Below, piece after piece: positions 1 to 64,000 of a DNA stretch of 64,000 nt. Made by a program: the position numbers and the translations under genes. The notes below the pieces were generated by a model. That model had not been told where the DNA came from and did no database searches. It worked only from the letters and a program-made list of their open reading frames with translations. Every line of letters starts with the position of its first letter. Position 1 is the first letter of the stretch. The DNA comes from Lachnospiraceae bacterium oral taxon 096 (lineage in GTDB: Bacteria; Bacillota; Clostridia; Lachnospirales; Lachnospiraceae): NCBI GenBank assembly GCA_018141845.1, contig CP073340.1, positions 1,079,001 to 1,143,000 on the forward strand, given 5' to 3'.

Positions 1-1
1 A

Positions 2-976
2 TTAATGAAAGAGCAATCAGATTTATTGCCACTGGTAGAGGCCTATAAGGCCTATAAGGAGGCAAAGCAAAGTCAGGAAGATGCCCTTTCTATGCTGGAT
101 ACCGAGAGCGATGAAGAAATTCGCGAGATGGCAAAGGAAGAACTTGCCGAGGGAAAGAAAAAAGAGGCAGAGCTTGAACAAGAATTAAAGATTTTATTAT
201 TACCAAAGGATCCAAATGATGACAAGAATATTATGTTGGAGATTCGTGCAGGTGCAGGTGGAGATGAAGCGGCTCTTTTTGCAGCTGAACTCTATCGCAT
301 GTATGTGCACTATGCAGAGAGTCAGAATTGGAAAGTAGAAATGATCAATGTCAATGAAAATGGTATCGGTGGATTTAAGGAAGTTGTGGCCATGGTTACA
401 GGTAAAGGAGCCTATTCAAAGATGAAGTATGAGTCGGGCGTACACCGTGTACAGCGTGTGCCAGAGACAGAGTCTGGCGGAAGAATTCATACCTCCACGG
501 CATCCGTTGCCGTTATGCCAGAGGCGGAGGAAGTGGATGTACAGATTGATATGAATGATATCCGCATTGATGTTATGCGTGCTTCAGGAAATGGTGGACA
601 GTGTGTCAACACGACAGATTCTGCAGTGCGACTGACACATTATCCAACAGGAATTGTCATCTATTCTCAGACAGAAAAGAGTCAGCTCCAAAATAAGGAA
701 AAGGCATTTGCACTTCTTCGCTCAAAGTTATATGAGATTGAGCTTGAGAAAAAGCAAAGTGCAGAGTCTGCTGAGCGAAAGAGTCAGATTGGTACAGGAG
801 ACCGCTCAGAAAAGATTCGAACTTATAATTTCCCACAAGGACGTGTGACGGATCATCGAATTAATTTGACTTTATATAAACTTGACAAGATTATGAATGG
901 AGATATTCAAGAGATTATCGATGCATGTATTGCTGCAGATCAGGCGGCAAAGCTGGCTAAGCTCAATGAACAATAG
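2..976 (+). CDS. prfA: Peptide chain release factor 1 (5' end outside window)
   Basis: Class I release factor that recognises UAA and UAG and triggers peptidyl-tRNA hydrolysis on the ribosome. The reading frame is open from the first bases of the window and the first visible Met, at base 5, is internal: the family is normally about 355 residues and about 324 are present, so some 30 N-terminal residues lie upstream. The peptidyl-transferase motif GGQ is encoded at 593-601, inside the characteristic stretch [17 protein letters not shown], followed by the THYPTG segment. The C-terminal part is complete and ends with TAG. No terminator follows; the next gene has its own promoter 18 bases downstream. 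Identification is secure. Confidence 0.97.
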
Positions 977-993
977 GCAATGATGTCGCAGGA

Positions 994-1022
994 TTGCAAT
1001 TTATTTTTCTTGGGCGTATAAT
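994..1022 (+). promoter_or_regulatory. Sigma-A type promoter of ilvE
   Basis: TTGCAA at 994-999, a 17-base spacer and a perfect TATAAT at 1017-1022, about 34 bases before the ilvE start. Spacing and hexamers fit a housekeeping promoter, so ilvE is probably transcribed independently of prfA. Confidence 0.75.
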
Positions 1023-1055
1023 ATTTCGTAGTCAAAGGAAAGGAATCATCATCAA

Positions 1056-2081
1056 ATGGAGAAGAAAGATTTAGATTGGGGAAATTTGGGATTTGGTTAT
1101 ATGACAACAGACAAGCGCTATGTTTCTAATTTTAAGGATGGTGCTTGGGACAATGGATCGCTGACAGAGGATGCCAACATTGTGCTCAATGAGTGTGCAG
1201 GTATCCTGCAGTATTGCCAGGAATGTTTTGAGGGGTTAAAGGCCTATACCACAAAGGATGGTCATATTGTGACCTTTCGCCCAGACTTAAATGCACAGAG
1301 AATGATGGATACGGCAGTGCGCTTAGAGATGCCCGCATTTCCAAAGGAGAGATTTTTAGATGCCATTGACCAGGTGGTCAAGGCCAATGCAGCGTGGGTG
1401 CCACCTTTTGGCAGTGGTGCAACATTGTATTTGCGTCCATATATGTTTGCTTCATCACCAGTAATCGGAGTGAAGCCAGCACAGGAATATCAATTTAGAG
1501 TATTTGCTACACCAGTGGGACCTTACTTTAAGGGTGGTGCAAAGCCAATTACTCTTTGTGTGAGCGATTTTGATCGAGCAGCACCACATGGAACAGGCAA
1601 CATTAAGGCGGGATTAAACTATGCAATGAGCTTACATCCATTGATGGAGGCACATCGCAATGGCTTTGATGAGAATTTATATCTTGATTCAGCGACAAGG
1701 ACATTTGTCGAGGAAACGGGCGGTGCCAACTTTATCTTTATCACGAAGGACAATGAGTTTGTCACACCACTTTCTGATTCCATTTTGCCATCCATCACTA
1801 GAAGATCATTGATGTATGTGGCTGAGCACTACCTTGGCTTGAAGGTGACACAGAGAAAGGTAAGATTTGATGAGGTCGCTGACTTTGCAGAGGCTGGTCT
1901 TTGTGGAACAGCAGCTGTGATTTCTCCAATTGGAAAGATTGTCGATCATGGCAAGGAGATCCTGATTCCAAGCGGTATGGAGCAGATGGGACCAACAACA
2001 AAGAAATTATATGATACATTGACTGGTATCCAGATGGGTGAAATCGAAGCACCAGAAGGATGGATTCGAAAGATTCTGTAG
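1056..2081 (+). CDS. ilvE: Branched-chain amino acid aminotransferase
   Basis: Class IV PLP-dependent transaminase that interconverts Leu, Ile and Val with their 2-oxo acids using 2-oxoglutarate/glutamate; cytosolic. It has 341 residues, the usual length of the long bacterial IlvE type. The PLP-binding lysine is K184 in GTGNIKAGLNYA, and the EETGGANFIFI segment after it is typical of fold type IV enzymes. A purine-rich ribosome-binding site (AAAGGAAAGGA) lies upstream of the ATG. It stands alone between its own promoter and a downstream terminator. No leader peptide or T-box was recognised in the short upstream region. Confidence 0.95.
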   Translation: MEKKDLDWGNLGFGYMTTDKRYVSNFKDGAWDNGSLTEDANIVLNECAGILQYCQECFEGLKAYTTKDGHIVTFRPDLNAQRMMDTAVRLEMPAFPKERFLDAIDQVVKANAAWVPPFGSGATLYLRPYMFASSPVIGVKPAQEYQFRVFATPVGPYFKGGAKPITLCVSDFDRAAPHGTGNIKAGLNYAMSLHPLMEAHRNGFDENLYLDSATRTFVEETGGANFIFITKDNEFVTPLSDSILPSITRRSLMYVAEHYLGLKVTQRKVRFDEVADFAEAGLCGTAAVISPIGKIVDHGKEILIPSGMEQMGPTTKKLYDTLTGIQMGEIEAPEGWIRKIL

Positions 2082-2098
2082 TTGATGATTGATATGGA

Positions 2099-2127
2099 GG
2101 GCATGGTAAGATTACCATGTCCTTTTT
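2099..2127 (+). terminator. Rho-independent terminator of ilvE
   Basis: Arms 2099-2108 and 2113-2122 form a 10 bp stem (GGGCATGGTA with TACCATGTCC, one G-T pair) around a 4-base loop, followed by five T residues. Confidence 0.8.
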
Positions 2128-2271
2128 GTGTGAGAAAGCACAGAATGTTCTCAAGGTAGAAAAGTTACATTTTATGCTATTTAGTTACTTGCAATTGCTT
2201 ATCATACAATTTAGACTGCATTTCGTACTAATTTTACCGTCATTCGTGCTTTTTATTAGAGTTAAATAGAA

Positions 2272-2293
2272 ACTGTGCTATACTTAGCACAGT
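2272..2293. other. Perfect 9 bp inverted repeat in intergenic DNA
   Basis: ACTGTGCTA, four bases, then TAGCACAGT. It lies in the 670-base gap between ilvE and the amino acid transporter, about 80 bases before the tandem repeats. No T-run follows, so it is not an obvious terminator. It could be an operator or part of a small RNA; nothing in the sequence decides this. Confidence 0.5.
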
Positions 2294-2371
2294 CAGAGAA
2301 CAACGAATTCTACTGATGTAGGAATAACCAATAAATGAGTGATACGGGGAGGAATGTTAGAGTGATTTGCA

Positions 2372-2612
2372 ATGGAGGGTTAGAGCTTCAGAGCAAAAGT
2401 AAAAGTGATTTAGGAAGTGTTAAAGTGATATAGGAGAAGTTAGAGTGATGATTTTGTGATGGAGGGTTAGAGCTCCAGAGCAAAAGTAAGAGTGATTTAG
2501 GAAGCGTTAAAGTGGTATAGGAGAAGTTAGAGTGATGATTTTGTGATGGAGGGTTAGAGCTCCAAATCAAAAGTAAGAGTGATTTAGGAAATGTTAAGTG
2601 ATATAGGAGAAT
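2372..2612. repeat. Tandem repeat, nearly three copies of an 87 bp unit
   Basis: Units start at 2372, 2459 and 2546 (each with ATGGAGGGTTAGAGCT), an exact 87-base period; the third copy is incomplete and diverges after about 2600. Copies differ by only a few substitutions and a small indel. Each unit contains shorter internal echoes of the form GTTA(G/A)AGTGAT. Because 87 is a multiple of three, the opposite strand shows an open frame of repeated peptide, but it has no ribosome-binding site and I do not regard it as a gene. The rest of the gap 2082-2752 holds only the hairpins and promoter listed separately. Confidence 0.9.
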
Positions 2613-2626
2613 GTGGTATAGGGATG

Positions 2627-2669
2627 ATAAGAGCTGTTTGCTAAAAGGTAAACAGCTCTTATTATTTTT
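2627..2669 (+). terminator. Strong intrinsic terminator after the tandem repeats
   Basis: A perfect 13 bp stem (ATAAGAGCTGTTT with AAACAGCTCTTAT) around a 10-base loop, followed by TATTTTT. It lies downstream of the 87 bp repeats and upstream of the transporter promoter, so it would end a transcript crossing the repeat region. Confidence 0.8.
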
Positions 2670-2686
2670 GTAAAAAAATATTTCTC

Positions 2687-2715
2687 TTTACAGAATTACT
2701 TTAGTATGTTAGCAT
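2687..2715 (+). promoter_or_regulatory. Probable promoter of the amino acid ABC transporter operon
   Basis: TTTACA at 2687-2692, 17 bases, TAGCAT at 2710-2715 (4 of 6 matches to TATAAT). It is placed just after a terminator and about 38 bases before the likely start codon at 2753. Confidence 0.5.
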
Positions 2716-2752
2716 AAAAAAGCTAAAGAAGGTGTAAATGGAGGAAGAAGTG

Positions 2753-3556
2753 ATGAAAAAGAGATATTATTTATTAGCTGCAGGAGTTTTGCTTGTGTCT
2801 GTGTTGACAGGTTGTGGTGCAAAGGACAAGACAGAGGCCAAGGGCACACAGGCTACAGGTGAGGTATTGACTGTTGGATTTGACCAAAATTTTCCACCAA
2901 TGGGATTTAAGGGGGATGATGGAAAGTATACTGGATTTGATTTAGAGCTTGCCGCAGAGACAGCAAAGCGATTAAATATGCAGGTGAAATATCAGCCAAT
3001 TGAGTGGGATGCGAAGGATATGGAATTGAATAGTGGAACCATTTCTTGCATCTGGAATGGCTTTACAATGACGGGCAGAGAAAATAACTATACTTGGTCA
3101 ATGCCATATATGAAAAACAAACAGGTGTATGTCGTCAAGGCTGACAGTGGCATCAATAGTGCTGCGGATTTAAATGGAAAAATTGTTGAAGTGCAGGCCG
3201 ATTCCTCAGCAGAGGCTGCACTCAAGGAACAGCCAGATACGGTGGCAAAGTTTTCAAAGTTTCAGACAACACCAGATTATAACACAGGATTTCAAGATTT
3301 AGAGATGGGATCAGTAGATGCCGTGGCTATGGATACAGTGGTGGCTAGCTATCAGCTCAAAAAGCGTAGTGACAATCAATTTAAAATTTTGGATGACACA
3401 ATTTCTAGCGAGGAATATGGCATTGGCTTTAAAAAGGGAAATGAAGAATTAAAGAACAAAGTTGATGGTGCACTCAAGGAAATGGCAGCGGATGGAACAA
3501 TGAAGAAAATTTCTGAGAAGTGGTTTGGCGAAGATGTCACCATTGTGGGCAAGTAG
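2753..3556 (+). CDS. Amino acid ABC transporter, substrate-binding lipoprotein
   Basis: Extracytoplasmic receptor of a polar-amino-acid ABC importer, tethered to the membrane by lipid. I chose the ATG at 2753 because GGAGGAAG lies 5 bases upstream; an ATG at 2738 lacks such a site. The N-terminus is a lipoprotein signal (KKRYYLLAAGVLLVSVLTGC) with the lipidated Cys at residue 21. The mature part is a family 3 solute-binding fold, with TVGFDQNFPPMGF at its start and EYGIGFKKGNEELKNKVDGA near its end. It is about 267 residues, normal for the family. The permease and ATPase follow in the same direction. The substrate cannot be read from the sequence; cystine, glutamine or arginine are all possible. 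Confidence 0.9.
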   Translation: MKKRYYLLAAGVLLVSVLTGCGAKDKTEAKGTQATGEVLTVGFDQNFPPMGFKGDDGKYTGFDLELAAETAKRLNMQVKYQPIEWDAKDMELNSGTISCIWNGFTMTGRENNYTWSMPYMKNKQVYVVKADSGINSAADLNGKIVEVQADSSAEAALKEQPDTVAKFSKFQTTPDYNTGFQDLEMGSVDAVAMDTVVASYQLKKRSDNQFKILDDTISSEEYGIGFKKGNEELKNKVDGALKEMAADGTMKKISEKWFGEDVTIVGK

Positions 3557-3562
3557 GACGAG

Positions 3563-4213
3563 ATGATGATTAAAGCAATGTTAGAACAATTGGTCAGTGG
3601 TATGGGGGTGAGCATACAAATTTTTGTAATTACTCTCGTGTTGTCCCTTCCACTTGGGCTGTTGATTGCACTGGGAAGAATGAGTAAGAATGTGATTCTC
3701 TCTTCCATTGTAAAAATTTATATTTCGATTATGCGAGGAACGCCATTGATGTTACAATTGATGGTAGTCTATTTTGGACCTTACTATCTGTTTGGAATTA
3801 AAGTCAGCAATGGCTATCGAATTTGGGCGGCACTGATTGGATTTACTGTCAATTATGCTGCGTATTTTGCAGAGATTTATCGAAGTGGTATTCAAGCTAT
3901 GCCATCAGGGCAATATGAGGCGGCAAAGTTATTGGGCTATTCAAAGAGCCAAACCTTTTTTGTCATTATTCTTCCACAGGTCATTAAAAAGATCCTACCA
4001 TCGGTGACCAATGAGGTCATCACCTTGGTAAAGGACACTTCTCTTGCCTTTACCATTAGTGTGGCCGAAATGTTTACAGCGGCAAAGGCAATGGCAAGTG
4101 CTCAGGCTAGTATGATGCCATTTGTGGCAGCAGCAATCTTTTATTATGTCTTTAATTTTATTGTGGCTTGGTTGATGGAATTTGTAGAGAAGAAATTGGA
4201 ATACTATAAGTAA
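3563..4213 (+). CDS. Amino acid ABC transporter, permease
   Basis: Inner-membrane channel subunit of the HisM/GlnP type, 216 residues with about five membrane segments. The cytoplasmic EAA loop that contacts the ATPase is visible as [20 protein letters not shown] at about residues 113-132, and [10 protein letters not shown] is the typical segment after the second helix. It begins 6 bases after the receptor gene and its stop overlaps the ATG at 4213, consistent with translational coupling. A second ATG sits directly after the first (3566) and could be used instead. Confidence 0.92.
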
Positions 4214-4224
4214 TGGAGGGGACG

Positions 4225-4980
4225 ATGAATATATTGGATATGAATAATGTCAAGAAGTCCTTTGACGGTCTTGGCGTACTCAAGGATATCTCCTTGCATG
4301 TGGCTGAGGGAGAGATTGTCTCCATTATTGGACCATCGGGTTCAGGAAAGTCGACATTACTTCGCTGTGCCACATTGTTGGAGACTATGGATGATGGCAC
4401 ACTCACCTACCAAGGAGAGGATATTGCCACAAGTAAGGCAGGAAAAAGTGTATATGTTTCCAAATCAAAGATGCAAGAAATTCGTTCTTGTTTTGGCTTG
4501 GTATTTCAAAACTTTAATCTCTTTCCTCATTTTACTGTGTTAAAGAATATTATGGATGCACCGATTCGAGTACAAAAAAGAGAGAAAAAGCAAGTGGAGA
4601 AAGAAGCGAGAGAACTTCTTAAAAAAATGGGACTTGTGGAGAAGGCAGATGCCTATCCCTATCAGCTTTCGGGCGGGCAATGCCAGAGAGTGGCCATTGC
4701 CAGAGCATTGGCTCTCAATCCAAAGATTTTATTTTTTGATGAGCCGACATCTGCACTTGATCCAGAGCTCACAAAGGAAGTACTCAAAGTAATTAAATCA
4801 CTTTCCGATTTACATATTGCCATGGTGATTGTCACCCATGAGATGAGCTTTGCAAGAGAGGTTTCTGACCGAGTAATTTTTATGGCAGATGGATGGATTG
4901 TAGAAGAGGGAACACCAGACAAAGTATTTGCTTCAAACAATGAAAGAACAAAAAATTTCCTTGGTCAATATGGAAATTAG
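4225..4980 (+). CDS. Amino acid ABC transporter, ATP-binding subunit
   Basis: GlnQ/HisP-type ATPase powering uptake. Walker A is GPSGSGKST (residues 36-44), the signature is LSGGQ (148-152), Walker B is ILFFDE with the Asp at 172, and the switch His is in [11 protein letters not shown] chose ATG 4225, preceded by GGAGGGG five bases away; an earlier in-frame ATG at 4213 overlaps the permease stop. A short insertion between Walker A and the Q-loop (about residues 70-88) is common in clostridial members. The gene is last in the three-gene importer operon and is followed by an intrinsic terminator. Confidence 0.93.
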
Positions 4981-4983
4981 TCG

Positions 4984-5016
4984 AGTCTCGGATGGCCTTG
5001 CTGTCTGAGACTTTTT
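4984..5016 (+). terminator. Intrinsic terminator between transporter and hydrolase genes
   Basis: AGTCTC pairs with GAGACT, extended inward by six more pairs (three G-T), loop CCTTG, then a T-run to 5016. The ribosome-binding site of the next gene starts at the very next base, so terminator and translation start are packed together and some read-through is likely. Confidence 0.65.
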
Positions 5017-5026
5017 GGAGGGAAAA

Positions 5027-5731
5027 ATGAAAGTTTATTTTATTCAACATAGCAGTTTTTTGGTAGAATTTGAGGAGTTTCACCTTTTGTTTGATTACTA
5101 TGGTGGAAAGCTTCCCAAGGTCATTGGTCAAAAGCCACTCTTTGTTTTTGCAAGCCATGTGCATGCAGATCACTATAATCCTGTGATTTTTCAGCTTGAT
5201 GGCAAAGAGACGACCTATATTTTATCCAATGATATTCCTGTAGAGCCAAAACAAAATATTCATCTTTTGGGGAAAAATCAAAGGGCAAGTTATACAACAC
5301 CAGCAGGAAAAATGGAGGTAGTTACCTATCCTTCTACGGATGAGGGCGTTGCTTTTATCATTGATGTGGCGGGCGTTAGGCTCTATTTTGCTGGGGATTT
5401 AAATTATTGGTATTGGGAAGGAGAGCCAAAGGAGTGGAATTTGGGGCAAGAACGGGACTATAGGGCAGCACTTGAACAGATTCATTCCCAAGTTGAAAGG
5501 GATAAAAAAGGAGTGGATATTGCCTTTGTTGTACTGGACAATCGCCAAGGTAGGCATTACAATTTAGGTATGGATGCTTTTATTGAGAAAGTAGGTGCAA
5601 AGTATATTTTTCCAATGCACCTCAATGGGAGTTTTTCATTAATTGATCGATATATTGATGGTGAGAAAGACAAGAAAAAGAGCATTGTGAGATTAGAAAA
5701 AGAAAATCAATGTGTGGAGGTTAGCATATGA
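5027..5731 (+). CDS. Metallo-beta-lactamase-fold hydrolase
   Basis: Cytosolic metal-dependent hydrolase of the UlaG-like branch of the metallo-beta-lactamase superfamily; 234 residues and no signal peptide. The metal site is HVHADH (H44, H46, D48, H49), with later ligands probably D in YFAGDLN and H in FPMHLNG. The start at 5027 has GGAGGG 4 bases upstream. Its stop overlaps the pyrC start (ATGA), so the two are translationally coupled. The sequence does not say whether it acts on a phosphate ester or a lactone. A pyrimidine-related role is suggested only by the pairing with pyrC. Confidence 0.85.
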   Translation: MKVYFIQHSSFLVEFEEFHLLFDYYGGKLPKVIGQKPLFVFASHVHADHYNPVIFQLDGKETTYILSNDIPVEPKQNIHLLGKNQRASYTTPAGKMEVVTYPSTDEGVAFIIDVAGVRLYFAGDLNYWYWEGEPKEWNLGQERDYRAALEQIHSQVERDKKGVDIAFVVLDNRQGRHYNLGMDAFIEKVGAKYIFPMHLNGSFSLIDRYIDGEKDKKKSIVRLEKENQCVEVSI

Positions 5732-7023
5732 TGATATTGAGAGGGGCTAGAATTATTGACCCATCTAGTCGAATCAATCAGGTGGGCGATATTCTGGTCA
5801 GTGAGGGAAAGATTATTAAGGTCGGAGAGGATTTGTTACTTGATGCACCACTGATTGCCCGTGCTAAGGGAGAAAAGTTAGAGACCATTGATTGCACTGG
5901 ACTGGTGGCAGCACCAGGATTTGTTGACACCCATGTTCACTTTAGAGATCCAGGGCTTACCTATAAGGAGGATATTCAATCGGGAGCACTGGCGGGGGCA
6001 GCAGGGGGATTTACTACAGTGATTATGATGGCCAATACAAAACCTGTGGTAGATAGTGAAGAGAGTGTGCTCTATGCCCAAAAAGAGGGAAGAAAAGCCC
6101 CAATTCGTGTCAAAACCTGCGCGACAATCACAAAGGGAATGATTGGCAAGGAATTGGTGGATATGAAGTTATTAAAGGATGCGGGAGCAGTTGGATTTAC
6201 AGATGATGGTCTGCCGATTATGGGAGAGGATTTAGTGAAAGAAGCCATGCATAATGGCAGGGTATTAAAGATGCCATTGTCTTTTCATGAAGAAGACCAT
6301 GCCTATATTACAGAGCCTGGAGTCAATGCAGGAGAAGTGGCAAAGAAGATGGGACTTACAGGGGCAGATCGCTTGGCTGAGTCAAGTATGGTGGAGAGAG
6401 ATTGTAAGTTGGCCAAAGATACGGGGGCGGCCATTGTTATTCAGCACATCAGTGCCAAGGAAAGTGTAGAATTTGTGAGGAAGGCAAAAAAGTCAGGGGC
6501 AAGGGTCTATGCTGAGGCGACACCACATCATTTTTCACTTACTGAAGAGGCTGTTCTTCAATATAAAACATTGGCAAAAATGAATCCACCGCTTCGAGAA
6601 GAAGCTGATCGCTTGGCCATTATTGAGGGGTTACAAGATGGCACCATTGATGTGATTGCCACTGACCATGCACCCCATTCCAAGGAAGAAAAAGATAGAG
6701 AGTTTGTCAAAGCACCAAGTGGAATTATTGGACTTGAGACAGCACTAAGTCTTGGAATTATGAATTTGGTTAAACCAGGGTATTTGAGTTTATCTCAATT
6801 GGTGGCGAGAATGTCCACAGAGCCAGCAAAGATCTATGATTTGGATGCAGGGACGCTAAAGGAAGATGCACCAGCAGACATTGTGCTCTTTGACCCAAAG
6901 AAGGAATGGACTTATGACAGAAGCTACAGTAAGTCAAGTAATTCCCCTTGGCTTCATCAGAAATTGAGGGGAAAAGTAGTGATGACCATCTGTGGTGGAA
7001 GAATTGTATATCGTGAAGAATAA
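5728..7023 (+). CDS. pyrC: Dihydroorotase
   Basis: Zinc amidohydrolase that cyclises N-carbamoyl-L-aspartate to dihydroorotate, the third step of pyrimidine synthesis. It has 431 residues, the length of the Bacillus-type class I enzyme. Metal ligands are visible as DTHVHFRDPG (H69, H71), the HEED segment, HISA and the catalytic TDHAPHS. GGAGG precedes the start by 6 bases; a second Met follows immediately (5731). It is coupled to the upstream hydrolase by a 4-base overlap and followed by a terminator. No other pyrimidine genes are in the window, and no PyrR attenuator was recognised. Confidence 0.95.
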   Translation: MMILRGARIIDPSSRINQVGDILVSEGKIIKVGEDLLLDAPLIARAKGEKLETIDCTGLVAAPGFVDTHVHFRDPGLTYKEDIQSGALAGAAGGFTTVIMMANTKPVVDSEESVLYAQKEGRKAPIRVKTCATITKGMIGKELVDMKLLKDAGAVGFTDDGLPIMGEDLVKEAMHNGRVLKMPLSFHEEDHAYITEPGVNAGEVAKKMGLTGADRLAESSMVERDCKLAKDTGAAIVIQHISAKESVEFVRKAKKSGARVYAEATPHHFSLTEEAVLQYKTLAKMNPPLREEADRLAIIEGLQDGTIDVIATDHAPHSKEEKDREFVKAPSGIIGLETALSLGIMNLVKPGYLSLSQLVARMSTEPAKIYDLDAGTLKEDAPADIVLFDPKKEWTYDRSYSKSSNSPWLHQKLRGKVVMTICGGRIVYREE

Positions 7024-7026
7024 GAA

Positions 7027-7055
7027 GGGGGAGCTTTTGCTCCCCTAGATTTTTT
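7027..7055 (+). terminator. Rho-independent terminator of pyrC
   Basis: GGGGAGC (7028-7034), loop TTTT, GCTCCCC (7039-7045), then TTTTTT from 7050. A second, weaker hairpin follows at 7077-7102: CAGCC and GGCTG around GCTC, extended by AAAAG and CTTTT across one mismatch. Confidence 0.85.
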
Positions 7056-7106
7056 ATATTTTTTTTGCACAACGAGAAAAGACAGCCGCTCGGCTGCCTT
7101 TTCCCT

Positions 7107-7136
7107 GTTAGAGTGATATAGGAGTGCATAATGCAC
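7107..7136. repeat. Dispersed copy of the 18 bp core of the 2.4 kb tandem repeat, with palindrome
   Basis: GTTAGAGTGATATAGGAG at 7107-7124 matches 17 of 18 bases of the tandem-repeat segment at 2419-2436. It runs straight into the palindrome GTGCATAATGCAC (7124-7136). The rest of this gap, 7137-7282, is AT-rich and I see no gene in it. Confidence 0.65.
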
Positions 7137-7282
7137 GTATGTAGTGAAAGATCAACGCAAGAAACTCTCAACTACAAGGAGCATTCTATCATAATAAAGT
7201 GGAGTTGGCAAGAGGTTTTTACAAAAAATAAAAAATAATTTACGAAATTTAAATACTGTTACATAAAAAAATAAAAAAGTAG

Positions 7283-7311
7283 TTGACAAAAGGATGGACT
7301 TCTGTTATAGT
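7283..7311 (+). promoter_or_regulatory. Sigma-A promoter of clpB
   Basis: A consensus TTGACA at 7283-7288, 17 bases, TATAGT at 7306-7311, 35 bases before the start codon. No CIRCE element (TTAGCACTC-N9-GAGTGCTAA) is visible between the promoter and the gene. Confidence 0.85.
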
Positions 7312-7346
7312 ACAAATATAACAAGTAGATAAACGGAGGTGAGTGA

Positions 7347-9950
7347 ATGAACATTAGTAAGTTTACACAGAAATCTGTACAAGCTGTGCAGGGGACTGAG
7401 AAGTTGGCGTACAGTTATGGAAACCAACAGATCGAAGAAGAACATCTTCTGCTGGCATTGTTGCAGGTGGATGACTCTTTGATTTTAAATTTAATTGAAA
7501 AAATGGGCATTAACAAGGAGATGTTTGTCAATGAGGTAACTTCTTTGGTAGAGAAATTACCAAAGGTCAGTGGATCATCTTCTTCGGTATACATGAGCAA
7601 TGATTTAAATAAAGTACTGATCAGTGCTGAGGATGAGGCAAAGGCGATGGGAGACGAGTATGTCTCAGTGGAGCATTTATTTTTGACGATGCTTCGCTAT
7701 CCTAGTCAGAGCATTAAGAACTTATTTAGGATGTATGGCATTACAATGGACAGCTTTTTAAAGGTTCTTTCTCAAGTGAGAGGAAATCAAAAGGTAACTT
7801 CAGATAATCCAGAGGCAACCTATGATACATTGACAAAGTATGGCAGTGACCTTGTAGAAAGAGCAAGAGATCAAAAGCTTGATCCTGTCATTGGTCGAGA
7901 TGCAGAGATTCGAAATGTCGTTCGGATTTTAAGCCGTAAGACAAAGAATAATCCTGTACTCATTGGTGAGCCTGGTGTTGGTAAGACAGCTGTAGTAGAG
8001 GGCTTGGCACAGCGAATTGTTCGAGGTGATGTGCCAGAGGGATTAAAGGATAAGAAGCTCTTTGCCCTTGACATGGGAGCTTTAGTTGCTGGTGCAAAGT
8101 ATCGAGGCGAATTTGAAGAGCGATTAAAGGCCGTTCTCGATGAGGTAAAGAAATCTCAAGGAGAGATCATTCTCTTTATTGATGAGCTCCATACGATTGT
8201 TGGAGCAGGAAATTCTGAGGGCAGTATGGATGCAGGAAATATGCTAAAGCCAATGCTTGCTCGAGGTGAGTTGCACTGCATTGGTGCGACAACTCTTGAT
8301 GAGTATAGAAAGTATATTGAAAAGGATCCAGCACTGGAGAGAAGATTTCAACCTGTACTGGTCGAACAGCCAACAGTTGAAGACACCATCTCTATTCTTC
8401 GTGGATTGAAGGAAAGATATGAGACTTACCATGGAGTAAAAATTACGGATGCAGCCTTAGTTAGTGCAGCTGTACTTTCTGACCGCTACATTACGGATAG
8501 ATTTCTTCCAGATAAGGCCATCGATTTAGTTGATGAGGCCTGTGCACTCATTAAGACGGAGATGGATTCTATGCCATCAGAACTTGATGAGCTGAGAAGA
8601 AAAACCATGCAAATGGAAATTGAAGAGGCAGCACTAAAGAAAGAGACCGACAGCCTTTCAAAGGAAAGACTTGTTGATCTTCAAAAGGAACTTGCGGAAT
8701 TGCACGATGAATATGCACAGCAAAAGAGCAAGTGGGAGTCAGAGAAAAAGAGTGTAGAGGGGTTGGCTTCTCTTCGAGAGGAGATTGAGAATGTCAATCG
8801 AGAGATTCAGGATGCACAGAGGCGATATGACCTCAACAAGGCCGCAGAGCTTCAGTATGGAAAACTTCCAGAGTTGCAAAAGAAGTTGGCTCAGGAAGAG
8901 GAGAGAGTAAAGAAAGAGGACTTGAGTCTTGTTCATGAGGCGGTGACAGAGGAAGAGATTGCAAGAATTATTTCACGCTGGACCAATATCCCAGTGGCAA
9001 AACTAAATGAGTCTGAAAAGCAAAAGACTTTGCATCTTGATAAGATATTGCATGAGCGAGTGATTGGTCAGGATGAGGGTGTCACAAAAGTTTGTGAGGC
9101 CATTCAAAGGTCAAAGGCTGGCATCAAGGATCCAAATAAGCCAATTGGTTCCTTTCTATTCCTCGGACCAACTGGTGTTGGTAAGACAGAACTTGCAAAG
9201 AGTTTGGCAGAGGCTTTATTTGATGATGAAAGCAATATGGTTCGACTCGATATGAGCGAATATATGGAGAAATTCTCCGTGAGTCGTCTTATCGGTGCAC
9301 CTCCAGGATATGTTGGATATGATGAAGGTGGTCAACTTACCGAGGCTGTGAGAAGAAAACCATATTCGGTTGTGCTCTTTGATGAGATAGAAAAGGCACA
9401 TCCAGATGTGTTCAATGTATTGTTGCAGGTGCTTGATGATGGACGAATCACCGATTCCCTTGGAAAGACAGTAGATTTTAAAAATACCATTATCATTATG
9501 ACTTCCAACATTGGTTCTCCATATTTGCTAGAGGGCATTGGAGAAGACGGAGAAATCACCAAGAGTGCACAGGATGCCGTAATGAGCGATTTGAGAGCTC
9601 ATTTTAGACCTGAATTCCTAAATCGTTTAGATGAGATTATTCTGTTTAAACCATTGACCAAGGCCAATATTGGTGGAATTATTGATTTGCTGGTTGAAGA
9701 TGTCAATAAGCGATTGGAAGATAAGGAGATTAGCATTTCATTGACTGATGCAGCAAAGCAGTTTGTTGTTGATCATGGTTATGACCCAGTCTATGGTGCC
9801 AGACCACTCAAGCGCTACTTGCAAAAGCATGTGGAGACGATGGCTGCAAAGATTATCCTTGGAGACCAGGAACTGCAAAGGCATGATGTCATTGTGATTG
9901 ATGTCAATGCGGACGGCACAGATTTGGCAGCTAAAGTACAAAAAGCATAA
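7347..9950 (+). CDS. clpB: ATP-dependent disaggregase ClpB
   Basis: Hexameric AAA+ chaperone that pulls polypeptides out of aggregates together with DnaK. It has 867 residues, the usual length. Order: Clp N-domain repeats (about 1-145), first AAA module with Walker A GEPGVGKT (207-214), the coiled-coil M domain (about 405-530) that separates ClpB from ClpA/ClpC, second AAA module with Walker A GPTGVGKT (607-614), and a C-terminal D2-small domain with the conserved [20 protein letters not shown] precedes the ATG. The gene is monocistronic, with its own promoter and terminator. Confidence 0.96.
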
Positions 9951-9970
9951 ATATAGATGAATAAAAGTCA

Positions 9971-10009
9971 AAAAGCGAAATTTTTCCCAGTGGGAGAGAT
10001 TTCGCTTTT
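9971..10009 (+). terminator. Terminator of clpB
   Basis: AAAAGCGAAAT pairs perfectly with ATTTCGCTTTT; inward pairs (two G-T) and CCC-AGT-GGG extend the hairpin to about 18 bp. The symmetric A-run and T-run mean it could work on both strands. Confidence 0.75.
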
Positions 10010-10010
10010 G

Positions 10011-10019
10011 TGCTATAAT
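10011..10019 (+). promoter_or_regulatory. Extended -10 promoter upstream of cls
   Basis: TGCTATAAT is a perfect extended -10 element, 38 bases before the cls start. No good -35 hexamer is present, because the terminator stem occupies that position. Confidence 0.6.
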
Positions 10020-10056
10020 AAGTATCCGAAATAAGAGGAAAGGATAGAAATGGTGA

Positions 10057-11535
10057 ATGAGTAGTCATTTAATTCATCTATGGACTTGGTTGTGGGACCA
10101 TTTGTTTTTTATTAATGTGTTGCTGTCTATTTTCATTATATTTTTTCAAAGAAGAGACCCAAAGGCGGTGTGGACCTGGCTTTTAGCACTCAATTTTATT
10201 CCTATCTTTGGGATCTTTTTTTACTTATTGCTTGGGCAAGATTATCAAAAGTCAAAGATGTTTCGCATTAAGGGAGTGGAGGATGCTCAAAAGTATGAGG
10301 CAAAGCGTCAGGAAAATCTGCTTAGGCAGAATGTACAACTAGTCAAAGATGTGTATGCCAGAGATTATGAGAAACTGATTTACTATAATCTCAATGCGGG
10401 CAATTCTATTTTGACATTGAAAAACCAAGTCGAAATTTTCAAAGATGGAAATGAAAAATTTAATGATTTGATTGGAGAACTAGAAAACGCAAAGCGATAT
10501 ATTCACATCCAATACTATATTATCAAGGACGACTATCTGTTTGATCGCATTTCTAAAGTGTTGATAAAAAAGGCCAATGAGGGCGTAAAAGTTAGAGTGC
10601 TCTGCGATGGTATGGGGGGAAGATTTATGCCAAGAGCGAAGTGGAATACACTCAAAGCAGCAGGAGTTAAGATTGGCATTTTCTTTCCACCAACACTTGG
10701 TCGCATTAATCTGCGTGTCAATTACAGAAATCACAGAAAGTTAGTTGTCATTGATGGTGCAGTGGGCTATGTTGGTGGATTTAATATAGGAAAAGAATAT
10801 GTTGATGGAGACCCTAAATTTGGGCATTGGAGGGATACCCATTTAAAGATTCGGGGAGAGAGTGTATTTTCACTCGAAGTTCGCTTTGCACTAGATTGGC
10901 ATTTTACAACAAAAGAAAGTCTATTTGAATCAGAGTACTTTGAATATAAACCCCTTGAGCAAAAGTCAGGGGATTTTGCAGGAATTCAGATTGTTACCAG
11001 TGGACCTGATTCAAAGACAAAGTTAATTCGAGATAATTATATTGAGTTGTTTCGAATGGCGAGGCATCATATTTATATTCATACGCCCTACTTTGTGCCA
11101 GATGATGCAGTGATGAGTGCGTTGTGCTTTGCAGCAAGAAGTGGTGTCGATGTTCGGTTGATGATCCCAAGCTTCCCCGATCATCCCTTTGTGTATTGGG
11201 CAAGCACCAGTTGGGCGGCAAGCTTACTTCTTGCAGGTGGAAGAGTCTACACTTATCAGAAGGGATTTTTGCATGCCAAGTCGGTTATGGTTGACGGCTG
11301 GTGTGCGAGCGTAGGTACAGCAAATATGGACATTCGAAGTTTTGAACTAAACTTTGAAGTCAATGCGACCATTTACCACGAGGCGACGGTGGAAGTTTTA
11401 GAGAAAAATTTCTTGGCAGATATTCAAGATTGCAGGGAAATGACGTGCACAGATTATGAAAATCGAGGCATTGTTCGAGGTATTGTGCAGCGTGTAAAAG
11501 AACAGGTGAGTCGGCTACTCAGCCCGCTCTTATAA
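10057..11535 (+). CDS. cls: Cardiolipin synthase (phospholipase D family)
   Basis: Membrane enzyme that condenses two phosphatidylglycerol molecules to cardiolipin and glycerol. It has 492 residues: two N-terminal membrane helices (about 12-32 and 38-60), then two phospholipase D catalytic motifs, H226-x-K228-x4-D233 in HRKLVVID and H406-x-K408-x4-D413 in HAKSVMVD. The length and N-terminal helices match the ClsA type. The ATG at 10057 is the only workable start nearby; the purine-rich AGAGGAAAGG is rather far upstream (about 13 bases). It leads a run of same-strand genes, with plsC 9 bases downstream, a lipid-synthesis pairing. Confidence 0.93.
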   Translation: MSSHLIHLWTWLWDHLFFINVLLSIFIIFFQRRDPKAVWTWLLALNFIPIFGIFFYLLLGQDYQKSKMFRIKGVEDAQKYEAKRQENLLRQNVQLVKDVYARDYEKLIYYNLNAGNSILTLKNQVEIFKDGNEKFNDLIGELENAKRYIHIQYYIIKDDYLFDRISKVLIKKANEGVKVRVLCDGMGGRFMPRAKWNTLKAAGVKIGIFFPPTLGRINLRVNYRNHRKLVVIDGAVGYVGGFNIGKEYVDGDPKFGHWRDTHLKIRGESVFSLEVRFALDWHFTTKESLFESEYFEYKPLEQKSGDFAGIQIVTSGPDSKTKLIRDNYIELFRMARHHIYIHTPYFVPDDAVMSALCFAARSGVDVRLMIPSFPDHPFVYWASTSWAASLLLAGGRVYTYQKGFLHAKSVMVDGWCASVGTANMDIRSFELNFEVNATIYHEATVEVLEKNFLADIQDCREMTCTDYENRGIVRGIVQRVKEQVSRLLSPLL

Positions 11536-11544
11536 GGAGGAAAA

Positions 11545-12279
11545 ATGTTAAATACAGTAGGAACATTAGTTATGGTCGCCATATTTTTAGTTTTAAGTAT
11601 TCCCAAAATGCACAGACTAGAAAGATTGAAAAAGACAGACCCATTGATTGCATCTGAAGAGGCACAGGAGGCGGTAGTAGGTATCTTTCAGCGTGTACTC
11701 AAGTGGATTGGCGTTACCGTAGAAGTATATGGCGTGGAAAATATTCCCGAAGATGAGGCAGTGCTTTTTGTGAGCAATCACAGAAGCTATTTTGATATTT
11801 TAGTTGCTTATGTCTATACACCAAAAATATTGGGCTTTATTGCCAAGTCAGAGATCGAAAGAATTCCTCTTCTTTCCAACTGGATGCATCTGGTGAATTG
11901 TCTATTTTTGGATAGAAAGGATATGAAAAAGGGCTTGCAGACGATTCTTGCTGGAATTGATTCTGTTCGTCATGGTGTATCGATTTGGATTTGCCCAGAG
12001 GGAACGCGAAATAAAAACCCAGATCCAAATAATGTGGCAGAATTTAAGGAGGGTTCCTTAAAGATTGCAGAAAAGAGTGGAGCAAAGATTGTTCCTGTCT
12101 CCATATCAGGAACCGCAGGGATTCTTGAAAAGCAATATCCGAGGATGAAAAAAGGACATGTTATTATTGAATTTGGCGTTCCAATTGATATTCAAAAGGT
12201 GGCACCAGAAGAAAAGAAGCGTCTTGGTGCAATGGCCAGAGCACAGATTATACAGATGCAGGAGAGAAACAACAAATAG
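11545..12279 (+). CDS. plsC: 1-acyl-sn-glycerol-3-phosphate acyltransferase
   Basis: Acylates lysophosphatidic acid at the sn-2 position to phosphatidic acid at the inner membrane face. It is 244 residues with one N-terminal membrane segment. The H-x4-D catalytic motif is NHRSYFD (H79, D84), and the substrate-binding PEGTR motif has its Glu at 152. AAGGAGG sits directly upstream of the ATG. It is located between cls and pheA in the same direction. Confidence 0.9.
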   Translation: MLNTVGTLVMVAIFLVLSIPKMHRLERLKKTDPLIASEEAQEAVVGIFQRVLKWIGVTVEVYGVENIPEDEAVLFVSNHRSYFDILVAYVYTPKILGFIAKSEIERIPLLSNWMHLVNCLFLDRKDMKKGLQTILAGIDSVRHGVSIWICPEGTRNKNPDPNNVAEFKEGSLKIAEKSGAKIVPVSISGTAGILEKQYPRMKKGHVIIEFGVPIDIQKVAPEEKKRLGAMARAQIIQMQERNNK

Positions 12280-12293
12280 CAGGGGGTTAACAA

Positions 12294-13142
12294 GTGGAAC
12301 TACAAATGGTGGAAACTTTACCAGATAAAGATAAGGAGGGATTGGAGGTTGTCTATCAAGGTATTGAAGGGGCGTACTCCCAGATTGCAGCACTGACCTA
12401 TTTTGGGGAAAAGGCTCATTACAATCATGTGGTGCGATTTAGCGATGCAATGAGGGCAGTGGAAGAAAGAAAGGCAGAATATGGTGTCATTCCGATTGAA
12501 AATTCTTCTGCTGGTGCAGTGGTTGATACCTATGATTTACTCTTTACACATAACGTGACCATTGTTGGGGAGGTCTATATTCCAATTCATCATGCTCTCC
12601 TTGGCGTCAAAGGGGCAAGACTTGAAGACATTGATGTTGTCTATTCCCATCCACAGGGATTGATGCAGTGTAGTAAGTTTTTACAACAGAGGAATTGGAG
12701 TCAAATTAGTCTACTGAATACAGCAGTTTCTGCCAATAAAGTCAAGGAAGATGGAAAAAAGAATCAAGCAGCAATCGCAAGTTCATTGGCAGCAAAATGT
12801 TATGGGCTTGATATTTTAAAAGAAAAGATTAATAATAACCCAGAGAATACGACTCGCTTTGTGGTCGTTGCTCATGAACGCATTTACACGAGGGAAGCAA
12901 AAAAAATTAGTGTTATGTTTTCCTTGCCACATCGAGCGGGTACACTTTACAATATTTTAAGAAATTTCCACGACAATAACCTCAACCTTCTAAAGATTGA
13001 GTCAAGACCTATTCCAGAGAAAAAATGGGAGTATCATTTTTTTATTGATATTGAGGGAAATTTGCAGGACAAGTATGTGATTTTGGCACTTCGTTCTGTT
13101 GCCAAGGAGACAGAGGATTTAAGAATTTTGGGAAATTACTAG
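12294..13142 (+). CDS. pheA: Prephenate dehydratase
   Basis: Converts prephenate to phenylpyruvate, the committed step to phenylalanine. The GTG at 12294 is chosen because AGGGGG lies 7 bases upstream; an in-frame ATG at 12306 is too far from it. The protein has 282 residues. The periplasmic-binding-like catalytic domain starts with YQGIEGAYSQIAALTYFGE, and the catalytic TTRF motif is at 186-189. The C-terminal ACT regulatory domain carries ESRPIP (Glu 236), which binds phenylalanine in relatives, so feedback inhibition is likely. There is no N-terminal chorismate mutase domain. Confidence 0.92.
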   Translation: MELQMVETLPDKDKEGLEVVYQGIEGAYSQIAALTYFGEKAHYNHVVRFSDAMRAVEERKAEYGVIPIENSSAGAVVDTYDLLFTHNVTIVGEVYIPIHHALLGVKGARLEDIDVVYSHPQGLMQCSKFLQQRNWSQISLLNTAVSANKVKEDGKKNQAAIASSLAAKCYGLDILKEKINNNPENTTRFVVVAHERIYTREAKKISVMFSLPHRAGTLYNILRNFHDNNLNLLKIESRPIPEKKWEYHFFIDIEGNLQDKYVILALRSVAKETEDLRILGNY

Positions 13143-13151
13143 GGGGAAAAG

Positions 13152-14417
13152 ATGGACATTAGTGATTTAATATTGTATCGAAATTTTGCATATGAAGAGT
13201 TGCTGTTTGGCATGTGCGATATGCTCGAAAAGGGAAAAAGAGACCATATGGCTAAGTATGCGGGAGATCTTGTGGAGATCGCTGGGCGATATGGGCTGGA
13301 GGGAAATCTTTGGCATGCCTTTTTGGCACTTTGTTTGGCGAACAATGAAAATTCTTATTCTACAGCTTGTGAGATTGTGGGAGAGGTCGAGGGAAGTATC
13401 AATGAATTAGCTCTTCACGACTTTACGATTTTTAAGCAACTTTTTGACTATGATTTGACTGAGCTTGGGGATAAGGTATTTTGTGAGCTAGCAAAGTACA
13501 AAGGAACAAATAGAGAATCAAAGTTAATTAATCAGAGAATAAGAAAGAGACTTTTAGAACTTTCCATTTCTTTAGAAAATACAAAGTCTGTCATTGAATT
13601 TAAGGACACAGTGACTGAGTTTTATAGGGAATTTGGTGTGGGAAAATATGGACTCAATAAGGCATTTTCCCTCAAAGAAGGAAGAGATAATGAGGCGATT
13701 ATTGAGCCAATCACAAGAGTTGAACACATCTATCTGGATGATATTGTGGGCTATGAGTTGCAAAAACAAAAACTTGTGGAGAACACAGAGGCATTTTTAA
13801 ATGGTATTCCTGCCAACAATGTACTTTTATATGGAGATGCAGGAACAGGAAAGTCTTCCAGCGTAAAGGCGATTGTAAATACCTACTATGACAGAGGTCT
13901 TCGCATTATTGAGGTCTATAAACATCAATTCCGTATGTTGGCCAATGTACTTGAACAGATTAAGGACAGAAATTATAAGTATATTATTTATATGGATGAC
14001 TTGAGTTTTGAAGATTCCGAGCTTGAGTATAAATATTTAAAGGCGATTTTGGAAGGTGGCTTTGGAAGAAGACCGGATAATGTATTGATCTATGCGACAA
14101 GTAACCGAAGACATCTTATTCGAGAGAGCTTTAAGGACAAACAAGAGACGGATGAGGACTTACATAGCAGAGATACCGTGCAGGAAAAAATTTCACTGTC
14201 TGCACGATTTGGCGTGAGCATCTACTATGGATCTCCTGATAAGTGCGAATTTAATCGCATTGTCAAGGAGATTGCAGAAAAGGAAAATATTCATATGCCA
14301 GAGGATAAACTATTCCTAGAGGCAAATAAGTGGGAGCTTAGTCATGGCGGACTTTCAGGAAGAACCGCACGTCAATTTGTTACTTACTTGTTGGGAAGAG
14401 GAGGAAGAGATGAGTAG
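13152..14417 (+). CDS. DUF815-family AAA ATPase
   Basis: Uncharacterised P-loop ATPase of the DUF815 family, 421 residues and cytosolic. After an all-helical N-terminal region (about 1-180) there is a Walker A GDAGTGKSS at about 228-236, a Walker B-like IIYMDDLSFE, a sensor-like YATSNRRHLI, and the family segment SLSARFGVSIYYGSP. The role is not established; family members resemble AAA+ loader or remodelling ATPases. GGGGGAAAAG precedes the ATG. Its last bases overlap the start of the next gene (14410), so the two are co-translated. Confidence 0.88.
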   Translation: MDISDLILYRNFAYEELLFGMCDMLEKGKRDHMAKYAGDLVEIAGRYGLEGNLWHAFLALCLANNENSYSTACEIVGEVEGSINELALHDFTIFKQLFDYDLTELGDKVFCELAKYKGTNRESKLINQRIRKRLLELSISLENTKSVIEFKDTVTEFYREFGVGKYGLNKAFSLKEGRDNEAIIEPITRVEHIYLDDIVGYELQKQKLVENTEAFLNGIPANNVLLYGDAGTGKSSSVKAIVNTYYDRGLRIIEVYKHQFRMLANVLEQIKDRNYKYIIYMDDLSFEDSELEYKYLKAILEGGFGRRPDNVLIYATSNRRHLIRESFKDKQETDEDLHSRDTVQEKISLSARFGVSIYYGSPDKCEFNRIVKEIAEKENIHMPEDKLFLEANKWELSHGGLSGRTARQFVTYLLGRGGRDE

Positions 14418-16071
14418 TTCAATGCGCTATCGAGATAGGAGACAACAAAAAGAAGATGCTCCAATTCAATTTGAAAGAGCAGTGACTGGACTTTGGATTA
14501 TTTTGATGTTTGTTGTGTTTCCATTGATTGTTCACGATGCCTATTTTGATTTATTGGAGACAAAATTTAAAACATTTGTTGTTCTGACTACGGCAATGTT
14601 TTGTGTCATTGTATTTTGGGGTATTGCCAGTGGACGGGCAGGAAATTATATTGGAAAAATTAAGGAAAAAGGATTTAAAAATTGGTTTTTATCTACTTTT
14701 GATATTACAGATCGATGCATGATGGTTTTTATTGGTATCGCAGGAATTTCAACATTGACAGCCTATCCCTATATTAAAGAGGCCTTCTTTGGAAACTTGG
14801 GAAGAAGTACTGGTTTTGAGCTGTTATTGATGTATGCAATGGCCTTTTTTATTGTGTCAAGATATCTAAATGTTCAAAAGTACTATTTTAAGATCTTTTT
14901 AGTTGTGGGAGATTTGATTTGTCTCCTTGGTATAACCGATTATCTGAATATGGATATTATGGGATTTAAGAAGAGAATGATGGCGGGTGAGATTTCTATG
15001 TTTGCTTCCACCATCGGAAATATCAATACCTACACGACCTATGTTGCCTATGTCGTTGCACTGGCCGGCGTATTGTTTATCCTCACTCGCATCAATTCTG
15101 AGGAGGGAAAAGAGGGAGAGAGCATTGGCAATGTCATCTTTTATTATATCAGTATGGTCATTGGGTTTATTGCTCTTGCTATGGGAAATTCTGACAATGG
15201 ATATTTGACCTTGCTTGCTTTCTTTGGCTTTGTGCCATTTGTGGCTTTTAAGACAAGAAGAGGAATTCGCCGATACATTCTTACTTTGGCGACCTATTTT
15301 ACAGGCATTGAGGTGATTAATTGGATCAACAAGGCAAATCCAACCAAAGTTCTTGGCATCAATGGTCTCTATAATGTCATTGCAAACTTTAAGTTTTTAA
15401 TTCCGTTGACTTTAATTTTGTGGGTGATCGGTGTGATTTTGTGTGTGATGGATTACAAGAAAAACCGTCAGGATGAAAATGCCAAGGCAATAGCAACAAA
15501 GATTTGGCTGGTCATTGTGGTTATTGTGGCCATTTTGGGCGTAGCGGTGGTGATTTATGCCAATGCCAATCCAGAAAAAGCGGCAGCTTTTGGCGGATTG
15601 AGGGACTACTTAGTATTTAGTGATTCTTGGGGAACATTCCGTGGCTATGTTTGGAGAATGTGCCTTGAGGAATATGCAAAATACCCAATTCTTCACAAAA
15701 TCTTTGGTACGGGTCCAGATACCTTTGTCATCTATGCATTAAAGTATAGAGCCGAGGATATGATTGCCATCACAGGACAAAAATTTGATTCTGTACACAA
15801 TGAGTACTTACAATATTTGACCACCATTGGCCCGATTGCATTGATTGCCTATATTGGGATTTTAGTGACTACAATAAAAAAGGGAATTTCTTTTATCAAT
15901 GAGATGAAGAATGAAGCAGTGGCTTCCTATATTGTGGCATCTGCATTTTTAGTTTTGTGCTATGCTGTACAGGCGACAGTCAATATCAATCTTCCTATCA
16001 GCACACCAGTGATGTGGATTTTTATGATGATGATCGCGGCAGCAAATAGAGAAAAGAAAGTTATGGAATAG
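14410..16071 (+). CDS. O-antigen ligase / polymerase-like membrane protein
   Basis: Polytopic membrane protein, 553 residues, about 12 hydrophobic segments, of the Wzy/WaaL superfamily that polymerises or ligates lipid-linked glycans on the outer face of the membrane. A large external loop around residues 400-470 holds GTGPDTFVIYALKYRAEDM and the HNEYLQYL motif typical of these enzymes. I place the start at ATG 14410, which has GAGGAAGAG upstream and overlaps the previous stop; an ORF start at 14344 would overlap that gene by 74 bases. A terminator follows, but the glycan genes begin directly after, which supports a role there. Confidence 0.8.
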   Translation: MSSSMRYRDRRQQKEDAPIQFERAVTGLWIILMFVVFPLIVHDAYFDLLETKFKTFVVLTTAMFCVIVFWGIASGRAGNYIGKIKEKGFKNWFLSTFDITDRCMMVFIGIAGISTLTAYPYIKEAFFGNLGRSTGFELLLMYAMAFFIVSRYLNVQKYYFKIFLVVGDLICLLGITDYLNMDIMGFKKRMMAGEISMFASTIGNINTYTTYVAYVVALAGVLFILTRINSEEGKEGESIGNVIFYYISMVIGFIALAMGNSDNGYLTLLAFFGFVPFVAFKTRRGIRRYILTLATYFTGIEVINWINKANPTKVLGINGLYNVIANFKFLIPLTLILWVIGVILCVMDYKKNRQDENAKAIATKIWLVIVVIVAILGVAVVIYANANPEKAAAFGGLRDYLVFSDSWGTFRGYVWRMCLEEYAKYPILHKIFGTGPDTFVIYALKYRAEDMIAITGQKFDSVHNEYLQYLTTIGPIALIAYIGILVTTIKKGISFINEMKNEAVASYIVASAFLVLCYAVQATVNINLPISTPVMWIFMMMIAAANREKKVME

Positions 16072-16072
16072 A

Positions 16073-16096
16073 GGGAGGGCTTTGCCCTCCCCCTTT
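16073..16096 (+). terminator. Terminator after the ligase-like gene
   Basis: GGGAGGGC (16073-16080), loop TTT, GCCCTCCC (16084-16091), followed by CCTTT. The stem is strong but the U-tract is short. Confidence 0.65.
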
Positions 16097-16110
16097 ATAT
16101 TGTAGGAAAG

Positions 16111-16139
16111 TTGCGTGTTTTGGGAAAGTATAGTATAAT
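16111..16139 (+). promoter_or_regulatory. Promoter of the surface-glycan operon
   Basis: TTGCGT at 16111-16116, 17 bases, a perfect TATAAT at 16134-16139, 61 bases before the first gene. It probably drives the long run of overlapping genes that follows. The leader contains an imperfect inverted repeat, CCGA to TCGG, around 16165-16186. Confidence 0.7.
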
Positions 16140-16200
16140 TAATGGCATTATGTTAGTTTTAAGACCGAGTATATAGTATAGATCGGGAGACAAATAATAG

Positions 16201-17625
16201 ATGAAGAACAATGAGCGTTATAAAAGATTAATAAAGACATGTGCAGCAGTCATAATTGTAGCAGTAGAAGTACTGCTCTATTGGTGTGTCTGGACGGGAT
16301 ATTATAATCGTATTATTGAAATCCCATTTTGGAGAAGAGGTAATTGGCTTATTGTTGGATTGTATGGTGCGATTCTTTTATTTTTTTTAAATACCTATGG
16401 AGGGTTGCGGATTGGCTACTTGCGCCATGGAAATTTGATTTATTCACAAATGCTTTCCATTGTTCTAGTGAATATTTTTGCTTATTTGGAGCTTGTGCTT
16501 ATTGATAAAAAGCTCTATGCACCATGGCTATTTCTGCTTTTGACAGCAGTCGATTTTATTGTTGTTGTCGCCTGGGTATTTATTTTTCAGGCTGTCTATG
16601 CAACACTATTTCCACCGAGGTCATTATTGGTTGTCTATGGGGATAAGCCTGTATTTTCTATATGGAAAAAGTTCAATTCTAGAGATGATAAGTATGTAAT
16701 TTCTGGGGCCATTAGTCTCAATCGAGGGATTGACCATATTCTCCATGAGGCAGGAAAATATGGAGGGGTAATTGTTGGAGATATCCCTTCTCATGAAAGA
16801 AACATTATTATCAAAGGTTGTTATGATCAAGGAATTCGAGCCTATGCTGTGCCAAAACTTAGTGATATATTGATGCGGAGTGCCACAGAACTCAATCTAT
16901 TTGATACACAATTATTGCTCTCAAAAAATGAGGGACCACAGATTGATCAGCTATTTATTAAGCGGGTTCTGGATATTATCATTGCAAGCATGATGTTGAT
17001 TTTTACATTGCCTATTTTTGTTTTGGCAGCAATCGCCATTTACACAACAGACAGAGGTCCAATATTTTTTCGACAGAAGCGATTGACTGTCAATGGAAAA
17101 GAATTTGATATTCTAAAATTTAGGAGCATGGTTGTGGATGCGGAAAAGGATGGTGTGGCAAGGTTAGCAGGACAAAAGGATCATAGGATTACAAAAGTAG
17201 GGAAGGTTCTTCGCAGCACACGCCTTGACGAATTGCCACAGCTTTTGAATATTTTGAGGGGAGAAATGAGCATGGTTGGACCTCGGCCAGAGCGACCAGA
17301 AATTGCGGCAGAATACAAGAAAGAAATTCCAGAGTTTGATTTTCGCTTAAAAATGAAGGCTGGATTGACTGGATATGCACAGGTCTATGGAAAGTATAAT
17401 ACGACACCCTATGATAAGTTGAAGCTTGATTTGACCTATATTCGAAATTATAGTATGTGGTTAGACTTGAAATTAATGATTTTGACACCAAAAATTCTCT
17501 TTATCAAGGAATCTACAGAAGGGATTGAGGATGATGCTCTCAATGCTTTGATTCATACAGAAAATTTGAAGGAAGAGATTTATGGCAAGGTGCAGAATTT
17601 GGAAGAGAAGATAGGGAGAGGTTAA
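16201..17625 (+). CDS. Polyprenyl glycosylphosphotransferase (initiating sugar transferase)
   Basis: Transfers a sugar-1-phosphate from an NDP-sugar to undecaprenyl phosphate, starting glycan assembly on the inner membrane. It has 474 residues: four N-terminal helices (about 12-135), a Rossmann-like CoA-binding-type middle (about 138-240), a fifth hydrophobic segment near 260-282, and the C-terminal catalytic domain with KFRSM (306-310), [20 protein letters not shown] and the YAQVYGKY segment. This is the WbaP/CpsE architecture. Which sugar it uses (galactose, glucose or an N-acetylhexosamine) cannot be told. It overlaps the next gene by one base. Confidence 0.9.
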
Positions 17626-18602
17626 TGAAAATACTAACTATAGTAATTCCAATGTATAATGTGCAAGAATATATTGAACAATGTCTTCAATCCTTTGTTA
17701 TTCCGGAAATTATGAATAAGATTGAGGTATTGGTGATCGATGATGGATCAAAGGACAATTCAGCAAATATTGCAAAAAGATATGAAGAGATCTATCCAGA
17801 AGCTTATCGAGTGATTCATAAGGAGAATGGTGGTCATGGATCAACAATTAATATAGGAATTAGTGAGGCAATGGGAAACTATATTAAGGTTGTGGATGGT
17901 GATGACTGGGTAGAACAACAAGGATTTAGAGATTTAGTGTGTTACTTAGAAAGTACAACAGTGGATCTTGTGATGAGTCAGTATTGTTGGGTGGATCATA
18001 AAACAATGAAAAAATCGTGGGAGGTAGATAGACTTTGCAAAAGGGCAGAGTTTGAAAAGGTTTATCTTTCGGAAGATATTCTGGCAGATTCGTTTTTAAA
18101 GATGCATGCAATGACCTTTAAGACAAGTATACTCAAGAATATGCCGGAACGATTGGATGAGCATTGTTTTTATGTGGACACAGAATATATGATTTTTCCA
18201 TTACCCTATGTCAATACAGTGAGTTTTGTTGACGCAAATGTCTATATGTATCGCATAGGAATGGATACACAGAGCATGAATCTTTTAAATATGCAAAAAA
18301 GATGTGATCAGCATGAGAAAGTGCTACAAAGGTTATTGATTTATTGCAGTGCACACAGGGGAAATATCAATGAGCGGGCAATGATTGCAGCTGTAGCAAG
18401 AGTGGTAACTAGTCAATATAAAATATATTTGAGTTTTGGTCACAGTCGAAAAAAAGCTATGATACAGATGGACCTTATGCTAAAGCACAATTATAAAAAG
18501 ATTTACGATGCAGTGCAAAATCAAGCAGTGTGTTGGATACGTAGGAGTAGATATTGTTTATTTGATGTGGCAGCATTTGCTGTAAGAAGGAGTATAAAGT
18601 AG
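17625..18602 (+). CDS. Family 2 glycosyltransferase
   Basis: GT-A fold transferase, 325 residues, cytosolic face. The start ILTIVIPMYNVQEYIEQCL and VLVIDDGSKDNS are the nucleotide-binding parts of GT2; the metal-binding motif is VDGDDW with Asp at 91, 93 and 94. GGGAGAGG precedes the ATG, which overlaps the previous stop (TAATG). The sugar donor is unknown. The C-terminal 60 residues are basic, which may help membrane association. By position it should add an early sugar after the priming transferase. Confidence 0.87.
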   Translation: MKILTIVIPMYNVQEYIEQCLQSFVIPEIMNKIEVLVIDDGSKDNSANIAKRYEEIYPEAYRVIHKENGGHGSTINIGISEAMGNYIKVVDGDDWVEQQGFRDLVCYLESTTVDLVMSQYCWVDHKTMKKSWEVDRLCKRAEFEKVYLSEDILADSFLKMHAMTFKTSILKNMPERLDEHCFYVDTEYMIFPLPYVNTVSFVDANVYMYRIGMDTQSMNLLNMQKRCDQHEKVLQRLLIYCSAHRGNINERAMIAAVARVVTSQYKIYLSFGHSRKKAMIQMDLMLKHNYKKIYDAVQNQAVCWIRRSRYCLFDVAAFAVRRSIK

Positions 18603-20347
18603 TGAAAATACAGTCAATTCTTTATCCAATGGGAGAAATCTGTACAGAGCAGTCAATGTACTACAGAGATGTTGGAGAGTGTCGTATATTTAATACTTAT
18701 TTTAATCTTTTTTCAGTGGCAAAGTGGAAAAAATATACAGATATCACTCAAATTAAGTTAGTATTTGAAGCTAGAGGTGTCCGAGAAGTCTGCATATATG
18801 ATCTTCATGGAATTGTCTATAGGAAGCGAATTGTAGAGAAAAATCAACAAAGGGGAGAGATTTTACTTAATCTTACAGATTTATATGAGATCGCTTGGGT
18901 GAGTATTGTAAAGGAACGAGGGATAGAGCCCTATTTTCAAGCTAGTTTTCAAAGTGTCGAAGAACCCAAACGAAATATAAAAATTTGTCTCGATATTTGT
19001 ACTTATCACAGGGAAGCATTTTTGGAGAAAAATCTCTATATTCTTGAAGAAGAAATTTTTTCGGATGAAGAGAATGAGGATCATTTTAAGGTCTATGTTG
19101 TTGACAATGCCAATTCTTTGCAAATAAGAGAAAGAGGATGGTTAAGCGTATTTGCGAATAAGAATCTTGGAGGAAGTGGGGGATTTACAAGGGGAATTAT
19201 TGAGGCACAGAGAAATAGGGAAGCAGAAGGATTTACCCATGTACTTCTTATGGATGACGATATTGTTCTTGAACCTGATGCATTGATTCGTTCCTATGGA
19301 ATTTTATCTTATTTAAAAGAGGAATATAAAGATATTTCTATTGCTGGAGCAATGCTTAGAGAAGATTATCGATATATAGAAAATGCAGCAGGTGAACGAT
19401 GGTACAATGGGAAATTAATCAATCCAAAGCAAGGACTTGATCTGCGGGATTTTCGGCAGTGTATTCGCAATGAAGTTGAGGAAAATGTAAATTATGCAGG
19501 GTGGTGGTATTGTTGTATTTCCTTGGAGGTAGCTACTAAGGAGAATCTTCCACTGCCTATGTTTATTCATCTTGATGATGTGGAATATGGATTGAGAAAT
19601 TGCCAATATGGTTTTATTTATCTCAATGGTATTTGTGTTTGGCATGGTGTGGGTGAACATAAAAAAACGTCAATTTATGAGTACTATGAACTTCGAAATA
19701 ATTTGCTATTACGTGCTATACATAGAGATGGTGCGAGTAAGAGAAAGCTACAAAAAGTAGTGATAAAGAGAATGATTCATTCAGTACTATATTATCGCTA
19801 TCAAGATGTAAAGCTAAATTACATGGCAGTGAAAGATTTTTGCAGAGGAATAGAAGCCTTAGCACAGCAGGATGGGGAGCGCTTACATCAGATGATACTA
19901 GAGATGGGGTATCATTCTTTGCCAGTAGAATGTTGCACTAACAATAGAAAACTAATTCAATATGTTCAACATTTCCCTAAAGTTACAAATGAATATCAAT
20001 TGTATCAAAAGTGGAACACAAAGTTTGGATTGCGAGAAAAATTGACTTTCAATGGGTGGATAATTCCATCTAGGAGTGGTATAATTTCAGCGTTACCGTT
20101 TGGGGTGGCAGCAAATCGGTTGTACCGTGTAAAAAAAGTATTCTTTTTTGATCCAGAGACTAAAAAGGGATTTATCACAAGAAAGAGTTATCTAGGCCTA
20201 TTCAAAAGTTTAATGTATATGATCAGAGCCGTTTTACAGCTTGAGCAAAGTCAAAAGGTTATAGATGAGTATTGTAGTCGTAAAGCGATATTGACCAGCG
20301 AGAAATTTTGGAAAAGATATCTAGGAGAAGAAGAATGTCAAAGTTAA
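18602..20347 (+). CDS. GlfT2-like galactofuranosyltransferase, first paralogue
   Basis: Large GT2-type transferase, 581 residues, resembling mycobacterial GlfT2, which polymerises galactofuranose from UDP-Galf. An N-terminal beta-rich domain (about 1-125, with FNTYFNLFSVAKWKKYT) precedes the GT-A domain, which begins ICLDICTYHRE; NKNLGGSGGFTRGI follows, and the metal motif is MDDD (217-220). Downstream are WWYCCISL and the HLDDVEYGLR catalytic segment, then the conserved VWHGVGEHK. A GTG start overlaps the previous TAG. A second paralogue lies on the other side of the exporter genes, and glf is at 36 kb, which supports the Galf assignment. Confidence 0.82.
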   Translation: MKIQSILYPMGEICTEQSMYYRDVGECRIFNTYFNLFSVAKWKKYTDITQIKLVFEARGVREVCIYDLHGIVYRKRIVEKNQQRGEILLNLTDLYEIAWVSIVKERGIEPYFQASFQSVEEPKRNIKICLDICTYHREAFLEKNLYILEEEIFSDEENEDHFKVYVVDNANSLQIRERGWLSVFANKNLGGSGGFTRGIIEAQRNREAEGFTHVLLMDDDIVLEPDALIRSYGILSYLKEEYKDISIAGAMLREDYRYIENAAGERWYNGKLINPKQGLDLRDFRQCIRNEVEENVNYAGWWYCCISLEVATKENLPLPMFIHLDDVEYGLRNCQYGFIYLNGICVWHGVGEHKKTSIYEYYELRNNLLLRAIHRDGASKRKLQKVVIKRMIHSVLYYRYQDVKLNYMAVKDFCRGIEALAQQDGERLHQMILEMGYHSLPVECCTNNRKLIQYVQHFPKVTNEYQLYQKWNTKFGLREKLTFNGWIIPSRSGIISALPFGVAANRLYRVKKVFFFDPETKKGFITRKSYLGLFKSLMYMIRAVLQLEQSQKVIDEYCSRKAILTSEKFWKRYLGEEECQS

Positions 20348-21123
20348 TAAGGCGATTAAGCATATTTCGCAATTATCAGCCACTACTTAGCCAATTGGTC
20401 ACAAAGGATATTAAGTTAAAGTATCGAAGAAGTTTTTTGGGATATTTTTGGAGCATTTTAAATCCATTGTTAATTATGATCATTATGGTTATTGTATTTT
20501 CAAATATGTTTCGTTTTGATATTAAGAATTATCCGGTGTATTTGATTATCGGTCAGACAATATTTGGTTTTGTTAATGAATCTACGAATCAAGCAATGTT
20601 TTCAATTGTTGGTAATGCTCCACTCTTGAAAAAGACCTATGTTCCTAAATACATTTTTACTTTTTCCAAAGTTACTAGTTGTTTAGTGAACACAGCATTT
20701 TCTTTAGGAGCAATGTTAATTGTATTTATTGTTTGCAGAATACAATTTACAGTCTATATGATGTATATTCCGATTGTATTATTTCAAGTATATATTTTTT
20801 GTATTGGATTAGGCCTATTCTTAGCTCAGGCGACGGTGTTTTTTCGAGATATTCAATATATTTATGCTGCGTTTATGACAGTGTGGATGTATTTGACACC
20901 TATTTTTTATCCAATGGAGCAACTGCCGGCGGGCCTGCAAACTATGATTAAGACCTTTAATCCATTGTATTCTTATGTTGCACAGTTTCGAATTTTAGTA
21001 TTAGAGATGAGATTGCCAAGCTTAGGCATGATTCTTCAGGGCTTTACGATTGCAGTGATTGCTATGATATTGGGGAGCTGGTGCTTTACGAAGACACAGG
21101 ATAAGTTTATTCTCTATATTTAA
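20335..21123 (+). CDS. wzm: Polysaccharide ABC exporter, permease (Wzm type)
   Basis: ABC-2 type membrane subunit of a glycan exporter, 262 residues with six hydrophobic segments. The N-terminus (NYQPLLSQLVTKDIKLKYRRSFLGYFWS) is the typical cytoplasmic lead-in of Wzm/TagG/RfbA-type permeases. I chose ATG 20335, with AGGAGAAG upstream; it overlaps the preceding gene by 13 bases. An ORF start at 20308 has no ribosome-binding site. The ATPase follows with a one-base overlap. It would carry a lipid-linked polymer out of the cytoplasm. Confidence 0.9.
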   Translation: MSKLIRRLSIFRNYQPLLSQLVTKDIKLKYRRSFLGYFWSILNPLLIMIIMVIVFSNMFRFDIKNYPVYLIIGQTIFGFVNESTNQAMFSIVGNAPLLKKTYVPKYIFTFSKVTSCLVNTAFSLGAMLIVFIVCRIQFTVYMMYIPIVLFQVYIFCIGLGLFLAQATVFFRDIQYIYAAFMTVWMYLTPIFYPMEQLPAGLQTMIKTFNPLYSYVAQFRILVLEMRLPSLGMILQGFTIAVIAMILGSWCFTKTQDKFILYI

Positions 21124-21881
21124 TGAAGGAGAAAACACTAGTGGATGATTACATAATTGAAGTAGAAAATGCTACGATACGATTTAACATGGCTTCGGAG
21201 CGAATTGATAATCTGAAGGAATACTTTATTAAGTTAATAAAGAGAGAGTTGATGTTTAAGGAGTTTTTGGCTCTCAAGGATGTCAATTTAAAAATTCGAA
21301 GAGGTGAGGCCTGGGGAATTATTGGGACGAATGGATCAGGAAAATCCACATTATTAAAGATGATTTGTGGAATCTTAAAGCCATATAAAGGGACAGTAAA
21401 AATTAATGGAACTATTGCCCCGTTGATTGAGCTAGGAGCAGGATTTGATGGCGATTTGACAGCCAGAGAGAATATATTTTTAAATGGTGCAGTGCTTGGC
21501 TATGATAGTCATTTTATGGAGGATCATTTTAAGGATATTGTAGATTTCGCAGAGCTGTGGGATTTTTTGGATATGCCAATTAAAAATTATTCTTCAGGTA
21601 TGGCGGCAAGGTTGGGATTTGCTATTGCCACAGTTGTTCGGCCGGATATTTTAATTTGTGATGAAGTACTGGCTGTTGGAGATTATGCATTTCAACAAAA
21701 ATGTGAGCGGCGAATGAATGATATGAGAAAGCAAGGAACAACGCTTTTATTTGTGTCTCATTCGATTGATTCAGTTAAAGAGGTTTGTGACCACGCCTTA
21801 TGGCTGCGAAAAGGTGTAGAGGTTCAGTCTGGACTTGTAAATGAAGTTTGTGATGCCTATATGGAATCATTAGAAAAGTAA
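21123..21881 (+). CDS. wzt: Polysaccharide ABC exporter, ATPase (Wzt type, no carbohydrate-binding domain)
   Basis: ATPase partner of the preceding permease. Walker A GTNGSGKST (68-76), signature YSSGMAARLGFA and Walker B DILICDEVLAVGD are complete. With 252 residues it lacks the C-terminal carbohydrate-binding domain of long Wzt proteins and ends soon after the H-loop region (LFVSHSIDSVKEVC), so chain-end recognition by Wzt is not expected. The ATG at 21123 overlaps the permease stop but has no Shine-Dalgarno; a GTG at 21141 preceded by AAGGAG is a credible alternative start. Confidence 0.9.
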   Translation: MKEKTLVDDYIIEVENATIRFNMASERIDNLKEYFIKLIKRELMFKEFLALKDVNLKIRRGEAWGIIGTNGSGKSTLLKMICGILKPYKGTVKINGTIAPLIELGAGFDGDLTARENIFLNGAVLGYDSHFMEDHFKDIVDFAELWDFLDMPIKNYSSGMAARLGFAIATVVRPDILICDEVLAVGDYAFQQKCERRMNDMRKQGTTLLFVSHSIDSVKEVCDHALWLRKGVEVQSGLVNEVCDAYMESLEK

Positions 21882-21904
21882 AGGTGAAAATAGGAGGATT
21901 GGGA

Positions 21905-23755
21905 ATGCGATTTAAATTACAGGATATTCTTTGGCCAAAGGCGGGATTGTGTGGAGAAAAACTTTTGTATTATCGATTGGGAAAAAATCCTGTACATGAT
22001 GTATGGACATTAGAGCATGCAGATAAGAGTGCAGATACAGGAGTAAGAAAGCTCGGAGATTGTGGTCTTCTCTTTAAAGAGGATGGTGTAGCATCTTTTG
22101 ATACCTATTTTAATGGCTTTTCAATTGAAAAATGGAAGAAGTACACTATACTTGATCAACTATTTTTAGATTTAAAAATCAAGGGAAAGTTTCGAGTTAC
22201 ATTATATTCTAAGCAAAAATTGGTGGATGATTTGCTTGAAAAACCAATTTTTGAGACAATCATTGAGGCAAAGAATGACGAAGTAAGAACAATTTTATTT
22301 CCAGAAGCCTATACTGTGGGTATGCTCTGCTTTGAACTTACTGCATTAGAGGATGGTTCATGTTTTTATGGTGGCGAATTTTATACAGAAGTTGAAGAAG
22401 AAAAGATTCGCAATGTTAAGATTGCTATTGGTATCTGTACTTTTAAGAGAGAGGCGTATGTCACAAAAAATATTGGCATCTTAAATGAGCATATTATTGA
22501 AAATCAGAATTCAGATTTGAATGGACATCTTGAAGTTTTTGCCTCAGACAATGGGCAGACCTTAGACATTGATCAGTTGTCTTCAGAGAAAATTCACATT
22601 GTAAAGAATAAAAATACTGGTGGAGCTGGTGGATTTACAAGATGTATGATTGAGGCAAGTCGTGCTAATGAGAAGGGAATGGGGATTACCCATATGCTCT
22701 TGATGGATGATGACATTGTGATTGATCCAGAGTCTATTGTGAAAACATACAAAATTTTATCCTTGCTAAAGGAAGAGTATAAGGATTCCTTTATTGGTGG
22801 AGCAATGCTTCGCATCGACAAACAATATTCTCAAGTGGAATCAGGAGCTGTTTGGAATGCGGGAAGACTTGAGCCACTAAAGATGGGACTTGATATGCGA
22901 ATGCTAATGGATTGCATTTACAATGAGTGGGAGGAGTACAGAGAGTATAATGCTTGGTGGTATTGCTGTTTTCCAATGGACATTGTAAGATCAGATAATC
23001 TTCCTATGCCAATTTTTATTCGAGGTGATGACTTAGAGTATGGTCTTAGAAATATGAAGAATTTAATTTTGATGAATGGAATTTGTGTATGGCACGAGCC
23101 ATTTGAAAATAAATATTCTTCATTCCTTGAGTACTATATTATCCGAAATAAATTGATTGACAATTCTATGCACTGTCCTTGGTATGGAAAAAATGATTTA
23201 AAGAAGGATATGTTTAAAGCAATCACAAGAGAGATTGTATATTACCGCTATAAAAATGTTGATTTAATTCTTCGTGGCGTGGCTGATTTCTTAAAGGGTG
23301 TGGATTGGCTGTTAAAGTCAGATGGTGAAAAGCTTCATAAGGAGATTATGGCGGCAGGGTATAAGGCCGAGCCGTTGGAAAATTTAGATGTTCCATTTTC
23401 CTATCCAGAGTATGACAAGGAAAGACATAAAAAGAGTTCACCAATAAATAAGTTAAAGAGGATATTGACGCTCAATGGTTATCTTTTAAGAACAAGGGGA
23501 AATGTAGTTACTTCGATGTCTTCTATCCGCCCGATTAATGCCTATAGAGCAAAAAAGATTCTACAATATGATGTGACATCAAAAAAAGCCTTTGTTACAG
23601 AGAAGGACAATAAAAAGTTATTAGAGTGCTATGCAAAGATGAATTATATGTTCAGAGAAATTGATAAGCGCTATGATACAGCAAAAAAGAGTTATCAAAG
23701 TCGATGCAAGGAAGTGCAGAATATTGAATTCTGGGAAAGGTACCTAGGATTGTAA
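21905..23755 (+). CDS. GlfT2-like galactofuranosyltransferase, second paralogue
   Basis: Same architecture as the gene at 18602: N-terminal beta domain with FDTYFNGFSIEKWKKYT, GT-A domain beginning IAIGICTFKREAYVTKN, the loop NKNTGGAGGFTRCM, metal motif MDDD (267-270), WWYCCFPM, then IRGDDLEYGLR and the HEPFENKYSSFLEYY segment. It has 616 residues, slightly longer than the first copy. ATG 21905 is chosen because GGAGG lies 7 bases upstream; a GTG at 21884 is less likely. In GlfT systems two enzymes split initiation and polymerisation, which may be the case here. Confidence 0.82.
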   Translation: MRFKLQDILWPKAGLCGEKLLYYRLGKNPVHDVWTLEHADKSADTGVRKLGDCGLLFKEDGVASFDTYFNGFSIEKWKKYTILDQLFLDLKIKGKFRVTLYSKQKLVDDLLEKPIFETIIEAKNDEVRTILFPEAYTVGMLCFELTALEDGSCFYGGEFYTEVEEEKIRNVKIAIGICTFKREAYVTKNIGILNEHIIENQNSDLNGHLEVFASDNGQTLDIDQLSSEKIHIVKNKNTGGAGGFTRCMIEASRANEKGMGITHMLLMDDDIVIDPESIVKTYKILSLLKEEYKDSFIGGAMLRIDKQYSQVESGAVWNAGRLEPLKMGLDMRMLMDCIYNEWEEYREYNAWWYCCFPMDIVRSDNLPMPIFIRGDDLEYGLRNMKNLILMNGICVWHEPFENKYSSFLEYYIIRNKLIDNSMHCPWYGKNDLKKDMFKAITREIVYYRYKNVDLILRGVADFLKGVDWLLKSDGEKLHKEIMAAGYKAEPLENLDVPFSYPEYDKERHKKSSPINKLKRILTLNGYLLRTRGNVVTSMSSIRPINAYRAKKILQYDVTSKKAFVTEKDNKKLLECYAKMNYMFREIDKRYDTAKKSYQSRCKEVQNIEFWERYLGL

Positions 23756-23756
23756 T

Positions 23757-25451
23757 ATGAACAAGAAAAAAATTGGCTTTTTTGATAGGTGCAATAAGTA
23801 TGGCTTATTTATTTATACCGCTATTGCATTATTGAGTATAGCATTTATTATTCTGGCATTTGCAAAATATTTTTTGCATTCTGACTGTGCAGGACTTTTA
23901 TTTTGGGCAGAAGAGAGTTTTAAGCAGGGGAGATTGTATCCAAAAAACTTTCATTATACGACTGTAGTATTTGGACCGTTTTATAATTTTTTTCTCATTT
24001 TTGCCATGTTCTTTACAAAGAATGAATATTTAATTCATTCTTCAGGAAGTGTTATGGCCGTAGTTGTTCTGGTTTTAGGATTTTTTATCTTAGAATGGGA
24101 CAATAAAAAGAAAGCTTGTATAGAGAGCATTTTGTTTTTAATTCCCTTTGGTGGAATTTACAATGATATGCTATTTTATCAGAGTGCATATGTATATAAT
24201 ATTTGGGCAATTACGATTTATTTAATTTGTTTTAAGACATTGCTCAATATAGAAGGAAAGACAGTTTCATCTAGGAGAAAGGGAATTGTTTATGCACTGT
24301 ATCTTTTTATATTTATTTGGATCTGTGCATCGGGACTTTCTAATGTACTACAGATTATAATTCCTTCATTTTTTGCTATTTTTGTCTTGTTCTTTTTACG
24401 TAAAGAATGGGATTTTAAGGCGTGGTTAAAAGAAAAGTATCTAATAAAACTCATTGTATGGACTTTTGTTGGTACAATTGTAGGGCTTATTGGATACAAG
24501 GTGATATGTGCGATCACAGGCTTTAATAATGTGATGTTTAATATAGGAATCTTAGATCCTGTAGAAATCTCAAATCATTTTTTTATTGTATTCGGAAAGA
24601 TGTGGCAATTGCTGGGTGTTGAAGCTACTACTAAATTATTTGATTTAGTGTCAATTAGCAATTGTATTGTGATGGTGTTTGCTGTCATTATTAACTTTGT
24701 TATTCCAATAGTTATGATGAAAAGATTAAAAGAGATAGAGAGTCCCTACATTCAATATCTAGTTGTTTTTACACAGACAAGTAATGTCCTGACAATGTTT
24801 ATGATGATTTTTTGTGGATATGCTGAAGCAAGGTACTTAATTCCAATGTATATGATGAACATTATTTTATGTGCAGCTTATATTTATGAATTTCATTTTC
24901 AGGAGTATAAGCCATGGAAAAACATTGTACTTGCTGGAATTTTAATTACATCATTCACATTAAATGCAAAGTATTATTTTGCTATGGATTATCATAAGTT
25001 TTTGAATGGCAACACGATGAAAACCTTGTTTCATCCGCACACAGAGGATAAGGTTGTAAAGAAGGTGTTTGAAGAATTAGAGCATCGAGATGTACATTAT
25101 GGCTTTGCACCATTTTGGAGATCGTTTAGTTATATGATGGCGTCGAATAGTAGGATAGGCTTTGCAGCTTATGATGCGACAAAACCTACAGTGCCATACT
25201 ATTTTGATAAAAATGACATTTCAAATGTGCAATATTATGGTGTATCATCGGATTTGTATAAGCCAGAGTTACATACAGGAAAGTGTTTTGTTATGATTGA
25301 GCCGGGAAAGCAGCTTGCAGATGCTTATTATCAGTTGGCCATTGATAGCTTTGAAGTTGAGGGAATGAAATTTTTGATTTTTGATCATAATATCTACGAG
25401 TATCCATTATTGAGAGCAGCAGATGGCACTGAAAATTTGGTGATTCAATAG
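23757..25451 (+). CDS. Polytopic membrane protein, possible GT-C glycosyltransferase
   Basis: I do not recognise a named family. The protein has 564 residues with about 10-12 hydrophobic segments, starting with a helix at about 16-38, and a soluble C-terminal domain of about 140 residues (LFHPHTEDKVVKKVFEELEH onward). After the first helix comes HSDCAGLLFWAEE with an acidic residue, where GT-C transferases using polyprenyl-phosphate sugars keep a catalytic Asp, followed by YTTVVFGPFYNF. It starts one base after the preceding stop. A GT-C role in adding a side sugar outside the membrane fits but is inference. Confidence 0.6.
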   Translation: MNKKKIGFFDRCNKYGLFIYTAIALLSIAFIILAFAKYFLHSDCAGLLFWAEESFKQGRLYPKNFHYTTVVFGPFYNFFLIFAMFFTKNEYLIHSSGSVMAVVVLVLGFFILEWDNKKKACIESILFLIPFGGIYNDMLFYQSAYVYNIWAITIYLICFKTLLNIEGKTVSSRRKGIVYALYLFIFIWICASGLSNVLQIIIPSFFAIFVLFFLRKEWDFKAWLKEKYLIKLIVWTFVGTIVGLIGYKVICAITGFNNVMFNIGILDPVEISNHFFIVFGKMWQLLGVEATTKLFDLVSISNCIVMVFAVIINFVIPIVMMKRLKEIESPYIQYLVVFTQTSNVLTMFMMIFCGYAEARYLIPMYMMNIILCAAYIYEFHFQEYKPWKNIVLAGILITSFTLNAKYYFAMDYHKFLNGNTMKTLFHPHTEDKVVKKVFEELEHRDVHYGFAPFWRSFSYMMASNSRIGFAAYDATKPTVPYYFDKNDISNVQYYGVSSDLYKPELHTGKCFVMIEPGKQLADAYYQLAIDSFEVEGMKFLIFDHNIYEYPLLRAADGTENLVIQ

Positions 25452-25474
25452 AGAGATGTTGGAGGGAGAAGAAG

Positions 25475-26602
25475 ATGATTAATTTTAATGTACCACCATT
25501 CGTGGGTCCAGAGTTAGATGCAGTAAAGAAGGCAATTGAAAACCATAAGATTTGTGGTGATGGAGAATTTACTAAAAAGTGTAATGCGTGGTTGGAGGAA
25601 AGAACTTCTTCTTCAAAAGTATTGTTGACAACTTCTTGCACGCATGCGACAGAAATGGCTGCTTTGCTTGGCAATATTCAGCCAGGGGATGAAGTGATTA
25701 TGCCTTCCTATACTTTTGTATCGACAGCAGATGCCTTTGTACTTCGTGGAGCTAAGGTAGTATTTGTGGATATTCGTCCAGATACTATGAATATGGATGA
25801 ATATCTCATTGAGGATGCTATTACAGAAAAGACAAGAGCGATTGTTCCGGTGCATTATGCTGGTGTAGCATGTGAGATGGACAAAATTATGGAGATTGCA
25901 AAGAAGTATCATTTGCTTGTCATCGAAGATGCCGCACAGGGAATTATGAGCACATATAAAGGAAAGGCACTTGGTGCTATTGGTGATTATGGATGTTTTA
26001 GTTTCCATGAAACAAAGAATTATTCTATGGGAGAGGGTGGAGCACTTCTTATCAGAGACCCAGAAAATATAGAAAGAGCAGAGATTATACGAGAAAAGGG
26101 AACAAACAGAAGTAAGTTTTTCCGTGGACAGATTGATAAATATACTTGGGTAGATGCAGGATCTTCCTATCTTCCGAGTGAGATGAATGCAGCCTATTTG
26201 TATGCAGAACTTGAGGTGGCTGATGAAATTAATCAAAATCGAATGGACAGTTGGAATAGATACTACAAAGGACTTAAGGAGTTAGAGGATGCTGGAAAGA
26301 TAAATCTTCCAGTTATTCCAGAGAATTGTCTACACAATGCACATATGTTTTACTTTAAGGCTAAGGATTTGGCAGAAAGAACAGCATTTATTTCATTTAT
26401 GCGTGAAAATGAGATTGGTTGTGTATTCCATTATATTCCATTGCATTCTGCACCAGCTGGAAAAAAGTTTGGAAGATTTCATGGAGAAGATCGCTACACG
26501 ACAAAAGAGAGCGAACGATTAGTGCGTTTACCAATGTATTATAATTTGAAACTTGAGGATCAGCAAAAGGTGATTGATAAAATAAAGGAGTTCTATCGCT
26601 AA
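25475..26602 (+). CDS. wecE: DegT/DnrJ/EryC1 aminotransferase, WecE-like (dTDP-4-amino-4,6-dideoxygalactose transaminase)
   Basis: PLP-dependent sugar aminotransferase of 375 residues. By similarity to WecE/RffA it would convert dTDP-4-keto-6-deoxy-D-glucose to dTDP-Fuc4N with glutamate as amino donor. Visible features are [18 protein letters not shown] at the start, [14 protein letters not shown], the EDAAQG cofactor segment and the Schiff-base lysine K181 in [25 protein letters not shown] precedes the ATG. It overlaps rfbA by one base; an N-acetyltransferase resembling WecD is 2.5 kb on. The needed dehydratase rfbB is not in the window. Confidence 0.88.
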
Positions 26603-27504
26603 TGAAGGGAATTATACTTGCAGGTGGAGCAGGAACAAGATTGTATCCACTTACTTTAGTAACATCCAAACAGTTATTGCCAGTTTATGATAAGCCAATG
26701 ATTTATTATCCATTATCTACATTGATGTTGGCAGGAATAAAAGATATTTTGATTATTTCTACACCAGAAGATACACCACGATTTAAAGAACTATTACAAG
26801 ATGGGTCACAATTTGGTATTCATTTGTCCTATGCAGTACAACCTACACCTGATGGACTTGCTCAAGCCTTTATTATTGGTGAGGAATTTATTGGAGATGA
26901 TTGCTGTGCGATGGTGCTTGGAGATAATATCTTTTATGGAAATGGATTTGCTTCAATATTACAGCAGGCTGCAAAGGGAGCTAAGGAGGGAAGCGCAACA
27001 GTTTTCGGTTATTATGTAGAGGATCCAGAAAGATTTGGCATTGTTGAATTTGATTCAAGTGGTAAAGTGGTTTCACTTGAAGAAAAGCCAGAGGAGCCAA
27101 AGAGCAATTATGCAATTACGGGAGTTTATTTCTATCCAAAGGGAGTGGCAAAGAAGGCGAAGCAAGTAAAGCCCTCAGCTAGAGGTGAACTTGAAATTAC
27201 AACACTAAATTCAATGTATCTTGATGAAGAGACATTAAAGGTTCAATTACTTGGAAGAGGCTTTGCATGGTTGGATACAGGAACAATGGAAAGTCTTTTA
27301 GAAGCTTCAGAGTTTGTCAGTATGGTGGAGCAACGCCAAGGAATTATGATTTCAGCTCCTGAGGAGATTGCTTATCGCCATGGTTGGATTAGTCGTGAAG
27401 AATTAGAGATTGCTGCAAGGCGATATGGAAAATCACCATATGGAAAGTATTTGCAAAAAGTTGCTGATGGTAAAGTTTTAAGTTCTAGTATGAGGGGAGA
27501 ATAG
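26602..27504 (+). CDS. rfbA: Glucose-1-phosphate thymidylyltransferase
   Basis: Makes dTDP-glucose from glucose-1-phosphate and dTTP. The 300-residue protein is full length, with the signature [17 protein letters not shown] at the N-terminus, the [18 protein letters not shown] segment, [10 protein letters not shown] and the LGDNIFYG metal-binding motif. The start ATG overlaps the wecE stop. Together with wecE it supplies a dTDP-amino sugar rather than rhamnose: rfbC and rfbD are absent here. Confidence 0.95.
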
Positions 27505-27508
27505 ATAG

Positions 27509-27853
27509 TTGCAAAAATTAAAAGTGTTTGTGCAGCTACATATATTACTCTTTATCTATTCTCTAGGTGCGGTTTGCTCAAAAATTGCAGGAACACAAAG
27601 TTTTTTATCGGTAAAGTTTATTATTTTTTATGGCTTGGTTCTTATCGATTTGTTTGCCTATGCATTATTTTGGCAACAAATTTTGAAAAAGTTGCCATTA
27701 GTCACAGCTTATGCAAATAAAGCCATCACAGTTGTTTGGGGATTGTTATGGGGAATGTTAGTTTTTAAAGAAAAGATTACGGTATTTAATGTAGTTGGGG
27801 CATTGGTTATTATTTTTGGAATATATATGGTGGTGGCAGCAGATGAACATTGA
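27509..27853 (+). CDS. Small DMT-superfamily membrane protein, ArnE-like flippase subunit
   Basis: Four-helix protein of 114 residues of the EamA/SMR type. The start is a TTG at 27509 with AGGGGAGA 9 bases upstream. Its helix 3-4 region (VTAYANKAITVVWGLLWGMLVFKEKITVFNVVG, read as two parts) matches the drug/metabolite transporter signature. It overlaps a second four-helix protein, so the pair is probably a heterodimer like ArnE/ArnF, which flips undecaprenyl-phosphate-aminoarabinose. The next gene is an ArnC-like transferase, which supports a lipid-linked-sugar flippase role. The substrate is inferred. Confidence 0.75.
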   Translation: MQKLKVFVQLHILLFIYSLGAVCSKIAGTQSFLSVKFIIFYGLVLIDLFAYALFWQQILKKLPLVTAYANKAITVVWGLLWGMLVFKEKITVFNVVGALVIIFGIYMVVAADEH

Positions 27854-28187
27854 TATTCGATATATAGGGCTATTTTTATTTTCAGTATTCATCTCTTCGG
27901 TATCACAGGTGATTTTAAAAAAGAGTGCCAATCGAACATATGCAAGTAAATTACAGGAGTATTTAAATATTCCTGTAATGCTTGCGTATGCTTTGTTTTT
28001 TGGCTCGTCACTGTTAACGGTACTTGCGTATAAGTTTGTGCCGCTGTCAATGGGACCAATATTGGAAGCAAGTGGATATGTATATGTTGCAGTATTGGGA
28101 GCTCTATTTTTAAATGAAAAATTGAGCACAAAAAAAGTAATAGGTATGGCGGCAATTATTTTAGGAATTGTTCTCTTTAACATATAA
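27843..28187 (+). CDS. Small DMT-superfamily membrane protein, ArnF-like flippase subunit
   Basis: Second four-helix EamA/SMR-type protein, 114 residues, starting at ATG 27843 inside the last codons of the previous gene (11-base overlap). An ORF start at 27795 would overlap much further and is not used. Features include VSQVILKKSAN in helix 1, YALFFGSSLLTVLAYKFVPL in helix 2, and the end segment LNEKLSTKKVIGMAAII typical of SMR-like proteins. Equal length and overlap with its neighbour suggest a heterodimeric flippase. Confidence 0.77.
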   Translation: MNIDIRYIGLFLFSVFISSVSQVILKKSANRTYASKLQEYLNIPVMLAYALFFGSSLLTVLAYKFVPLSMGPILEASGYVYVAVLGALFLNEKLSTKKVIGMAAIILGIVLFNI

Positions 28188-28217
28188 ATTTATAGGGAAT
28201 AGAGAGGAGAAGGAAAA

Positions 28218-29141
28218 ATGAAAATTTCATTTGTTATTCCTTGTTATCGTTCTCAGAAAACTTTGGCAGGTGTTATTCGTGAAGTTCAGGAAACGATGGC
28301 TACTCTTAATGGGTATACATATGAGATCATCTTAGTAAATGATGCGTCACCAGATGACACATTTAGTGAGATTAGAAGATTGTGCAAGGAAAATGATAAT
28401 ATTATTGGCATTGATATGGCAAAGAATTTTGGTCAACATTCTGCATTGATGGCTGGATTTCATGAGGTTAGTGGTGAAGTTGTCGTTTGCCTTGATGATG
28501 ATGGACAGACACCGGCAAATGAAGTTGGAAAGTTGCTAGATAAGATTAATGAAGGATATGATGTGGTGTATGCAGAGTATTCCAACAAAAAGCATTCAAA
28601 GTTTAGAAATTTGGGTAGTCATCTCAACAGTGTTATGACAGAGCATCTTTTGGAAAAGCCTAAAGACTTATATATATCAAGTTATTTTGCAGCACGGAAA
28701 TTTATTATTGATGAGATCTTAAGATATGACAATGCATATCCGTATGTTACAGGATTAGTACTTAGAACCACAAGAAAAATATGTAATGTAGAGGTAAGAC
28801 ATCGAGAGAGGGAAGTTGGGGAGTCGGGTTATTCGTTGAGTAAGCTATTGGGGCTTTGGCTCAATGGGTTTACCTCTTTTTCTGTGAAACCATTGCGTTT
28901 AGCAACATTTAGTGGATTGTTTGCAGCATTTTTAGGTCTTTTATTTATTATTGTCACAGTAATTCGAAGGCTAGTTGATCAAAGTATTCCTATTGGATGG
29001 AGTTCGACAATTTCAATTATTTTATTAATGGGCGGAATGATTTTGTTTGTTTTAGGAATTATTGGTGAATATATTGGACGTATTTACATCTGTATCAATC
29101 ATTCTCCACAATATGTAATTCGTGAGAAGATTAAACATTAG
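28218..29141 (+). CDS. Polyprenyl-phosphate glycosyltransferase (ArnC / GtrB / DPMS type)
   Basis: GT2 enzyme that transfers a sugar from a nucleotide donor to polyprenyl phosphate. The 307-residue protein has SFVIPCYRSQKTLAGVI at the start, VNDASPDDTF, the metal motif LDDDGQTP (Asp 93-95), and two C-terminal membrane helices (about 228-250 and 263-287), the hallmark of ArnC/GtrB. GGAGAAGG lies ahead of the ATG. The two small flippase genes precede it, the order expected for making and flipping a polyprenyl-P-sugar. The donor is probably the dTDP-amino sugar made by the adjacent genes. Confidence 0.87.
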   Translation: MKISFVIPCYRSQKTLAGVIREVQETMATLNGYTYEIILVNDASPDDTFSEIRRLCKENDNIIGIDMAKNFGQHSALMAGFHEVSGEVVVCLDDDGQTPANEVGKLLDKINEGYDVVYAEYSNKKHSKFRNLGSHLNSVMTEHLLEKPKDLYISSYFAARKFIIDEILRYDNAYPYVTGLVLRTTRKICNVEVRHREREVGESGYSLSKLLGLWLNGFTSFSVKPLRLATFSGLFAAFLGLLFIIVTVIRRLVDQSIPIGWSSTISIILLMGGMILFVLGIIGEYIGRIYICINHSPQYVIREKIKH

Positions 29142-29157
29142 GAAGAGGGTGGGGAAT

Positions 29158-29895
29158 ATGGAAAAAATTGAGCAACCATGGGAGAAGAAAAATCTAGGTG
29201 TCCACAGTGTTGAATTTCGTTTTGATGGAACAGAAAGCATAGAGAAAATAGGAAGAGAGATTCTGGGAGAGATAAATTTTGATTACCAATTGTGCAGGGT
29301 GCCTGTTGGACGAATGGATATTGTGTATCTTCTACAAGATCATGGTTTTCGATTTGCAGAGACAAGTTTTGAGTTATCTGCAGATTTAAAAAATCTTGCT
29401 TTGCCAAAGGCATATGAAAGATATGAAGAGTATATTTGCTATCGTAAAATTGAAGATGGGGAAGAAGAGAAGGTATATGAGGCAATCCGTCAGGGAATAT
29501 TTGACACGGATAAGGTGTATTTAGATCCTTTTTTTAAAAAAGAGCAATCAGGCATTCGTTTTGCTAATTGGTGCCAACAGGAAATTGAGTCGGGAAAATC
29601 TACTTGCTATATTGTAGAAAATAATGGTATGGAGATTGGATTCTTTCTCTTAAAAGAAATTTCGAATAAAGTTTCTGATTCATTACTGGCAGGATTGTAT
29701 GATGCTAAAAAGAGTCTTGGACTTGGATTTTCTGTTTTGTATTATCCAATGCTAAAGGCAAAGGAAGATGGAAAGAAGAGAATTATTGCAGCAGTATCTT
29801 CTAATAATCCAGCATCCTTAAGAATGCATTTGGAGTTGGGATATAAAGTTAAAAATATGAGTTATGTATTGGTTAAGCATATTAAAAAGGAATAA
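29158..29895 (+). CDS. GNAT N-acetyltransferase, WecD-like
   Basis: 245-residue protein with a C-terminal GNAT fold. The layout resembles WecD/RffC, which acetylates dTDP-Fuc4N with acetyl-CoA: an N-terminal part with PWEKKNLGVHSVEF and LLQDHGFRFAETSFEL, a middle DPFFKKEQSGIRFANWCQQE, then the acetyl-CoA fold with GFFLLKE, a GLYDAKKSLGLGFSVLYYPML beta-alpha unit and a final NNPASLRMHLELGYKV motif. ATG 29158 has GGGTGGGG upstream; ORF start 29122 overlaps the previous gene and is rejected. The presence of wecE and rfbA supports an amino-sugar substrate. Confidence 0.7.
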   Translation: MEKIEQPWEKKNLGVHSVEFRFDGTESIEKIGREILGEINFDYQLCRVPVGRMDIVYLLQDHGFRFAETSFELSADLKNLALPKAYERYEEYICYRKIEDGEEEKVYEAIRQGIFDTDKVYLDPFFKKEQSGIRFANWCQQEIESGKSTCYIVENNGMEIGFFLLKEISNKVSDSLLAGLYDAKKSLGLGFSVLYYPMLKAKEDGKKRIIAAVSSNNPASLRMHLELGYKVKNMSYVLVKHIKKE

Positions 29896-29915
29896 GAAGT
29901 TTTTGGGGGAAGATA

Positions 29916-31334
29916 ATGGCAATCACAAGTACCATTTTTCTATTTGTGTTCTTACCAGTTGCTTTAGGAGTTTTCTACATTGCAGATGATAGGGCTAAAG
30001 AATATATTTTAGTGGCATTGAGTTTATTTTTTTATGCTGTTGGGTCCTTAAAATATTTTGAATTATTTGTAGTAGCTGTATGCATTACTGTAGTGTTAGG
30101 AAGACTGATTGCAAGAGCAAAAGAGAAGAAATTGAAAAAGGTTCTAGTTACAGTAGGAGTACTGGTTAATCTTTCGATTTTAATCTATTATAAGTATATG
30201 GATTTTGCAATTTCTACAATTAATGATTTAGCTGGCTCTACATTAGCACTAAGAAATTTAGCTTTACCATTAGGAATTTCTTTTTTTACATTTAAAGCAA
30301 TTTCTTATTTATGTGATGTATATAGTGAAAAGGTGAAATTAGATCATGAACCAGTGAGAGATGTACTGTATCTATCGTTTTTCGGACAAGTTCTATCTGG
30401 ACCATTAGCAAGGTTTGGAGATTTCAAGAATACTTTTATAGGGACTGAAGAAAAGAATCACCTATTTAGTGATGGAGTGTTTCGCTTTTTAATTGGATTT
30501 AATAAAAAAGTTTTATTAGCAAATGTATTAGCTAATATTACAAATGAAGTTTATTCTACAGATTTTTCATTATTTACACCAGCTTTTGCATGGTTAGGGG
30601 CTATTTGCTATTCATTACAACTTTTTTTTGATTTTGCAGGATATTCTGATATGGCGATTGGACTCTCAGAAATGTTTGGCTATCATTGTATGGAAAATTT
30701 TAATTATCCATATATGACAGAATCTGTAGCAAAGTTTTGGAGAAGATGGCATATTTCATTGAGCCAGTGGTTTAGAGACTATATTTATATTCCATTAGGC
30801 GGATCTCGAACAAAGAGCAAAGGTCGAGTGTATATTAATATGTTGGCTGTATGGTTAGCAACAGGGATATGGCATGGAGCAGCATGGAATTTTGTTGTTT
30901 GGGGATTAGGATTTTTCATTTTAATTGCATTTGAGAAAGTGACAGGTTTTCCAGATACCTTTAAATCAAAGGGAATGAAGATTGCATATCGCATTTTCAC
31001 CTTGTTCTTTATCAATTTCGAATGGGTAATATTTAGGGCAAAAGATTTAAAGACAGCTGTAATTTATATACAAAATATGTTTATGTTCCAAAAACATACG
31101 ATTTCTGACTTAAGAACTATGTTTATAATTAAAGATTACTTTTGGATTATTTTATTTGCTATTGTATTATCATTCCCAGTAGTGCCAAATTTGAGAAAAA
31201 GGTTTGAGGGAAAAGAGGAACTTTGTAGGATTTATGATGCAGTTATTGGAATTTTAGTCATTGTGTTATTTATATGGGCGATTACATTTGCAGTTGTTGG
31301 ACAAAATAATCCGTTTGCTTATGCAAATTTCTAG
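29916..31334 (+). CDS. MBOAT-family O-acyltransferase (AlgI/DltB-like)
   Basis: Polytopic membrane acyltransferase, 472 residues, about 11 hydrophobic segments, that passes an acyl group across the membrane to a surface polymer. The active-site region is GIWHGAAWNFVVWG with the conserved His at 320, preceded by KFWRRWHISLSQWFRDYIYIPLGG, the usual MBOAT signature. GGGGGAAG precedes the ATG. A DHHW protein, an FkbH-like enzyme and an acyl carrier protein follow within 3 kb. That composition resembles dlt (DltB-DltC-DltD), so the acyl donor may be the carrier protein rather than acetyl-CoA. Confidence 0.9.
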   Translation: MAITSTIFLFVFLPVALGVFYIADDRAKEYILVALSLFFYAVGSLKYFELFVVAVCITVVLGRLIARAKEKKLKKVLVTVGVLVNLSILIYYKYMDFAISTINDLAGSTLALRNLALPLGISFFTFKAISYLCDVYSEKVKLDHEPVRDVLYLSFFGQVLSGPLARFGDFKNTFIGTEEKNHLFSDGVFRFLIGFNKKVLLANVLANITNEVYSTDFSLFTPAFAWLGAICYSLQLFFDFAGYSDMAIGLSEMFGYHCMENFNYPYMTESVAKFWRRWHISLSQWFRDYIYIPLGGSRTKSKGRVYINMLAVWLATGIWHGAAWNFVVWGLGFFILIAFEKVTGFPDTFKSKGMKIAYRIFTLFFINFEWVIFRAKDLKTAVIYIQNMFMFQKHTISDLRTMFIIKDYFWIILFAIVLSFPVVPNLRKRFEGKEELCRIYDAVIGILVIVLFIWAITFAVVGQNNPFAYANF

Positions 31335-31344
31335 GAGAAAGATA

Positions 31345-32526
31345 ATGGAAAAATGGAATACAAAAAAGGCCATGTCTAGTCTATTTGTACTTGGACTGGG
31401 GATAGCATTTATTCGTTCAGGTGGCTATAGTACAATACAAAAAATTGCAGATGCAGCTGTTCACAAGGATGTCAATATTAATGCTATAGATTCTGATTTT
31501 ACAAGCAATTTGTGGATACAGCATGAACTTATTGATATTAATGGAATTATGGAAAAGTTAATGGGAATGCGTGGATATTACAGCAACATGGGTATGTATG
31601 TTGCAAAAGGAAACTACATTGTTTCTTCATCTCCGGAAACTTCTACAGATTATGAATATAATCAAATAAGTGCGTTAGCTGATTTTTTGAAAGAGCATGA
31701 TATTCATTTGCTTTATGTTAATGAGCCAACAAAGTATGTGGATGATAATTTCTTTAAGGAAAATTTTGGTGTTGATTCTTTTAGCAATCGGAATATGGAC
31801 AAATTTCTTGGAAGAATTAGAGAAAAAGGCATACCGACGATTGACTTGAGAGAAAATATTAGAGAAGAAGGATTGAATATCAAAGATTTCTTTTATAGAA
31901 CAGATCATCATTGGACTACAAAGGCAACGCTATGGGCAGTGAAAATTATAGCGGATGGTCTTAATAAATATTGTGGCTATTCTATTGACACTTCTATATA
32001 TAATGTAGATAATTATGACATGGTTGAGTATAAAAAGGCTTGGTTGGGAGAACAAGGGAGAAAAGTTTCTGGAGCATATGTTGGACTAGATGATTTTACA
32101 GAAATTAAACCAAAGTTTGAGACGAGTTATACTTTTAAATTTCCAGATGGAAATAAAGATGGAACATTTGATATGTTTGTAAATGAAGCTTTATATGATA
32201 AAAAATCGAATGTTTACTCGGTAGGAAGTTGGCATTATTCTTATAATCGTCTTAATTGCATTAATCATAATGTTAATTATGGAAAGGTTTTGCTCCTTGG
32301 AGATTCCTACGAACAGACGACAGAGCCCTTTTTATCTTTAGGGATAAAGGAAGTCGATAGTCTAGTTATGCGTGAAGTTGATGACTCATTTGATTTGAAG
32401 CAGTATATATTGGATAATCATTATGATACTGTAATTATTGCTTATGCACAATTCATGGTGGGGGCACATGATGATTCAACATCCGCAAATTATAAGATGT
32501 TTTCTTTTGATAAAAGCATTCAATAG
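31345..32526 (+). CDS. DHHW-family protein (AlgX/AlgJ-like O-acyltransferase partner)
   Basis: 393-residue secreted or membrane-anchored protein: one N-terminal hydrophobic segment (about 10-25) followed by an SGNH-hydrolase-like domain. The catalytic DHHW motif is TDHHWT with Asp 187, His 188 and His 189, and LLLGDSYEQTT supplies the Ser. AlgX/AlgJ take acyl groups from an MBOAT partner and place them on a polymer. ATG 31345 has AGGAG just upstream and follows the MBOAT stop by 10 bases; the longer ORF from 31261 would run inside the MBOAT gene. C-terminal ends match the family. Confidence 0.85.
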   Translation: MEKWNTKKAMSSLFVLGLGIAFIRSGGYSTIQKIADAAVHKDVNINAIDSDFTSNLWIQHELIDINGIMEKLMGMRGYYSNMGMYVAKGNYIVSSSPETSTDYEYNQISALADFLKEHDIHLLYVNEPTKYVDDNFFKENFGVDSFSNRNMDKFLGRIREKGIPTIDLRENIREEGLNIKDFFYRTDHHWTTKATLWAVKIIADGLNKYCGYSIDTSIYNVDNYDMVEYKKAWLGEQGRKVSGAYVGLDDFTEIKPKFETSYTFKFPDGNKDGTFDMFVNEALYDKKSNVYSVGSWHYSYNRLNCINHNVNYGKVLLLGDSYEQTTEPFLSLGIKEVDSLVMREVDDSFDLKQYILDNHYDTVIIAYAQFMVGAHDDSTSANYKMFSFDKSIQ

Positions 32527-32543
32527 GCAGAAAGGAAGGAATT

Positions 32544-34268
32544 ATGTATTCGTTTAATGAACTGAGAAAAGCAGCGAAGCAGGTTGTGGAAGGTAAAGAA
32601 GTGAGAGTGGCCATCCTTGGAAATTGTGCGACACAGTTTTTTGCAAAGTCACTTCTAGGTTATGCGAAGCTTTCAGGAATTAATGCCAATGTGTTTGATG
32701 CAGATTATAATCAAATTGAGGCACAACTTTTAGATGTGGATTCAGAATTATATCATTTTTCACCTGATACAATCGTATTGTGGCTGGCAACAGAGAAATT
32801 GTATGAAGAGTTCTTAGATATGCCATTGTCAAATAGGGCACATTTTGCTGATATTTACATTGAAAAAATTAGAGGATATTGGGAACTTATTGAGAAAAAT
32901 TCAAAAGCCAAAGTTATCCAAATGAATTTTACTGAGATTGACGACAAGGTTTTGGGAGAATATTCAGCAAAAGTGGACATTAGCTTTATTTATCAGATAA
33001 GAAAGTTGAATTTTTTACTGGAAGAGGCTATGAGAAGTGATGCAAATGTTTATCCTGTAGACTTGTTGGCAATACAAATTCGGATTGGAGCAAAGAATTT
33101 CTTTGACGCACCGATGTATTATAGTGCAAAATTGAGTGCTTCGATGAATGCACTGCCTTATATTACAAAGGCAGTTGTTGATGTGCAGAAGTCTATTCTT
33201 GGAAAAATAAAGAAGTGTATTATTCTTGATTTAGACAATACTCTTTGGGGCGGTGTCATTGGAGATGATGGAATTGGCGGAATTGAAATTGGTGAATTGG
33301 GCAAAGGGCATGTGTTCACGAATTTTCAGCGTTGGTTAAAGCAATTAAAAGAAGCAGGAATTATTTTGGCAGTATGCAGTAAGAACACAGAGTCTGTAGC
33401 AAAAGAGCCATTTGAAAAAAATGAAGAGATGGTTTTGCATTTAGATGATATTTCTGTGTTTGTTGCAAACTGGGAGGACAAGGCAACCAATATTAAGTTG
33501 ATTCAGGAGACTTTGAATATTGGTATGGATTCTATTGTATTTGTGGATGATAATCCATTTGAGAGAAATCTAGTTCGCCAAATGATTAAGGATATTGAGG
33601 TGCCAGAGTTACCAGAAGATCCAGCACTTTATTTAGGCTATCTTCAGGAGTGTAATTACTTTGATTGTGCATCCTATGTGGGAGTAAAGTCAGATAGAAC
33701 AAAGCTTTATCAGGCCGAATTTCAAAGAAAACAGTTACAGGTTCAGTATCAGTCAATAGATGATTATTTAAAGAGCTTGGAAATGATTGGCAAGGCTGAA
33801 AAGTTTATGCCAGAAAATTATGCTCGAATTGCACAGTTGACTCAACGCTCAAATCAATTTAATTTGAGAACAATGAGATATTCAGAAGCTGATATTCAGG
33901 CCATTGCAGAGAATGAAAAATTTTTGACGATGTCTTTGCATTTAAAGGATAAGTTTGGAGATCATGGTTTAGTTTCTGTGGTGATTTTAGAAAAGAAAAA
34001 TGAACAAGAAGTTTTTGTAGATACTTGGTTGATGAGCTGTCGTGTGTTGAAACGAGGTATGGAGGAGTATGTTGTTAACAAGATTGTTAAGTTAGCAAGA
34101 GCGCATGGATTTAAGAAAATTACTGCAGAATACATTCCTACTCCAAAGAACGCTATGGTAGAGAAGATTTATGAAAAGATGGGATTTACTAATGTGGGAG
34201 AAAATAATTACGCATTAGATGTGGACAGCTATAAAGATCAAGTAAGTTATATTAATGAGGAGGAGTAA
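32544..34268 (+). CDS. FkbH-like HAD-IIIC protein with GNAT-like C-terminus
   Basis: 574-residue cytosolic protein. N-terminal domain about 1-220, then a HAD-IIIC phosphatase domain with DLDNTLWGG (nucleophile Asp 229, Asp 231) and the VDDNPFERNLVR motif, then a GNAT-like domain with MSCRVLKRGMEEYVV and ending in KIYEKMGFTNVGE. Characterised FkbH proteins take the glyceryl group from 1,3-bisphosphoglycerate, dephosphorylate it and load it on an acyl carrier protein. The very next gene encodes such a carrier, so it is the obvious partner. GGAAGGAATT precedes the ATG. The exact acyl group here is inferred. Confidence 0.88.
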   Translation: MYSFNELRKAAKQVVEGKEVRVAILGNCATQFFAKSLLGYAKLSGINANVFDADYNQIEAQLLDVDSELYHFSPDTIVLWLATEKLYEEFLDMPLSNRAHFADIYIEKIRGYWELIEKNSKAKVIQMNFTEIDDKVLGEYSAKVDISFIYQIRKLNFLLEEAMRSDANVYPVDLLAIQIRIGAKNFFDAPMYYSAKLSASMNALPYITKAVVDVQKSILGKIKKCIILDLDNTLWGGVIGDDGIGGIEIGELGKGHVFTNFQRWLKQLKEAGIILAVCSKNTESVAKEPFEKNEEMVLHLDDISVFVANWEDKATNIKLIQETLNIGMDSIVFVDDNPFERNLVRQMIKDIEVPELPEDPALYLGYLQECNYFDCASYVGVKSDRTKLYQAEFQRKQLQVQYQSIDDYLKSLEMIGKAEKFMPENYARIAQLTQRSNQFNLRTMRYSEADIQAIAENEKFLTMSLHLKDKFGDHGLVSVVILEKKNEQEVFVDTWLMSCRVLKRGMEEYVVNKIVKLARAHGFKKITAEYIPTPKNAMVEKIYEKMGFTNVGENNYALDVDSYKDQVSYINEEE

Positions 34269-34269
34269 G

Positions 34270-34512
34270 ATGACAAGAGAAGAAGCTTTTGAAAGGGTAG
34301 TGGATATTTGTAGGGATGTATTTGAAAATGATGATTTGGAATTAAATGATGAGTCAAATGCAAATACAGTGGATGAGTGGGACAGCTTGACTCATTTGAA
34401 CTTAATTAACGATATTGAGGAAGAGTTTAAGATGAAGTTCACCCTTGATGAATTTTCAAATAGTGCAAATCTTGGAGAATTGGTAGATGCCTTGATGAAG
34501 CATCTTAACTAA
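34270..34512 (+). CDS. Dedicated acyl carrier protein
   Basis: 80-residue acidic protein with the phosphopantetheine attachment Ser 39 in DEWDSLTHLNLI, and the helical layout of ACP/PCP domains. ATG 34270 is chosen, preceded by GAGGAGGAG, one base after the FkbH stop; the ORF start at 34255 overlaps that gene. It is not the fatty-acid ACP: no fab genes are nearby and it is coupled to FkbH. It probably carries the acyl group later used by the MBOAT/DHHW pair. A terminator follows. Confidence 0.9.
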   Translation: MTREEAFERVVDICRDVFENDDLELNDESNANTVDEWDSLTHLNLINDIEEEFKMKFTLDEFSNSANLGELVDALMKHLN

Positions 34513-34535
34513 TTTTGTGGAATGATTATAGTTAT

Positions 34536-34582
34536 CAATAAATACTCTAGCTATGGTTATAGTCGGGGTATTTATTGGTTTT
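34536..34582 (+). terminator. Intrinsic terminator-like hairpin after the acyl carrier gene
   Basis: CAATAAATAC (34536-34545) pairs with GTATTTATTG (34568-34577) and the stem continues inward with G-T pairs and a second small stem; GGTTTT follows. The next gene starts 17 bases later, so termination may be partial and divide the operon. Confidence 0.65.
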
Positions 34583-34598
34583 AGGGAGTTTGGATAAA

Positions 34599-36044
34599 AT
34601 GAAAGCTAAGGGTTATTCAAGGAAGGCGATAGTTGTATTTTGCTTATTAGTTTTTGCGTTCTTTTTCTCACTACAAGATGTGACTTCAATCTTTAGTCAC
34701 AGAGTGAATTATAGTGACAGTGGGGTGTATCAATATATTGGAAGTTCTTTGTTGCGTGGTGAAGTGCTTTACAGAGATAATTTTGATCACTTTGGACCAG
34801 TACTATATATAATTAATGCGCTGGGGTTTGCTATTGCTAAGATTCATGGAGTATGGCTGATTGATTTTTTGGCTATGTTTATTATTGAATTATTGGGATA
34901 TAAAATTACAGAACATTTTTTAAAGGAAAAGTTGGCACTAATTGTGAGCGTGAGTGTGCTGTCTGGTTTGAGTTGGGCATTTTGGATTGGAAATACACCT
35001 GATTATCTTGGCTTAGCCTTTATCTTAGGATTTGTCTATTGTAGTATAGATTTATATATTGAAAAAGAGCTAAGTAAGACGAGACTTGCTCTTTTGGGGC
35101 TTTTGTTTACATTGGTTTTTTGGACAAAACAGGCACTTGTTTTTGGAATATTTCTATTTTACATTTGGGGAGTAATCCAATATTGGAAAAAAAATAAAAA
35201 ATTAATGTTGACTCAAATTTTTATTCCTGGTGGAGTTTGGGCTGTGTTGTCAGGAATAATTTTGGTGTGGCTAAAGGGTGTACATGGAGCCTATGATATG
35301 ATCCAACAGTACTTTAAGTTTACTTGGCAGGGATTTAAGGTGGATGTATTGCATAGTCATATTTTTGGAACATTTTGGTTCTTTTTTAATCGTCCAGATA
35401 TTCTTTTACTTTTCTATTTTATAATCGTTTATATTGTTATAGAAGTGTTCTCGAGAGAGAGTAAGGAATCTAAGGAGAAAGATTTACTAAAGACAGTATT
35501 AGTGATTTTAGTTTTGCAAATGTTTTTTGTTGCATTACCTGGAAGAAAATATGTGCAATATAGTAGTGTTTACTATGTATGGCTTTTACTTGCTTATACA
35601 TTAATTGTTCAACGAGTAGTGAAAGGATCAATTAAAATTGTAGCAGCGGTGCTCGTATTTATTTTGCTTGTTCCAAATGGAGTCATTGCCTACCGCAGTC
35701 AAGTGTCAAACTGGAAAGATGTAGGAAAAAGTCAAGAGGTCGTCGCTTTTATTCGTGATAATACAGCTGAGGGAAGCAAAATTGCTGTTGCTTCTCCAGA
35801 TCATGCAGGGTATTATTTGGCATCAAAGAGAAACTCTGCTACGAAGTATCCATATATTCATCCATCAATGTTTGACCATGAAGATGGAATTTGGAAGGAA
35901 TATCGAAAGGAATTGGAAGAAAAGAATGTGGAGGCCATTGTGTGGTTTGATCAGCAAGATATCCATCGCTATTTACCCAATATTGAAAATAATTATCAGT
36001 TCGCATATACTGGTGATGGAGTGACAATTTATTTAAGAAAATAA
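34599..36044 (+). CDS. GT-C membrane glycosyltransferase (GT39 / ArnT-like)
   Basis: 481-residue integral membrane protein with about 11 hydrophobic segments and a C-terminal soluble part of about 100 residues. After the first helix, NYSDSGVYQYIGSSLLRGEVLYRDNFDHFGP shows the acidic motif and the YRD/DHxGP signature of transferases that use polyprenyl-phosphate sugars outside the membrane (read here as two adjoining motifs). ATG 34599 has AGGGAG 10 bases upstream; TTG codons at 34575 and 34590 are alternatives. With the ArnC-like and flippase genes it completes a side-sugar addition route. Confidence 0.8.
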   Translation: MKAKGYSRKAIVVFCLLVFAFFFSLQDVTSIFSHRVNYSDSGVYQYIGSSLLRGEVLYRDNFDHFGPVLYIINALGFAIAKIHGVWLIDFLAMFIIELLGYKITEHFLKEKLALIVSVSVLSGLSWAFWIGNTPDYLGLAFILGFVYCSIDLYIEKELSKTRLALLGLLFTLVFWTKQALVFGIFLFYIWGVIQYWKKNKKLMLTQIFIPGGVWAVLSGIILVWLKGVHGAYDMIQQYFKFTWQGFKVDVLHSHIFGTFWFFFNRPDILLLFYFIIVYIVIEVFSRESKESKEKDLLKTVLVILVLQMFFVALPGRKYVQYSSVYYVWLLLAYTLIVQRVVKGSIKIVAAVLVFILLVPNGVIAYRSQVSNWKDVGKSQEVVAFIRDNTAEGSKIAVASPDHAGYYLASKRNSATKYPYIHPSMFDHEDGIWKEYRKELEEKNVEAIVWFDQQDIHRYLPNIENNYQFAYTGDGVTIYLRK

Positions 36045-36066
36045 TATGTAAGAAGAAGGAGACAAC

Positions 36067-37161
36067 ATGTACGATTATTTAGTCGTTGGTGCAGGATTGT
36101 TTGGAGCAATCTTTGCAAGAGAGGCAAAATTAAAGGGAAAATCAGTATTGGTCATTGACAAAAGACCAAATGTCGCTGGAAATGTTTATACAGAAGAAAT
36201 TGAGGGAATTAATGTACATCAATATGGAGCACATATTTTCCATACAAATAATCAGAGAGTGTGGGACTACATCAATCAATTTGCTCAATTTAATCGCTTT
36301 ACCAATGCACCAGTAGCAAATTATAAGGGAGAGATTTATTCCTTGCCTTTTAATATGTACACATTTAATAAGATGTGGGGCGTGGTGACTCCACAAGAAG
36401 CTGAGGCAAAGATTGAAGAGCAGAGAAAAGCAGCAGGTATTACTGAGCCAAAGAATCTTGAGGAACAGGCAATTAGCTTGGTGGGAACAGATATCTATGA
36501 AAAGCTCATTAAGGGTTATACAATGAAACAATGGGGTAGAGATTGCAAGGATCTGCCAGCATTTATTATTAAGAGATTACCTGTTCGATTGACTTATGAC
36601 AACAACTACTTTAATGCACTTTATCAGGGAATTCCAATGGGCGGCTATACAAAGATGGTCGAGAACATCCTAGAGGGTGTGGAAGTTAGATTAAATGTGG
36701 ACTACTTAGAGCACAGAGAGGAATTGGATGTATTGGCTAAAAAGGTGATCTACACAGGTCCAATTGATGCCTACTTCGATTATCAATTGGGAGCACTTGA
36801 GTATCGAAGTGTGAGATTTGAGACGGAAGTATTGGATATGCCAAACTTTCAGGGCAACGCGGCTGTCAATTATACGGACGCAGAATCACCTTATACAAGA
36901 ATTATTGAGCACAAGTGGTTTGAGTTTGGTACACAGCCAAAGACAGTGATTAGTAAGGAATATAGCTCGGAGTGGAAGCTTGGAGATGAGCCATATTATC
37001 CAGTTAATGATGAGAAAAATTCAAAGCTATATCAGCAATATAGAGATTTGGCTGAGAAGGAACAAAAGGTTCTATTTGGCGGAAGACTTGGAGAGTATAG
37101 ATATTATGATATGGATGCAGTGATTGATTCAGCACTGCGTTTTTGTGAGAAAAACTTATAA
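36067..37161 (+). CDS. glf: UDP-galactopyranose mutase
   Basis: Flavoenzyme that interconverts UDP-galactopyranose and UDP-galactofuranose. 364 residues, typical length. The FAD-binding N-terminus is YDYLVVGAGLFGAIFA, followed by DKRPNVAGNVYTE, YGAHIFHTN and FNMYTF; PDAM-like arginines are in FIIKRLPVRLTYDNNYF; the end segment is LFGGRLGEYRYYDMDAVI. AGAAGGAGAC precedes the ATG. It supplies the donor for the two GlfT2-like enzymes 13-18 kb upstream in the same locus. Confidence 0.97.
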   Translation: MYDYLVVGAGLFGAIFAREAKLKGKSVLVIDKRPNVAGNVYTEEIEGINVHQYGAHIFHTNNQRVWDYINQFAQFNRFTNAPVANYKGEIYSLPFNMYTFNKMWGVVTPQEAEAKIEEQRKAAGITEPKNLEEQAISLVGTDIYEKLIKGYTMKQWGRDCKDLPAFIIKRLPVRLTYDNNYFNALYQGIPMGGYTKMVENILEGVEVRLNVDYLEHREELDVLAKKVIYTGPIDAYFDYQLGALEYRSVRFETEVLDMPNFQGNAAVNYTDAESPYTRIIEHKWFEFGTQPKTVISKEYSSEWKLGDEPYYPVNDEKNSKLYQQYRDLAEKEQKVLFGGRLGEYRYYDMDAVIDSALRFCEKNL

Positions 37162-37233
37162 AATTCATAAGATGGCGTAATTCTTAAGAATTTATTGTTT
37201 TGCCACAAAAACTGACAAAATGTGAGGCAAAGG

Positions 37234-37242
37234 TGTTATAAT
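37234..37242 (+). promoter_or_regulatory. Extended -10 promoter before the nucleotidyltransferase gene
   Basis: TGTTATAAT, with a weak CTGACA 19 bases upstream, 58 bases before the start codon. It gives this gene its own transcription start after glf. Confidence 0.6.
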
Positions 37243-37299
37243 AGTAGGACACTTTTAGACGCAAATGTGAATGATAGAGAGATATGGAGGCATAATAGT

Positions 37300-38220
37300 A
37301 TGGAGAAAACAGCATTAGTAATTATGGCAGCTGGAATTGGAAGTCGCTTTGGGGGCGGTATTAAGCAATTGGCACAGGTAGGACCAAGTGGAGAGATCAT
37401 TATGGATTACTCCATTCATGATGCATTGGAGGCAGGATTTAATAAGGTCGTATTTATTATTCGAAAGGATCTTGAAAAGGACTTTAAGGAGATTATTGGC
37501 AATCGAATTTCAAAAATTGTTGAGGTCGAGTATGCCTATCAGGAACTTGATGACATCCCAGAAAAGTTTAAGGGAAAATGGGATAGAAAGAAGCCTTGGG
37601 GAACAGGTCAGGCCATTCTTGCAGCAAAAAATGTCATTCATGAGCCATTTGTCGTTATCAACGCAGACGACTACTATGGCAAGGAGTGCTTTGTAAAGTT
37701 ACATGATTATCTAGTTAATCAGATGGATGTCAATGAAAATCCAATGGATCTTTGTATGGCAGGTTTTAAGTTGGCGAATACACTCAGTGACAATGGCGGT
37801 GTGACTAGGGGAGTTTGCCACATCAAGGACAATAAGCTCTCTGAAGTGACGGAGACCTATGAAATTCAAATGGTGGATGGAAAGTTGAGTGCAAAAGATG
37901 ATGATGGTCAGGATGTTGAGGTAGAACTTGACAGTGCTGTTTCGATGAATATGTGGGGCTTACATCCAAAGTTTATTGAGGTGCTCGACAAAGGATTTGA
38001 GGTCTTTCTTGAGAAGTTGCCAGAAAGCGATATCAAGAAAGAATATCTCTTGCCTAGAATTATTGACCGCATGTTAAAGTCAGGGGAAGCTACTGTTGAG
38101 GTGCTTCGCACAGATGACAAGTGGTTTGGTGTGACTTATCAGGAGGACAAGCAGATTGTAATTGACTCCATTCGAGAGCTGATCAGTAATGGAGTTTATA
38201 AGGAAAAGTTGTTTAGTTAG
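37300..38220 (+). CDS. Sugar-phosphate / MobA-like nucleotidyltransferase
   Basis: 306-residue cytosolic enzyme of the NTP-transferase superfamily. The signature MAAGIGSRFGGGIKQL (residues 9-24) binds the nucleotide; VINADDYYGKECF holds the metal-binding Asp pair; KPWGTGQAILAA is the substrate loop. The substrate sugar phosphate is not identifiable from these motifs. ATG 37300 is preceded by GGAGG 9 bases away and lies downstream of an extended -10 promoter; the longer ORF from 37222 starts before that promoter. It sits between glf and a glycosyltransferase, so a role in activating a glycan precursor is likely. Confidence 0.8.
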   Translation: MEKTALVIMAAGIGSRFGGGIKQLAQVGPSGEIIMDYSIHDALEAGFNKVVFIIRKDLEKDFKEIIGNRISKIVEVEYAYQELDDIPEKFKGKWDRKKPWGTGQAILAAKNVIHEPFVVINADDYYGKECFVKLHDYLVNQMDVNENPMDLCMAGFKLANTLSDNGGVTRGVCHIKDNKLSEVTETYEIQMVDGKLSAKDDDGQDVEVELDSAVSMNMWGLHPKFIEVLDKGFEVFLEKLPESDIKKEYLLPRIIDRMLKSGEATVEVLRTDDKWFGVTYQEDKQIVIDSIRELISNGVYKEKLFS

Positions 38221-38231
38221 GTGATAAGAGA

Positions 38232-38383
38232 TATCTATATAGATAGAGATAATAAAAATATTTATATAGGGTGTTTTTAGGGAGTACTAAGGGGACGGAT
38301 ATATCTACACATCTGTCGTTTACTTTAAATAGACAATAGATATAGATAGGAGACAGCTTGATGCATTGTATGTATCAAGCTGT
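38232..38383. other. AT-rich intergenic stretch with two inverted repeats
   Basis: A 14 bp palindrome TATCTATATAGATA at 38232-38245 and a perfect 10 bp stem ACAGCTTGAT / ATCAAGCTGT at 38353-38383 with an 11-base loop. GATATAGATA-like words recur between them. No T-run follows the second hairpin. The 213-base gap contains no gene I can support. Confidence 0.5.
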
Positions 38384-38433
38384 TGTGTAACATAGGAGTA
38401 AGAAAAACAATTGTAATTTTGGGGAGATTTGTA

Positions 38434-39615
38434 ATGAAAAATTGTTTAGTTATTCTTCCAAGACAGATTTTTCCTATTGTTAGTGGATATTCTAATAAAA
38501 ATTATAATCTTTTAATGGCGCTTGCAAAAAAATATAAAGTTAGAGTAATTATTATAACTACGGATGATATTATAGAGGAAGAGAAAAAGTTTTATATAGA
38601 GCAAAATATCAATTTCACTAGTGTTAAGCTTTCTAGATGGAAGATGATTTTTCATATATTGATTGCATTTTGTAAGAGAGAACCACTGCAAATAGGTTAC
38701 TATTATGATAAAAGTGTTCAACAAGTAGTAGATCAATATGCAAAAAAATCTGATATTTGTATTGCTGCTTTGGTAAGAACTTGGAAATATCTAGAAAAAT
38801 ATTGTGTTCAAAAAGAAAAGATTGTTGTTTTTGATATGGTAGATTCTATTGCTTTGAATTATAAGAATTCAAAGGAGAAAGTGGGATCATTTTTTTGGAA
38901 ATTTATCTATGGGATAGAAGAAAATAGATTATTAGTTTATGAGAACAAGGCTATTCAATTGAGCCAAGTGACTTATTTATTTAATGCAAAGGAATATCAT
39001 TATTGGAAAGATTCGGGAAATGTTTCCTTGTTGCCTCACGGTGTAGAAGACAAGCTTTTTACTTATGAAAAAGTAGATCGTAAATATTTTGGATCAGTTG
39101 CTTTTATTGGAAAAATGAACTATCAACCTAATATAGATGCTATGCTTTGGTACATTCGACATATTCATGTAAACATTGGAACTAGGGTTCCCCTAGTTAT
39201 TGTTGGTGCTTATCCGACTAAAGAACTAGAGGAGGAAGCAAAAAAAATTGGAAATGTAACGGTGACAGGTTTTGTAGAAGATCCGTATATTTATTTGAAT
39301 TCTGCATTAGCAGTGATTGCACCTATGCAGACAGGTGGAGGAATTCAGAATAAAGTATTAGAGGGTATGGCTCTTGGAAAAGTAACTATTGTAACGAGTT
39401 TGGCAGCTGACTCTATGGTAGGAATAGAAGATGGAAAGCATTTATTGATAGCGAATTCACCTGAAGAATTTCAAAAAAAAATTTTGGAAGTAGCGGATTC
39501 ACCAGATAAATTTAGACAAATTGGAATGAATGCTAAAGATCTGATTAAGTTAAAATATACTTGGGGGACATATGCAAAAAAATATATTGAAGGTATTGAA
39601 GAAGTAGATGGATGA
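38434..39615 (+). CDS. Family 1/4 glycosyltransferase
   Basis: GT-B fold transferase, 393 residues. N-terminal acceptor domain with FPIVSGYSNKNYNLLMAL; C-terminal donor domain from about residue 200, with LLPHGVEDKLFTY, VAFIGKMNYQPNIDAM and APMQTGGGIQNKVLEGMALGK, which contains the nucleotide-sugar-binding region. ATG 38434 has GGGGAG 7 bases upstream; the ORF start 38383 has none. Codon use is more AT-rich than its neighbours, a possible sign of separate acquisition. The last 8 bases overlap the radical SAM gene. Confidence 0.85.
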   Translation: MKNCLVILPRQIFPIVSGYSNKNYNLLMALAKKYKVRVIIITTDDIIEEEKKFYIEQNINFTSVKLSRWKMIFHILIAFCKREPLQIGYYYDKSVQQVVDQYAKKSDICIAALVRTWKYLEKYCVQKEKIVVFDMVDSIALNYKNSKEKVGSFFWKFIYGIEENRLLVYENKAIQLSQVTYLFNAKEYHYWKDSGNVSLLPHGVEDKLFTYEKVDRKYFGSVAFIGKMNYQPNIDAMLWYIRHIHVNIGTRVPLVIVGAYPTKELEEEAKKIGNVTVTGFVEDPYIYLNSALAVIAPMQTGGGIQNKVLEGMALGKVTIVTSLAADSMVGIEDGKHLLIANSPEEFQKKILEVADSPDKFRQIGMNAKDLIKLKYTWGTYAKKYIEGIEEVDG

Positions 39616-40498
39616 AAGAATAAGTGTCAATACTTGGCTGAAGCATCACTATGGCGTGAAGGTGTATAAATTGGCACTTTCTACGGGATGCACCTGTCCA
39701 AATCGGGATGGCACCCTCTCTACGGGAGGTTGTATCTTTTGTGATGGCGCAGGGGCATTTGCACAGAGGGGCGATATTAAAGAGCAAATCAAAGAGGCAA
39801 GGGACCTCGTGTCAAAGAAGGTAAAGCCAGGAACAAAGTACATCGCCTATTTTCAATCCTTTACCAATACTTATGGCAAGCCGCCAGAAGAATTAGAAAA
39901 GATGTATAGGGAAGCGATTGAGCCAGAGGATGTTGCGGCCATTTCGATTGCGACAAGACCAGATTGTTTGTCAGAGGAAATAATGGAAGTGCTTGTTCGC
40001 ATTCATCGTGTTAAGCCTGTATGGATTGAGCTTGGCTTGCAGACCATACACGAGCAGACGGCAATATACATCAATCGCCAATATTCTCTAAGTGTATTTG
40101 ATGATGCAATGAAAAGATTAAAGGCCAGAGGAATGACGGTGATTGTCCATCAGATGCTTGGTCTTCCGGGGGAGACAAAGAAAATGATGGTGGAGACATC
40201 AAGATATATTGGAAAAAGTGGAGCAGATGGAGTTAAATTACATCTATTACATATTTTGGCGGGAACAAAGATGGCCAGAGAGTGGAAAAAAGGAAAAGTT
40301 TCGGTATTATCACTTGAGGAATATATTGATATTTTAATTGATTGTCTTTATGTATTGCCAAAAGAAGTGATTCTTCATCGCTTGACTGGAGATGGGCAGA
40401 AAAAGGATCTTTTGGCACCACTTTGGAGTGGAGATAAGAAGAGAGTCATGAATACAGTGAAAAAGGCATTAGAAGAGGCAGGGATTATCATTGTGTAA
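39608..40498 (+). CDS. Radical SAM protein, YhcC/TIGR01212 family
   Basis: 296-residue member of the TIGR01212 radical SAM family (YhcC of E. coli, YtqA of Bacillus), whose reaction is not settled. The iron-sulfur cluster cysteines are in CTCPNRDGTLSTGGCIFC; other conserved parts are AYFQSFTNTYGKPPEELEKMY, ATRPDCLSEE and ELGLQTIHEQTA. It starts inside the end of the preceding gene and probably shares its transcript, though its function is likely unrelated to glycan synthesis. A bidirectional terminator overlaps its stop codon. Confidence 0.9.
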   Translation: MDERISVNTWLKHHYGVKVYKLALSTGCTCPNRDGTLSTGGCIFCDGAGAFAQRGDIKEQIKEARDLVSKKVKPGTKYIAYFQSFTNTYGKPPEELEKMYREAIEPEDVAAISIATRPDCLSEEIMEVLVRIHRVKPVWIELGLQTIHEQTAIYINRQYSLSVFDDAMKRLKARGMTVIVHQMLGLPGETKKMMVETSRYIGKSGADGVKLHLLHILAGTKMAREWKKGKVSVLSLEEYIDILIDCLYVLPKEVILHRLTGDGQKKDLLAPLWSGDKKRVMNTVKKALEEAGIIIV

Positions 40499-40511
40499 TC
40501 TCTGCCTCTTT
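40474..40511. terminator. Bidirectional terminator between convergent genes
   Basis: AGAGGCAGGGATTA and TAATCTCTGCCTCT form a 14 bp stem (one G-T pair), loop TCATTGTG. The left arm lies inside the end of the radical SAM gene. It separates that gene from the acyltransferase on the minus strand. Confidence 0.7.
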
Positions 40512-40542
40512 GCTGTTCTCTTTTAGTTTTATTTTATATATT

Positions 40543-41568
40543 CTATGGTCGCTTTCCAGAGAGAATGCGATAGAATCGTGGGCAGATATGCCTACAAATT
40601 TCTGCACAGAGATTGGCTAAAAGAAAGATATAAATAGGCATACCCAGATATAAAATTCCAGCAAAGAGCTGAGTGTGAGGCAAAAATCTTGCTCCAATTT
40701 TATTAATTATGCGAATGAATGAAAAGTGAATGGCATAGATGAAGAATGAACGCTGAAATAGGTTGGGAAGAGTATGGGAGGATGGACAAAATAGGCTGAG
40801 CCATATTCCAAATGCACCAAAAAAGCGAGAGAGAACAATACAGAGTACACTGGAAAGAGCCTCTGATAAGTAAAAGGTAAATATGCCTAAAAAAATGAAA
40901 AATAGACCAAAGACGAAGCGAGATATCGAAATTTTTTCTTCAATAAATTCTTGGGCATGAAGTGCCCCATATCCTGCCACAGTGTAGTACCAGATGGCAT
41001 CTTCATTGATATAAATAATATTAATTTTATAGTAAATGACGAAACTCAATAGAATAATAAAACATATTCCCACAATGCGATTTTTAATTCCTATATAGAG
41101 CAGTGGAGAAATCCCAATCAATAATAGGAGTTGAAAGACAAACCAAAAGACATAGTTGTAGCGGTAGTGCAATAAAATACTTGGCAATTCATGGATAGAA
41201 AAAGAGATTTTTCCCTTTCCCACAATTTCAGTCCAAAAGGGAAGACGGCTGGCAATAAAGTAGCCGAGGTAGTAGAGTCCATTCCATACAATATAGGGAA
41301 TAAAGACAGAAAAAAAGCGTCGCTTCCACTTCAATGGCAATTTTTTTATTGTGAAATCTCGAAAAAATAGATATCCAGAGACCATAAAAAAGCCAGCGAC
41401 TGCCATTTGTCCAATAGAAGCAATGGTTTCCTCAAGTCTAGCAATTGTGCTGGTGTGGTCATTGATACCTATAAATAGCTCAACATTGAGTGCGTGATTA
41501 TAGATGACAATAAAACTAAGCAATGTCATCATCAAATATATCTTTGTGTGAAAATATGTCTTGTCCAT
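40543..41568 (-). CDS. Acyltransferase family 3 membrane protein
   Basis: 341-residue integral membrane protein with about ten hydrophobic segments, of the family of O-acetyltransferases such as OafA. The conserved His is in FIVIYNHALNVELF near the N-terminus (about residue 25); VAGFFMVSGYLFFRDF and RRFFSVFIPYIVWNGLYYL are typical. It probably modifies a surface glycan with an acetyl or other short acyl group. There is no Shine-Dalgarno before its ATG, and the promoter-like -10 ends only 6 bases upstream, suggesting a leaderless message. It is downstream of the GH25 gene but separated by a terminator. Confidence 0.83.
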   Translation of the reverse strand: MDKTYFHTKIYLMMTLLSFIVIYNHALNVELFIGINDHTSTIARLEETIASIGQMAVAGFFMVSGYLFFRDFTIKKLPLKWKRRFFSVFIPYIVWNGLYYLGYFIASRLPFWTEIVGKGKISFSIHELPSILLHYRYNYVFWFVFQLLLLIGISPLLYIGIKNRIVGICFIILLSFVIYYKINIIYINEDAIWYYTVAGYGALHAQEFIEEKISISRFVFGLFFIFLGIFTFYLSEALSSVLCIVLSRFFGAFGIWLSLFCPSSHTLPNLFQRSFFIYAIHFSFIRIINKIGARFLPHTQLFAGILYLGMPIYIFLLANLCAEICRHICPRFYRILSGKRP

Positions 41569-41574
41569 GTTAGT

Positions 41575-41603
41575 ATCATAGCACTATGTGAGAAAAAAAA
41601 CAA
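41575..41603 (-). promoter_or_regulatory. Promoter of the acyltransferase gene, probably leaderless
   Basis: On the minus strand: TTGTTT (41603-41598), 17 bases, TATGAT (41580-41575) with an extended TG. Only 6 bases separate the -10 from the ATG, so transcription would start at or next to the start codon. The -35 lies in the T-run of the upstream terminator. Confidence 0.5.
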
Positions 41604-41624
41604 GGAGACGGAAAAACCGTCTCC
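41591..41624 (-). terminator. Terminator of the GH25 gene
   Basis: On the minus strand GGAGACGG, loop TTTTT, CCGTCTCC, then TTG and eight T residues. Confidence 0.85.
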
Positions 41625-41633
41625 GATAATAAT

Positions 41634-43382
41634 TTATTTTTTAATACCTGGACCATGAGAAGCATCATCTGTGTAGGCACCACCATTATATCCTGTTGCG
41701 GCACTGGTTGAAGTGATGATATCTGAACCAGGACCAGAGATAACAGAGGTTGAAGATTCGCTTTCTGTGTTGGTCTGTGCACTGCTTGTGTCATCCGTTG
41801 CCTGTTCCGTACTTGCTTGTGTACTACTTTCTTGCGAATTGTTGTCCTCAGTAGTAGTTGATGTTGTCGTACTTTGCGTGCTAGTTGTGTCATTAGTTTG
41901 AGCAGTCGCAGTATCAACTTGGAAGGCATTATCTGCACCACCAGTTGTGGTAGTATCATCAATGTGAATGCTGGCCGACTTAACATGCCCACCACCTGTG
42001 CTAACCAAAAGGGCATTTCCGCTGTAGCCAGAAAGTGCACCGCTTGCATTGGCATAGTATTGAGCACCATTTAGGGTGACCATAGTATTACTTAACATAT
42101 GTCCGTCATTGGCAAGATAATAGACTTTGCCATTGGACTTGATGGTACCAGTCAGCATTTTTCCTGAGTTGTCCATAAAGTACCAAAGACCGCCGACCAT
42201 ATACCAGCCACTGCGCATGGCACCTGAGGCATCGAGATAGTACCAATTTCTACCATCTTTGATCCAACCAGTTTTCATTGCACCACTGGAAGATAGATAG
42301 TAGTAATTTTTTCCATCGTTGACCCAACCGGTTTTCATCTTTCCATTTTTTAGCATATAGTACCAAAGATTTTTGTCTTTGACCCAACCAGTGACCATCG
42401 CACCACTGGCGTTCGCATAGTACCAAGAATTTGCATCTTTAATCCAACCAGTTTTCATCACACCACTGGAATCTAGATAATACTTTTTGTTTCCAGTGGC
42501 AATCCAGCCGGTGAGCTTTGTTCCACTAGAGCCAAGATAGTACCACTTATTCTGATCAAATACCCAAGTGTTTTTTTGTGGTTGATAATTCTTGTAGTAG
42601 TATTGCTTTCCACCAATATTTCTCCAAGTGGTAGCCAAAGTCTTTCCCTCAAAACTCTTGTATTGAAAATCGATGTCGACATCCCCTTGAATACCCGCAA
42701 CCTTTGCTGTACTGCTGGCTTGCCACATCACAGGGGTGGCAAAGGTGTGCTTGATATTGTAGCGAGCAACCCAAATGGGATATTTTTTGGGAATATTGCT
42801 GTCGAATTTATTGGAAATCCAGTAGTCATTGGCATAGATAATCGGATAATAGCCTGCGGCTTTAATCTTATTGCAAAAGGTGTCGATAATCTGAGTCAGT
42901 TGACTTTTGGAGAGACTGCCCTGTGTGGCATCATCCTCAATATCGTAGGCGATGGGGTAGGAAATAGGATAGTCCTTGACCAAGTTGAGCACAAAATCCG
43001 CCTCTTTTGCGGCTTCTGTGGTATTGGTTGCACGGGAGTAAATATAGGCTCCGAGTTTTACACCATTTTGTGCTGCATTTTTTGCGTTGGCATGAAATTG
43101 CTCGTCAAGTCCGGTCTTTGCCTTAGTGCCAATCATAACAAATTGAATGTCATCCTTTGAAGCCTTTGTCCAATCAATCGTGCCCTGCCATTTGGAAACA
43201 TCAATGCCTCTGGCAATAACTCCATTTAAGGAAGAGCCGTCATACATTAAATAACTGCCATCATTTTGCTTTTTCCATGCATTGGCGGGATCGACGGCGG
43301 CCTGCGAGGAGATTGTTGTGGGAAAAGATAAGATAGCGGCAAGAACCATTGCACTTAAGCAAAATTTATTTTTTTTGTACAT
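41634..43382 (-). CDS. GH25 lysozyme with choline-binding repeats
   Basis: Secreted 582-residue muramidase. Signal peptide about 1-28 (cleavage near SSQAA). GH25 domain about 55-250: RGIDVSKWQGTIDW with catalytic Asp 61 and YDIEDD with Asp 147/Glu 149. Then about eight 20-residue cell-wall-binding repeats of the form TGWxxxxxxWYYxxxxGxM (about 255-450), which bind phosphocholine in pneumococcal relatives. A Thr/Ser-rich tail (about 475-565) ends with HGPGIKK; no LPXTG motif. It lies 17 bases after another repeat protein on the same strand, and AGAAAGGAA precedes the ATG. It likely remodels peptidoglycan while held to choline-bearing glycans. Confidence 0.92.
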   Translation of the reverse strand: MYKKNKFCLSAMVLAAILSFPTTISSQAAVDPANAWKKQNDGSYLMYDGSSLNGVIARGIDVSKWQGTIDWTKASKDDIQFVMIGTKAKTGLDEQFHANAKNAAQNGVKLGAYIYSRATNTTEAAKEADFVLNLVKDYPISYPIAYDIEDDATQGSLSKSQLTQIIDTFCNKIKAAGYYPIIYANDYWISNKFDSNIPKKYPIWVARYNIKHTFATPVMWQASSTAKVAGIQGDVDIDFQYKSFEGKTLATTWRNIGGKQYYYKNYQPQKNTWVFDQNKWYYLGSSGTKLTGWIATGNKKYYLDSSGVMKTGWIKDANSWYYANASGAMVTGWVKDKNLWYYMLKNGKMKTGWVNDGKNYYYLSSSGAMKTGWIKDGRNWYYLDASGAMRSGWYMVGGLWYFMDNSGKMLTGTIKSNGKVYYLANDGHMLSNTMVTLNGAQYYANASGALSGYSGNALLVSTGGGHVKSASIHIDDTTTTGGADNAFQVDTATAQTNDTTSTQSTTTSTTTEDNNSQESSTQASTEQATDDTSSAQTNTESESSTSVISGPGSDIITSTSAATGYNGGAYTDDASHGPGIKK

Positions 43383-43399
43383 GGTATTCCTTTCTGCTT

Positions 43400-44578
43400 T
43401 TATCTTGGACCATCTGTGCGTCCCTCTTGTAGTCCGCCATCACGATTTACATTGCTTGGCTTTGATGAGGCAACAGGTTTTGATGGACTGGCTTTTGTTG
43501 TTTCCTTTGCCACTGTAGTTGCAGCAGTTGATGATTGAGCCACTGCAGTTGATGATTGATCTACTGCTGTTGATGTTGCGGAGGCAAGATTCGTTGGCCC
43601 TTGGTTGCCAATGACATTGCCAGGATTTGACTTAGCATCAGCCTTGGTCTGGGCAGTAGAAGAACCACTGGTTGTCTCTGCAGTAGTCGTCTGTGCAGCA
43701 CTTGTAAATGGCTCTGGCACAGTAGCAGCAGATGAACTTGCCTTTCCGCCAGTGTAAACACCATTTTTATCAAAGGTGTAACTCTCGTTTCCAATCTTGA
43801 CGGTCGTATTGATGGCCATTTTTCCGTCACTATCTTCTCTTAAGTAGTAGAATTTGTTGCCTGACTTTACCCAGCCTTTCATCAAGAAGCCACTAGAATT
43901 AAAGTAGTACCAACCATCACCAACTTTTTTCCATCCCTTAGTCATTCGTCCAAGATGTTTGTCACTTTCATCGAGATAGTAGCGATTGGTGCCGACATTG
44001 ATCCAGCCTGTCTTCATCACGCCAGCATTGTCCATAAAGTAGTAATTGCCATCAATTTCCTTCCAATCGGTGACCATTTTTCCGTCTTTGGCAAAGTAGT
44101 ACCACTTATTATCAATTTTTTTCCAGCCAAAAGTACAGCGACCGTCAGCCTTAAAGTAGTACCAATGATTGTCCATATTTCGCCAACCAACAGCCATTGC
44201 ACCATTGCTTCGCATATAGTAGTAGTTGCCATCAATTTTTAGCCAGCCAGAAGAGACCATTACGCCATCTGAAAGATTGTAATACCAAGTATTTCCATCT
44301 TTAATCCAACCAAGATTCATCAAACCACTGCTCTTAAAGTAATACCATTTTTTATTGATGTCCTTCCAACCGATGGACATATTTCCAGTGTCAAGATCCA
44401 TATAGTAGTAGCCATCTCTTGTCTGTATCCAGCCCTTATGTTTTGTTCCATTTGTGTCGTAATATACCCAAGACTTGTCCTCATTGACCCAGCCACTCGC
44501 TGCGAATGCATTCCATGTAGGGGCAATGGTCAAGATACCGGTAAGTGCAAGTGTTGCCATTTGCTTTAACTGTCTCAT
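43400..44578 (-). CDS. Secreted choline-binding-repeat protein
   Basis: 392 residues: signal peptide about 1-27 (AFAAS), about eleven GWxxxxxxWYYFxxxGxM repeats (about 28-275), then a low-complexity Ser/Thr/Ala tail (SSTAVAQSSTAATTVA) ending in EGRTDGPR. No catalytic domain is present. The repeats belong to the cell-wall-binding type that recognises choline in pneumococcus; some relatives bind glucans instead. It is first in a two-gene unit with the GH25 lysozyme. GGAGG lies 6 bases before the ATG and an extended -10 is about 45 bases upstream. Confidence 0.9.
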   Translation of the reverse strand: MRQLKQMATLALTGILTIAPTWNAFAASGWVNEDKSWVYYDTNGTKHKGWIQTRDGYYYMDLDTGNMSIGWKDINKKWYYFKSSGLMNLGWIKDGNTWYYNLSDGVMVSSGWLKIDGNYYYMRSNGAMAVGWRNMDNHWYYFKADGRCTFGWKKIDNKWYYFAKDGKMVTDWKEIDGNYYFMDNAGVMKTGWINVGTNRYYLDESDKHLGRMTKGWKKVGDGWYYFNSSGFLMKGWVKSGNKFYYLREDSDGKMAINTTVKIGNESYTFDKNGVYTGGKASSSAATVPEPFTSAAQTTTAETTSGSSTAQTKADAKSNPGNVIGNQGPTNLASATSTAVDQSSTAVAQSSTAATTVAKETTKASPSKPVASSKPSNVNRDGGLQEGRTDGPR

Positions 44579-44621
44579 CTATACCTCCTAAAATTTCATT
44601 GCTATCAGTATGTATAGAGAG

Positions 44622-44630
44622 ATTATAACA
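44622..44630 (-). promoter_or_regulatory. Extended -10 promoter of the choline-binding protein operon
   Basis: Minus strand TGTTATAAT, 43 bases upstream of the start codon at 44578; no clear -35. Confidence 0.6.
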
Positions 44631-44651
44631 TAATGTGTGTGAAAAAAGTTC

Positions 44652-46445
44652 TTACATTTTCAAGACATCGTTATGATAATGGAAATAATCCTTGGCATAG
44701 CGATACATCACCAGTGTGTAGTCACTAAAATTTTCTCCTTGATGGGACTTATAAATAGCCCAAAGTGTCCATAAAAATCCGCCAAGGGCCATATAGGCAT
44801 AGAGTGTGGCATATTCCTCACGATTTGGCTCTCGCTCGAGGTAGACACGAAGAAGTTCATCGGATTGTTTTCTATTAAAATAGGAATAAATACAACACAT
44901 CGCAATGTCAATGAGTGGGTCAGCTTGACCAGCATATTCCCAGTCAATGAGCTTGACTTCTTCGATATCACCTTTCTTTACAAAGAGAAAATTGTCACAA
45001 ACACTGTCAACATGACTGAGCACCGATGGTCTTGGGCTGTTGGAAATATCCTGAATAAGTTGCATCATATTCTTTTTAATTTTTTTGTAATCTTCAAATG
45101 GAATTTCTTGACCATAGCTTGTGCAAAGATTTTCATAAAATAAAATTCTTTCCTCAATATCAAAGGAATGATTGGATTGCAATTTTGCACGGTGTAATTT
45201 GCGAAGGAGTGCCATAGCCTTTTTTTGATCTTCAATGTCGGAAAAGTTTGCTGTTCTTGATTGTTCGTAGTAAACAGAAATCTTATATCCTGTGACTTCA
45301 TTGAAGTAGACAATTTCTTCTGTAATCTGCAGTGGTGCTACGGTGGCATAGTTGTTGTGCTCGGCTCTTCGGTCGATGAGCATATCGGTTCCAGGCCCAG
45401 GAATGCGACAGATGTAGCGTTTGTCTTTCACTCGAAATAAAAATGATTGATTGGTCATACCTGCTTTGAGACAGCAAATATCGGTGATTTCTGATTGTGA
45501 AACATGAAAAACTTTGCTAATGAGATTCATGGCCATATTGTCAGAGTGATCCTGATAAAATGGATCAAAGGCGCGCAATTCTTCCAAGCTTTCAAACTCG
45601 TAGACTTGATCTTTTGGCTGGCGATTGATATAGATTTCTGGTTTTCCCGTCTTTACCCAGTCTAAAAGCGTGTGCTCCCAGTAGTGCTCCTTTGTCGATG
45701 GGCGGGCATAGTCGGCACCAAGTTTTGGCAAAAATTGGGCGAGAAACTCTTTTGTAAAATATACAGGGCCATACATGGCATAGCTGTCACTTCCACCAAT
45801 TTGAATATCACAAATTCTTCCTTTCTTTGTGGTCGATAGACACCATTCTTCGGTAGTTCCTTCCATGTAAGAGGCAGAGTACCAGCTAGTCGGTTCATAG
45901 GTGTGATACATATTTTCTCTCATCCAGTTGTCACAGGAGAGGATATAGACATTTTTTCCCTCAATGGCCGAGCGAGCATTCCAAAGTGTAGCCAAGGTAT
46001 TTTTTGTGGCATATTCAGGATTGTAAAGAAGTTTTACACCATAGGCATCGATAAGATATTCAAATTTTTCCTTTAGATAGCCAACAGCGATGGTGATATC
46101 GGTGATGCCCACGGCGTGGAGTTGTTGAATTTGTCGCTCAATCATTCGCTCACCAAAGACTTTTAAAAGACCCTTTGGTGTTTCATAGGTTAGGGGGACA
46201 AAGCGAGAACCAAATCCAGCAGCAAGAAAAAGGGCAGCATCCACACGGTAATTTTCTAAGAAGTCGAGTCCCTTTTGGGTGAGGGGATAGCCATAATCTT
46301 CTTTTGTAATATAGCCAAGGTCAAGGGCCTTAGCCATAGTAGTGTTAATTGTGCCCAGGGAAAGAGAAAGTTTTTTCGCAAGATCTCTTTGGGATTGTGC
46401 AGGTTGTTCGTAAAGATTACGACAAATTAATACTAAGCGTTGCAT
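44652..46445 (-). CDS. Fused winged-helix - phosphocholine cytidylyltransferase - choline kinase
   Basis: 597-residue protein with three parts. Residues 1-67 are a winged helix-turn-helix (SQRDLAKKLSLSLGTINTTM). Residues about 70-300 are a LicC-like nucleotidyltransferase with FLAAGFGSRFVPLTYETPKG (72-91) and LSCDNW. Residues about 320-590 are a LicA-like choline kinase with LSHVDSVCDNFLF and LIDWEYAGQADPLID. Together the enzyme halves would convert choline to phosphocholine and then CDP-choline for decoration of surface glycan. GGAGGAATTTT precedes the ATG. Neither a licD transferase nor a licB choline transporter is in the window. It is next to three proteins bearing choline-binding-type repeats. 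Confidence 0.88.
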   Translation of the reverse strand: MQRLVLICRNLYEQPAQSQRDLAKKLSLSLGTINTTMAKALDLGYITKEDYGYPLTQKGLDFLENYRVDAALFLAAGFGSRFVPLTYETPKGLLKVFGERMIERQIQQLHAVGITDITIAVGYLKEKFEYLIDAYGVKLLYNPEYATKNTLATLWNARSAIEGKNVYILSCDNWMRENMYHTYEPTSWYSASYMEGTTEEWCLSTTKKGRICDIQIGGSDSYAMYGPVYFTKEFLAQFLPKLGADYARPSTKEHYWEHTLLDWVKTGKPEIYINRQPKDQVYEFESLEELRAFDPFYQDHSDNMAMNLISKVFHVSQSEITDICCLKAGMTNQSFLFRVKDKRYICRIPGPGTDMLIDRRAEHNNYATVAPLQITEEIVYFNEVTGYKISVYYEQSRTANFSDIEDQKKAMALLRKLHRAKLQSNHSFDIEERILFYENLCTSYGQEIPFEDYKKIKKNMMQLIQDISNSPRPSVLSHVDSVCDNFLFVKKGDIEEVKLIDWEYAGQADPLIDIAMCCIYSYFNRKQSDELLRVYLEREPNREEYATLYAYMALGGFLWTLWAIYKSHQGENFSDYTLVMYRYAKDYFHYHNDVLKM

Positions 46446-46755
46446 AAAATTCCTCCATTAAAAAAATGATGATTATATGTTTATTTTAAAACTTTTAAAA
46501 AGTAGTTTTGAACATTATATCACAAAAAAACTTTATTTTACAGTGATAAAGTAAAAGTTTTGTAAGAAAATGTCTATAGAAAAGATATAGAATTTTGGTA
46601 AAAAATAGTTTATACTAGGCACAAGTTCGAGGGAAAGAAGAAGGAGATTGTAAAATTTGGTTGATAAATCTACTTTTTAGTAGTATGATACCCTTGAACG
46701 CAATTAGGGTTTAACTAAAGCGGATTTCAAAATTTAAAAGGAGAGTGCATTTATT
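46446..46755. other. Divergent regulatory region between the choline enzyme and a surface-protein gene
   Basis: No gene is seen in this 310-base gap. It holds a 7 bp inverted repeat ACTTTAT-N9-ATAAAGT (46530-46552), a minus-strand extended -10 TGATATAAT just beside it and another minus-strand TATAAT nearer the kinase start, and a plus-strand TATACT at 46611-46616 that may start a roughly 135-base leader for the next gene. The leader has a small hairpin CTACT-TTTT-AGTAG. Assignments are tentative. Confidence 0.5.
46530..46552. promoter_or_regulatory. Candidate operator, inverted repeat ACTTTAT-N9-ATAAAGT
   Basis: A perfect 7 bp inverted repeat with 9-base spacer, overlapping a minus-strand -10 element upstream of the wHTH-LicC-LicA gene. 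The size suits a dimeric winged-helix protein. Binding by the fusion's own wHTH domain is a guess. Confidence 0.4.
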
Positions 46756-48381
46756 ATGAGAAAGCAGACTAAAATCGCTGCAGTAGTTTCAGCAGCAGCA
46801 CTTCTTGCACTTGGTGCATCTATGACTTCTTTCGCTGCCACAGGTTGGCAAGAGGAGAACGGAACATGGGTTTACTATGACAGAAGTGGAAATCAGGTAA
46901 CAAATACATGGGCAAAATCAGGAGATAACTGGTTCTACCTCAATGATAACGGCGAGATGGCTGTAGACACATTGATCGAGGATGACAATGATCGTTACTA
47001 TGTAGATGCTAACGGTGCTATGGTTACTAACCAGTGGGTTGCTCTTGACAATCAGGATGCAGGTGATGATGCTAACCAGCCAAACGCTTGGTGGTATTAT
47101 TTCGGATCAAACGGTAAGGCATATAAGACAACTTCAACAGGAAGAGTATCTCTTAAGACAATCAATGGTAAGAAGTATACATTCAATGAAGATGGTCAGA
47201 TGCTCTACGGTTGGGTAAACGACAACGGTGAGATGGTTAACTCAACAGATGAGGCTTCAGAGTTCCAGGATGGTCAGTATTACTTCGGTGATGAGACAGA
47301 CGGAGCTATGGCTACAGGTTGGAGAGAGATCTCAATCTATGATGACAACTCTGTAGATGAGCAGCCAGGAGATGGTTTCTGGGATGAGAACCAGACAAGA
47401 TGGTTCTACTTCAAGTCCTCAGGTAAGAAGACTACAGACGAGAAGGGCAAGACAATCAATGGCAAGAAGTATGGCTTTGATCAGTATGGTCGTATGTTAG
47501 CTGATTGGCATACATTTGCTACAACTTCAGACGCTACTGTTGCTAATGGCGGTTTACAGGGTAATAAGACATACTCTGAGACATTTAAGTACTTCTCAAC
47601 ACCAGAGGATGGTGCTAGAAAGACTAAGGGATGGTTCAAGGTTGTTCCAGGTTACTTCTTAAATAAGTCAGACTATGATGATGGTTCAAACTCATGGTTC
47701 TATGCAGATGGCGACGGAAACATCGTAGCAAATGAGATTAAGACAATCAATGGCAAGAAGTATGCATTTGATGAGTATGGTCAGATGGTAACAGGTCTTC
47801 ACTTCTTCCAGATGAGCGGAACAAAGGACATCGTTTCAATCCTTGACAAAAAGGACTACGATACAAATGACGAGTACGACAAGTTCTACAATAATCATGC
47901 AGCAGATATTGCTAATGGTACAATCGCAGCTTACTACTTCGGTAACAGCGATGACGGATCTATGAAGACAGGTGCTCAGAATGTTGATCTTGATGGCGAG
48001 TCATACAAGTTCCAGTTCAAGACATCTTCATCTACAAAGGGTCAGGGTACAGTTGGTGTAGACAACCACAAGTTGTACATAGCTGGTAAGCTTGCAAAGG
48101 CTTCAAATGATGATAAGGTAACAATCTTCCAGTACAAGACTGATGGTACAATCATACCTTGGGATACAGCAGACTTCATCAGACACTTCGGAGCAATTGA
48201 TACTGCTCACACAAATGACAACCACACAACATATGCAATCACAACAACAGCTGCTGATGGCGACTTCTACGCAATCAACACAACTGGTGGTATGATTAAG
48301 AGTGGTTCTAAGAAGGATGGAGACGACTACAAGATCCATACATCAAACTACAAGGTTGATTCAATCGAGATTGACAACTAA
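46756..48381 (+). CDS. Abundant secreted protein with divergent cell-wall-binding repeats
   Basis: 541 residues, signal peptide about 1-27 (SMTSFAATG). It starts with choline-binding-like repeats (GWQEENGTWVYYDRSGNQ, DNWFYLNDNGEM) and continues with longer modules each holding KTINGKKYxFxxxGxM. The last 120 residues lack the repeat. Codon use differs from all neighbours: AAG almost exclusively for Lys, TAC, TTC, ATC and GGT preferred, and higher GC, the pattern of very highly expressed genes. AAAGGAGAG precedes the ATG at about 11 bases. A structural surface-layer role is plausible but not shown. A terminator follows. Confidence 0.85.
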   Translation: MRKQTKIAAVVSAAALLALGASMTSFAATGWQEENGTWVYYDRSGNQVTNTWAKSGDNWFYLNDNGEMAVDTLIEDDNDRYYVDANGAMVTNQWVALDNQDAGDDANQPNAWWYYFGSNGKAYKTTSTGRVSLKTINGKKYTFNEDGQMLYGWVNDNGEMVNSTDEASEFQDGQYYFGDETDGAMATGWREISIYDDNSVDEQPGDGFWDENQTRWFYFKSSGKKTTDEKGKTINGKKYGFDQYGRMLADWHTFATTSDATVANGGLQGNKTYSETFKYFSTPEDGARKTKGWFKVVPGYFLNKSDYDDGSNSWFYADGDGNIVANEIKTINGKKYAFDEYGQMVTGLHFFQMSGTKDIVSILDKKDYDTNDEYDKFYNNHAADIANGTIAAYYFGNSDDGSMKTGAQNVDLDGESYKFQFKTSSSTKGQGTVGVDNHKLYIAGKLAKASNDDKVTIFQYKTDGTIIPWDTADFIRHFGAIDTAHTNDNHTTYAITTTAADGDFYAINTTGGMIKSGSKKDGDDYKIHTSNYKVDSIEIDN

Positions 48382-48415
48382 TATATAGATTAGAGAGATA
48401 AATTCTAATTGCGGG

Positions 48416-48442
48416 CAGGAGGGCGTGAGCTCTCCTGTTTTT
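48416..48442 (+). terminator. Terminator of the abundant surface-protein gene
   Basis: CAGGAGGGC and GCTCTCCTG (one G-T pair), loop GTGA, then five T residues. Confidence 0.85.
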
Positions 48443-48461
48443 GCATAGGAAGGAGATAGAA

Positions 48462-48632
48462 ATGGGAAATGTGCTGAGAATTGTTGTGCTGGTTGCCTTG
48501 GCAGGGGTGGCCTGTTTGATTTATGCAAAGCATGCCTATAGCAATAAGGATGAGGATATGAAGCCGATGAGTGAGAGAGAGGCGTTTGAAAAATTAAAGG
48601 ATAAAGTAAAGGACGAGAAAAAGGATAAATAG
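48462..48632 (+). CDS. Small single-pass membrane protein
   Basis: 56 residues: one hydrophobic segment (about 5-24, VLRIVVLVALAGVACLIYA) followed by a highly charged Lys/Glu/Asp tail. ATG 48462 has AGGAAGGAG six bases upstream; the ORF start at 48441 lies in the terminator. Its stop touches the start of degV. I do not recognise a family. A good ribosome-binding site and position argue that it is real. Confidence 0.65.
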   Translation: MGNVLRIVVLVALAGVACLIYAKHAYSNKDEDMKPMSEREAFEKLKDKVKDEKKDK

Positions 48633-49490
48633 ATGAAAATAGCAGTAGTGACAGATAGTAACTGCGGACTTGTTCCAGCACAGGGGGAGAAATATGGCGT
48701 TTATATTTTGCCAATGCCATTTCAGATTGGAGAAAAGGAGTATTTAGAGGGAGTGAGCTTAGAGCGAGCAACTTTCTTTGAAAAACAAAAGGGAGGAGAA
48801 AATATTACGACCTCTCAGCCATCTCTGTCGATGTTAATGGAACTATGGGATAAGCTATTAGCGGAGTACGAGGCGATTATTCACATTCCAATGTCTTCGA
48901 GTCTTTCTTCCGCTTGCCAAAATGCAATTGCTCTAGCAAGGGATGAAAATTATGTAGGGAAGGTCTTTGTAGTTGACAATCATCGAATTTCCTATTCCCA
49001 GTGGGCATCCGCATTAGATGCAAAGAAATTAATTGAGAGGGGAGTTTCACCACAAGAAATCGTTCGGATTTTGGAAAAGGAAAGTCTAGAGGCAACAATT
49101 TACTTGACTGTGGATACATTGAAGTATCTTAAAAAGGGTGGGCGAATCACTGCGGCGGCAGCAGCGATTGGCACGCTCTTAAGAATTAAACCTGTGTTGA
49201 CTATACAGGGGGCAAAGATTGATTCTTTTAGTAAAGTGCGCACAATGCGACAGGCCAAGGAAGTTATGTTTGAAGCAGTGCAAAAAGATGTGCAAAGTCG
49301 ATGGGTGTCAGAAAAAGAGGTGGATTGGTTTGTGGCACACAGCGATTGTCTTGAACTTGCACAGGAATTTTCAGAAGAAGTCAGTGAAAAGTTAGGGAAA
49401 AAGAAGGTGATTGTATTTGATCTTGCACTTTCTGTTGCCACTCATGTTGGACCTGGAACTCTTGTGCTCGGAGCAGTAAAGAGAATATAA
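48633..49490 (+). CDS. DegV-family fatty-acid-binding protein
   Basis: 285-residue member of the DegV family; characterised members (FakB) present a fatty acid to the kinase FakA. The N-terminus IAVVTDSNCGLVPAQGEKY and the TSQPS segment, together with KKGGRITAAAAAIGTLLRIKPVL in the middle (shown as one continuous family motif of which the core is GGRITAAAAAIG) and the HVGPGTLVLG end, are diagnostic. The ATG follows the previous TAG directly, with only a weak AAGGAT site, suggesting coupling. No fakA gene is in the window. Confidence 0.9.
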   Translation: MKIAVVTDSNCGLVPAQGEKYGVYILPMPFQIGEKEYLEGVSLERATFFEKQKGGENITTSQPSLSMLMELWDKLLAEYEAIIHIPMSSSLSSACQNAIALARDENYVGKVFVVDNHRISYSQWASALDAKKLIERGVSPQEIVRILEKESLEATIYLTVDTLKYLKKGGRITAAAAAIGTLLRIKPVLTIQGAKIDSFSKVRTMRQAKEVMFEAVQKDVQSRWVSEKEVDWFVAHSDCLELAQEFSEEVSEKLGKKKVIVFDLALSVATHVGPGTLVLGAVKRI

Positions 49491-49512
49491 CAGAAGATGG
49501 CAGGGTGAAACA

Positions 49513-51006
49513 ATGGAAAAAAAGAGGGGATTTTCTCTGCCAGCGATTCATTTTCGACCATTATTGATTATCATTCTAGTGGTGATGAGTTTTGTACCTG
49601 GAGTGATTTATGGTCGTGTGCTATTGGGAAGCTTTGGAAAGGCAGAGATTGAGGAAAGAAAAATTTCATTACAAAGTCAGGCATTGATTTTGTCAAATAA
49701 TTTAATGCGTTCGGCCTATTTCGCTTCTGGGGAGGAAAACGAGGGGCTTGATCGCTCCATTGATAATTTTGCAGATATCTACAATGGTCGAATTGTCATT
49801 GTGAATAAGGATTTTCGCATTGTCAAGGATACCTTTAATATTGCAGAGGGCAAGATTAATGTTGCTGAGGAAGTGTTGCGCTGTTTTCGAGGAGAAAATA
49901 CAAGTAAATATATCGAAGGAAAGAATTACATCATACAGACAACCCCAATTTATGCGGGACCAGATAACAAGGATATTGAAGGGGTTATCTTAGTGACCTC
50001 TTCGACAGAGGGAGAATTTAATATTTTAAACAATACGAGCGAACAAATGTTGATGTTAGAAATTACAATATTTGCAGCAGTATTTGGTCTTAGTATTATT
50101 ATTGCGGCGATGTTGACTCGACCATTTAAAAATTTAAGGGAAGATTTACAAAAAATTTCTGAGGGAGATATGGATCAGGAATTGCATATCAACCAATATA
50201 CAGTGACAAGGGATATTTCTGATACTATCAATGCGACTTATGCTAAACTTCGGGCATTGGATCAATCGAGAGATGAATTTGTGGCCAATGTCTCTCACGA
50301 GCTAAAGACACCGATTACCTCCATTCGAGTTTTAGCTGATTCCATCAACAGCATGGAAGAGGCACCTGTGGAGTTGTATCAGGAATTTATGAAGGATATT
50401 TCAGACGAAATTGATCGAGAGGCAAAGATTATTGATGATCTTTTGTCTTTAGTCAAGCTTGATAAGGCCGCAGATACGCTGAATACAGAGCAGGTGGATA
50501 TTAACGCATTGCTCGAACAAATTTTAAAGAGGATTAAACCGATTGCTCTAAAGAGAAATATTGAGGTTACATTAGAATCGATTCGGGATGTGGTGGCTGA
50601 AGTCGATGAAACAAAGTTATCCTTGGCACTCAATAACTTAGTAGAAAATGCAGTAAAATATAACAATGAAAAGGGTTGGGTCAAAGTTGTATTGGATGCA
50701 GACCATAAGTTTTTCTATGTCAAGGTGAGTGATTCAGGTGTGGGCATTCCGGAGGAATTTCAGGATATGGTCTTTGAACGCTTTTATCGAGTGGACAAAG
50801 CGAGATCGAGGGAGACTGGAGGAACAGGACTGGGTCTTGCCATTACAAAGAATATTATTTTGCGTCACAAAGGCATTATTAAAGTGACCAGCAAAGAGGG
50901 AGAGGGCAGTACTTTTTCTATTCGTATCCCTCTAAAGTATATTAAAGAAGAAAAGCCAAATGTGATGGGCAAACAGAGGGGAGAAAAGAATGAAAAAAAG
51001 AAGTAA
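49513..51006 (+). CDS. Membrane sensor histidine kinase
   Basis: 497 residues: transmembrane helices about 18-38 and 178-200 flank an extracellular sensor domain of about 140 residues; a HAMP domain follows (about 200-255), then the dimerisation domain with VSHELKTPIT (phosphoacceptor His 262) and the ATPase domain with NNLVENAVKY, DSGVGIP, and GGTGLGLAI. It is a complete kinase but no response regulator gene is adjacent. Its end overlaps the GerMN lipoprotein gene by 17 bases, so the two are expressed together. The signal is unknown. Confidence 0.92.
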   Translation: MEKKRGFSLPAIHFRPLLIIILVVMSFVPGVIYGRVLLGSFGKAEIEERKISLQSQALILSNNLMRSAYFASGEENEGLDRSIDNFADIYNGRIVIVNKDFRIVKDTFNIAEGKINVAEEVLRCFRGENTSKYIEGKNYIIQTTPIYAGPDNKDIEGVILVTSSTEGEFNILNNTSEQMLMLEITIFAAVFGLSIIIAAMLTRPFKNLREDLQKISEGDMDQELHINQYTVTRDISDTINATYAKLRALDQSRDEFVANVSHELKTPITSIRVLADSINSMEEAPVELYQEFMKDISDEIDREAKIIDDLLSLVKLDKAADTLNTEQVDINALLEQILKRIKPIALKRNIEVTLESIRDVVAEVDETKLSLALNNLVENAVKYNNEKGWVKVVLDADHKFFYVKVSDSGVGIPEEFQDMVFERFYRVDKARSRETGGTGLGLAITKNIILRHKGIIKVTSKEGEGSTFSIRIPLKYIKEEKPNVMGKQRGEKNEKKK

Positions 51007-51913
51007 ATGGATATTTTATGTGCTTTTTATTCTCTTTTTTGTCTTTATTGGCTGTGCGAAGAAGGAAAAAGTAAAAAACGAATTGCCAAATGATGAATTC
51101 CGAATTTATTATCTCAATTCTTCGCAGACAGCACTCACTTCTATTGTATACAAACCTGAGGCGACAAAAAAAGAAGATTTAGTAGAAGAATCTCTGACAC
51201 AACTATTGAATGTGCCAGAGGGCCAACAGGACTTGGCGAGCGTCCTTCCACAAAAGGAAATTTATCAAAGGTATAAGCTAGATGGAAAGACATTAACTTT
51301 ATACTTTAGTGATGAGTATGCCAAAATGGATAAGACTAGGGAGATTTTATGTCGTGCAGGGCTAGCGAAGACGCTGACACAGATAGATGGAATTCAATTT
51401 ATTAGCATCTATGTGGGAGATCAACAAATTACAGCAAAAAATGATGTGACTACTTTTTCAGGAGATGATTTTTTAGATAGTGTTTCTAATGTCAATTCCT
51501 ATGAAAGGGCAAAGTTAAAACTCTATTTTTCTGATGAAAAGGGCGAAAAATTGGTGGAAGAAACGCATGAAGTGTTTTATAATATTAATACACCAATGGA
51601 AAAGGTAGTGATCAATGAATTGATGCATGGTCCAACCAATGCAAAGAATAAAAAGACCATTGCCGCAGACACAAAATTGATTAATACTTCCATCAATGAT
51701 GGAATTTGTTATGTCAACTTTGACACAAATTTCTTGACAGCCATCCCAAATCAAAAAGATTATGTCACAATTTATTCCATTGTCAATTCGCTCTCTGAGA
51801 TATCGGGAGTTTCAAAGGTACAGATTTCAGTGAATGGTTCACAAAATTATAAATATCAAGATGATATTGACTTGAGTACCCTATTTGAGCGAAATATGGA
51901 ATATATCAATTAA
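50990..51913 (+). CDS. GerMN-domain lipoprotein
   Basis: 307-residue lipoprotein: signal with FFVFIGC, lipidated Cys about 22, then two GerMN domains (about 38-150, with YYLNSSQTALTS and TLYFSDEYAKM; and about 170-285, with KLYFSDEKGEKL, MHGPTNAKNKKTI and CYVNFDTNF). GerMN domains occur in the germination/sporulation protein GerM and in the LpqB lipoprotein that assists a sensor kinase in actinobacteria. GGGGAG precedes the ATG, inside the kinase gene. The kinase-lipoprotein pairing resembles the MtrB-LpqB arrangement. Confidence 0.87.
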   Translation: MKKRSKWIFYVLFILFFVFIGCAKKEKVKNELPNDEFRIYYLNSSQTALTSIVYKPEATKKEDLVEESLTQLLNVPEGQQDLASVLPQKEIYQRYKLDGKTLTLYFSDEYAKMDKTREILCRAGLAKTLTQIDGIQFISIYVGDQQITAKNDVTTFSGDDFLDSVSNVNSYERAKLKLYFSDEKGEKLVEETHEVFYNINTPMEKVVINELMHGPTNAKNKKTIAADTKLINTSINDGICYVNFDTNFLTAIPNQKDYVTIYSIVNSLSEISGVSKVQISVNGSQNYKYQDDIDLSTLFERNMEYIN

Positions 51914-51943
51914 CCCAACATATATAGATATATAGAGGAACAA

Positions 51944-54208
51944 ATGAAGAGACCTTGGTTACTTATTGCAGCATCAATTGTGCTTGGAGAGCTGATGTGT
52001 TTTGGAATAGGTAAGTGGGTGAGCATAGTGGCGATCATAGCTTTGATCGTCTCTTTTGCGTACAAAAAATGGAGAGGATATAGTATTTTTTGCCTCACAT
52101 TTTTGCTTGGTGTGTGCTCGATGAGTTGTGTGAAGCACTCTCACACAGAAAAAATTTTGGGAGAGCAAAAAATTTATCTTCGAGTACATAAAATTGAAGA
52201 GAAAGAGGAAAAAATTCTTTTTTATGGTCGCCATGTATTAGTTTATGCGGACAAGAGGAAGGTGGGGGAAGATATTTGTATTGGAAATTTAATTTCCTGT
52301 AGGGGAGAATTTTCTCCGCCACAGCCAGCATCCAATCCAGGAAGCTTTTGTGCCGATCTCTACTATAAATCTATAGGAATTGAAAAAATTGCCTTTATAG
52401 AGGAGGTAGAAATTGTTGACCATTGGGTAAATTGGCCGAAACAATACCTTTTTGATATCAAACGACAAATGATAAAGAAGATGCAAAGCTTTGCTTCTGA
52501 GGAGGTTTCAGGCTTTTTGGAGGCTGCTCTACTGGGGGAAAAGTCCGATCTTTCTCCCCAGATGTATCAGCTTTACAGAAAAAATGGGATTGCTCATCTT
52601 CTCGCCATTAGTGGGCTACATATCTCTATTCTTGGAATGAGTTTGTATCAATTACTGCGAAAGAGATTGAGGTGGAATTTCCTTTGCAGTGGTCTTTGTG
52701 CCTCATTGATTCTCTATCTATATTCGGAATTTACTGGGGCGAGTGTGAGTGTTCTTCGGGCAAGTAGTATGTTGGCGTTATTCTTTGTTTCGCAGTATCT
52801 TGGGCGAAGCTATGATTTACTGAGTGCGATGGCCTTCTCTGCTTCTTGGATACTTTTATTTTCTCCCTATCAACTTTTTCAATGTGGATTTTTATTATCT
52901 TTTTTGGCAATATTGGCCATTGGAGGGCCAGCAATGAGTATCCATCGATTGCTTCAGGACAGCAAAAAGAAGGAGATGGCACAGGCTTTGGTTGTAAGCC
53001 TTTCTATACAAATTGTGACAATGCCAGTGATTGCCTATTTCTTTTTTTCCATTCCACTGTATGGAGTGCTCATTAATTTATTGGTGATTCCTTTGATGGG
53101 CATGATTATCTGGTCGGGGATTTTTTCTCTGTGTCTTTCAGCATTTTGTATCCCACTGGCCAAATTTATGATCTATCCTGCTTCAGCAACTCTATTTTTT
53201 TATCAATGGATTTGCAATTTATGCGAAAAATTGCCAGGACACAGCCTTCTTGTTGGACGACCATCTATGGCAAGGATTTTGATTAGTTATGGAATTATGT
53301 TTTTTTTGGAGTGCTTCATGATCTTTTTCCATCAAAAAAAGAAGGTGTTTGCTCCTTGGAAAGTTCTTAGTGTAGAAGCTATGATGATGCTCTTTTTTCT
53401 CTTATTTTTGCGTCATCCCTATCCAAAGCACACACAGGTGACCTTTCTTGATGTGGGACAGGGCGATGGGATATTTTTGCAAGTGGGAGGGGAAAATATC
53501 TTTGTGGATGCTGGCAGCAGTTCAAACAAAAAGCTAGGTGAATATGTTCTCTGTCCATTTTTAGGGGCAAATGCAGTGCATCACCTTGATGCAGTGTTCT
53601 TGACACATGCGGATATTGACCATATTAATGGTATTTTGTGGCTGATCGAAAATAGTGATATTGCAGTGGAAAAAATTTATTTGCCTGAACCTGCGAGGGA
53701 GGACGAGCATTATGACAAAATTAAGGCACTGGCAAAAGATCGGCAGATTCCCATTTTATATTGTGCAGCAGGGGATGAGTTTTTGATTGGAAGGGGAAAA
53801 TTTACCTGTCTGTCGCCGAAAAGAGGAGAAAAAATTGAAAATGTTAATGCACAGAGCATTGTGTTGTGGTATCAAGAAAAAGATTTTTCTATGATGTTGA
53901 TGGGGGATGCCAGAATAGAGGAGGAAGAGGAAATTTTACATTCCAAGGAGATTTGCCCAGTTTATGTCTTAAAGGCGGGGCATCATGGTTCAAAGACCTC
54001 GACAGGTGATCATTGGCTTAGGGCATTAAGACCGAATACTGTAATTTTGTCTTATGGAAAGAAAAATCGCTATGGTCATCCCAGCAAGGAAGTGCTCAAG
54101 CGACTGGAGGAGGCAGGAACCCGAGTTTTTTCTACGCAAAAAAGTGGGGCAATACGATTGGAGACAGATGGAAAAAGAATGAAGATTCGAGGATACAAAA
54201 GGGAGTAA
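51944..54208 (+). CDS. comEC: DNA internalisation channel ComEC/Rec2
   Basis: 754-residue competence protein that lets single-stranded DNA cross the membrane. Order: two short N-terminal helices, a periplasmic OB-like domain (about 60-170), the competence membrane domain with AISGLHISILGMSL (about 225) and GASVSVLRAS, then a C-terminal metallo-beta-lactamase domain with TFLDVGQGDGIF, HADIDHINGI and GHHGSKTSTG. All motifs are intact and the length is normal. No other competence gene is in the window. The IS element inserted just after the stop does not truncate it. Confidence 0.93.
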   Translation: MKRPWLLIAASIVLGELMCFGIGKWVSIVAIIALIVSFAYKKWRGYSIFCLTFLLGVCSMSCVKHSHTEKILGEQKIYLRVHKIEEKEEKILFYGRHVLVYADKRKVGEDICIGNLISCRGEFSPPQPASNPGSFCADLYYKSIGIEKIAFIEEVEIVDHWVNWPKQYLFDIKRQMIKKMQSFASEEVSGFLEAALLGEKSDLSPQMYQLYRKNGIAHLLAISGLHISILGMSLYQLLRKRLRWNFLCSGLCASLILYLYSEFTGASVSVLRASSMLALFFVSQYLGRSYDLLSAMAFSASWILLFSPYQLFQCGFLLSFLAILAIGGPAMSIHRLLQDSKKKEMAQALVVSLSIQIVTMPVIAYFFFSIPLYGVLINLLVIPLMGMIIWSGIFSLCLSAFCIPLAKFMIYPASATLFFYQWICNLCEKLPGHSLLVGRPSMARILISYGIMFFLECFMIFFHQKKKVFAPWKVLSVEAMMMLFFLLFLRHPYPKHTQVTFLDVGQGDGIFLQVGGENIFVDAGSSSNKKLGEYVLCPFLGANAVHHLDAVFLTHADIDHINGILWLIENSDIAVEKIYLPEPAREDEHYDKIKALAKDRQIPILYCAAGDEFLIGRGKFTCLSPKRGEKIENVNAQSIVLWYQEKDFSMMLMGDARIEEEEEILHSKEICPVYVLKAGHHGSKTSTGDHWLRALRPNTVILSYGKKNRYGHPSKEVLKRLEEAGTRVFSTQKSGAIRLETDGKRMKIRGYKRE

Positions 54209-54230
54209 ATTTATCCAACGTGTCGTAAAA

Positions 54231-54251
54231 CCCTTTGCTTTAGCTATGGGG
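54231..54251 (+). repeat. Left-end hairpin of the IS element
   Basis: Imperfect palindrome with CCC/GGG base and a CTTTAG core; 18 of 21 bases match the right-end copy at 55983. Confidence 0.75.
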
Positions 54252-54342
54252 ATATAAGACACTTCCATCCAATTTACGCAAGTAATTGAAGAGGGAACAA
54301 AATACTCTTGCATTAGATTTAAAAATTGTATATCATACAAAT

Positions 54343-54765
54343 ATGAATACTATATATAAATCTAATAACAATATCATCTATTCTTGCAAATATCATGTTG
54401 TGTGGTGTCCTAAGTATAGACACAAAATTTTAACAAATGGAATCGATACCCGATGAAAGGAACTTCTTCTTGAGTATGCTGCAAATATTTCTGTAGACAT
54501 CATGGAAATGGAAATCATGTCAGACCATGTACACCTACTCATGGAGGTAGCTCCTCAGTTCGGTATTCACAAAGCGGTTAAATCATTAAAAGGATATACT
54601 TCAAAAGTTTTGAGAAGTGAATATCCATCATGAAAAACAAGAATACCGTCATTGTGGACCAACCGCTATTTTGTATCAACTATTGGTGGTGCTTTGCTTG
54701 ATGTGATCAAGCAGTATATCGAAAATCAGAAAACATCGCAAAGACAAAAGGATAAACTTGGATAA
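54343..54765 (+). pseudogene. tnpA: IS200-type transposase TnpA with two in-frame TGA stops
   Basis: Reading through, the 140-residue frame is a complete Y1 HUH transposase: SCKYHVVWCPKYRHKIL at the start, the metal-binding HUH motif in SDHVHLLMEV, LWTNRYFVSTIGG, and the catalytic Tyr in IKQYIENQK. TGA codons interrupt at 54454-54456 (codon 38) and 54631-54633 (codon 97). Both could derive from TGG by one G-to-A change. There is no frameshift. Its TAA overlaps the tnpB ATG. Since TGA clearly ends other genes here, I treat it as non-functional. Confidence 0.88.
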
Positions 54766-55862
54766 TGCAAAAAGGAATCAAATTTAGAATTTACCCAAAC
54801 AAGGAACAGCAAAATTTAATCAATCAGACTTTTGGCTGTTGTAGACTGATCTACAACAAAGGACTTGCTATGCGCAATGAAGCCTATGATAGCGGCAATA
54901 AAATTGGCTATGTTCAGACTTCGGCTATGCTGACGGAACTCAAAAAGTGTGAAGACTTTGCTTTTCTTAAAGTGGTAGATTCTATTGCATTACAACAGTC
55001 TTTGCGTGACCTCGACAGAGGTTTTGTAAACTTTTTTCAGAAACGTGCAGCACACCCAACATTCAAAAGTAAACATAACAGACATCAGTCGTACAGGACG
55101 GTAAACCAAGGTAATCATATCCGTATTGCAGGAAAATACATCAAACTCCCTAAACTTGGCTATATCAAAATACGTCAGTCGATGGAAGTAGGAAAAATTA
55201 ACAATGTAACGATTCAATGTACTCCTACAGGAAAGTATTTTGCAGTGCTTAATGTGGAATTTGAACCACAGCCAAGCCCCAACAATGCTGGCTCTATAGG
55301 CATTGATGTTGGTATTAAAGATTTTTACTCTGACAGCAACGGAAAGGTCGTGTCCAACCCAAAATATCTTGAAAAATCAATGCGTAAACTCATTCGTGAA
55401 CAACGTATGCTGTCGAGAAAACAAAAAGGCTCTAACAACCGCAATAAGCAGCGTGTCAAAGTTGCCTTAGTCCACGAAAAGATTACAAATCAGAGAAACG
55501 ATTTTTTACAAAAACAGTCTACCCTGCTGATTCGTGAAAACCAAACCATCTGCATTGAAGATTTGAAAGTAAAGAACATGATGCGTAATCATAAACTGGC
55601 ACAGCACATCGGTTCTGCATCCTGGAGGAAGTTCTTTGATATGCTCAAGTATAAGTCTGCCTGGTATGGAAATGATCTAATCAAAGTGCCAACGATGTAT
55701 CCAAGCAGTCAGACTTGTTCTTGCTGTGGGTACAAGAATTCGCTGGTAAAAAATCTAGCAGTCCGAGTATGGGAATGTCCAGACTGCCATACCATACATA
55801 ACAGGGATACCAACGCAAGCATAAATATTTTAAATAAAGGACTGCAAATGCAGTCGGCATAA
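54765..55862 (+). CDS. tnpB: TnpB, RNA-guided nuclease of the IS605 family
   Basis: 365 residues, intact. N-terminal HTH/OrfB region (GIKFRIYPNKEQQNLINQTF), then a split RuvC nuclease with Asp 181 in GIDVG, Glu 265 in CIEDLKV and Asp 348 in NRDTNAS, and a zinc finger CSCCG...CPDC. Characterised TnpB proteins cut DNA guided by an omega-RNA made from the element's right end. All catalytic residues are present although the partner TnpA is broken. The start overlaps the tnpA stop (TAATG). Confidence 0.93.
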   Translation: MQKGIKFRIYPNKEQQNLINQTFGCCRLIYNKGLAMRNEAYDSGNKIGYVQTSAMLTELKKCEDFAFLKVVDSIALQQSLRDLDRGFVNFFQKRAAHPTFKSKHNRHQSYRTVNQGNHIRIAGKYIKLPKLGYIKIRQSMEVGKINNVTIQCTPTGKYFAVLNVEFEPQPSPNNAGSIGIDVGIKDFYSDSNGKVVSNPKYLEKSMRKLIREQRMLSRKQKGSNNRNKQRVKVALVHEKITNQRNDFLQKQSTLLIRENQTICIEDLKVKNMMRNHKLAQHIGSASWRKFFDMLKYKSAWYGNDLIKVPTMYPSSQTCSCCGYKNSLVKNLAVRVWECPDCHTIHNRDTNASINILNKGLQMQSA

Positions 55863-56003
55863 GCCTATAGAAAACTGCACCGTAGGGCATACGGAAACAG
55901 TATAATCTAGCTTGTGGACACTGTGTAAGACATTGCGATACCGCATGGTATCACACAATGCAGTAGTGGTTGAAGCAAGAATCCCTCTGCTTTAGCTGTG
56001 GGG
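55863..56003 (+). ncRNA. Candidate omega-RNA scaffold region of tnpB
   Basis: In this family the guide RNA spans the end of tnpB and the right end, with the guide taken from flanking DNA. Here the stretch folds into CCGTA-GGGCA-TACGG (55880-55894) and a stronger GATACC-GCAT-GGTATC stem extended by CATTG/CAATG (55931-55960), followed by the right-end hairpin. Boundaries and expression are inferred. Confidence 0.45.
55983..56003 (+). repeat. Right-end hairpin of the IS element
   Basis: Imperfect palindrome matching the left end, followed by AGTGTCAAG, where the element probably ends. Confidence 0.75.
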
Positions 56004-56052
56004 AGTGTCAAGTTAAGATGACAGGAGAAAGGAACAAGGTAGAGGAAGAATT

Positions 56053-57027
56053 GTGATTGAGGAAGAGTTAAAATCTGGGCAATTAAAGAATAGTTACCTT
56101 TTGTTTGGAGAGGAAAACTACTTAAAAATTTATTACAAAAACCGCTTAAAATCAGCAATTATTGGCGAGGATGAAGTGAATTTTTCTTATTTTGAGGGAA
56201 AAGGTATTGATGTAGATGAAGTGATAGCGATAGCAGAAACTCTGCCATTTTTTGCAGAAAAGCGATGTGTTATCATGGAAAACAGTGAGTGGTTTTTGAA
56301 TGGAAATGAAAAAATGGGAGGGTATATAGAAAATCTTCCAGAGACAACCTGTCTCATCTTTATTGAGGGAGAGAAAATTGACAAGAGAAAGAAATTGTAC
56401 AAAAAGCTGTCCTTGCTTGGCACAATCTGTGAATGCAAGCGGATGGAGCCAAGAAAGTTGCGAGATTGGACAAGAGCACTGATGGGGCGGATGGGAAAAA
56501 ATATTCGTGCGGCAGATTTAGATTTATTTTTGAGTTATGTGGGCAATGATTTACAACATATTACAACAGAGGTTGAAAAGCTGGTGGCTTATATTGGGGA
56601 AGCACAGGTCATTGAGCGAAGTGATATTGAGGATATTACGACTGTCGGTGTGGAAAATAAGATTTTTGATATGCTCAGTGCTATTGTACAAAAAAAGATT
56701 GGGGTGGCAATGCACTACTATGAGGATTTGCTTATTCTGAGGGAACCTCCAATGCGAATTTTGAGCTTGTTAAGTAAACAATTTAATCAACTTTTGCAGG
56801 TGAGACAGATGCAGGGAATGGACAAATATAGCATTGGAAATGCAATGAATTTACAGCCCTATATTGCAGAGAAATTGATGAGACAGGCAAGTGCATTTTC
56901 AAAAGAAGAGTTACAGAGAATACTCAATGGCTGCCTAGATATGGAGATGCGAGTAAAGACGGGGTTAATGCCCGAACAGATTGCAGTCGAATTATTGATT
57001 ATGAGCAAAGAGCAAATCAAAGGATAA
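56053..57027 (+). CDS. holA: DNA polymerase III subunit delta
   Basis: Clamp-loader subunit that opens the sliding clamp; 324 residues. Features are NSYLLFGEENYLKIYYKNRL near the start, ETLPFFAEKRCVIMEN, DLQHITTEVEKLVAYIG, and the C-terminal collar domain ending QIAVELLIMSKE. The start is a GTG at 56053, with AGAGGAAGAA upstream; the frame has no ATG before an upstream stop at 56014. The IS right end lies only about 40 bases upstream, so the IS separates holA from comEC, its usual neighbour, and may have moved its promoter. Confidence 0.9.
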   Translation: MIEEELKSGQLKNSYLLFGEENYLKIYYKNRLKSAIIGEDEVNFSYFEGKGIDVDEVIAIAETLPFFAEKRCVIMENSEWFLNGNEKMGGYIENLPETTCLIFIEGEKIDKRKKLYKKLSLLGTICECKRMEPRKLRDWTRALMGRMGKNIRAADLDLFLSYVGNDLQHITTEVEKLVAYIGEAQVIERSDIEDITTVGVENKIFDMLSAIVQKKIGVAMHYYEDLLILREPPMRILSLLSKQFNQLLQVRQMQGMDKYSIGNAMNLQPYIAEKLMRQASAFSKEELQRILNGCLDMEMRVKTGLMPEQIAVELLIMSKEQIKG

Positions 57028-57067
57028 AAAAAGGCCACAGGTCATGACGGTAACCTGTGGCAAAAAA
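57026..57067 (-). terminator. Terminator of rpsT
   Basis: GCCACAGGT and ACCTGTGGC form a perfect 9 bp stem; on the minus strand seven T residues follow. It also lies just after the holA stop. Confidence 0.8.
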
Positions 57068-57075
57068 TATTACTT

Positions 57076-57339
57076 CTACTGAATGCTATTTACAGACTTA
57101 GAAAGTCTAGAAACCTTGCGAGCAGCAGTATTCTTGTGATAAACACCCTTGCTTGCTGCCTTGGTGAGCTCAACGATAGCAGCCTTTAAAGTTGCCTGTG
57201 CGCTCTCCTTATCCTTAGCAATGACAGCGGCATCAACCTTCTTTACTGCAGTCTTTACCTTAGACTTGATTGCTTTATTTCTCTCTGTTCTCTCTGCTGC
57301 GATGAGCACTCTTTTCTTTGCGGATTTGATATTAGCCAA
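57076..57339 (-). CDS. rpsT: 30S ribosomal protein S20, TTG start
   Basis: Small-subunit protein binding 16S rRNA; 87 residues, basic and helical: ANIKSAKKRVLIAAERTERN at the start and KGVYHKNTAARKVSRLSK near the end, diagnostic of S20. The start codon is TTG at 57339-57337, with GGAGGTG seven bases upstream; no ATG is available. E. coli rpsT also starts with UUG and is autoregulated at translation, which makes the unusual start interesting. It is the only minus-strand gene between holA and lepA. Confidence 0.95.
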   Translation of the reverse strand: MANIKSAKKRVLIAAERTERNKAIKSKVKTAVKKVDAAVIAKDKESAQATLKAAIVELTKAASKGVYHKNTAARKVSRLSKSVNSIQ

Positions 57340-57442
57340 CCCTCTACACCTCCAAAATAATTTCTTTGTTTTATAGTTATAATAATTAAAGTGTTAGCAT
57401 CGAAGTCTGGACACGGACAGTTCAATGTAAACATACTTAAGT

Positions 57443-57471
57443 ATTTTATGCTAAATATGCGGTATTGTCAA
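57443..57471 (-). promoter_or_regulatory. Promoter of rpsT
   Basis: Minus strand TTGACA (57471-57466), 17 bases, TAAAAT (57448-57443). The implied leader is about 100 bases long, room for regulatory structure. Confidence 0.8.
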
Positions 57472-57481
57472 GGAGTAAATA

Positions 57482-57510
57482 TTGCAAGTATGATAGAAAA
57501 ATGGTATTCT
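57482..57510 (+). promoter_or_regulatory. Promoter of lepA
   Basis: TTGCAA (57482-57487), 17 bases, TATTCT (57505-57510), 36 bases before the ATG; only 10 bases from the divergent rpsT promoter. Confidence 0.65.
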
Positions 57511-57545
57511 ATAAAAGTTAATAGTTTAAATAAAGAGGTATACAC

Positions 57546-59354
57546 ATGATCGACCAGAGTAAAATTAGAAATTTTTGCATTATTGCACACATTGACCACG
57601 GTAAATCTACTCTTGCCGACCGAATTATAGAAAAGACGGGACTTTTGACCAGTCGTGAGATGCAAGAGCAAGTCCTTGACAACATGGATTTGGAGAGAGA
57701 GCGAGGCATCACGATTAAAAGTCAGGCAGTCAGAACAGTCTATCGGGCAGAGGATGGAGAAGAATATATTTTTAACTTGATTGATACCCCAGGACATGTC
57801 GACTTTAACTATGAGGTATCAAGGGCACTGGCGGCCTGCGATGGTGCAATTCTTGTTGTGGATGCTGCACAGGGGATTGAGGCACAGACATTGGCCAATG
57901 TCTATTTGGCTCTAGACCATGATTTGGAAGTATTTCCAGTGATCAATAAGATTGATTTGCCGAGTGCAGATCCTGACCATGTTGCAGAAGAAATTGAGGA
58001 TGTCATTGGGATTGAGGCAGAGGATGCACCGAGAATTTCAGCCAAGGTGGGACTAAATATTGAAGATGTCTTGGAGGCGATTGTCAAAAAGATTCCTGCA
58101 CCAAAGGGAGATAAAAATGATCCACTAAAGGCATTGATTTTTGATTCTGTCTATGATTCCTATCGAGGAGTGATTGTCTTTGTTCGAATTAAGGAAGGTT
58201 CTGTAAAGAAAGGCGATACCATTCAAATGATGGCAACAGGAGCGGTTCAAGATGTTGTAGAAGTGGGGTATTTTGGTGCAGGACAATTTATTCAATGCGA
58301 TGAATTGAGTGCAGGGATGGTTGGCTATATTACCGCGAGCATTAAAAATGTCAAGGACACTAGAGTTGGTGACACCGTGACATTAAAAAATAATCCTTGT
58401 AAGGAAGCACTTCCGGGCTATAAGAAGGTGACTCCGATGGTTTATTGTGGTCTCTATCCAGCTGATGGTGCAAAGTACAATGACCTTCGAGATGCACTAG
58501 AAAAGTTACAATTAAATGATGCATCTCTATTTTATGAGCCGGAGACTTCTCTTGCCTTGGGCTTTGGTTTTCGCTGTGGATTTTTGGGTCTATTGCATTT
58601 AGAGATTATTCAAGAGAGATTAGAGAGGGAATACAATTTAGATCTTGTCACAACAGCACCAGGTGTAGTTTACAAGGTATTTAAGACGAATGGAGAAGTC
58701 ATCGAACTGACCAATCCATCGAATCTCCCAGATCCAAGTGAGATTGAGCATATGGAAGAGCCAATTGTCTCGGCAGAGATTATGGTGACGAAGGACTATG
58801 TTGGAGCGATTATGACGCTTTGCCAGGAAAGAAGAGGAGTCTATCTTGGCATGGAGTATATTGAGGAGTCTCGAGCAGTTCTTCGCTATGATTTGCCACT
58901 CAATGAGATTATTTATGATTTCTTTGATGCTCTAAAGAGTCGGTCAAAAGGATATGCTTCTCTTGACTATGAGTTAAAGGGCTATCAGACCTCTTCTCTT
59001 TGCAAGCTCGATATGTTAATCAATAAGGAAACGGTCGATGCTCTCTCCTTTATTGTTCACTCCGATTCGGCCTATGAGCGTGGAAGAAAGATGTGTGAGA
59101 AGTTAAAGGAGGAGATTCCAAGACATCTCTTTGAAATTCCTATTCAGGCTGCTGTGGGCGGAAAGGTCATTGCCAGAGAGACAGTAAAGGCGATGAGAAA
59201 GGATGTCCTAGCTAAGTGCTATGGAGGAGATATTTCAAGAAAGAGAAAGCTTTTAGAGAAGCAAAAGGAAGGAAAGAAGCGTATGCGCCAGATTGGAAAT
59301 GTGGAGATTCCGCAAAAGGCGTTTATGAGTGTCTTGAAATTAGATGAAGAATAA
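57546..59354 (+). CDS. lepA: Elongation factor 4 (LepA) GTPase
   Basis: Ribosome-associated GTPase that back-translocates or rescues stalled ribosomes. 602 residues, standard. P-loop [13 protein letters not shown], switch region [24 protein letters not shown], followed by domain II, EF-G-like domains III and V, and the LepA-specific C-terminal domain ([20 protein letters not shown], ending in VLKLDEE). AAAGAGG precedes the ATG. It is followed 11 bases later by hemW, the usual clostridial order. Confidence 0.97.
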
Positions 59355-59365
59355 GAGGTGAGAGA

Positions 59366-60547
59366 GTGGGCGATATGGGTGGACTTGGTCATAAAAAGGG
59401 GATGGAGCTCTATGTTCACATTCCATTTTGTGCCAAAAAATGTAATTATTGCGATTTCCGCTCTGGTGTAGCCGATGATTTGACACAGAAAAGTTATGTC
59501 GATCAGTTGTGTGAAGAAATTCGCAGTCAGGGAAAGATGTACTGTGATGATTTTTATATCACAACAATTTTTATTGGTGGTGGTACACCCTCGATTTTAA
59601 AGGGAACTTGGGTGGGCAACATTATGAGTGCCATCTATGAAAGTTTTTCTGTCAATGCTTTGGCCGAGGTGACTATTGAATGCAATCCAGGAACAGTAAA
59701 TGTCGATAAATTAAGAATTTATCGACAAAATGGGATCAATCGAGTTAGTTTTGGATTGCAGTCGGCGGACAATGAGGAATTAAGACTATTGGGCAGAGTT
59801 CACACTTTTGAAGATTTTTTGGATAGCTATCAAATGGCCAGAGAAGTTGGATTTACAAATATCAATGTTGACTTGATGAGCGCACTTCCAGGTCAAAGTG
59901 TGGAGAGCTGGAAGGAGACACTTCGGAAGGTAGTGCGACTAAAACCAGAACATATCTCATCGTATTCATTGATTATTGAAGAAGGAACGCCATTTTTTAC
60001 GGCCTATGGCAATCGAGAGGGGCAAAAAAATCTCCCGTCCGAAGAAGAAGAGCGGGAAATGTATTATTTCACGAATCAATATCTTCGTGCTCATGGATTT
60101 GAACGCTATGAAATTAGCAATTATGCAAAAAAGGGATTTGAGTGCAAGCACAATGTGGGCTATTGGACGGGTGTCCCCTATCTAGGACTTGGTCTTGGGG
60201 CATCGAGCTATGTCTACAATCGAAGATTTCACACCGAAGAAAATTTTGATGCCTATATGAAAATTTTGATGAACAGGGATATCACACCCCTATATCAAGA
60301 CATTCAAGAATTAGGTACTCGTCAGCGGATGGAAGAATTTATGTTTTTGGGGCTTCGTCTGACACGGGGCGTGAGTGCGGCAGAGTTTATGGAGAGATTT
60401 GGTTCCAATATGTTTAAAGTCTTTGATATGCCAATTCGAAAGAATGTGATCGCAAAATTATTGGAAGTTCAAGATTCAAGACTTTATTTAACTGAAAAGG
60501 GACTTGATTTGAGCAATCGAGTTATGAGTGATTTTTTGTTCGACTAG
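59366..60547 (+). CDS. hemW: Radical SAM heme chaperone HemW
   Basis: 393-residue radical SAM protein, once called a coproporphyrinogen oxidase, now known to bind and deliver heme. Cluster motif CAKKCNYC (Cys 22, 26, 29 from the GTG start), GGGTPS, ECNPGT, SFGLQS and the C-terminal HemW domain. The GTG at 59366 has GAGGTGAG upstream; ATGs at 59375 and 59402 are possible alternatives, the last beginning MELYVHIPFC like many homologues. Its last 26 bases overlap the convergent kinase gene. Confidence 0.93.
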   Translation: MGDMGGLGHKKGMELYVHIPFCAKKCNYCDFRSGVADDLTQKSYVDQLCEEIRSQGKMYCDDFYITTIFIGGGTPSILKGTWVGNIMSAIYESFSVNALAEVTIECNPGTVNVDKLRIYRQNGINRVSFGLQSADNEELRLLGRVHTFEDFLDSYQMAREVGFTNINVDLMSALPGQSVESWKETLRKVVRLKPEHISSYSLIIEEGTPFFTAYGNREGQKNLPSEEEEREMYYFTNQYLRAHGFERYEISNYAKKGFECKHNVGYWTGVPYLGLGLGASSYVYNRRFHTEENFDAYMKILMNRDITPLYQDIQELGTRQRMEEFMFLGLRLTRGVSAAEFMERFGSNMFKVFDMPIRKNVIAKLLEVQDSRLYLTEKGLDLSNRVMSDFLFD

Positions 60548-61793
60548 AAAAGATTAAGGAGAAGGTAGTACCTTGTTCTTTGGAACTTTCTACCTTTATC
60601 TTTGCTTGGTGGTTGTGGAGAATTTGTTTTGCAATGGCAAGACCTAATCCATAGCCACCTTCTTTTTTGTTTCTTGAGCCATCTATTCGATAGAAGCGAT
60701 CGAAGAGATGGGGGATGGCCTCTTTGGGAATGGGACTACCTGTATTTTTAAAGTCAATGATAATCTCCTCTTTTTGCTGTTTCGCCGTGATGGAAACTAT
60801 ACCGGGAGTGGAGGAATATTTGCAGGCATTGTCAATAAAAATCGTAAAGAGTTGTTGCAGTTGAGCAGGATGACCAAGGATGAAAAGATTGTTTTCAATA
60901 TTTTCTTTTATGGTTATCTTTTTTTCAAAGGCAAGAGCCTCAAAGCTTAGACATCGCTCCCATAGGATAGAAGAAATGTCGACACTTTCCATAGGTAGAT
61001 TTTGTGTCTTTGCATCTTGGCGAGCTAAAAATAAAAGGTCTTCAATGAGCTTTTTCATGCGAAGAGCCTCCGTCTTTGTGCGCAGAATCCAAGGCTGTTG
61101 CTCTGGCAACATAGGCATAGAATTAAGAACATCTAAATTGGCTAAGATGACAGCAATAGGTGTGCGAAGTTCATGGGAGGCATCAGAGGTAAATTGCTTT
61201 TGTTGTCTCCAAGCATATTCAATGGGAGACAGACTCCATTTTGACAGATAAAAGCTAAGAATTCCAAAAAGAATCAGTGCGATGCCAAGAATGATGAGAA
61301 TGTTTAAAATCAATTGTCTTGTGTTGTGAATATTGACACTGATGTCTGTAAAGATAAGGTAGAGATTTTCATCTTTGTGTGCATACATATACTGAAGGGA
61401 GTGACTGGTATAGTAGCTGTGATATTCCAATAGATTAGGCAAATTTATCTTTTTGATGAGGGCGTTAGCTGTTTCATTGTCAATAGAAATCCCCTGTTCT
61501 TCCCTGTTTATGATATCCCCGTCGCCATCAAGAACAAAGAGTAGGCAAGGAAGGGGAGTTTGAAATTGATGGTCTGGAGGAATAACTTGGAAGTCAGAGT
61601 CGTGATGTTCTAGTTGATTGGGCATTCTTTCTCCCGCCATATTTTGTTCCAGTTGATGCTTTAAGAAATTCTCTGTATTTGTTGTCTGTGTTCTTATATT
61701 GGAAAATAAAATAAATCCGAGCACAACAAGCAATATAGCTGTGACAAAGGCCATGTTAATGAGAATAAATTTTTTTTGTAGTTTTTTAATCAT
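60522..61793 (-). CDS. Sensor histidine kinase of a two-component system
   Basis: 423 residues: membrane helices about 9-31 and 160-184 around an extracellular domain of about 125 residues, then a kinase core with FTSDASHELRTPIAV (phosphoacceptor His 207), a DHp/ATPase with FIDNACKYS and GGYGLGLAIAK. There is no clear HAMP domain between helix 2 and the DHp. Its start overlaps the regulator gene by 8 bases, so both are made together. It overlaps hemW's end on the other strand. Signal unknown; a partner target may be the divergent lipoprotein. Confidence 0.92.
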   Translation of the reverse strand: MIKKLQKKFILINMAFVTAILLVVLGFILFSNIRTQTTNTENFLKHQLEQNMAGERMPNQLEHHDSDFQVIPPDHQFQTPLPCLLFVLDGDGDIINREEQGISIDNETANALIKKINLPNLLEYHSYYTSHSLQYMYAHKDENLYLIFTDISVNIHNTRQLILNILIILGIALILFGILSFYLSKWSLSPIEYAWRQQKQFTSDASHELRTPIAVILANLDVLNSMPMLPEQQPWILRTKTEALRMKKLIEDLLFLARQDAKTQNLPMESVDISSILWERCLSFEALAFEKKITIKENIENNLFILGHPAQLQQLFTIFIDNACKYSSTPGIVSITAKQQKEEIIIDFKNTGSPIPKEAIPHLFDRFYRIDGSRNKKEGGYGLGLAIAKQILHNHQAKIKVESSKEQGTTFSLIFSSRTKNHS

Positions 61794-62463
61794 TTTTCAC
61801 CTCAAGTCGATATCCCAGCCTTCGCAATGTGTTGATGCTCACTTTTGTGCCAATGAATTGAAATTTTTTTCTGAGGAAGGAAATGTAGGCTTCAACATTG
61901 TTTGCTTCAGCTTCTGATTCATTGCCCCATACTTTGTCAATCAATACTTCTTTGCTGATGACAAGATTAGGATGGACAAGAAGGATTTTTAAAATAGAAA
62001 ATTCCTTAAAACTTAACTGAATGCTCTTTGTATTGCAAGAGAGTATGGCTGTGTCGAGATCTAAATTGAGGTCACAAAACGAGAGGGTGTTGATAATGAC
62101 ATCGCCCTGACGCCTTGCATTGGCACGAATTCTTGCGAGCAATTCTTCCTTGACAAATGGCTTGGTGATATAGTCATCTGCACCACTATCTAGTCCAGTG
62201 ATTTTGGAGTGGATATCATCTTTTGCAGTGAGCATAATGATAGGGGAATTGTTTTTATTTTGTCGCAATTTTTTGACAAGTGAAAAACCATCAAGTTTTG
62301 GCAGCATAATATCGAGTAAAATGAGATCATAGTTGTCATGTAATGCGTAGTCAAGACCATCTTCTCCATTATAGGCAATTTCGGTCTGATATTTTTGCTC
62401 ATTTAAGATTTGAGCAATGGCAAGAGCGAGGCTTTCATCATCTTCTACAATTAATATTTTCAT
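61786..62463 (-). CDS. OmpR/PhoB-family response regulator
   Basis: 225 residues: receiver domain with EDDES, phosphoacceptor Asp 51 in LILLDIMLP, LTAKDD and KPF; C-terminal winged-helix DNA-binding domain (about 128-222) with SFKEFSILKILLVHP and VWGNESEAEANNVEAYISFLRKK. GGAAAGGAGAA precedes the ATG. It should bind 11-base-spaced direct repeats; one candidate is found in the intergenic region to the divergent lipoprotein gene. Confidence 0.94.
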   Translation of the reverse strand: MKILIVEDDESLALAIAQILNEQKYQTEIAYNGEDGLDYALHDNYDLILLDIMLPKLDGFSLVKKLRQNKNNSPIIMLTAKDDIHSKITGLDSGADDYITKPFVKEELLARIRANARRQGDVIINTLSFCDLNLDLDTAILSCNTKSIQLSFKEFSILKILLVHPNLVISKEVLIDKVWGNESEAEANNVEAYISFLRKKFQFIGTKVSINTLRRLGYRLEVKND

Positions 62464-62518
62464 GATATTCTCCTTTCCTAAGTTTATTTTACCAAAAAAT
62501 TTTAAATTATGGAAAAAA

Positions 62519-62535
62519 TTTCAGCTTCATTTCAG
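62519..62535 (+). promoter_or_regulatory. Candidate response-regulator site: direct repeat TTTCAG, 11-base period
   Basis: TTTCAG-N5-TTTCAG (62519-62535), about 11-16 bases before a plus-strand -10 (TGCTATAGC at 62548-62556). The minus-strand regulator gene also has a promoter-like TTCCAT-17-TAAAAT reading away from here. PhoB-type regulators use 11-base-spaced repeats at this place, replacing the -35. Confidence 0.5.
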
Positions 62536-62581
62536 TTAGAGAAGGTATGCTATAGCCATAACAAGACAGGAGGTAATGGAT

Positions 62582-64000
62582 ATGAAAAAGTATCGAAAGA
62601 AAATATATGTATGTTTGACATTGAGTGCACTGGCATTGGCCACAGGTTGTAGCAATAAGGCGATTAAGGCGAATGCGGAAAATACAGAAAATGTAGTCAG
62701 CAGTACACAGGCAGAGAATACAGGCGAGGCAAGTGCACAGACACTGGTAGAAAAGGCAAAAATTACATTTTCCGACAGTGGGGCACAAATTGAAGGTAGT
62801 GGTGCAAGTTATGCAGATGGCACATTGACCATTACTGAGGCGGGAAGCTATACACTTGGGGGAAGTAATTCCAATGCACAAGTGGTTATTGATGCATCAG
62901 AAGGAGAAGTTACGCTTGTTCTCAATGGTGTGAACTTACAGAGTCAGACCACAGCAGCTATTTATGCAAAGAGTGCAAAAAAGGTCAATATTACCTTGGC
63001 CGATGGTTCAAGTAATACCTTAGTGGATGCAAAGACTTATACTAATACAGAAGATAGTGATGAACCTGATGCAGCAGTATTTGCTGATTGTGATTTGAGC
63101 TTTGACGGATCGGGTACATTGGAAGTGACAGCAAATGCAAAGGATGGCATTAAGAGTAAGGACAACTTGACCTTTACTTCAGGAACTTACACCATTACAT
63201 CGGCGAACAATGCCATTAAGGGAAAAAATAGCATTGCTGTAAAGGATGGCATATTTACCATCAATGCGACAGGAAAGGGAATGACAACAGAGGGAACATT
63301 GGATATTGATGCTGGAAAAATTGATATTCAAAATTCAGAGGAAGGTCTGGAAGGAAAACAGGTGACAGTCAATGGTGGAGACATTAATATTGTGGCCACA
63401 GATGACGGCATCAATGCAAGAACAAAGACAGACAGCGATCAGGAGAGTATGCAGGCACAGGAGGATACTTGGTTTAAACTAGAAGGTGGAAATATCACGG
63501 TGGATGCCACTGGTGATGGAGTGGATTCCAATGGAGATATTTATATCAATGGTGGTACAATTATGGTCTATGGTCCGACAAGTGATGGCGATGGCACATT
63601 AGATTATGATGGCACAGCAACCATTACAGGTGGAACTTATATGGGCATTGGTTCTAGTGGAATGGTACAAAGTTTTGGCGACACTTCCACTCAAAATAGT
63701 TTGGAAGTCAACTATTCTACCACACAAAAAGCGGGAACAGTGGTCAAGATAACGGATGAAAGTGGAAATGTGATTGCAAATATCACAGCAAAGAAAGACT
63801 TTAGTAGTGTCTTGATATCTTCAAGTGATTTGAGCGAAGGAAAGAAAGTGACGATTCAGACAGGAGAAGACAAGCAGACAGCGACCATTTCAGGAAAGAC
63901 AACAACTGTTGGCGAAAAGAGCGAAAGGGGAGGAGCACCAGGACAAGGTGCACCAGAGGGAAACCCACCGAGTGGCAATTCGTCAAAGGGAAATCCACCA
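62582..64000 (+). CDS. Lipoprotein with carbohydrate-binding (Cthe_2159-like) beta-helix domain, 3' end outside window
   Basis: Open to the end of the window, 473 residues visible. Lipoprotein signal KKIYVCLTLSALALATGC, Cys 23. The body is repetitive, with many short beta strands (ADGTLTITEAGSYTLGG, VTLVLNGVNL, GIKSKDNLTFTSGTYTIT, DDGIN), like the DUF4353/Cthe_2159 family, which forms a right-handed beta helix and binds acidic polysaccharide. A Gly/Pro/Asn-rich linker (RGGAPGQGAPEGNPPSGN) begins at about 445. GGAGG sits 8 bases before the ATG at 62582; an ATG at 62576 is too close to it. It is divergent from the two-component system, which likely controls it. Confidence 0.83.
   Translation, partial: MKKYRKKIYVCLTLSALALATGCSNKAIKANAENTENVVSSTQAENTGEASAQTLVEKAKITFSDSGAQIEGSGASYADGTLTITEAGSYTLGGSNSNAQVVIDASEGEVTLVLNGVNLQSQTTAAIYAKSAKKVNITLADGSSNTLVDAKTYTNTEDSDEPDAAVFADCDLSFDGSGTLEVTANAKDGIKSKDNLTFTSGTYTITSANNAIKGKNSIAVKDGIFTINATGKGMTTEGTLDIDAGKIDIQNSEEGLEGKQVTVNGGDINIVATDDGINARTKTDSDQESMQAQEDTWFKLEGGNITVDATGDGVDSNGDIYINGGTIMVYGPTSDGDGTLDYDGTATITGGTYMGIGSSGMVQSFGDTSTQNSLEVNYSTTQKAGTVVKITDESGNVIANITAKKDFSSVLISSSDLSEGKKVTIQTGEDKQTATISGKTTTVGEKSERGGAPGQGAPEGNPPSGNSSKGNPP

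Follow-up and report, generated by a model that had tools for sequence, protein, structure and literature searches.

FkbH, a dedicated acyl carrier protein and two candidate acyltransferases in a Lachnospiraceae surface-glycan locus

Carrier-driven acylation has been treated, as a working assumption, as confined to Dlt (PMC12148441). In the same account the PatAB and AlgI-AlgX O-acetyltransferases combine an MBOAT that carries a His and a C-terminal FxYxxF motif with an SGNH partner. The locus described here shares these features, but PatA uses acetyl-CoA and an adjoining carrier protein falls outside that model. The wfp genes for the O-polysaccharide of Flavobacterium psychrophilum offer a second likeness, since an acyl carrier protein (ACP), WfpD, and an N-acyltransferase, WfpG, are predicted there and the dedicated ACP is predicted to serve acylation of a 4-amino-dideoxy sugar nucleotide at its 4-amino group (PMC6519341). 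In that system 3-ketoacyl-ACP synthases and a reductase are proposed to make the acyl group, whereas FkbH is the presumed loader in our locus, and the acyltransferase is PglD-like and paired with a UDP-sugar rather than WecD-like and paired with a dTDP-sugar. Glyceryl loading by FkbH with a small stand-alone ACP is described for tetronates and methoxymalonyl-ACP (tetromadurin), where the product enters a polyketide (PMC7489565); our genes lie in a glycan locus, and the window proteins scanned matched no polyketide synthase family. The suomilide and varlaxin aeruginosin clusters hold FkbH and an MBOAT together, but there FkbH is a peptide synthetase domain that delivers glycerate to the peptide and the MBOAT is assigned another step (PMC10143770). 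Published structures include an N-glyceroyl amino sugar in the Pragia fontium O-antigen (PMC10609480) and, in Tannerella forsythia, pseudaminic acid bearing a 7-N-glyceroyl group (PMC9912281). In the open-access text searched, we found neither FkbH feeding an MBOAT-DHHW pair nor FkbH feeding an amino-sugar N-acyltransferase.

We analysed a window of 64,000 nucleotides from Lachnospiraceae bacterium oral taxon 096 and observed its gene content, protein families, motifs and gene co-occurrence directly. The relevant features are as follows.

25475..26602, + strand: WecE-type dTDP-4-amino-4,6-dideoxygalactose transaminase (NCBIfam PRK11706, 652.8 bits, cut-off 375)
26602..27504, + strand: RmlA-type glucose-1-phosphate nucleotidyltransferase (Pfam NTP_transferase, 6.3e-78)
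27509..28187, + strand: SMR-type (ArnE/ArnF-like) small membrane protein pair, possible undecaprenyl-P-sugar flippase
27509-27853 and 27795 (or 27840)-28187, + strand: the two open reading frames of the SMR pair
28218..29141, + strand: ArnC-like family-2 glycosyltransferase (Pfam GT2, 1.3e-26; PRK10714, 190.8 bits, below the 529 cut-off)
29122..29895, likely start 29158, + strand: WecD-like GNAT N-acyltransferase, proposed acyl-ACP user
29916..31334, + strand: MBOAT O-acyltransferase (Pfam MBOAT, 8.6e-26)
31345 (ATG)..32526, + strand: DHHW/AlgX-type SGNH-like protein, partner of the MBOAT (Pfam ALGX, 5.7e-12)
32544..34268, + strand: FkbH enzyme, proposed glyceryl loader (FkbH_N, 2.8e-68)
34270 (or 34255)..34512, + strand: ACP (Pfam PP-binding, 27 bits, cut-off 20.8)
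34575..36044, + strand: GT-C-like membrane glycosyltransferase, possibly the transferase of a flipped sugar (weak LA_3751 match, 19.7 bits, cut-off 200)

The MBOAT, DHHW/AlgX-type protein, FkbH and Ser-39 ACP form one tight run, and open reading frames together with Pfam and profile matches bore out the initial annotation's description of four adjacent same-strand genes. Gaps from WecE through to the ACP were -14 to 30 bp with the chosen starts (27840, 29158, 31345 and 34270). Scanning for promoters and terminators gave no useful signal, with 66 promoter-like sites (64.9 expected) and one terminator-like site (5.4 expected). The Pfam scan covered 24 window proteins between 13152 and 40498. A polyketide or fatty-acid role was considered and set aside, as no such families appeared among these 24 proteins.

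The FkbH domain scored 296.8 bits against a curated cut-off of 146.65, which places the protein in the FkbH family; its HAD motifs are DLDNT, CSKN and DDNPFER, and its relative in the PDB is 3slr. On this sequence evidence FkbH is proposed to load glyceryl from 1,3-bisphosphoglycerate onto the ACP. The latter starts 1 bp after FkbH and is the sole ACP found by profile in the window; as previously described, it has 80 residues and the attachment Ser39 (begun at 34270), and this Ser lies in WDSLTH. Its only PDB match at threshold was 2lml, GmACP3 of Geobacter metallireducens, whose WDSLxH motif is present here too. The MBOAT has WHG at residue 319 and ends in FAYANF, an instance of the FxYxxF acyl-shuttle motif. 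In the DHHW protein the name-giving motif begins at residue 187 and GDS at residue 319, and the protein matched the PatB1 and AlgX structures. An MBOAT with the His and C-terminal FxYxxF beside an AlgX-type partner with GDS and DHHW is thus recognizable as an MBOAT-SGNH pair. The GNAT had no Pfam match over 29122..29895 and fell short of the WecD equivalog (PRK10975, 2.1e-9, 37.5 bits, cut-off 219). The SMR pair barely exceeded the EamA cut-off and stayed below those of ArnE and ArnF. RmlB is encoded elsewhere in the genome (G000:C1:854972-855937, 505.3 bits, cut-off 365.1), so that with WecE above its cut-off the dTDP-4-amino-4,6-dideoxygalactose (dTDP-Fuc4N) pathway is represented.

We consider it somewhat probable that the run joins two surface-glycan modifications, an N-acylation of Fuc4N by FkbH, ACP and GNAT, and a separate O-acylation by the MBOAT-DHHW pair. 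Which acyl group is used, what each enzyme takes as donor and acceptor, and the order of steps are our inferences. RmlA, RmlB and WecE would supply dTDP-Fuc4N, FkbH would transfer glyceryl from 1,3-bisphosphoglycerate to the dedicated ACP, and the WecD-like GNAT would use this acyl-ACP to acylate dTDP-Fuc4N at its 4-amino position inside the cell. The ArnC-like transferase may then link the product to undecaprenyl phosphate for flipping by the SMR pair, after which the GT-C enzyme may add it to an exported polymer. Separately, the MBOAT and DHHW protein would form an O-acyltransferase of the PatAB/AlgI type, probably with acetyl-CoA as donor, in which the FAYANF tail would carry the acyl group outward.

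This split was drawn because GNAT, FkbH and ACP occur without an MBOAT and the nearest MBOAT-DHHW pairs occur without FkbH. In one family genome (G433, L178) the order is WecE-VOC-GNAT-FkbH-ACP-ArnC-SMR1-SMR2, with identities to the window of 58% (GNAT), 61% (FkbH), 61% (ACP, at 7720-7974 by profile search, the closest of those compared) and 68% (WecE); neither MBOAT nor DHHW protein was found in 20 kb. A second locus (G254, L033) has RmlA, WecE, ArnC, GNAT, SMR pair, FkbH and ACP, with no MBOAT in 18.9 kb. An aminotransferase, an N-acyltransferase and a dedicated ACP thus share one locus in the window (25475-34512), in L178 and in L033. Relatives of the GNAT are rare, with four non-self among 397 family genomes (1e-15) and one among 299 genomes of a phylum sample (1e-8); the 397-genome sample added none beyond those from a smaller sample of 299 genomes. 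The five clear non-self relatives lie on stretches of 18 to 20 kb, each of which has ACPs and a gene for a DegT-type aminotransferase and lacks an MBOAT. FkbH is present on two of the five; the other three have AMP-ligase, transketolase-like or carboxyltransferase genes near the ACPs. We also counted in favour of the two-part reading that WecE passes its cut-off while the GNAT fails that of the WecD acetyltransferase, and that in the best tree the closest partners of the window FkbH are the proteins of L178 and L042 (support 64/90), the L042 locus running FkbH-ACP-VOC-PglD-like-DegT. The published N-glyceroyl amino sugars, the wfp prediction and the near mutual exclusion of MBOAT and DegT aminotransferase around non-window FkbH genes (0 of 8 against 53 of 93, see below) were counted likewise.

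On the MBOAT side, the window protein groups in the tree with those of G361, G609 and G468, whose MBOATs are 51-58% identical to it in the three closest MBOAT-DHHW pairs; a genome search of these three returned no FkbH match at 1e-20, and no ACP was seen on the stretches from G361 and G468. Because sister pairs (L201, L181) have no ACP on their stretches, we consider an acyl-CoA the probable donor for the window MBOAT. Each of the 29 non-self MBOAT loci that the family sample returned has a DHHW gene beside it, and none has FkbH within 10 kb when coordinates were compared by eye; G403 and G202 have it at 11 and 13 kb.

Several observations were counted against the two-part reading. Support for the FkbH clade is weak, and outside the window this GNAT and FkbH are joined in two loci only. 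The closest FkbH proteins by identity (L039, L189, L040) each have an MBOAT on the same stretch. In G433 an AT3-PGA_cap-GDSL fusion lies immediately downstream of the SMR genes and is possibly another O-acyl consumer, and in G609 (L180) the MBOAT-DHHW pair lies 4.6 kb from an ACP with an AMP ligase, a GNAT-like protein also being near. The MBOAT-DHHW-FkbH-ACP or FkbH-ACP-MBOAT-DHHW order of stand-alone loci, and the 11 of 16 non-self family FkbH loci with an MBOAT within 6 kb (of the 16 only one, G433, has a relative of the window GNAT), were counted likewise; these 16 were read from the 61 non-self family genomes with FkbH.

Whereas FkbH provides glycerate units for polyketides and peptides in the accounts cited above, in the window and in many further genomes it accompanies an ACP in loci for surface glycans or membrane acyltransferases. 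Stand-alone cassettes of MBOAT-DHHW-FkbH-ACP were found in L190 (G400), L081 and L082, and of FkbH-ACP-MBOAT-DHHW in L191 (G450). By eye from their sequences, the flanking genes are RecG-like and Xaa-Pro peptidase/GltX-like in L190 and MetG/MurA-like and ClpP-like in L191. With the profiles used, none of the four cassettes has a DegT aminotransferase or a relative of the window GNAT. About 3 kb downstream of the L082 cassette is a different GNAT, RimJ-like by eye. As such cassettes exist, this MBOAT clade can pair with FkbH-ACP. In the MBOAT tree L190/L191, L081/L082 and the window lie apart, and a single clade of the window with L190 and L191 was rejected (p-AU 2.4e-62), suggesting that the four-gene set was probably assembled more than once. 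Tentatively, the four genes may form a carrier-driven system that acylates with glycerate much as teichoic acids are D-alanylated, assembled more than once, stand-alone in some genomes and in the window sharing glyceryl-ACP with an amino-sugar N-acyltransferase. Should any MBOAT-SGNH pair be fed by FkbH-ACP, acylation driven by a carrier protein would extend beyond Dlt, and the stand-alone cassettes are clean test cases for this route.

For the window itself the initial annotation had proposed that glyceryl or another short acyl group is loaded on the ACP, passes through the MBOAT and is set on the glycan by the DHHW protein. In detail, glyceryl loaded by FkbH would move from the ACP to the C-terminal Tyr of the MBOAT and end up ester-linked to the glycan. 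Likeness to Dlt (DltA, DltB, DltC, DltD, DltX) lies in the carrier protein, the MBOAT and the SGNH-type partner, but the loader is FkbH rather than an adenylating enzyme and the MBOAT has the tail motif within its own sequence. Because of that FxYxxF tail the scheme would need no DltX, and the GNAT would then use acetyl-CoA. Membership of Dlt proper was rejected, as the MBOAT scored 169.3 bits against the 375 required for the DltB equivalog and no AMP-binding match, as expected of a DltA-type loader, was found among the 24 proteins scanned (13152 to 40498). The idea that FkbH-ACP can feed an MBOAT-SGNH pair finds support elsewhere: besides the four cassettes, an MBOAT is near 53 of the 101 non-window FkbH genes examined. 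The window MBOAT has the F-x-Y-x-x-F tail, as do 43 of the 48 MBOATs that are linked to FkbH/ACP but lack DHHW. In the window the same scheme is rather unlikely, given that the three nearest MBOAT-DHHW pairs lack FkbH, that GNAT-FkbH-ACP exists without MBOAT in L178 and L033, and that 30 DHHW-linked MBOATs have no FkbH or ACP on the same strand within 5 kb (for 20 of them about 1.5 kb of flank was covered). The accompanying argument, that no polyketide or fatty acid synthesis gene nearby accounts for these parts otherwise, was mistaken in leaving the ACP without another candidate user: the GNAT gene (29122-29895) directly adjoins that of the MBOAT, and WecE is encoded at 25475-26602. The GNAT route predicts an amide and the MBOAT route an ester, so that glycan analysis would separate the two readings. 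If FkbH-ACP feeds the N-acyltransferase, it provides a genetic route to N-glyceroyl sugars, structures already in print.

It is improbable that one glyceryl-ACP pool serves both, with the GNAT N-acylating Fuc4N and the MBOAT-DHHW pair O-acylating outside the cell. Of the FkbH genes examined, that of the window alone has a DegT aminotransferase as well as an MBOAT in its vicinity, and gaps of 10-20 bp separate the MBOAT and DHHW genes from each other and from the flanking GNAT and FkbH, but elsewhere the two consumers are nearly mutually exclusive: an MBOAT is near 0 of 8 FkbH genes with a DegT aminotransferase versus 53 of 93 without (Fisher p 0.0019, a value that ignores relatedness). Least probable is that FkbH and ACP make a non-glyceryl group (e.g. 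lactyl, 3-hydroxypropionyl or O-methylglyceryl) with the help of enzymes from other parts of the genome; other, related FkbH-ACP loci do have MaoC and SDR genes, a methyltransferase, a VOC protein or a 2-hydroxyacyl-CoA dehydratase set, but these families were unmatched by the 24 window proteins scanned (13152 to 40498). For the extra genes in L033 and L039 a pyruvate dehydrogenase reading was rejected, since Pfam assigned them to a 2-hydroxyacyl-CoA dehydratase set that also includes GcvH and LplA.

The four genes named in the initial annotation exist, and their families and motifs agree with it by profile and structure matches and motif inspection. They are closely spaced in the same direction, and a gene overlooked there, encoding a WecD-like N-acyltransferase (GNAT), lies directly 5' of them:

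29122-29895, GNAT (likely start 29158)
29916-31334, + strand, MBOAT acyltransferase
31345-32526, + strand, DHHW protein
32544-34268, + strand, FkbH
34270-34512, + strand, ACP

Successive spacings are 20, 10, 17 and 1 bp (starts 31345 and 34270 assumed). The MBOAT C-terminus, FAYANF, is an FxYxxF acyl-shuttle motif, as described for PatA and DltX in excerpts of PMC12148441. Located 5' of GNAT are genes for an ArnC-like transferase, an SMR pair, RmlA and a WecE transaminase scoring well over its cut-off, and RmlB is encoded in the same genome (2.24 Mb, single contig). The window ACP was the sole ACP detected by profile in the window and a GNAT precedes the MBOAT, so there are two candidate ACP consumers, GNAT in the cytoplasm and MBOAT in the membrane. 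The remaining locus encodes an ABC-2 transporter pair, a bacterial sugar transferase, an O-antigen-ligase-like protein, two Glft2_N-type transferases (one over its cut-off, the other under) and UDP-galactopyranose mutase. A galactofuranose-containing polymer is suggested by the ABC-2 exporter together with:

18602-20347, 21884-23755, 36067-37161, Glft2_N-type transferases and UDP-galactopyranose mutase

Comparison of gene neighborhoods suggests that the acyl-ACP probably, on balance, serves N-acylation by GNAT, with MBOAT-DHHW as a separate O-acyltransferase pair. Because selecting loci by FkbH or MBOAT biases the resulting sets, each frequency is quoted with its source. Among 299 family genomes, the window's own counted, MBOAT matches occurred in 277 and FkbH matches in 62 (both at 1e-20), and GNAT matches in 6 (1e-6). 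One GNAT relative lies in locus L178 (genome G433), ordered WecE-VOC-GNAT-FkbH-ACP-ArnC-SMR1-SMR2, with 58% (GNAT), 61% (FkbH), 61% (ACP) and 68% (WecE) identity to the window; its ACP is the nearest to the window's among those compared, and neither MBOAT nor DHHW was found across its 20 kb. A second locus, L033 (G254), holds RmlA, WecE, ArnC, GNAT, an SMR pair, FkbH and ACP within 18.9 kb, and no MBOAT there. Three more clear relatives (G541, G419, G616; 27-35% identity) occur without an FkbH match; close to them are ACPs and genes, identified in part by eye, for AMP ligase, SDR, transketolase-like or carboxyltransferase proteins. Each of the five non-self GNAT stretches contains ACPs and a DegT-type aminotransferase, and none contains MBOAT. 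A candidate sixth relative, in G494, was left out, its match being very weak (7.9e-8, 22%). In the FkbH tree the window clusters, with support of 64/90 that is not strong, with L178 and L042; in the latter, the genes after FkbH-ACP-VOC encode a PglD-like acyltransferase and a DegT aminotransferase. Grouping window FkbH with that of L190 was rejected (p-AU 0.0009). A 976-residue AT3, PGA_cap, GDSL fusion adjoins the amino-sugar cassette of L178 (3070-6000).

The initial annotation had FkbH load the ACP, which would feed MBOAT for esterification of a glycan by the DHHW protein in a Dlt-like manner. We consider this the less likely reading for the window. The FkbH set comprised 80 loci of named genomes, the best 80 of at least 537 relatives, and regions from further genomes. 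Of its 101 non-window FkbH genes, some from near-identical loci, 53 have a same-strand MBOAT no more than 6 kb away, including, among those best 80, records of Flavobacterium, Pedobacter, Paraburkholderia, Prevotella and Treponema. Of 16 non-self family FkbH loci read, 11 have MBOAT, 2 of these with DHHW, and 15 have an ACP. The four-gene set recurs in four loci. The four are stand-alone cassettes, MBOAT-DHHW-FkbH-ACP or FkbH-ACP-MBOAT-DHHW, with no amino-sugar genes found and, in profile searches, no DegT or relative of the window GNAT:

L190, 6772-11380
L191, 5795-10962
L081, 6843-12018
L082, 6831-11980

L190 and L191 are not sisters of the window: a clade of the three MBOATs was rejected in a tree test. 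Such probable repeated assembly points to a working link between FkbH-ACP and MBOAT-DHHW. These cassettes are suited to examining carrier-driven O-acylation.

Against FkbH-ACP feeding MBOAT-DHHW in the window, its three nearest MBOAT-DHHW pairs (MBOAT identity 58% in G361, 54% in G609, 51% in G468) come from genomes with no FkbH match at 1e-20; on the G361 and G468 stretches read, neighbors were unrelated and no ACP was found. DHHW adjoins MBOAT in 29/29 non-self MBOAT loci returned from the family sample, and by coordinates none has FkbH within 10 kb (closest, 11 kb in G403 and 13 kb in G202). In an MBOAT tree of 95 rows (ten duplicates removed; links counted on the same strand), a single starred group of 38 takes in 36/37 DHHW-linked rows, 20 of them with only ~1.5 kb of flank, including the window and the four cassettes; the 48 rows with FkbH and ACP links but no DHHW link all fall outside it. 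Among the 101 non-window FkbH genes, MBOAT lies near in 0/8 cases with DegT versus 53/93 without (p 0.0019, relatedness uncorrected). The window is the one case among FkbH genes compared with both, so mutual exclusion alone cannot tell which partner serves here; use of the acyl-ACP by both GNAT and MBOAT-DHHW seems improbable.

The acyl group would probably be glyceryl, by analogy with FkbH chemistry in polyketides (PMC7489565). N-glyceroyl sugars (PMC10609480, PMC9912281) and, separately, ACP-dependent N-acylation (PMC6519341) are already published; FkbH or HAD-IIIC in either glycan setting was not found in the open-access literature searched. There, FkbH, MBOAT and ACP appeared together only in PMC10143770, whose excerpted text on aeruginosin-type peptides gives FkbH and MBOAT different steps. 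MBOAT/SGNH pathways other than Dlt are said, in the excerpts of PMC12148441, to lack a Dlt-type carrier protein, a statement to which FkbH-ACP-MBOAT loci are candidate exceptions.

FkbH-ACP-MBOAT sets occur in several phyla (e.g. L054, L065, L067, L083, L110), some carrying MaoC, SDR, VOC or methyltransferase genes, as though the acyl group varied. Glyoxalase_4-type (VOC) proteins, possibly epimerases, had no match in the window set and adjoin FkbH-ACP in MBOAT and amino-sugar settings alike (L178:10572-11018, L042:11972-12382, L040:11978-12289). A 2-hydroxyacyl-CoA dehydratase set lies beside FkbH-ACP in L033 (4453-8674) and L039 (6798-10093), both with HGD-D and GcvH; L033 also has a confirmed BadF-type activator and LplA. 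The dehydratase set perhaps removes a hydroxyl from glyceryl-ACP. In G609, L180:4165-11668 encodes ACP, AMP ligase, a GNAT-like protein, ArnC, thioesterase, MBOAT and DHHW, an AMP-ligase counterpart of the window operon.
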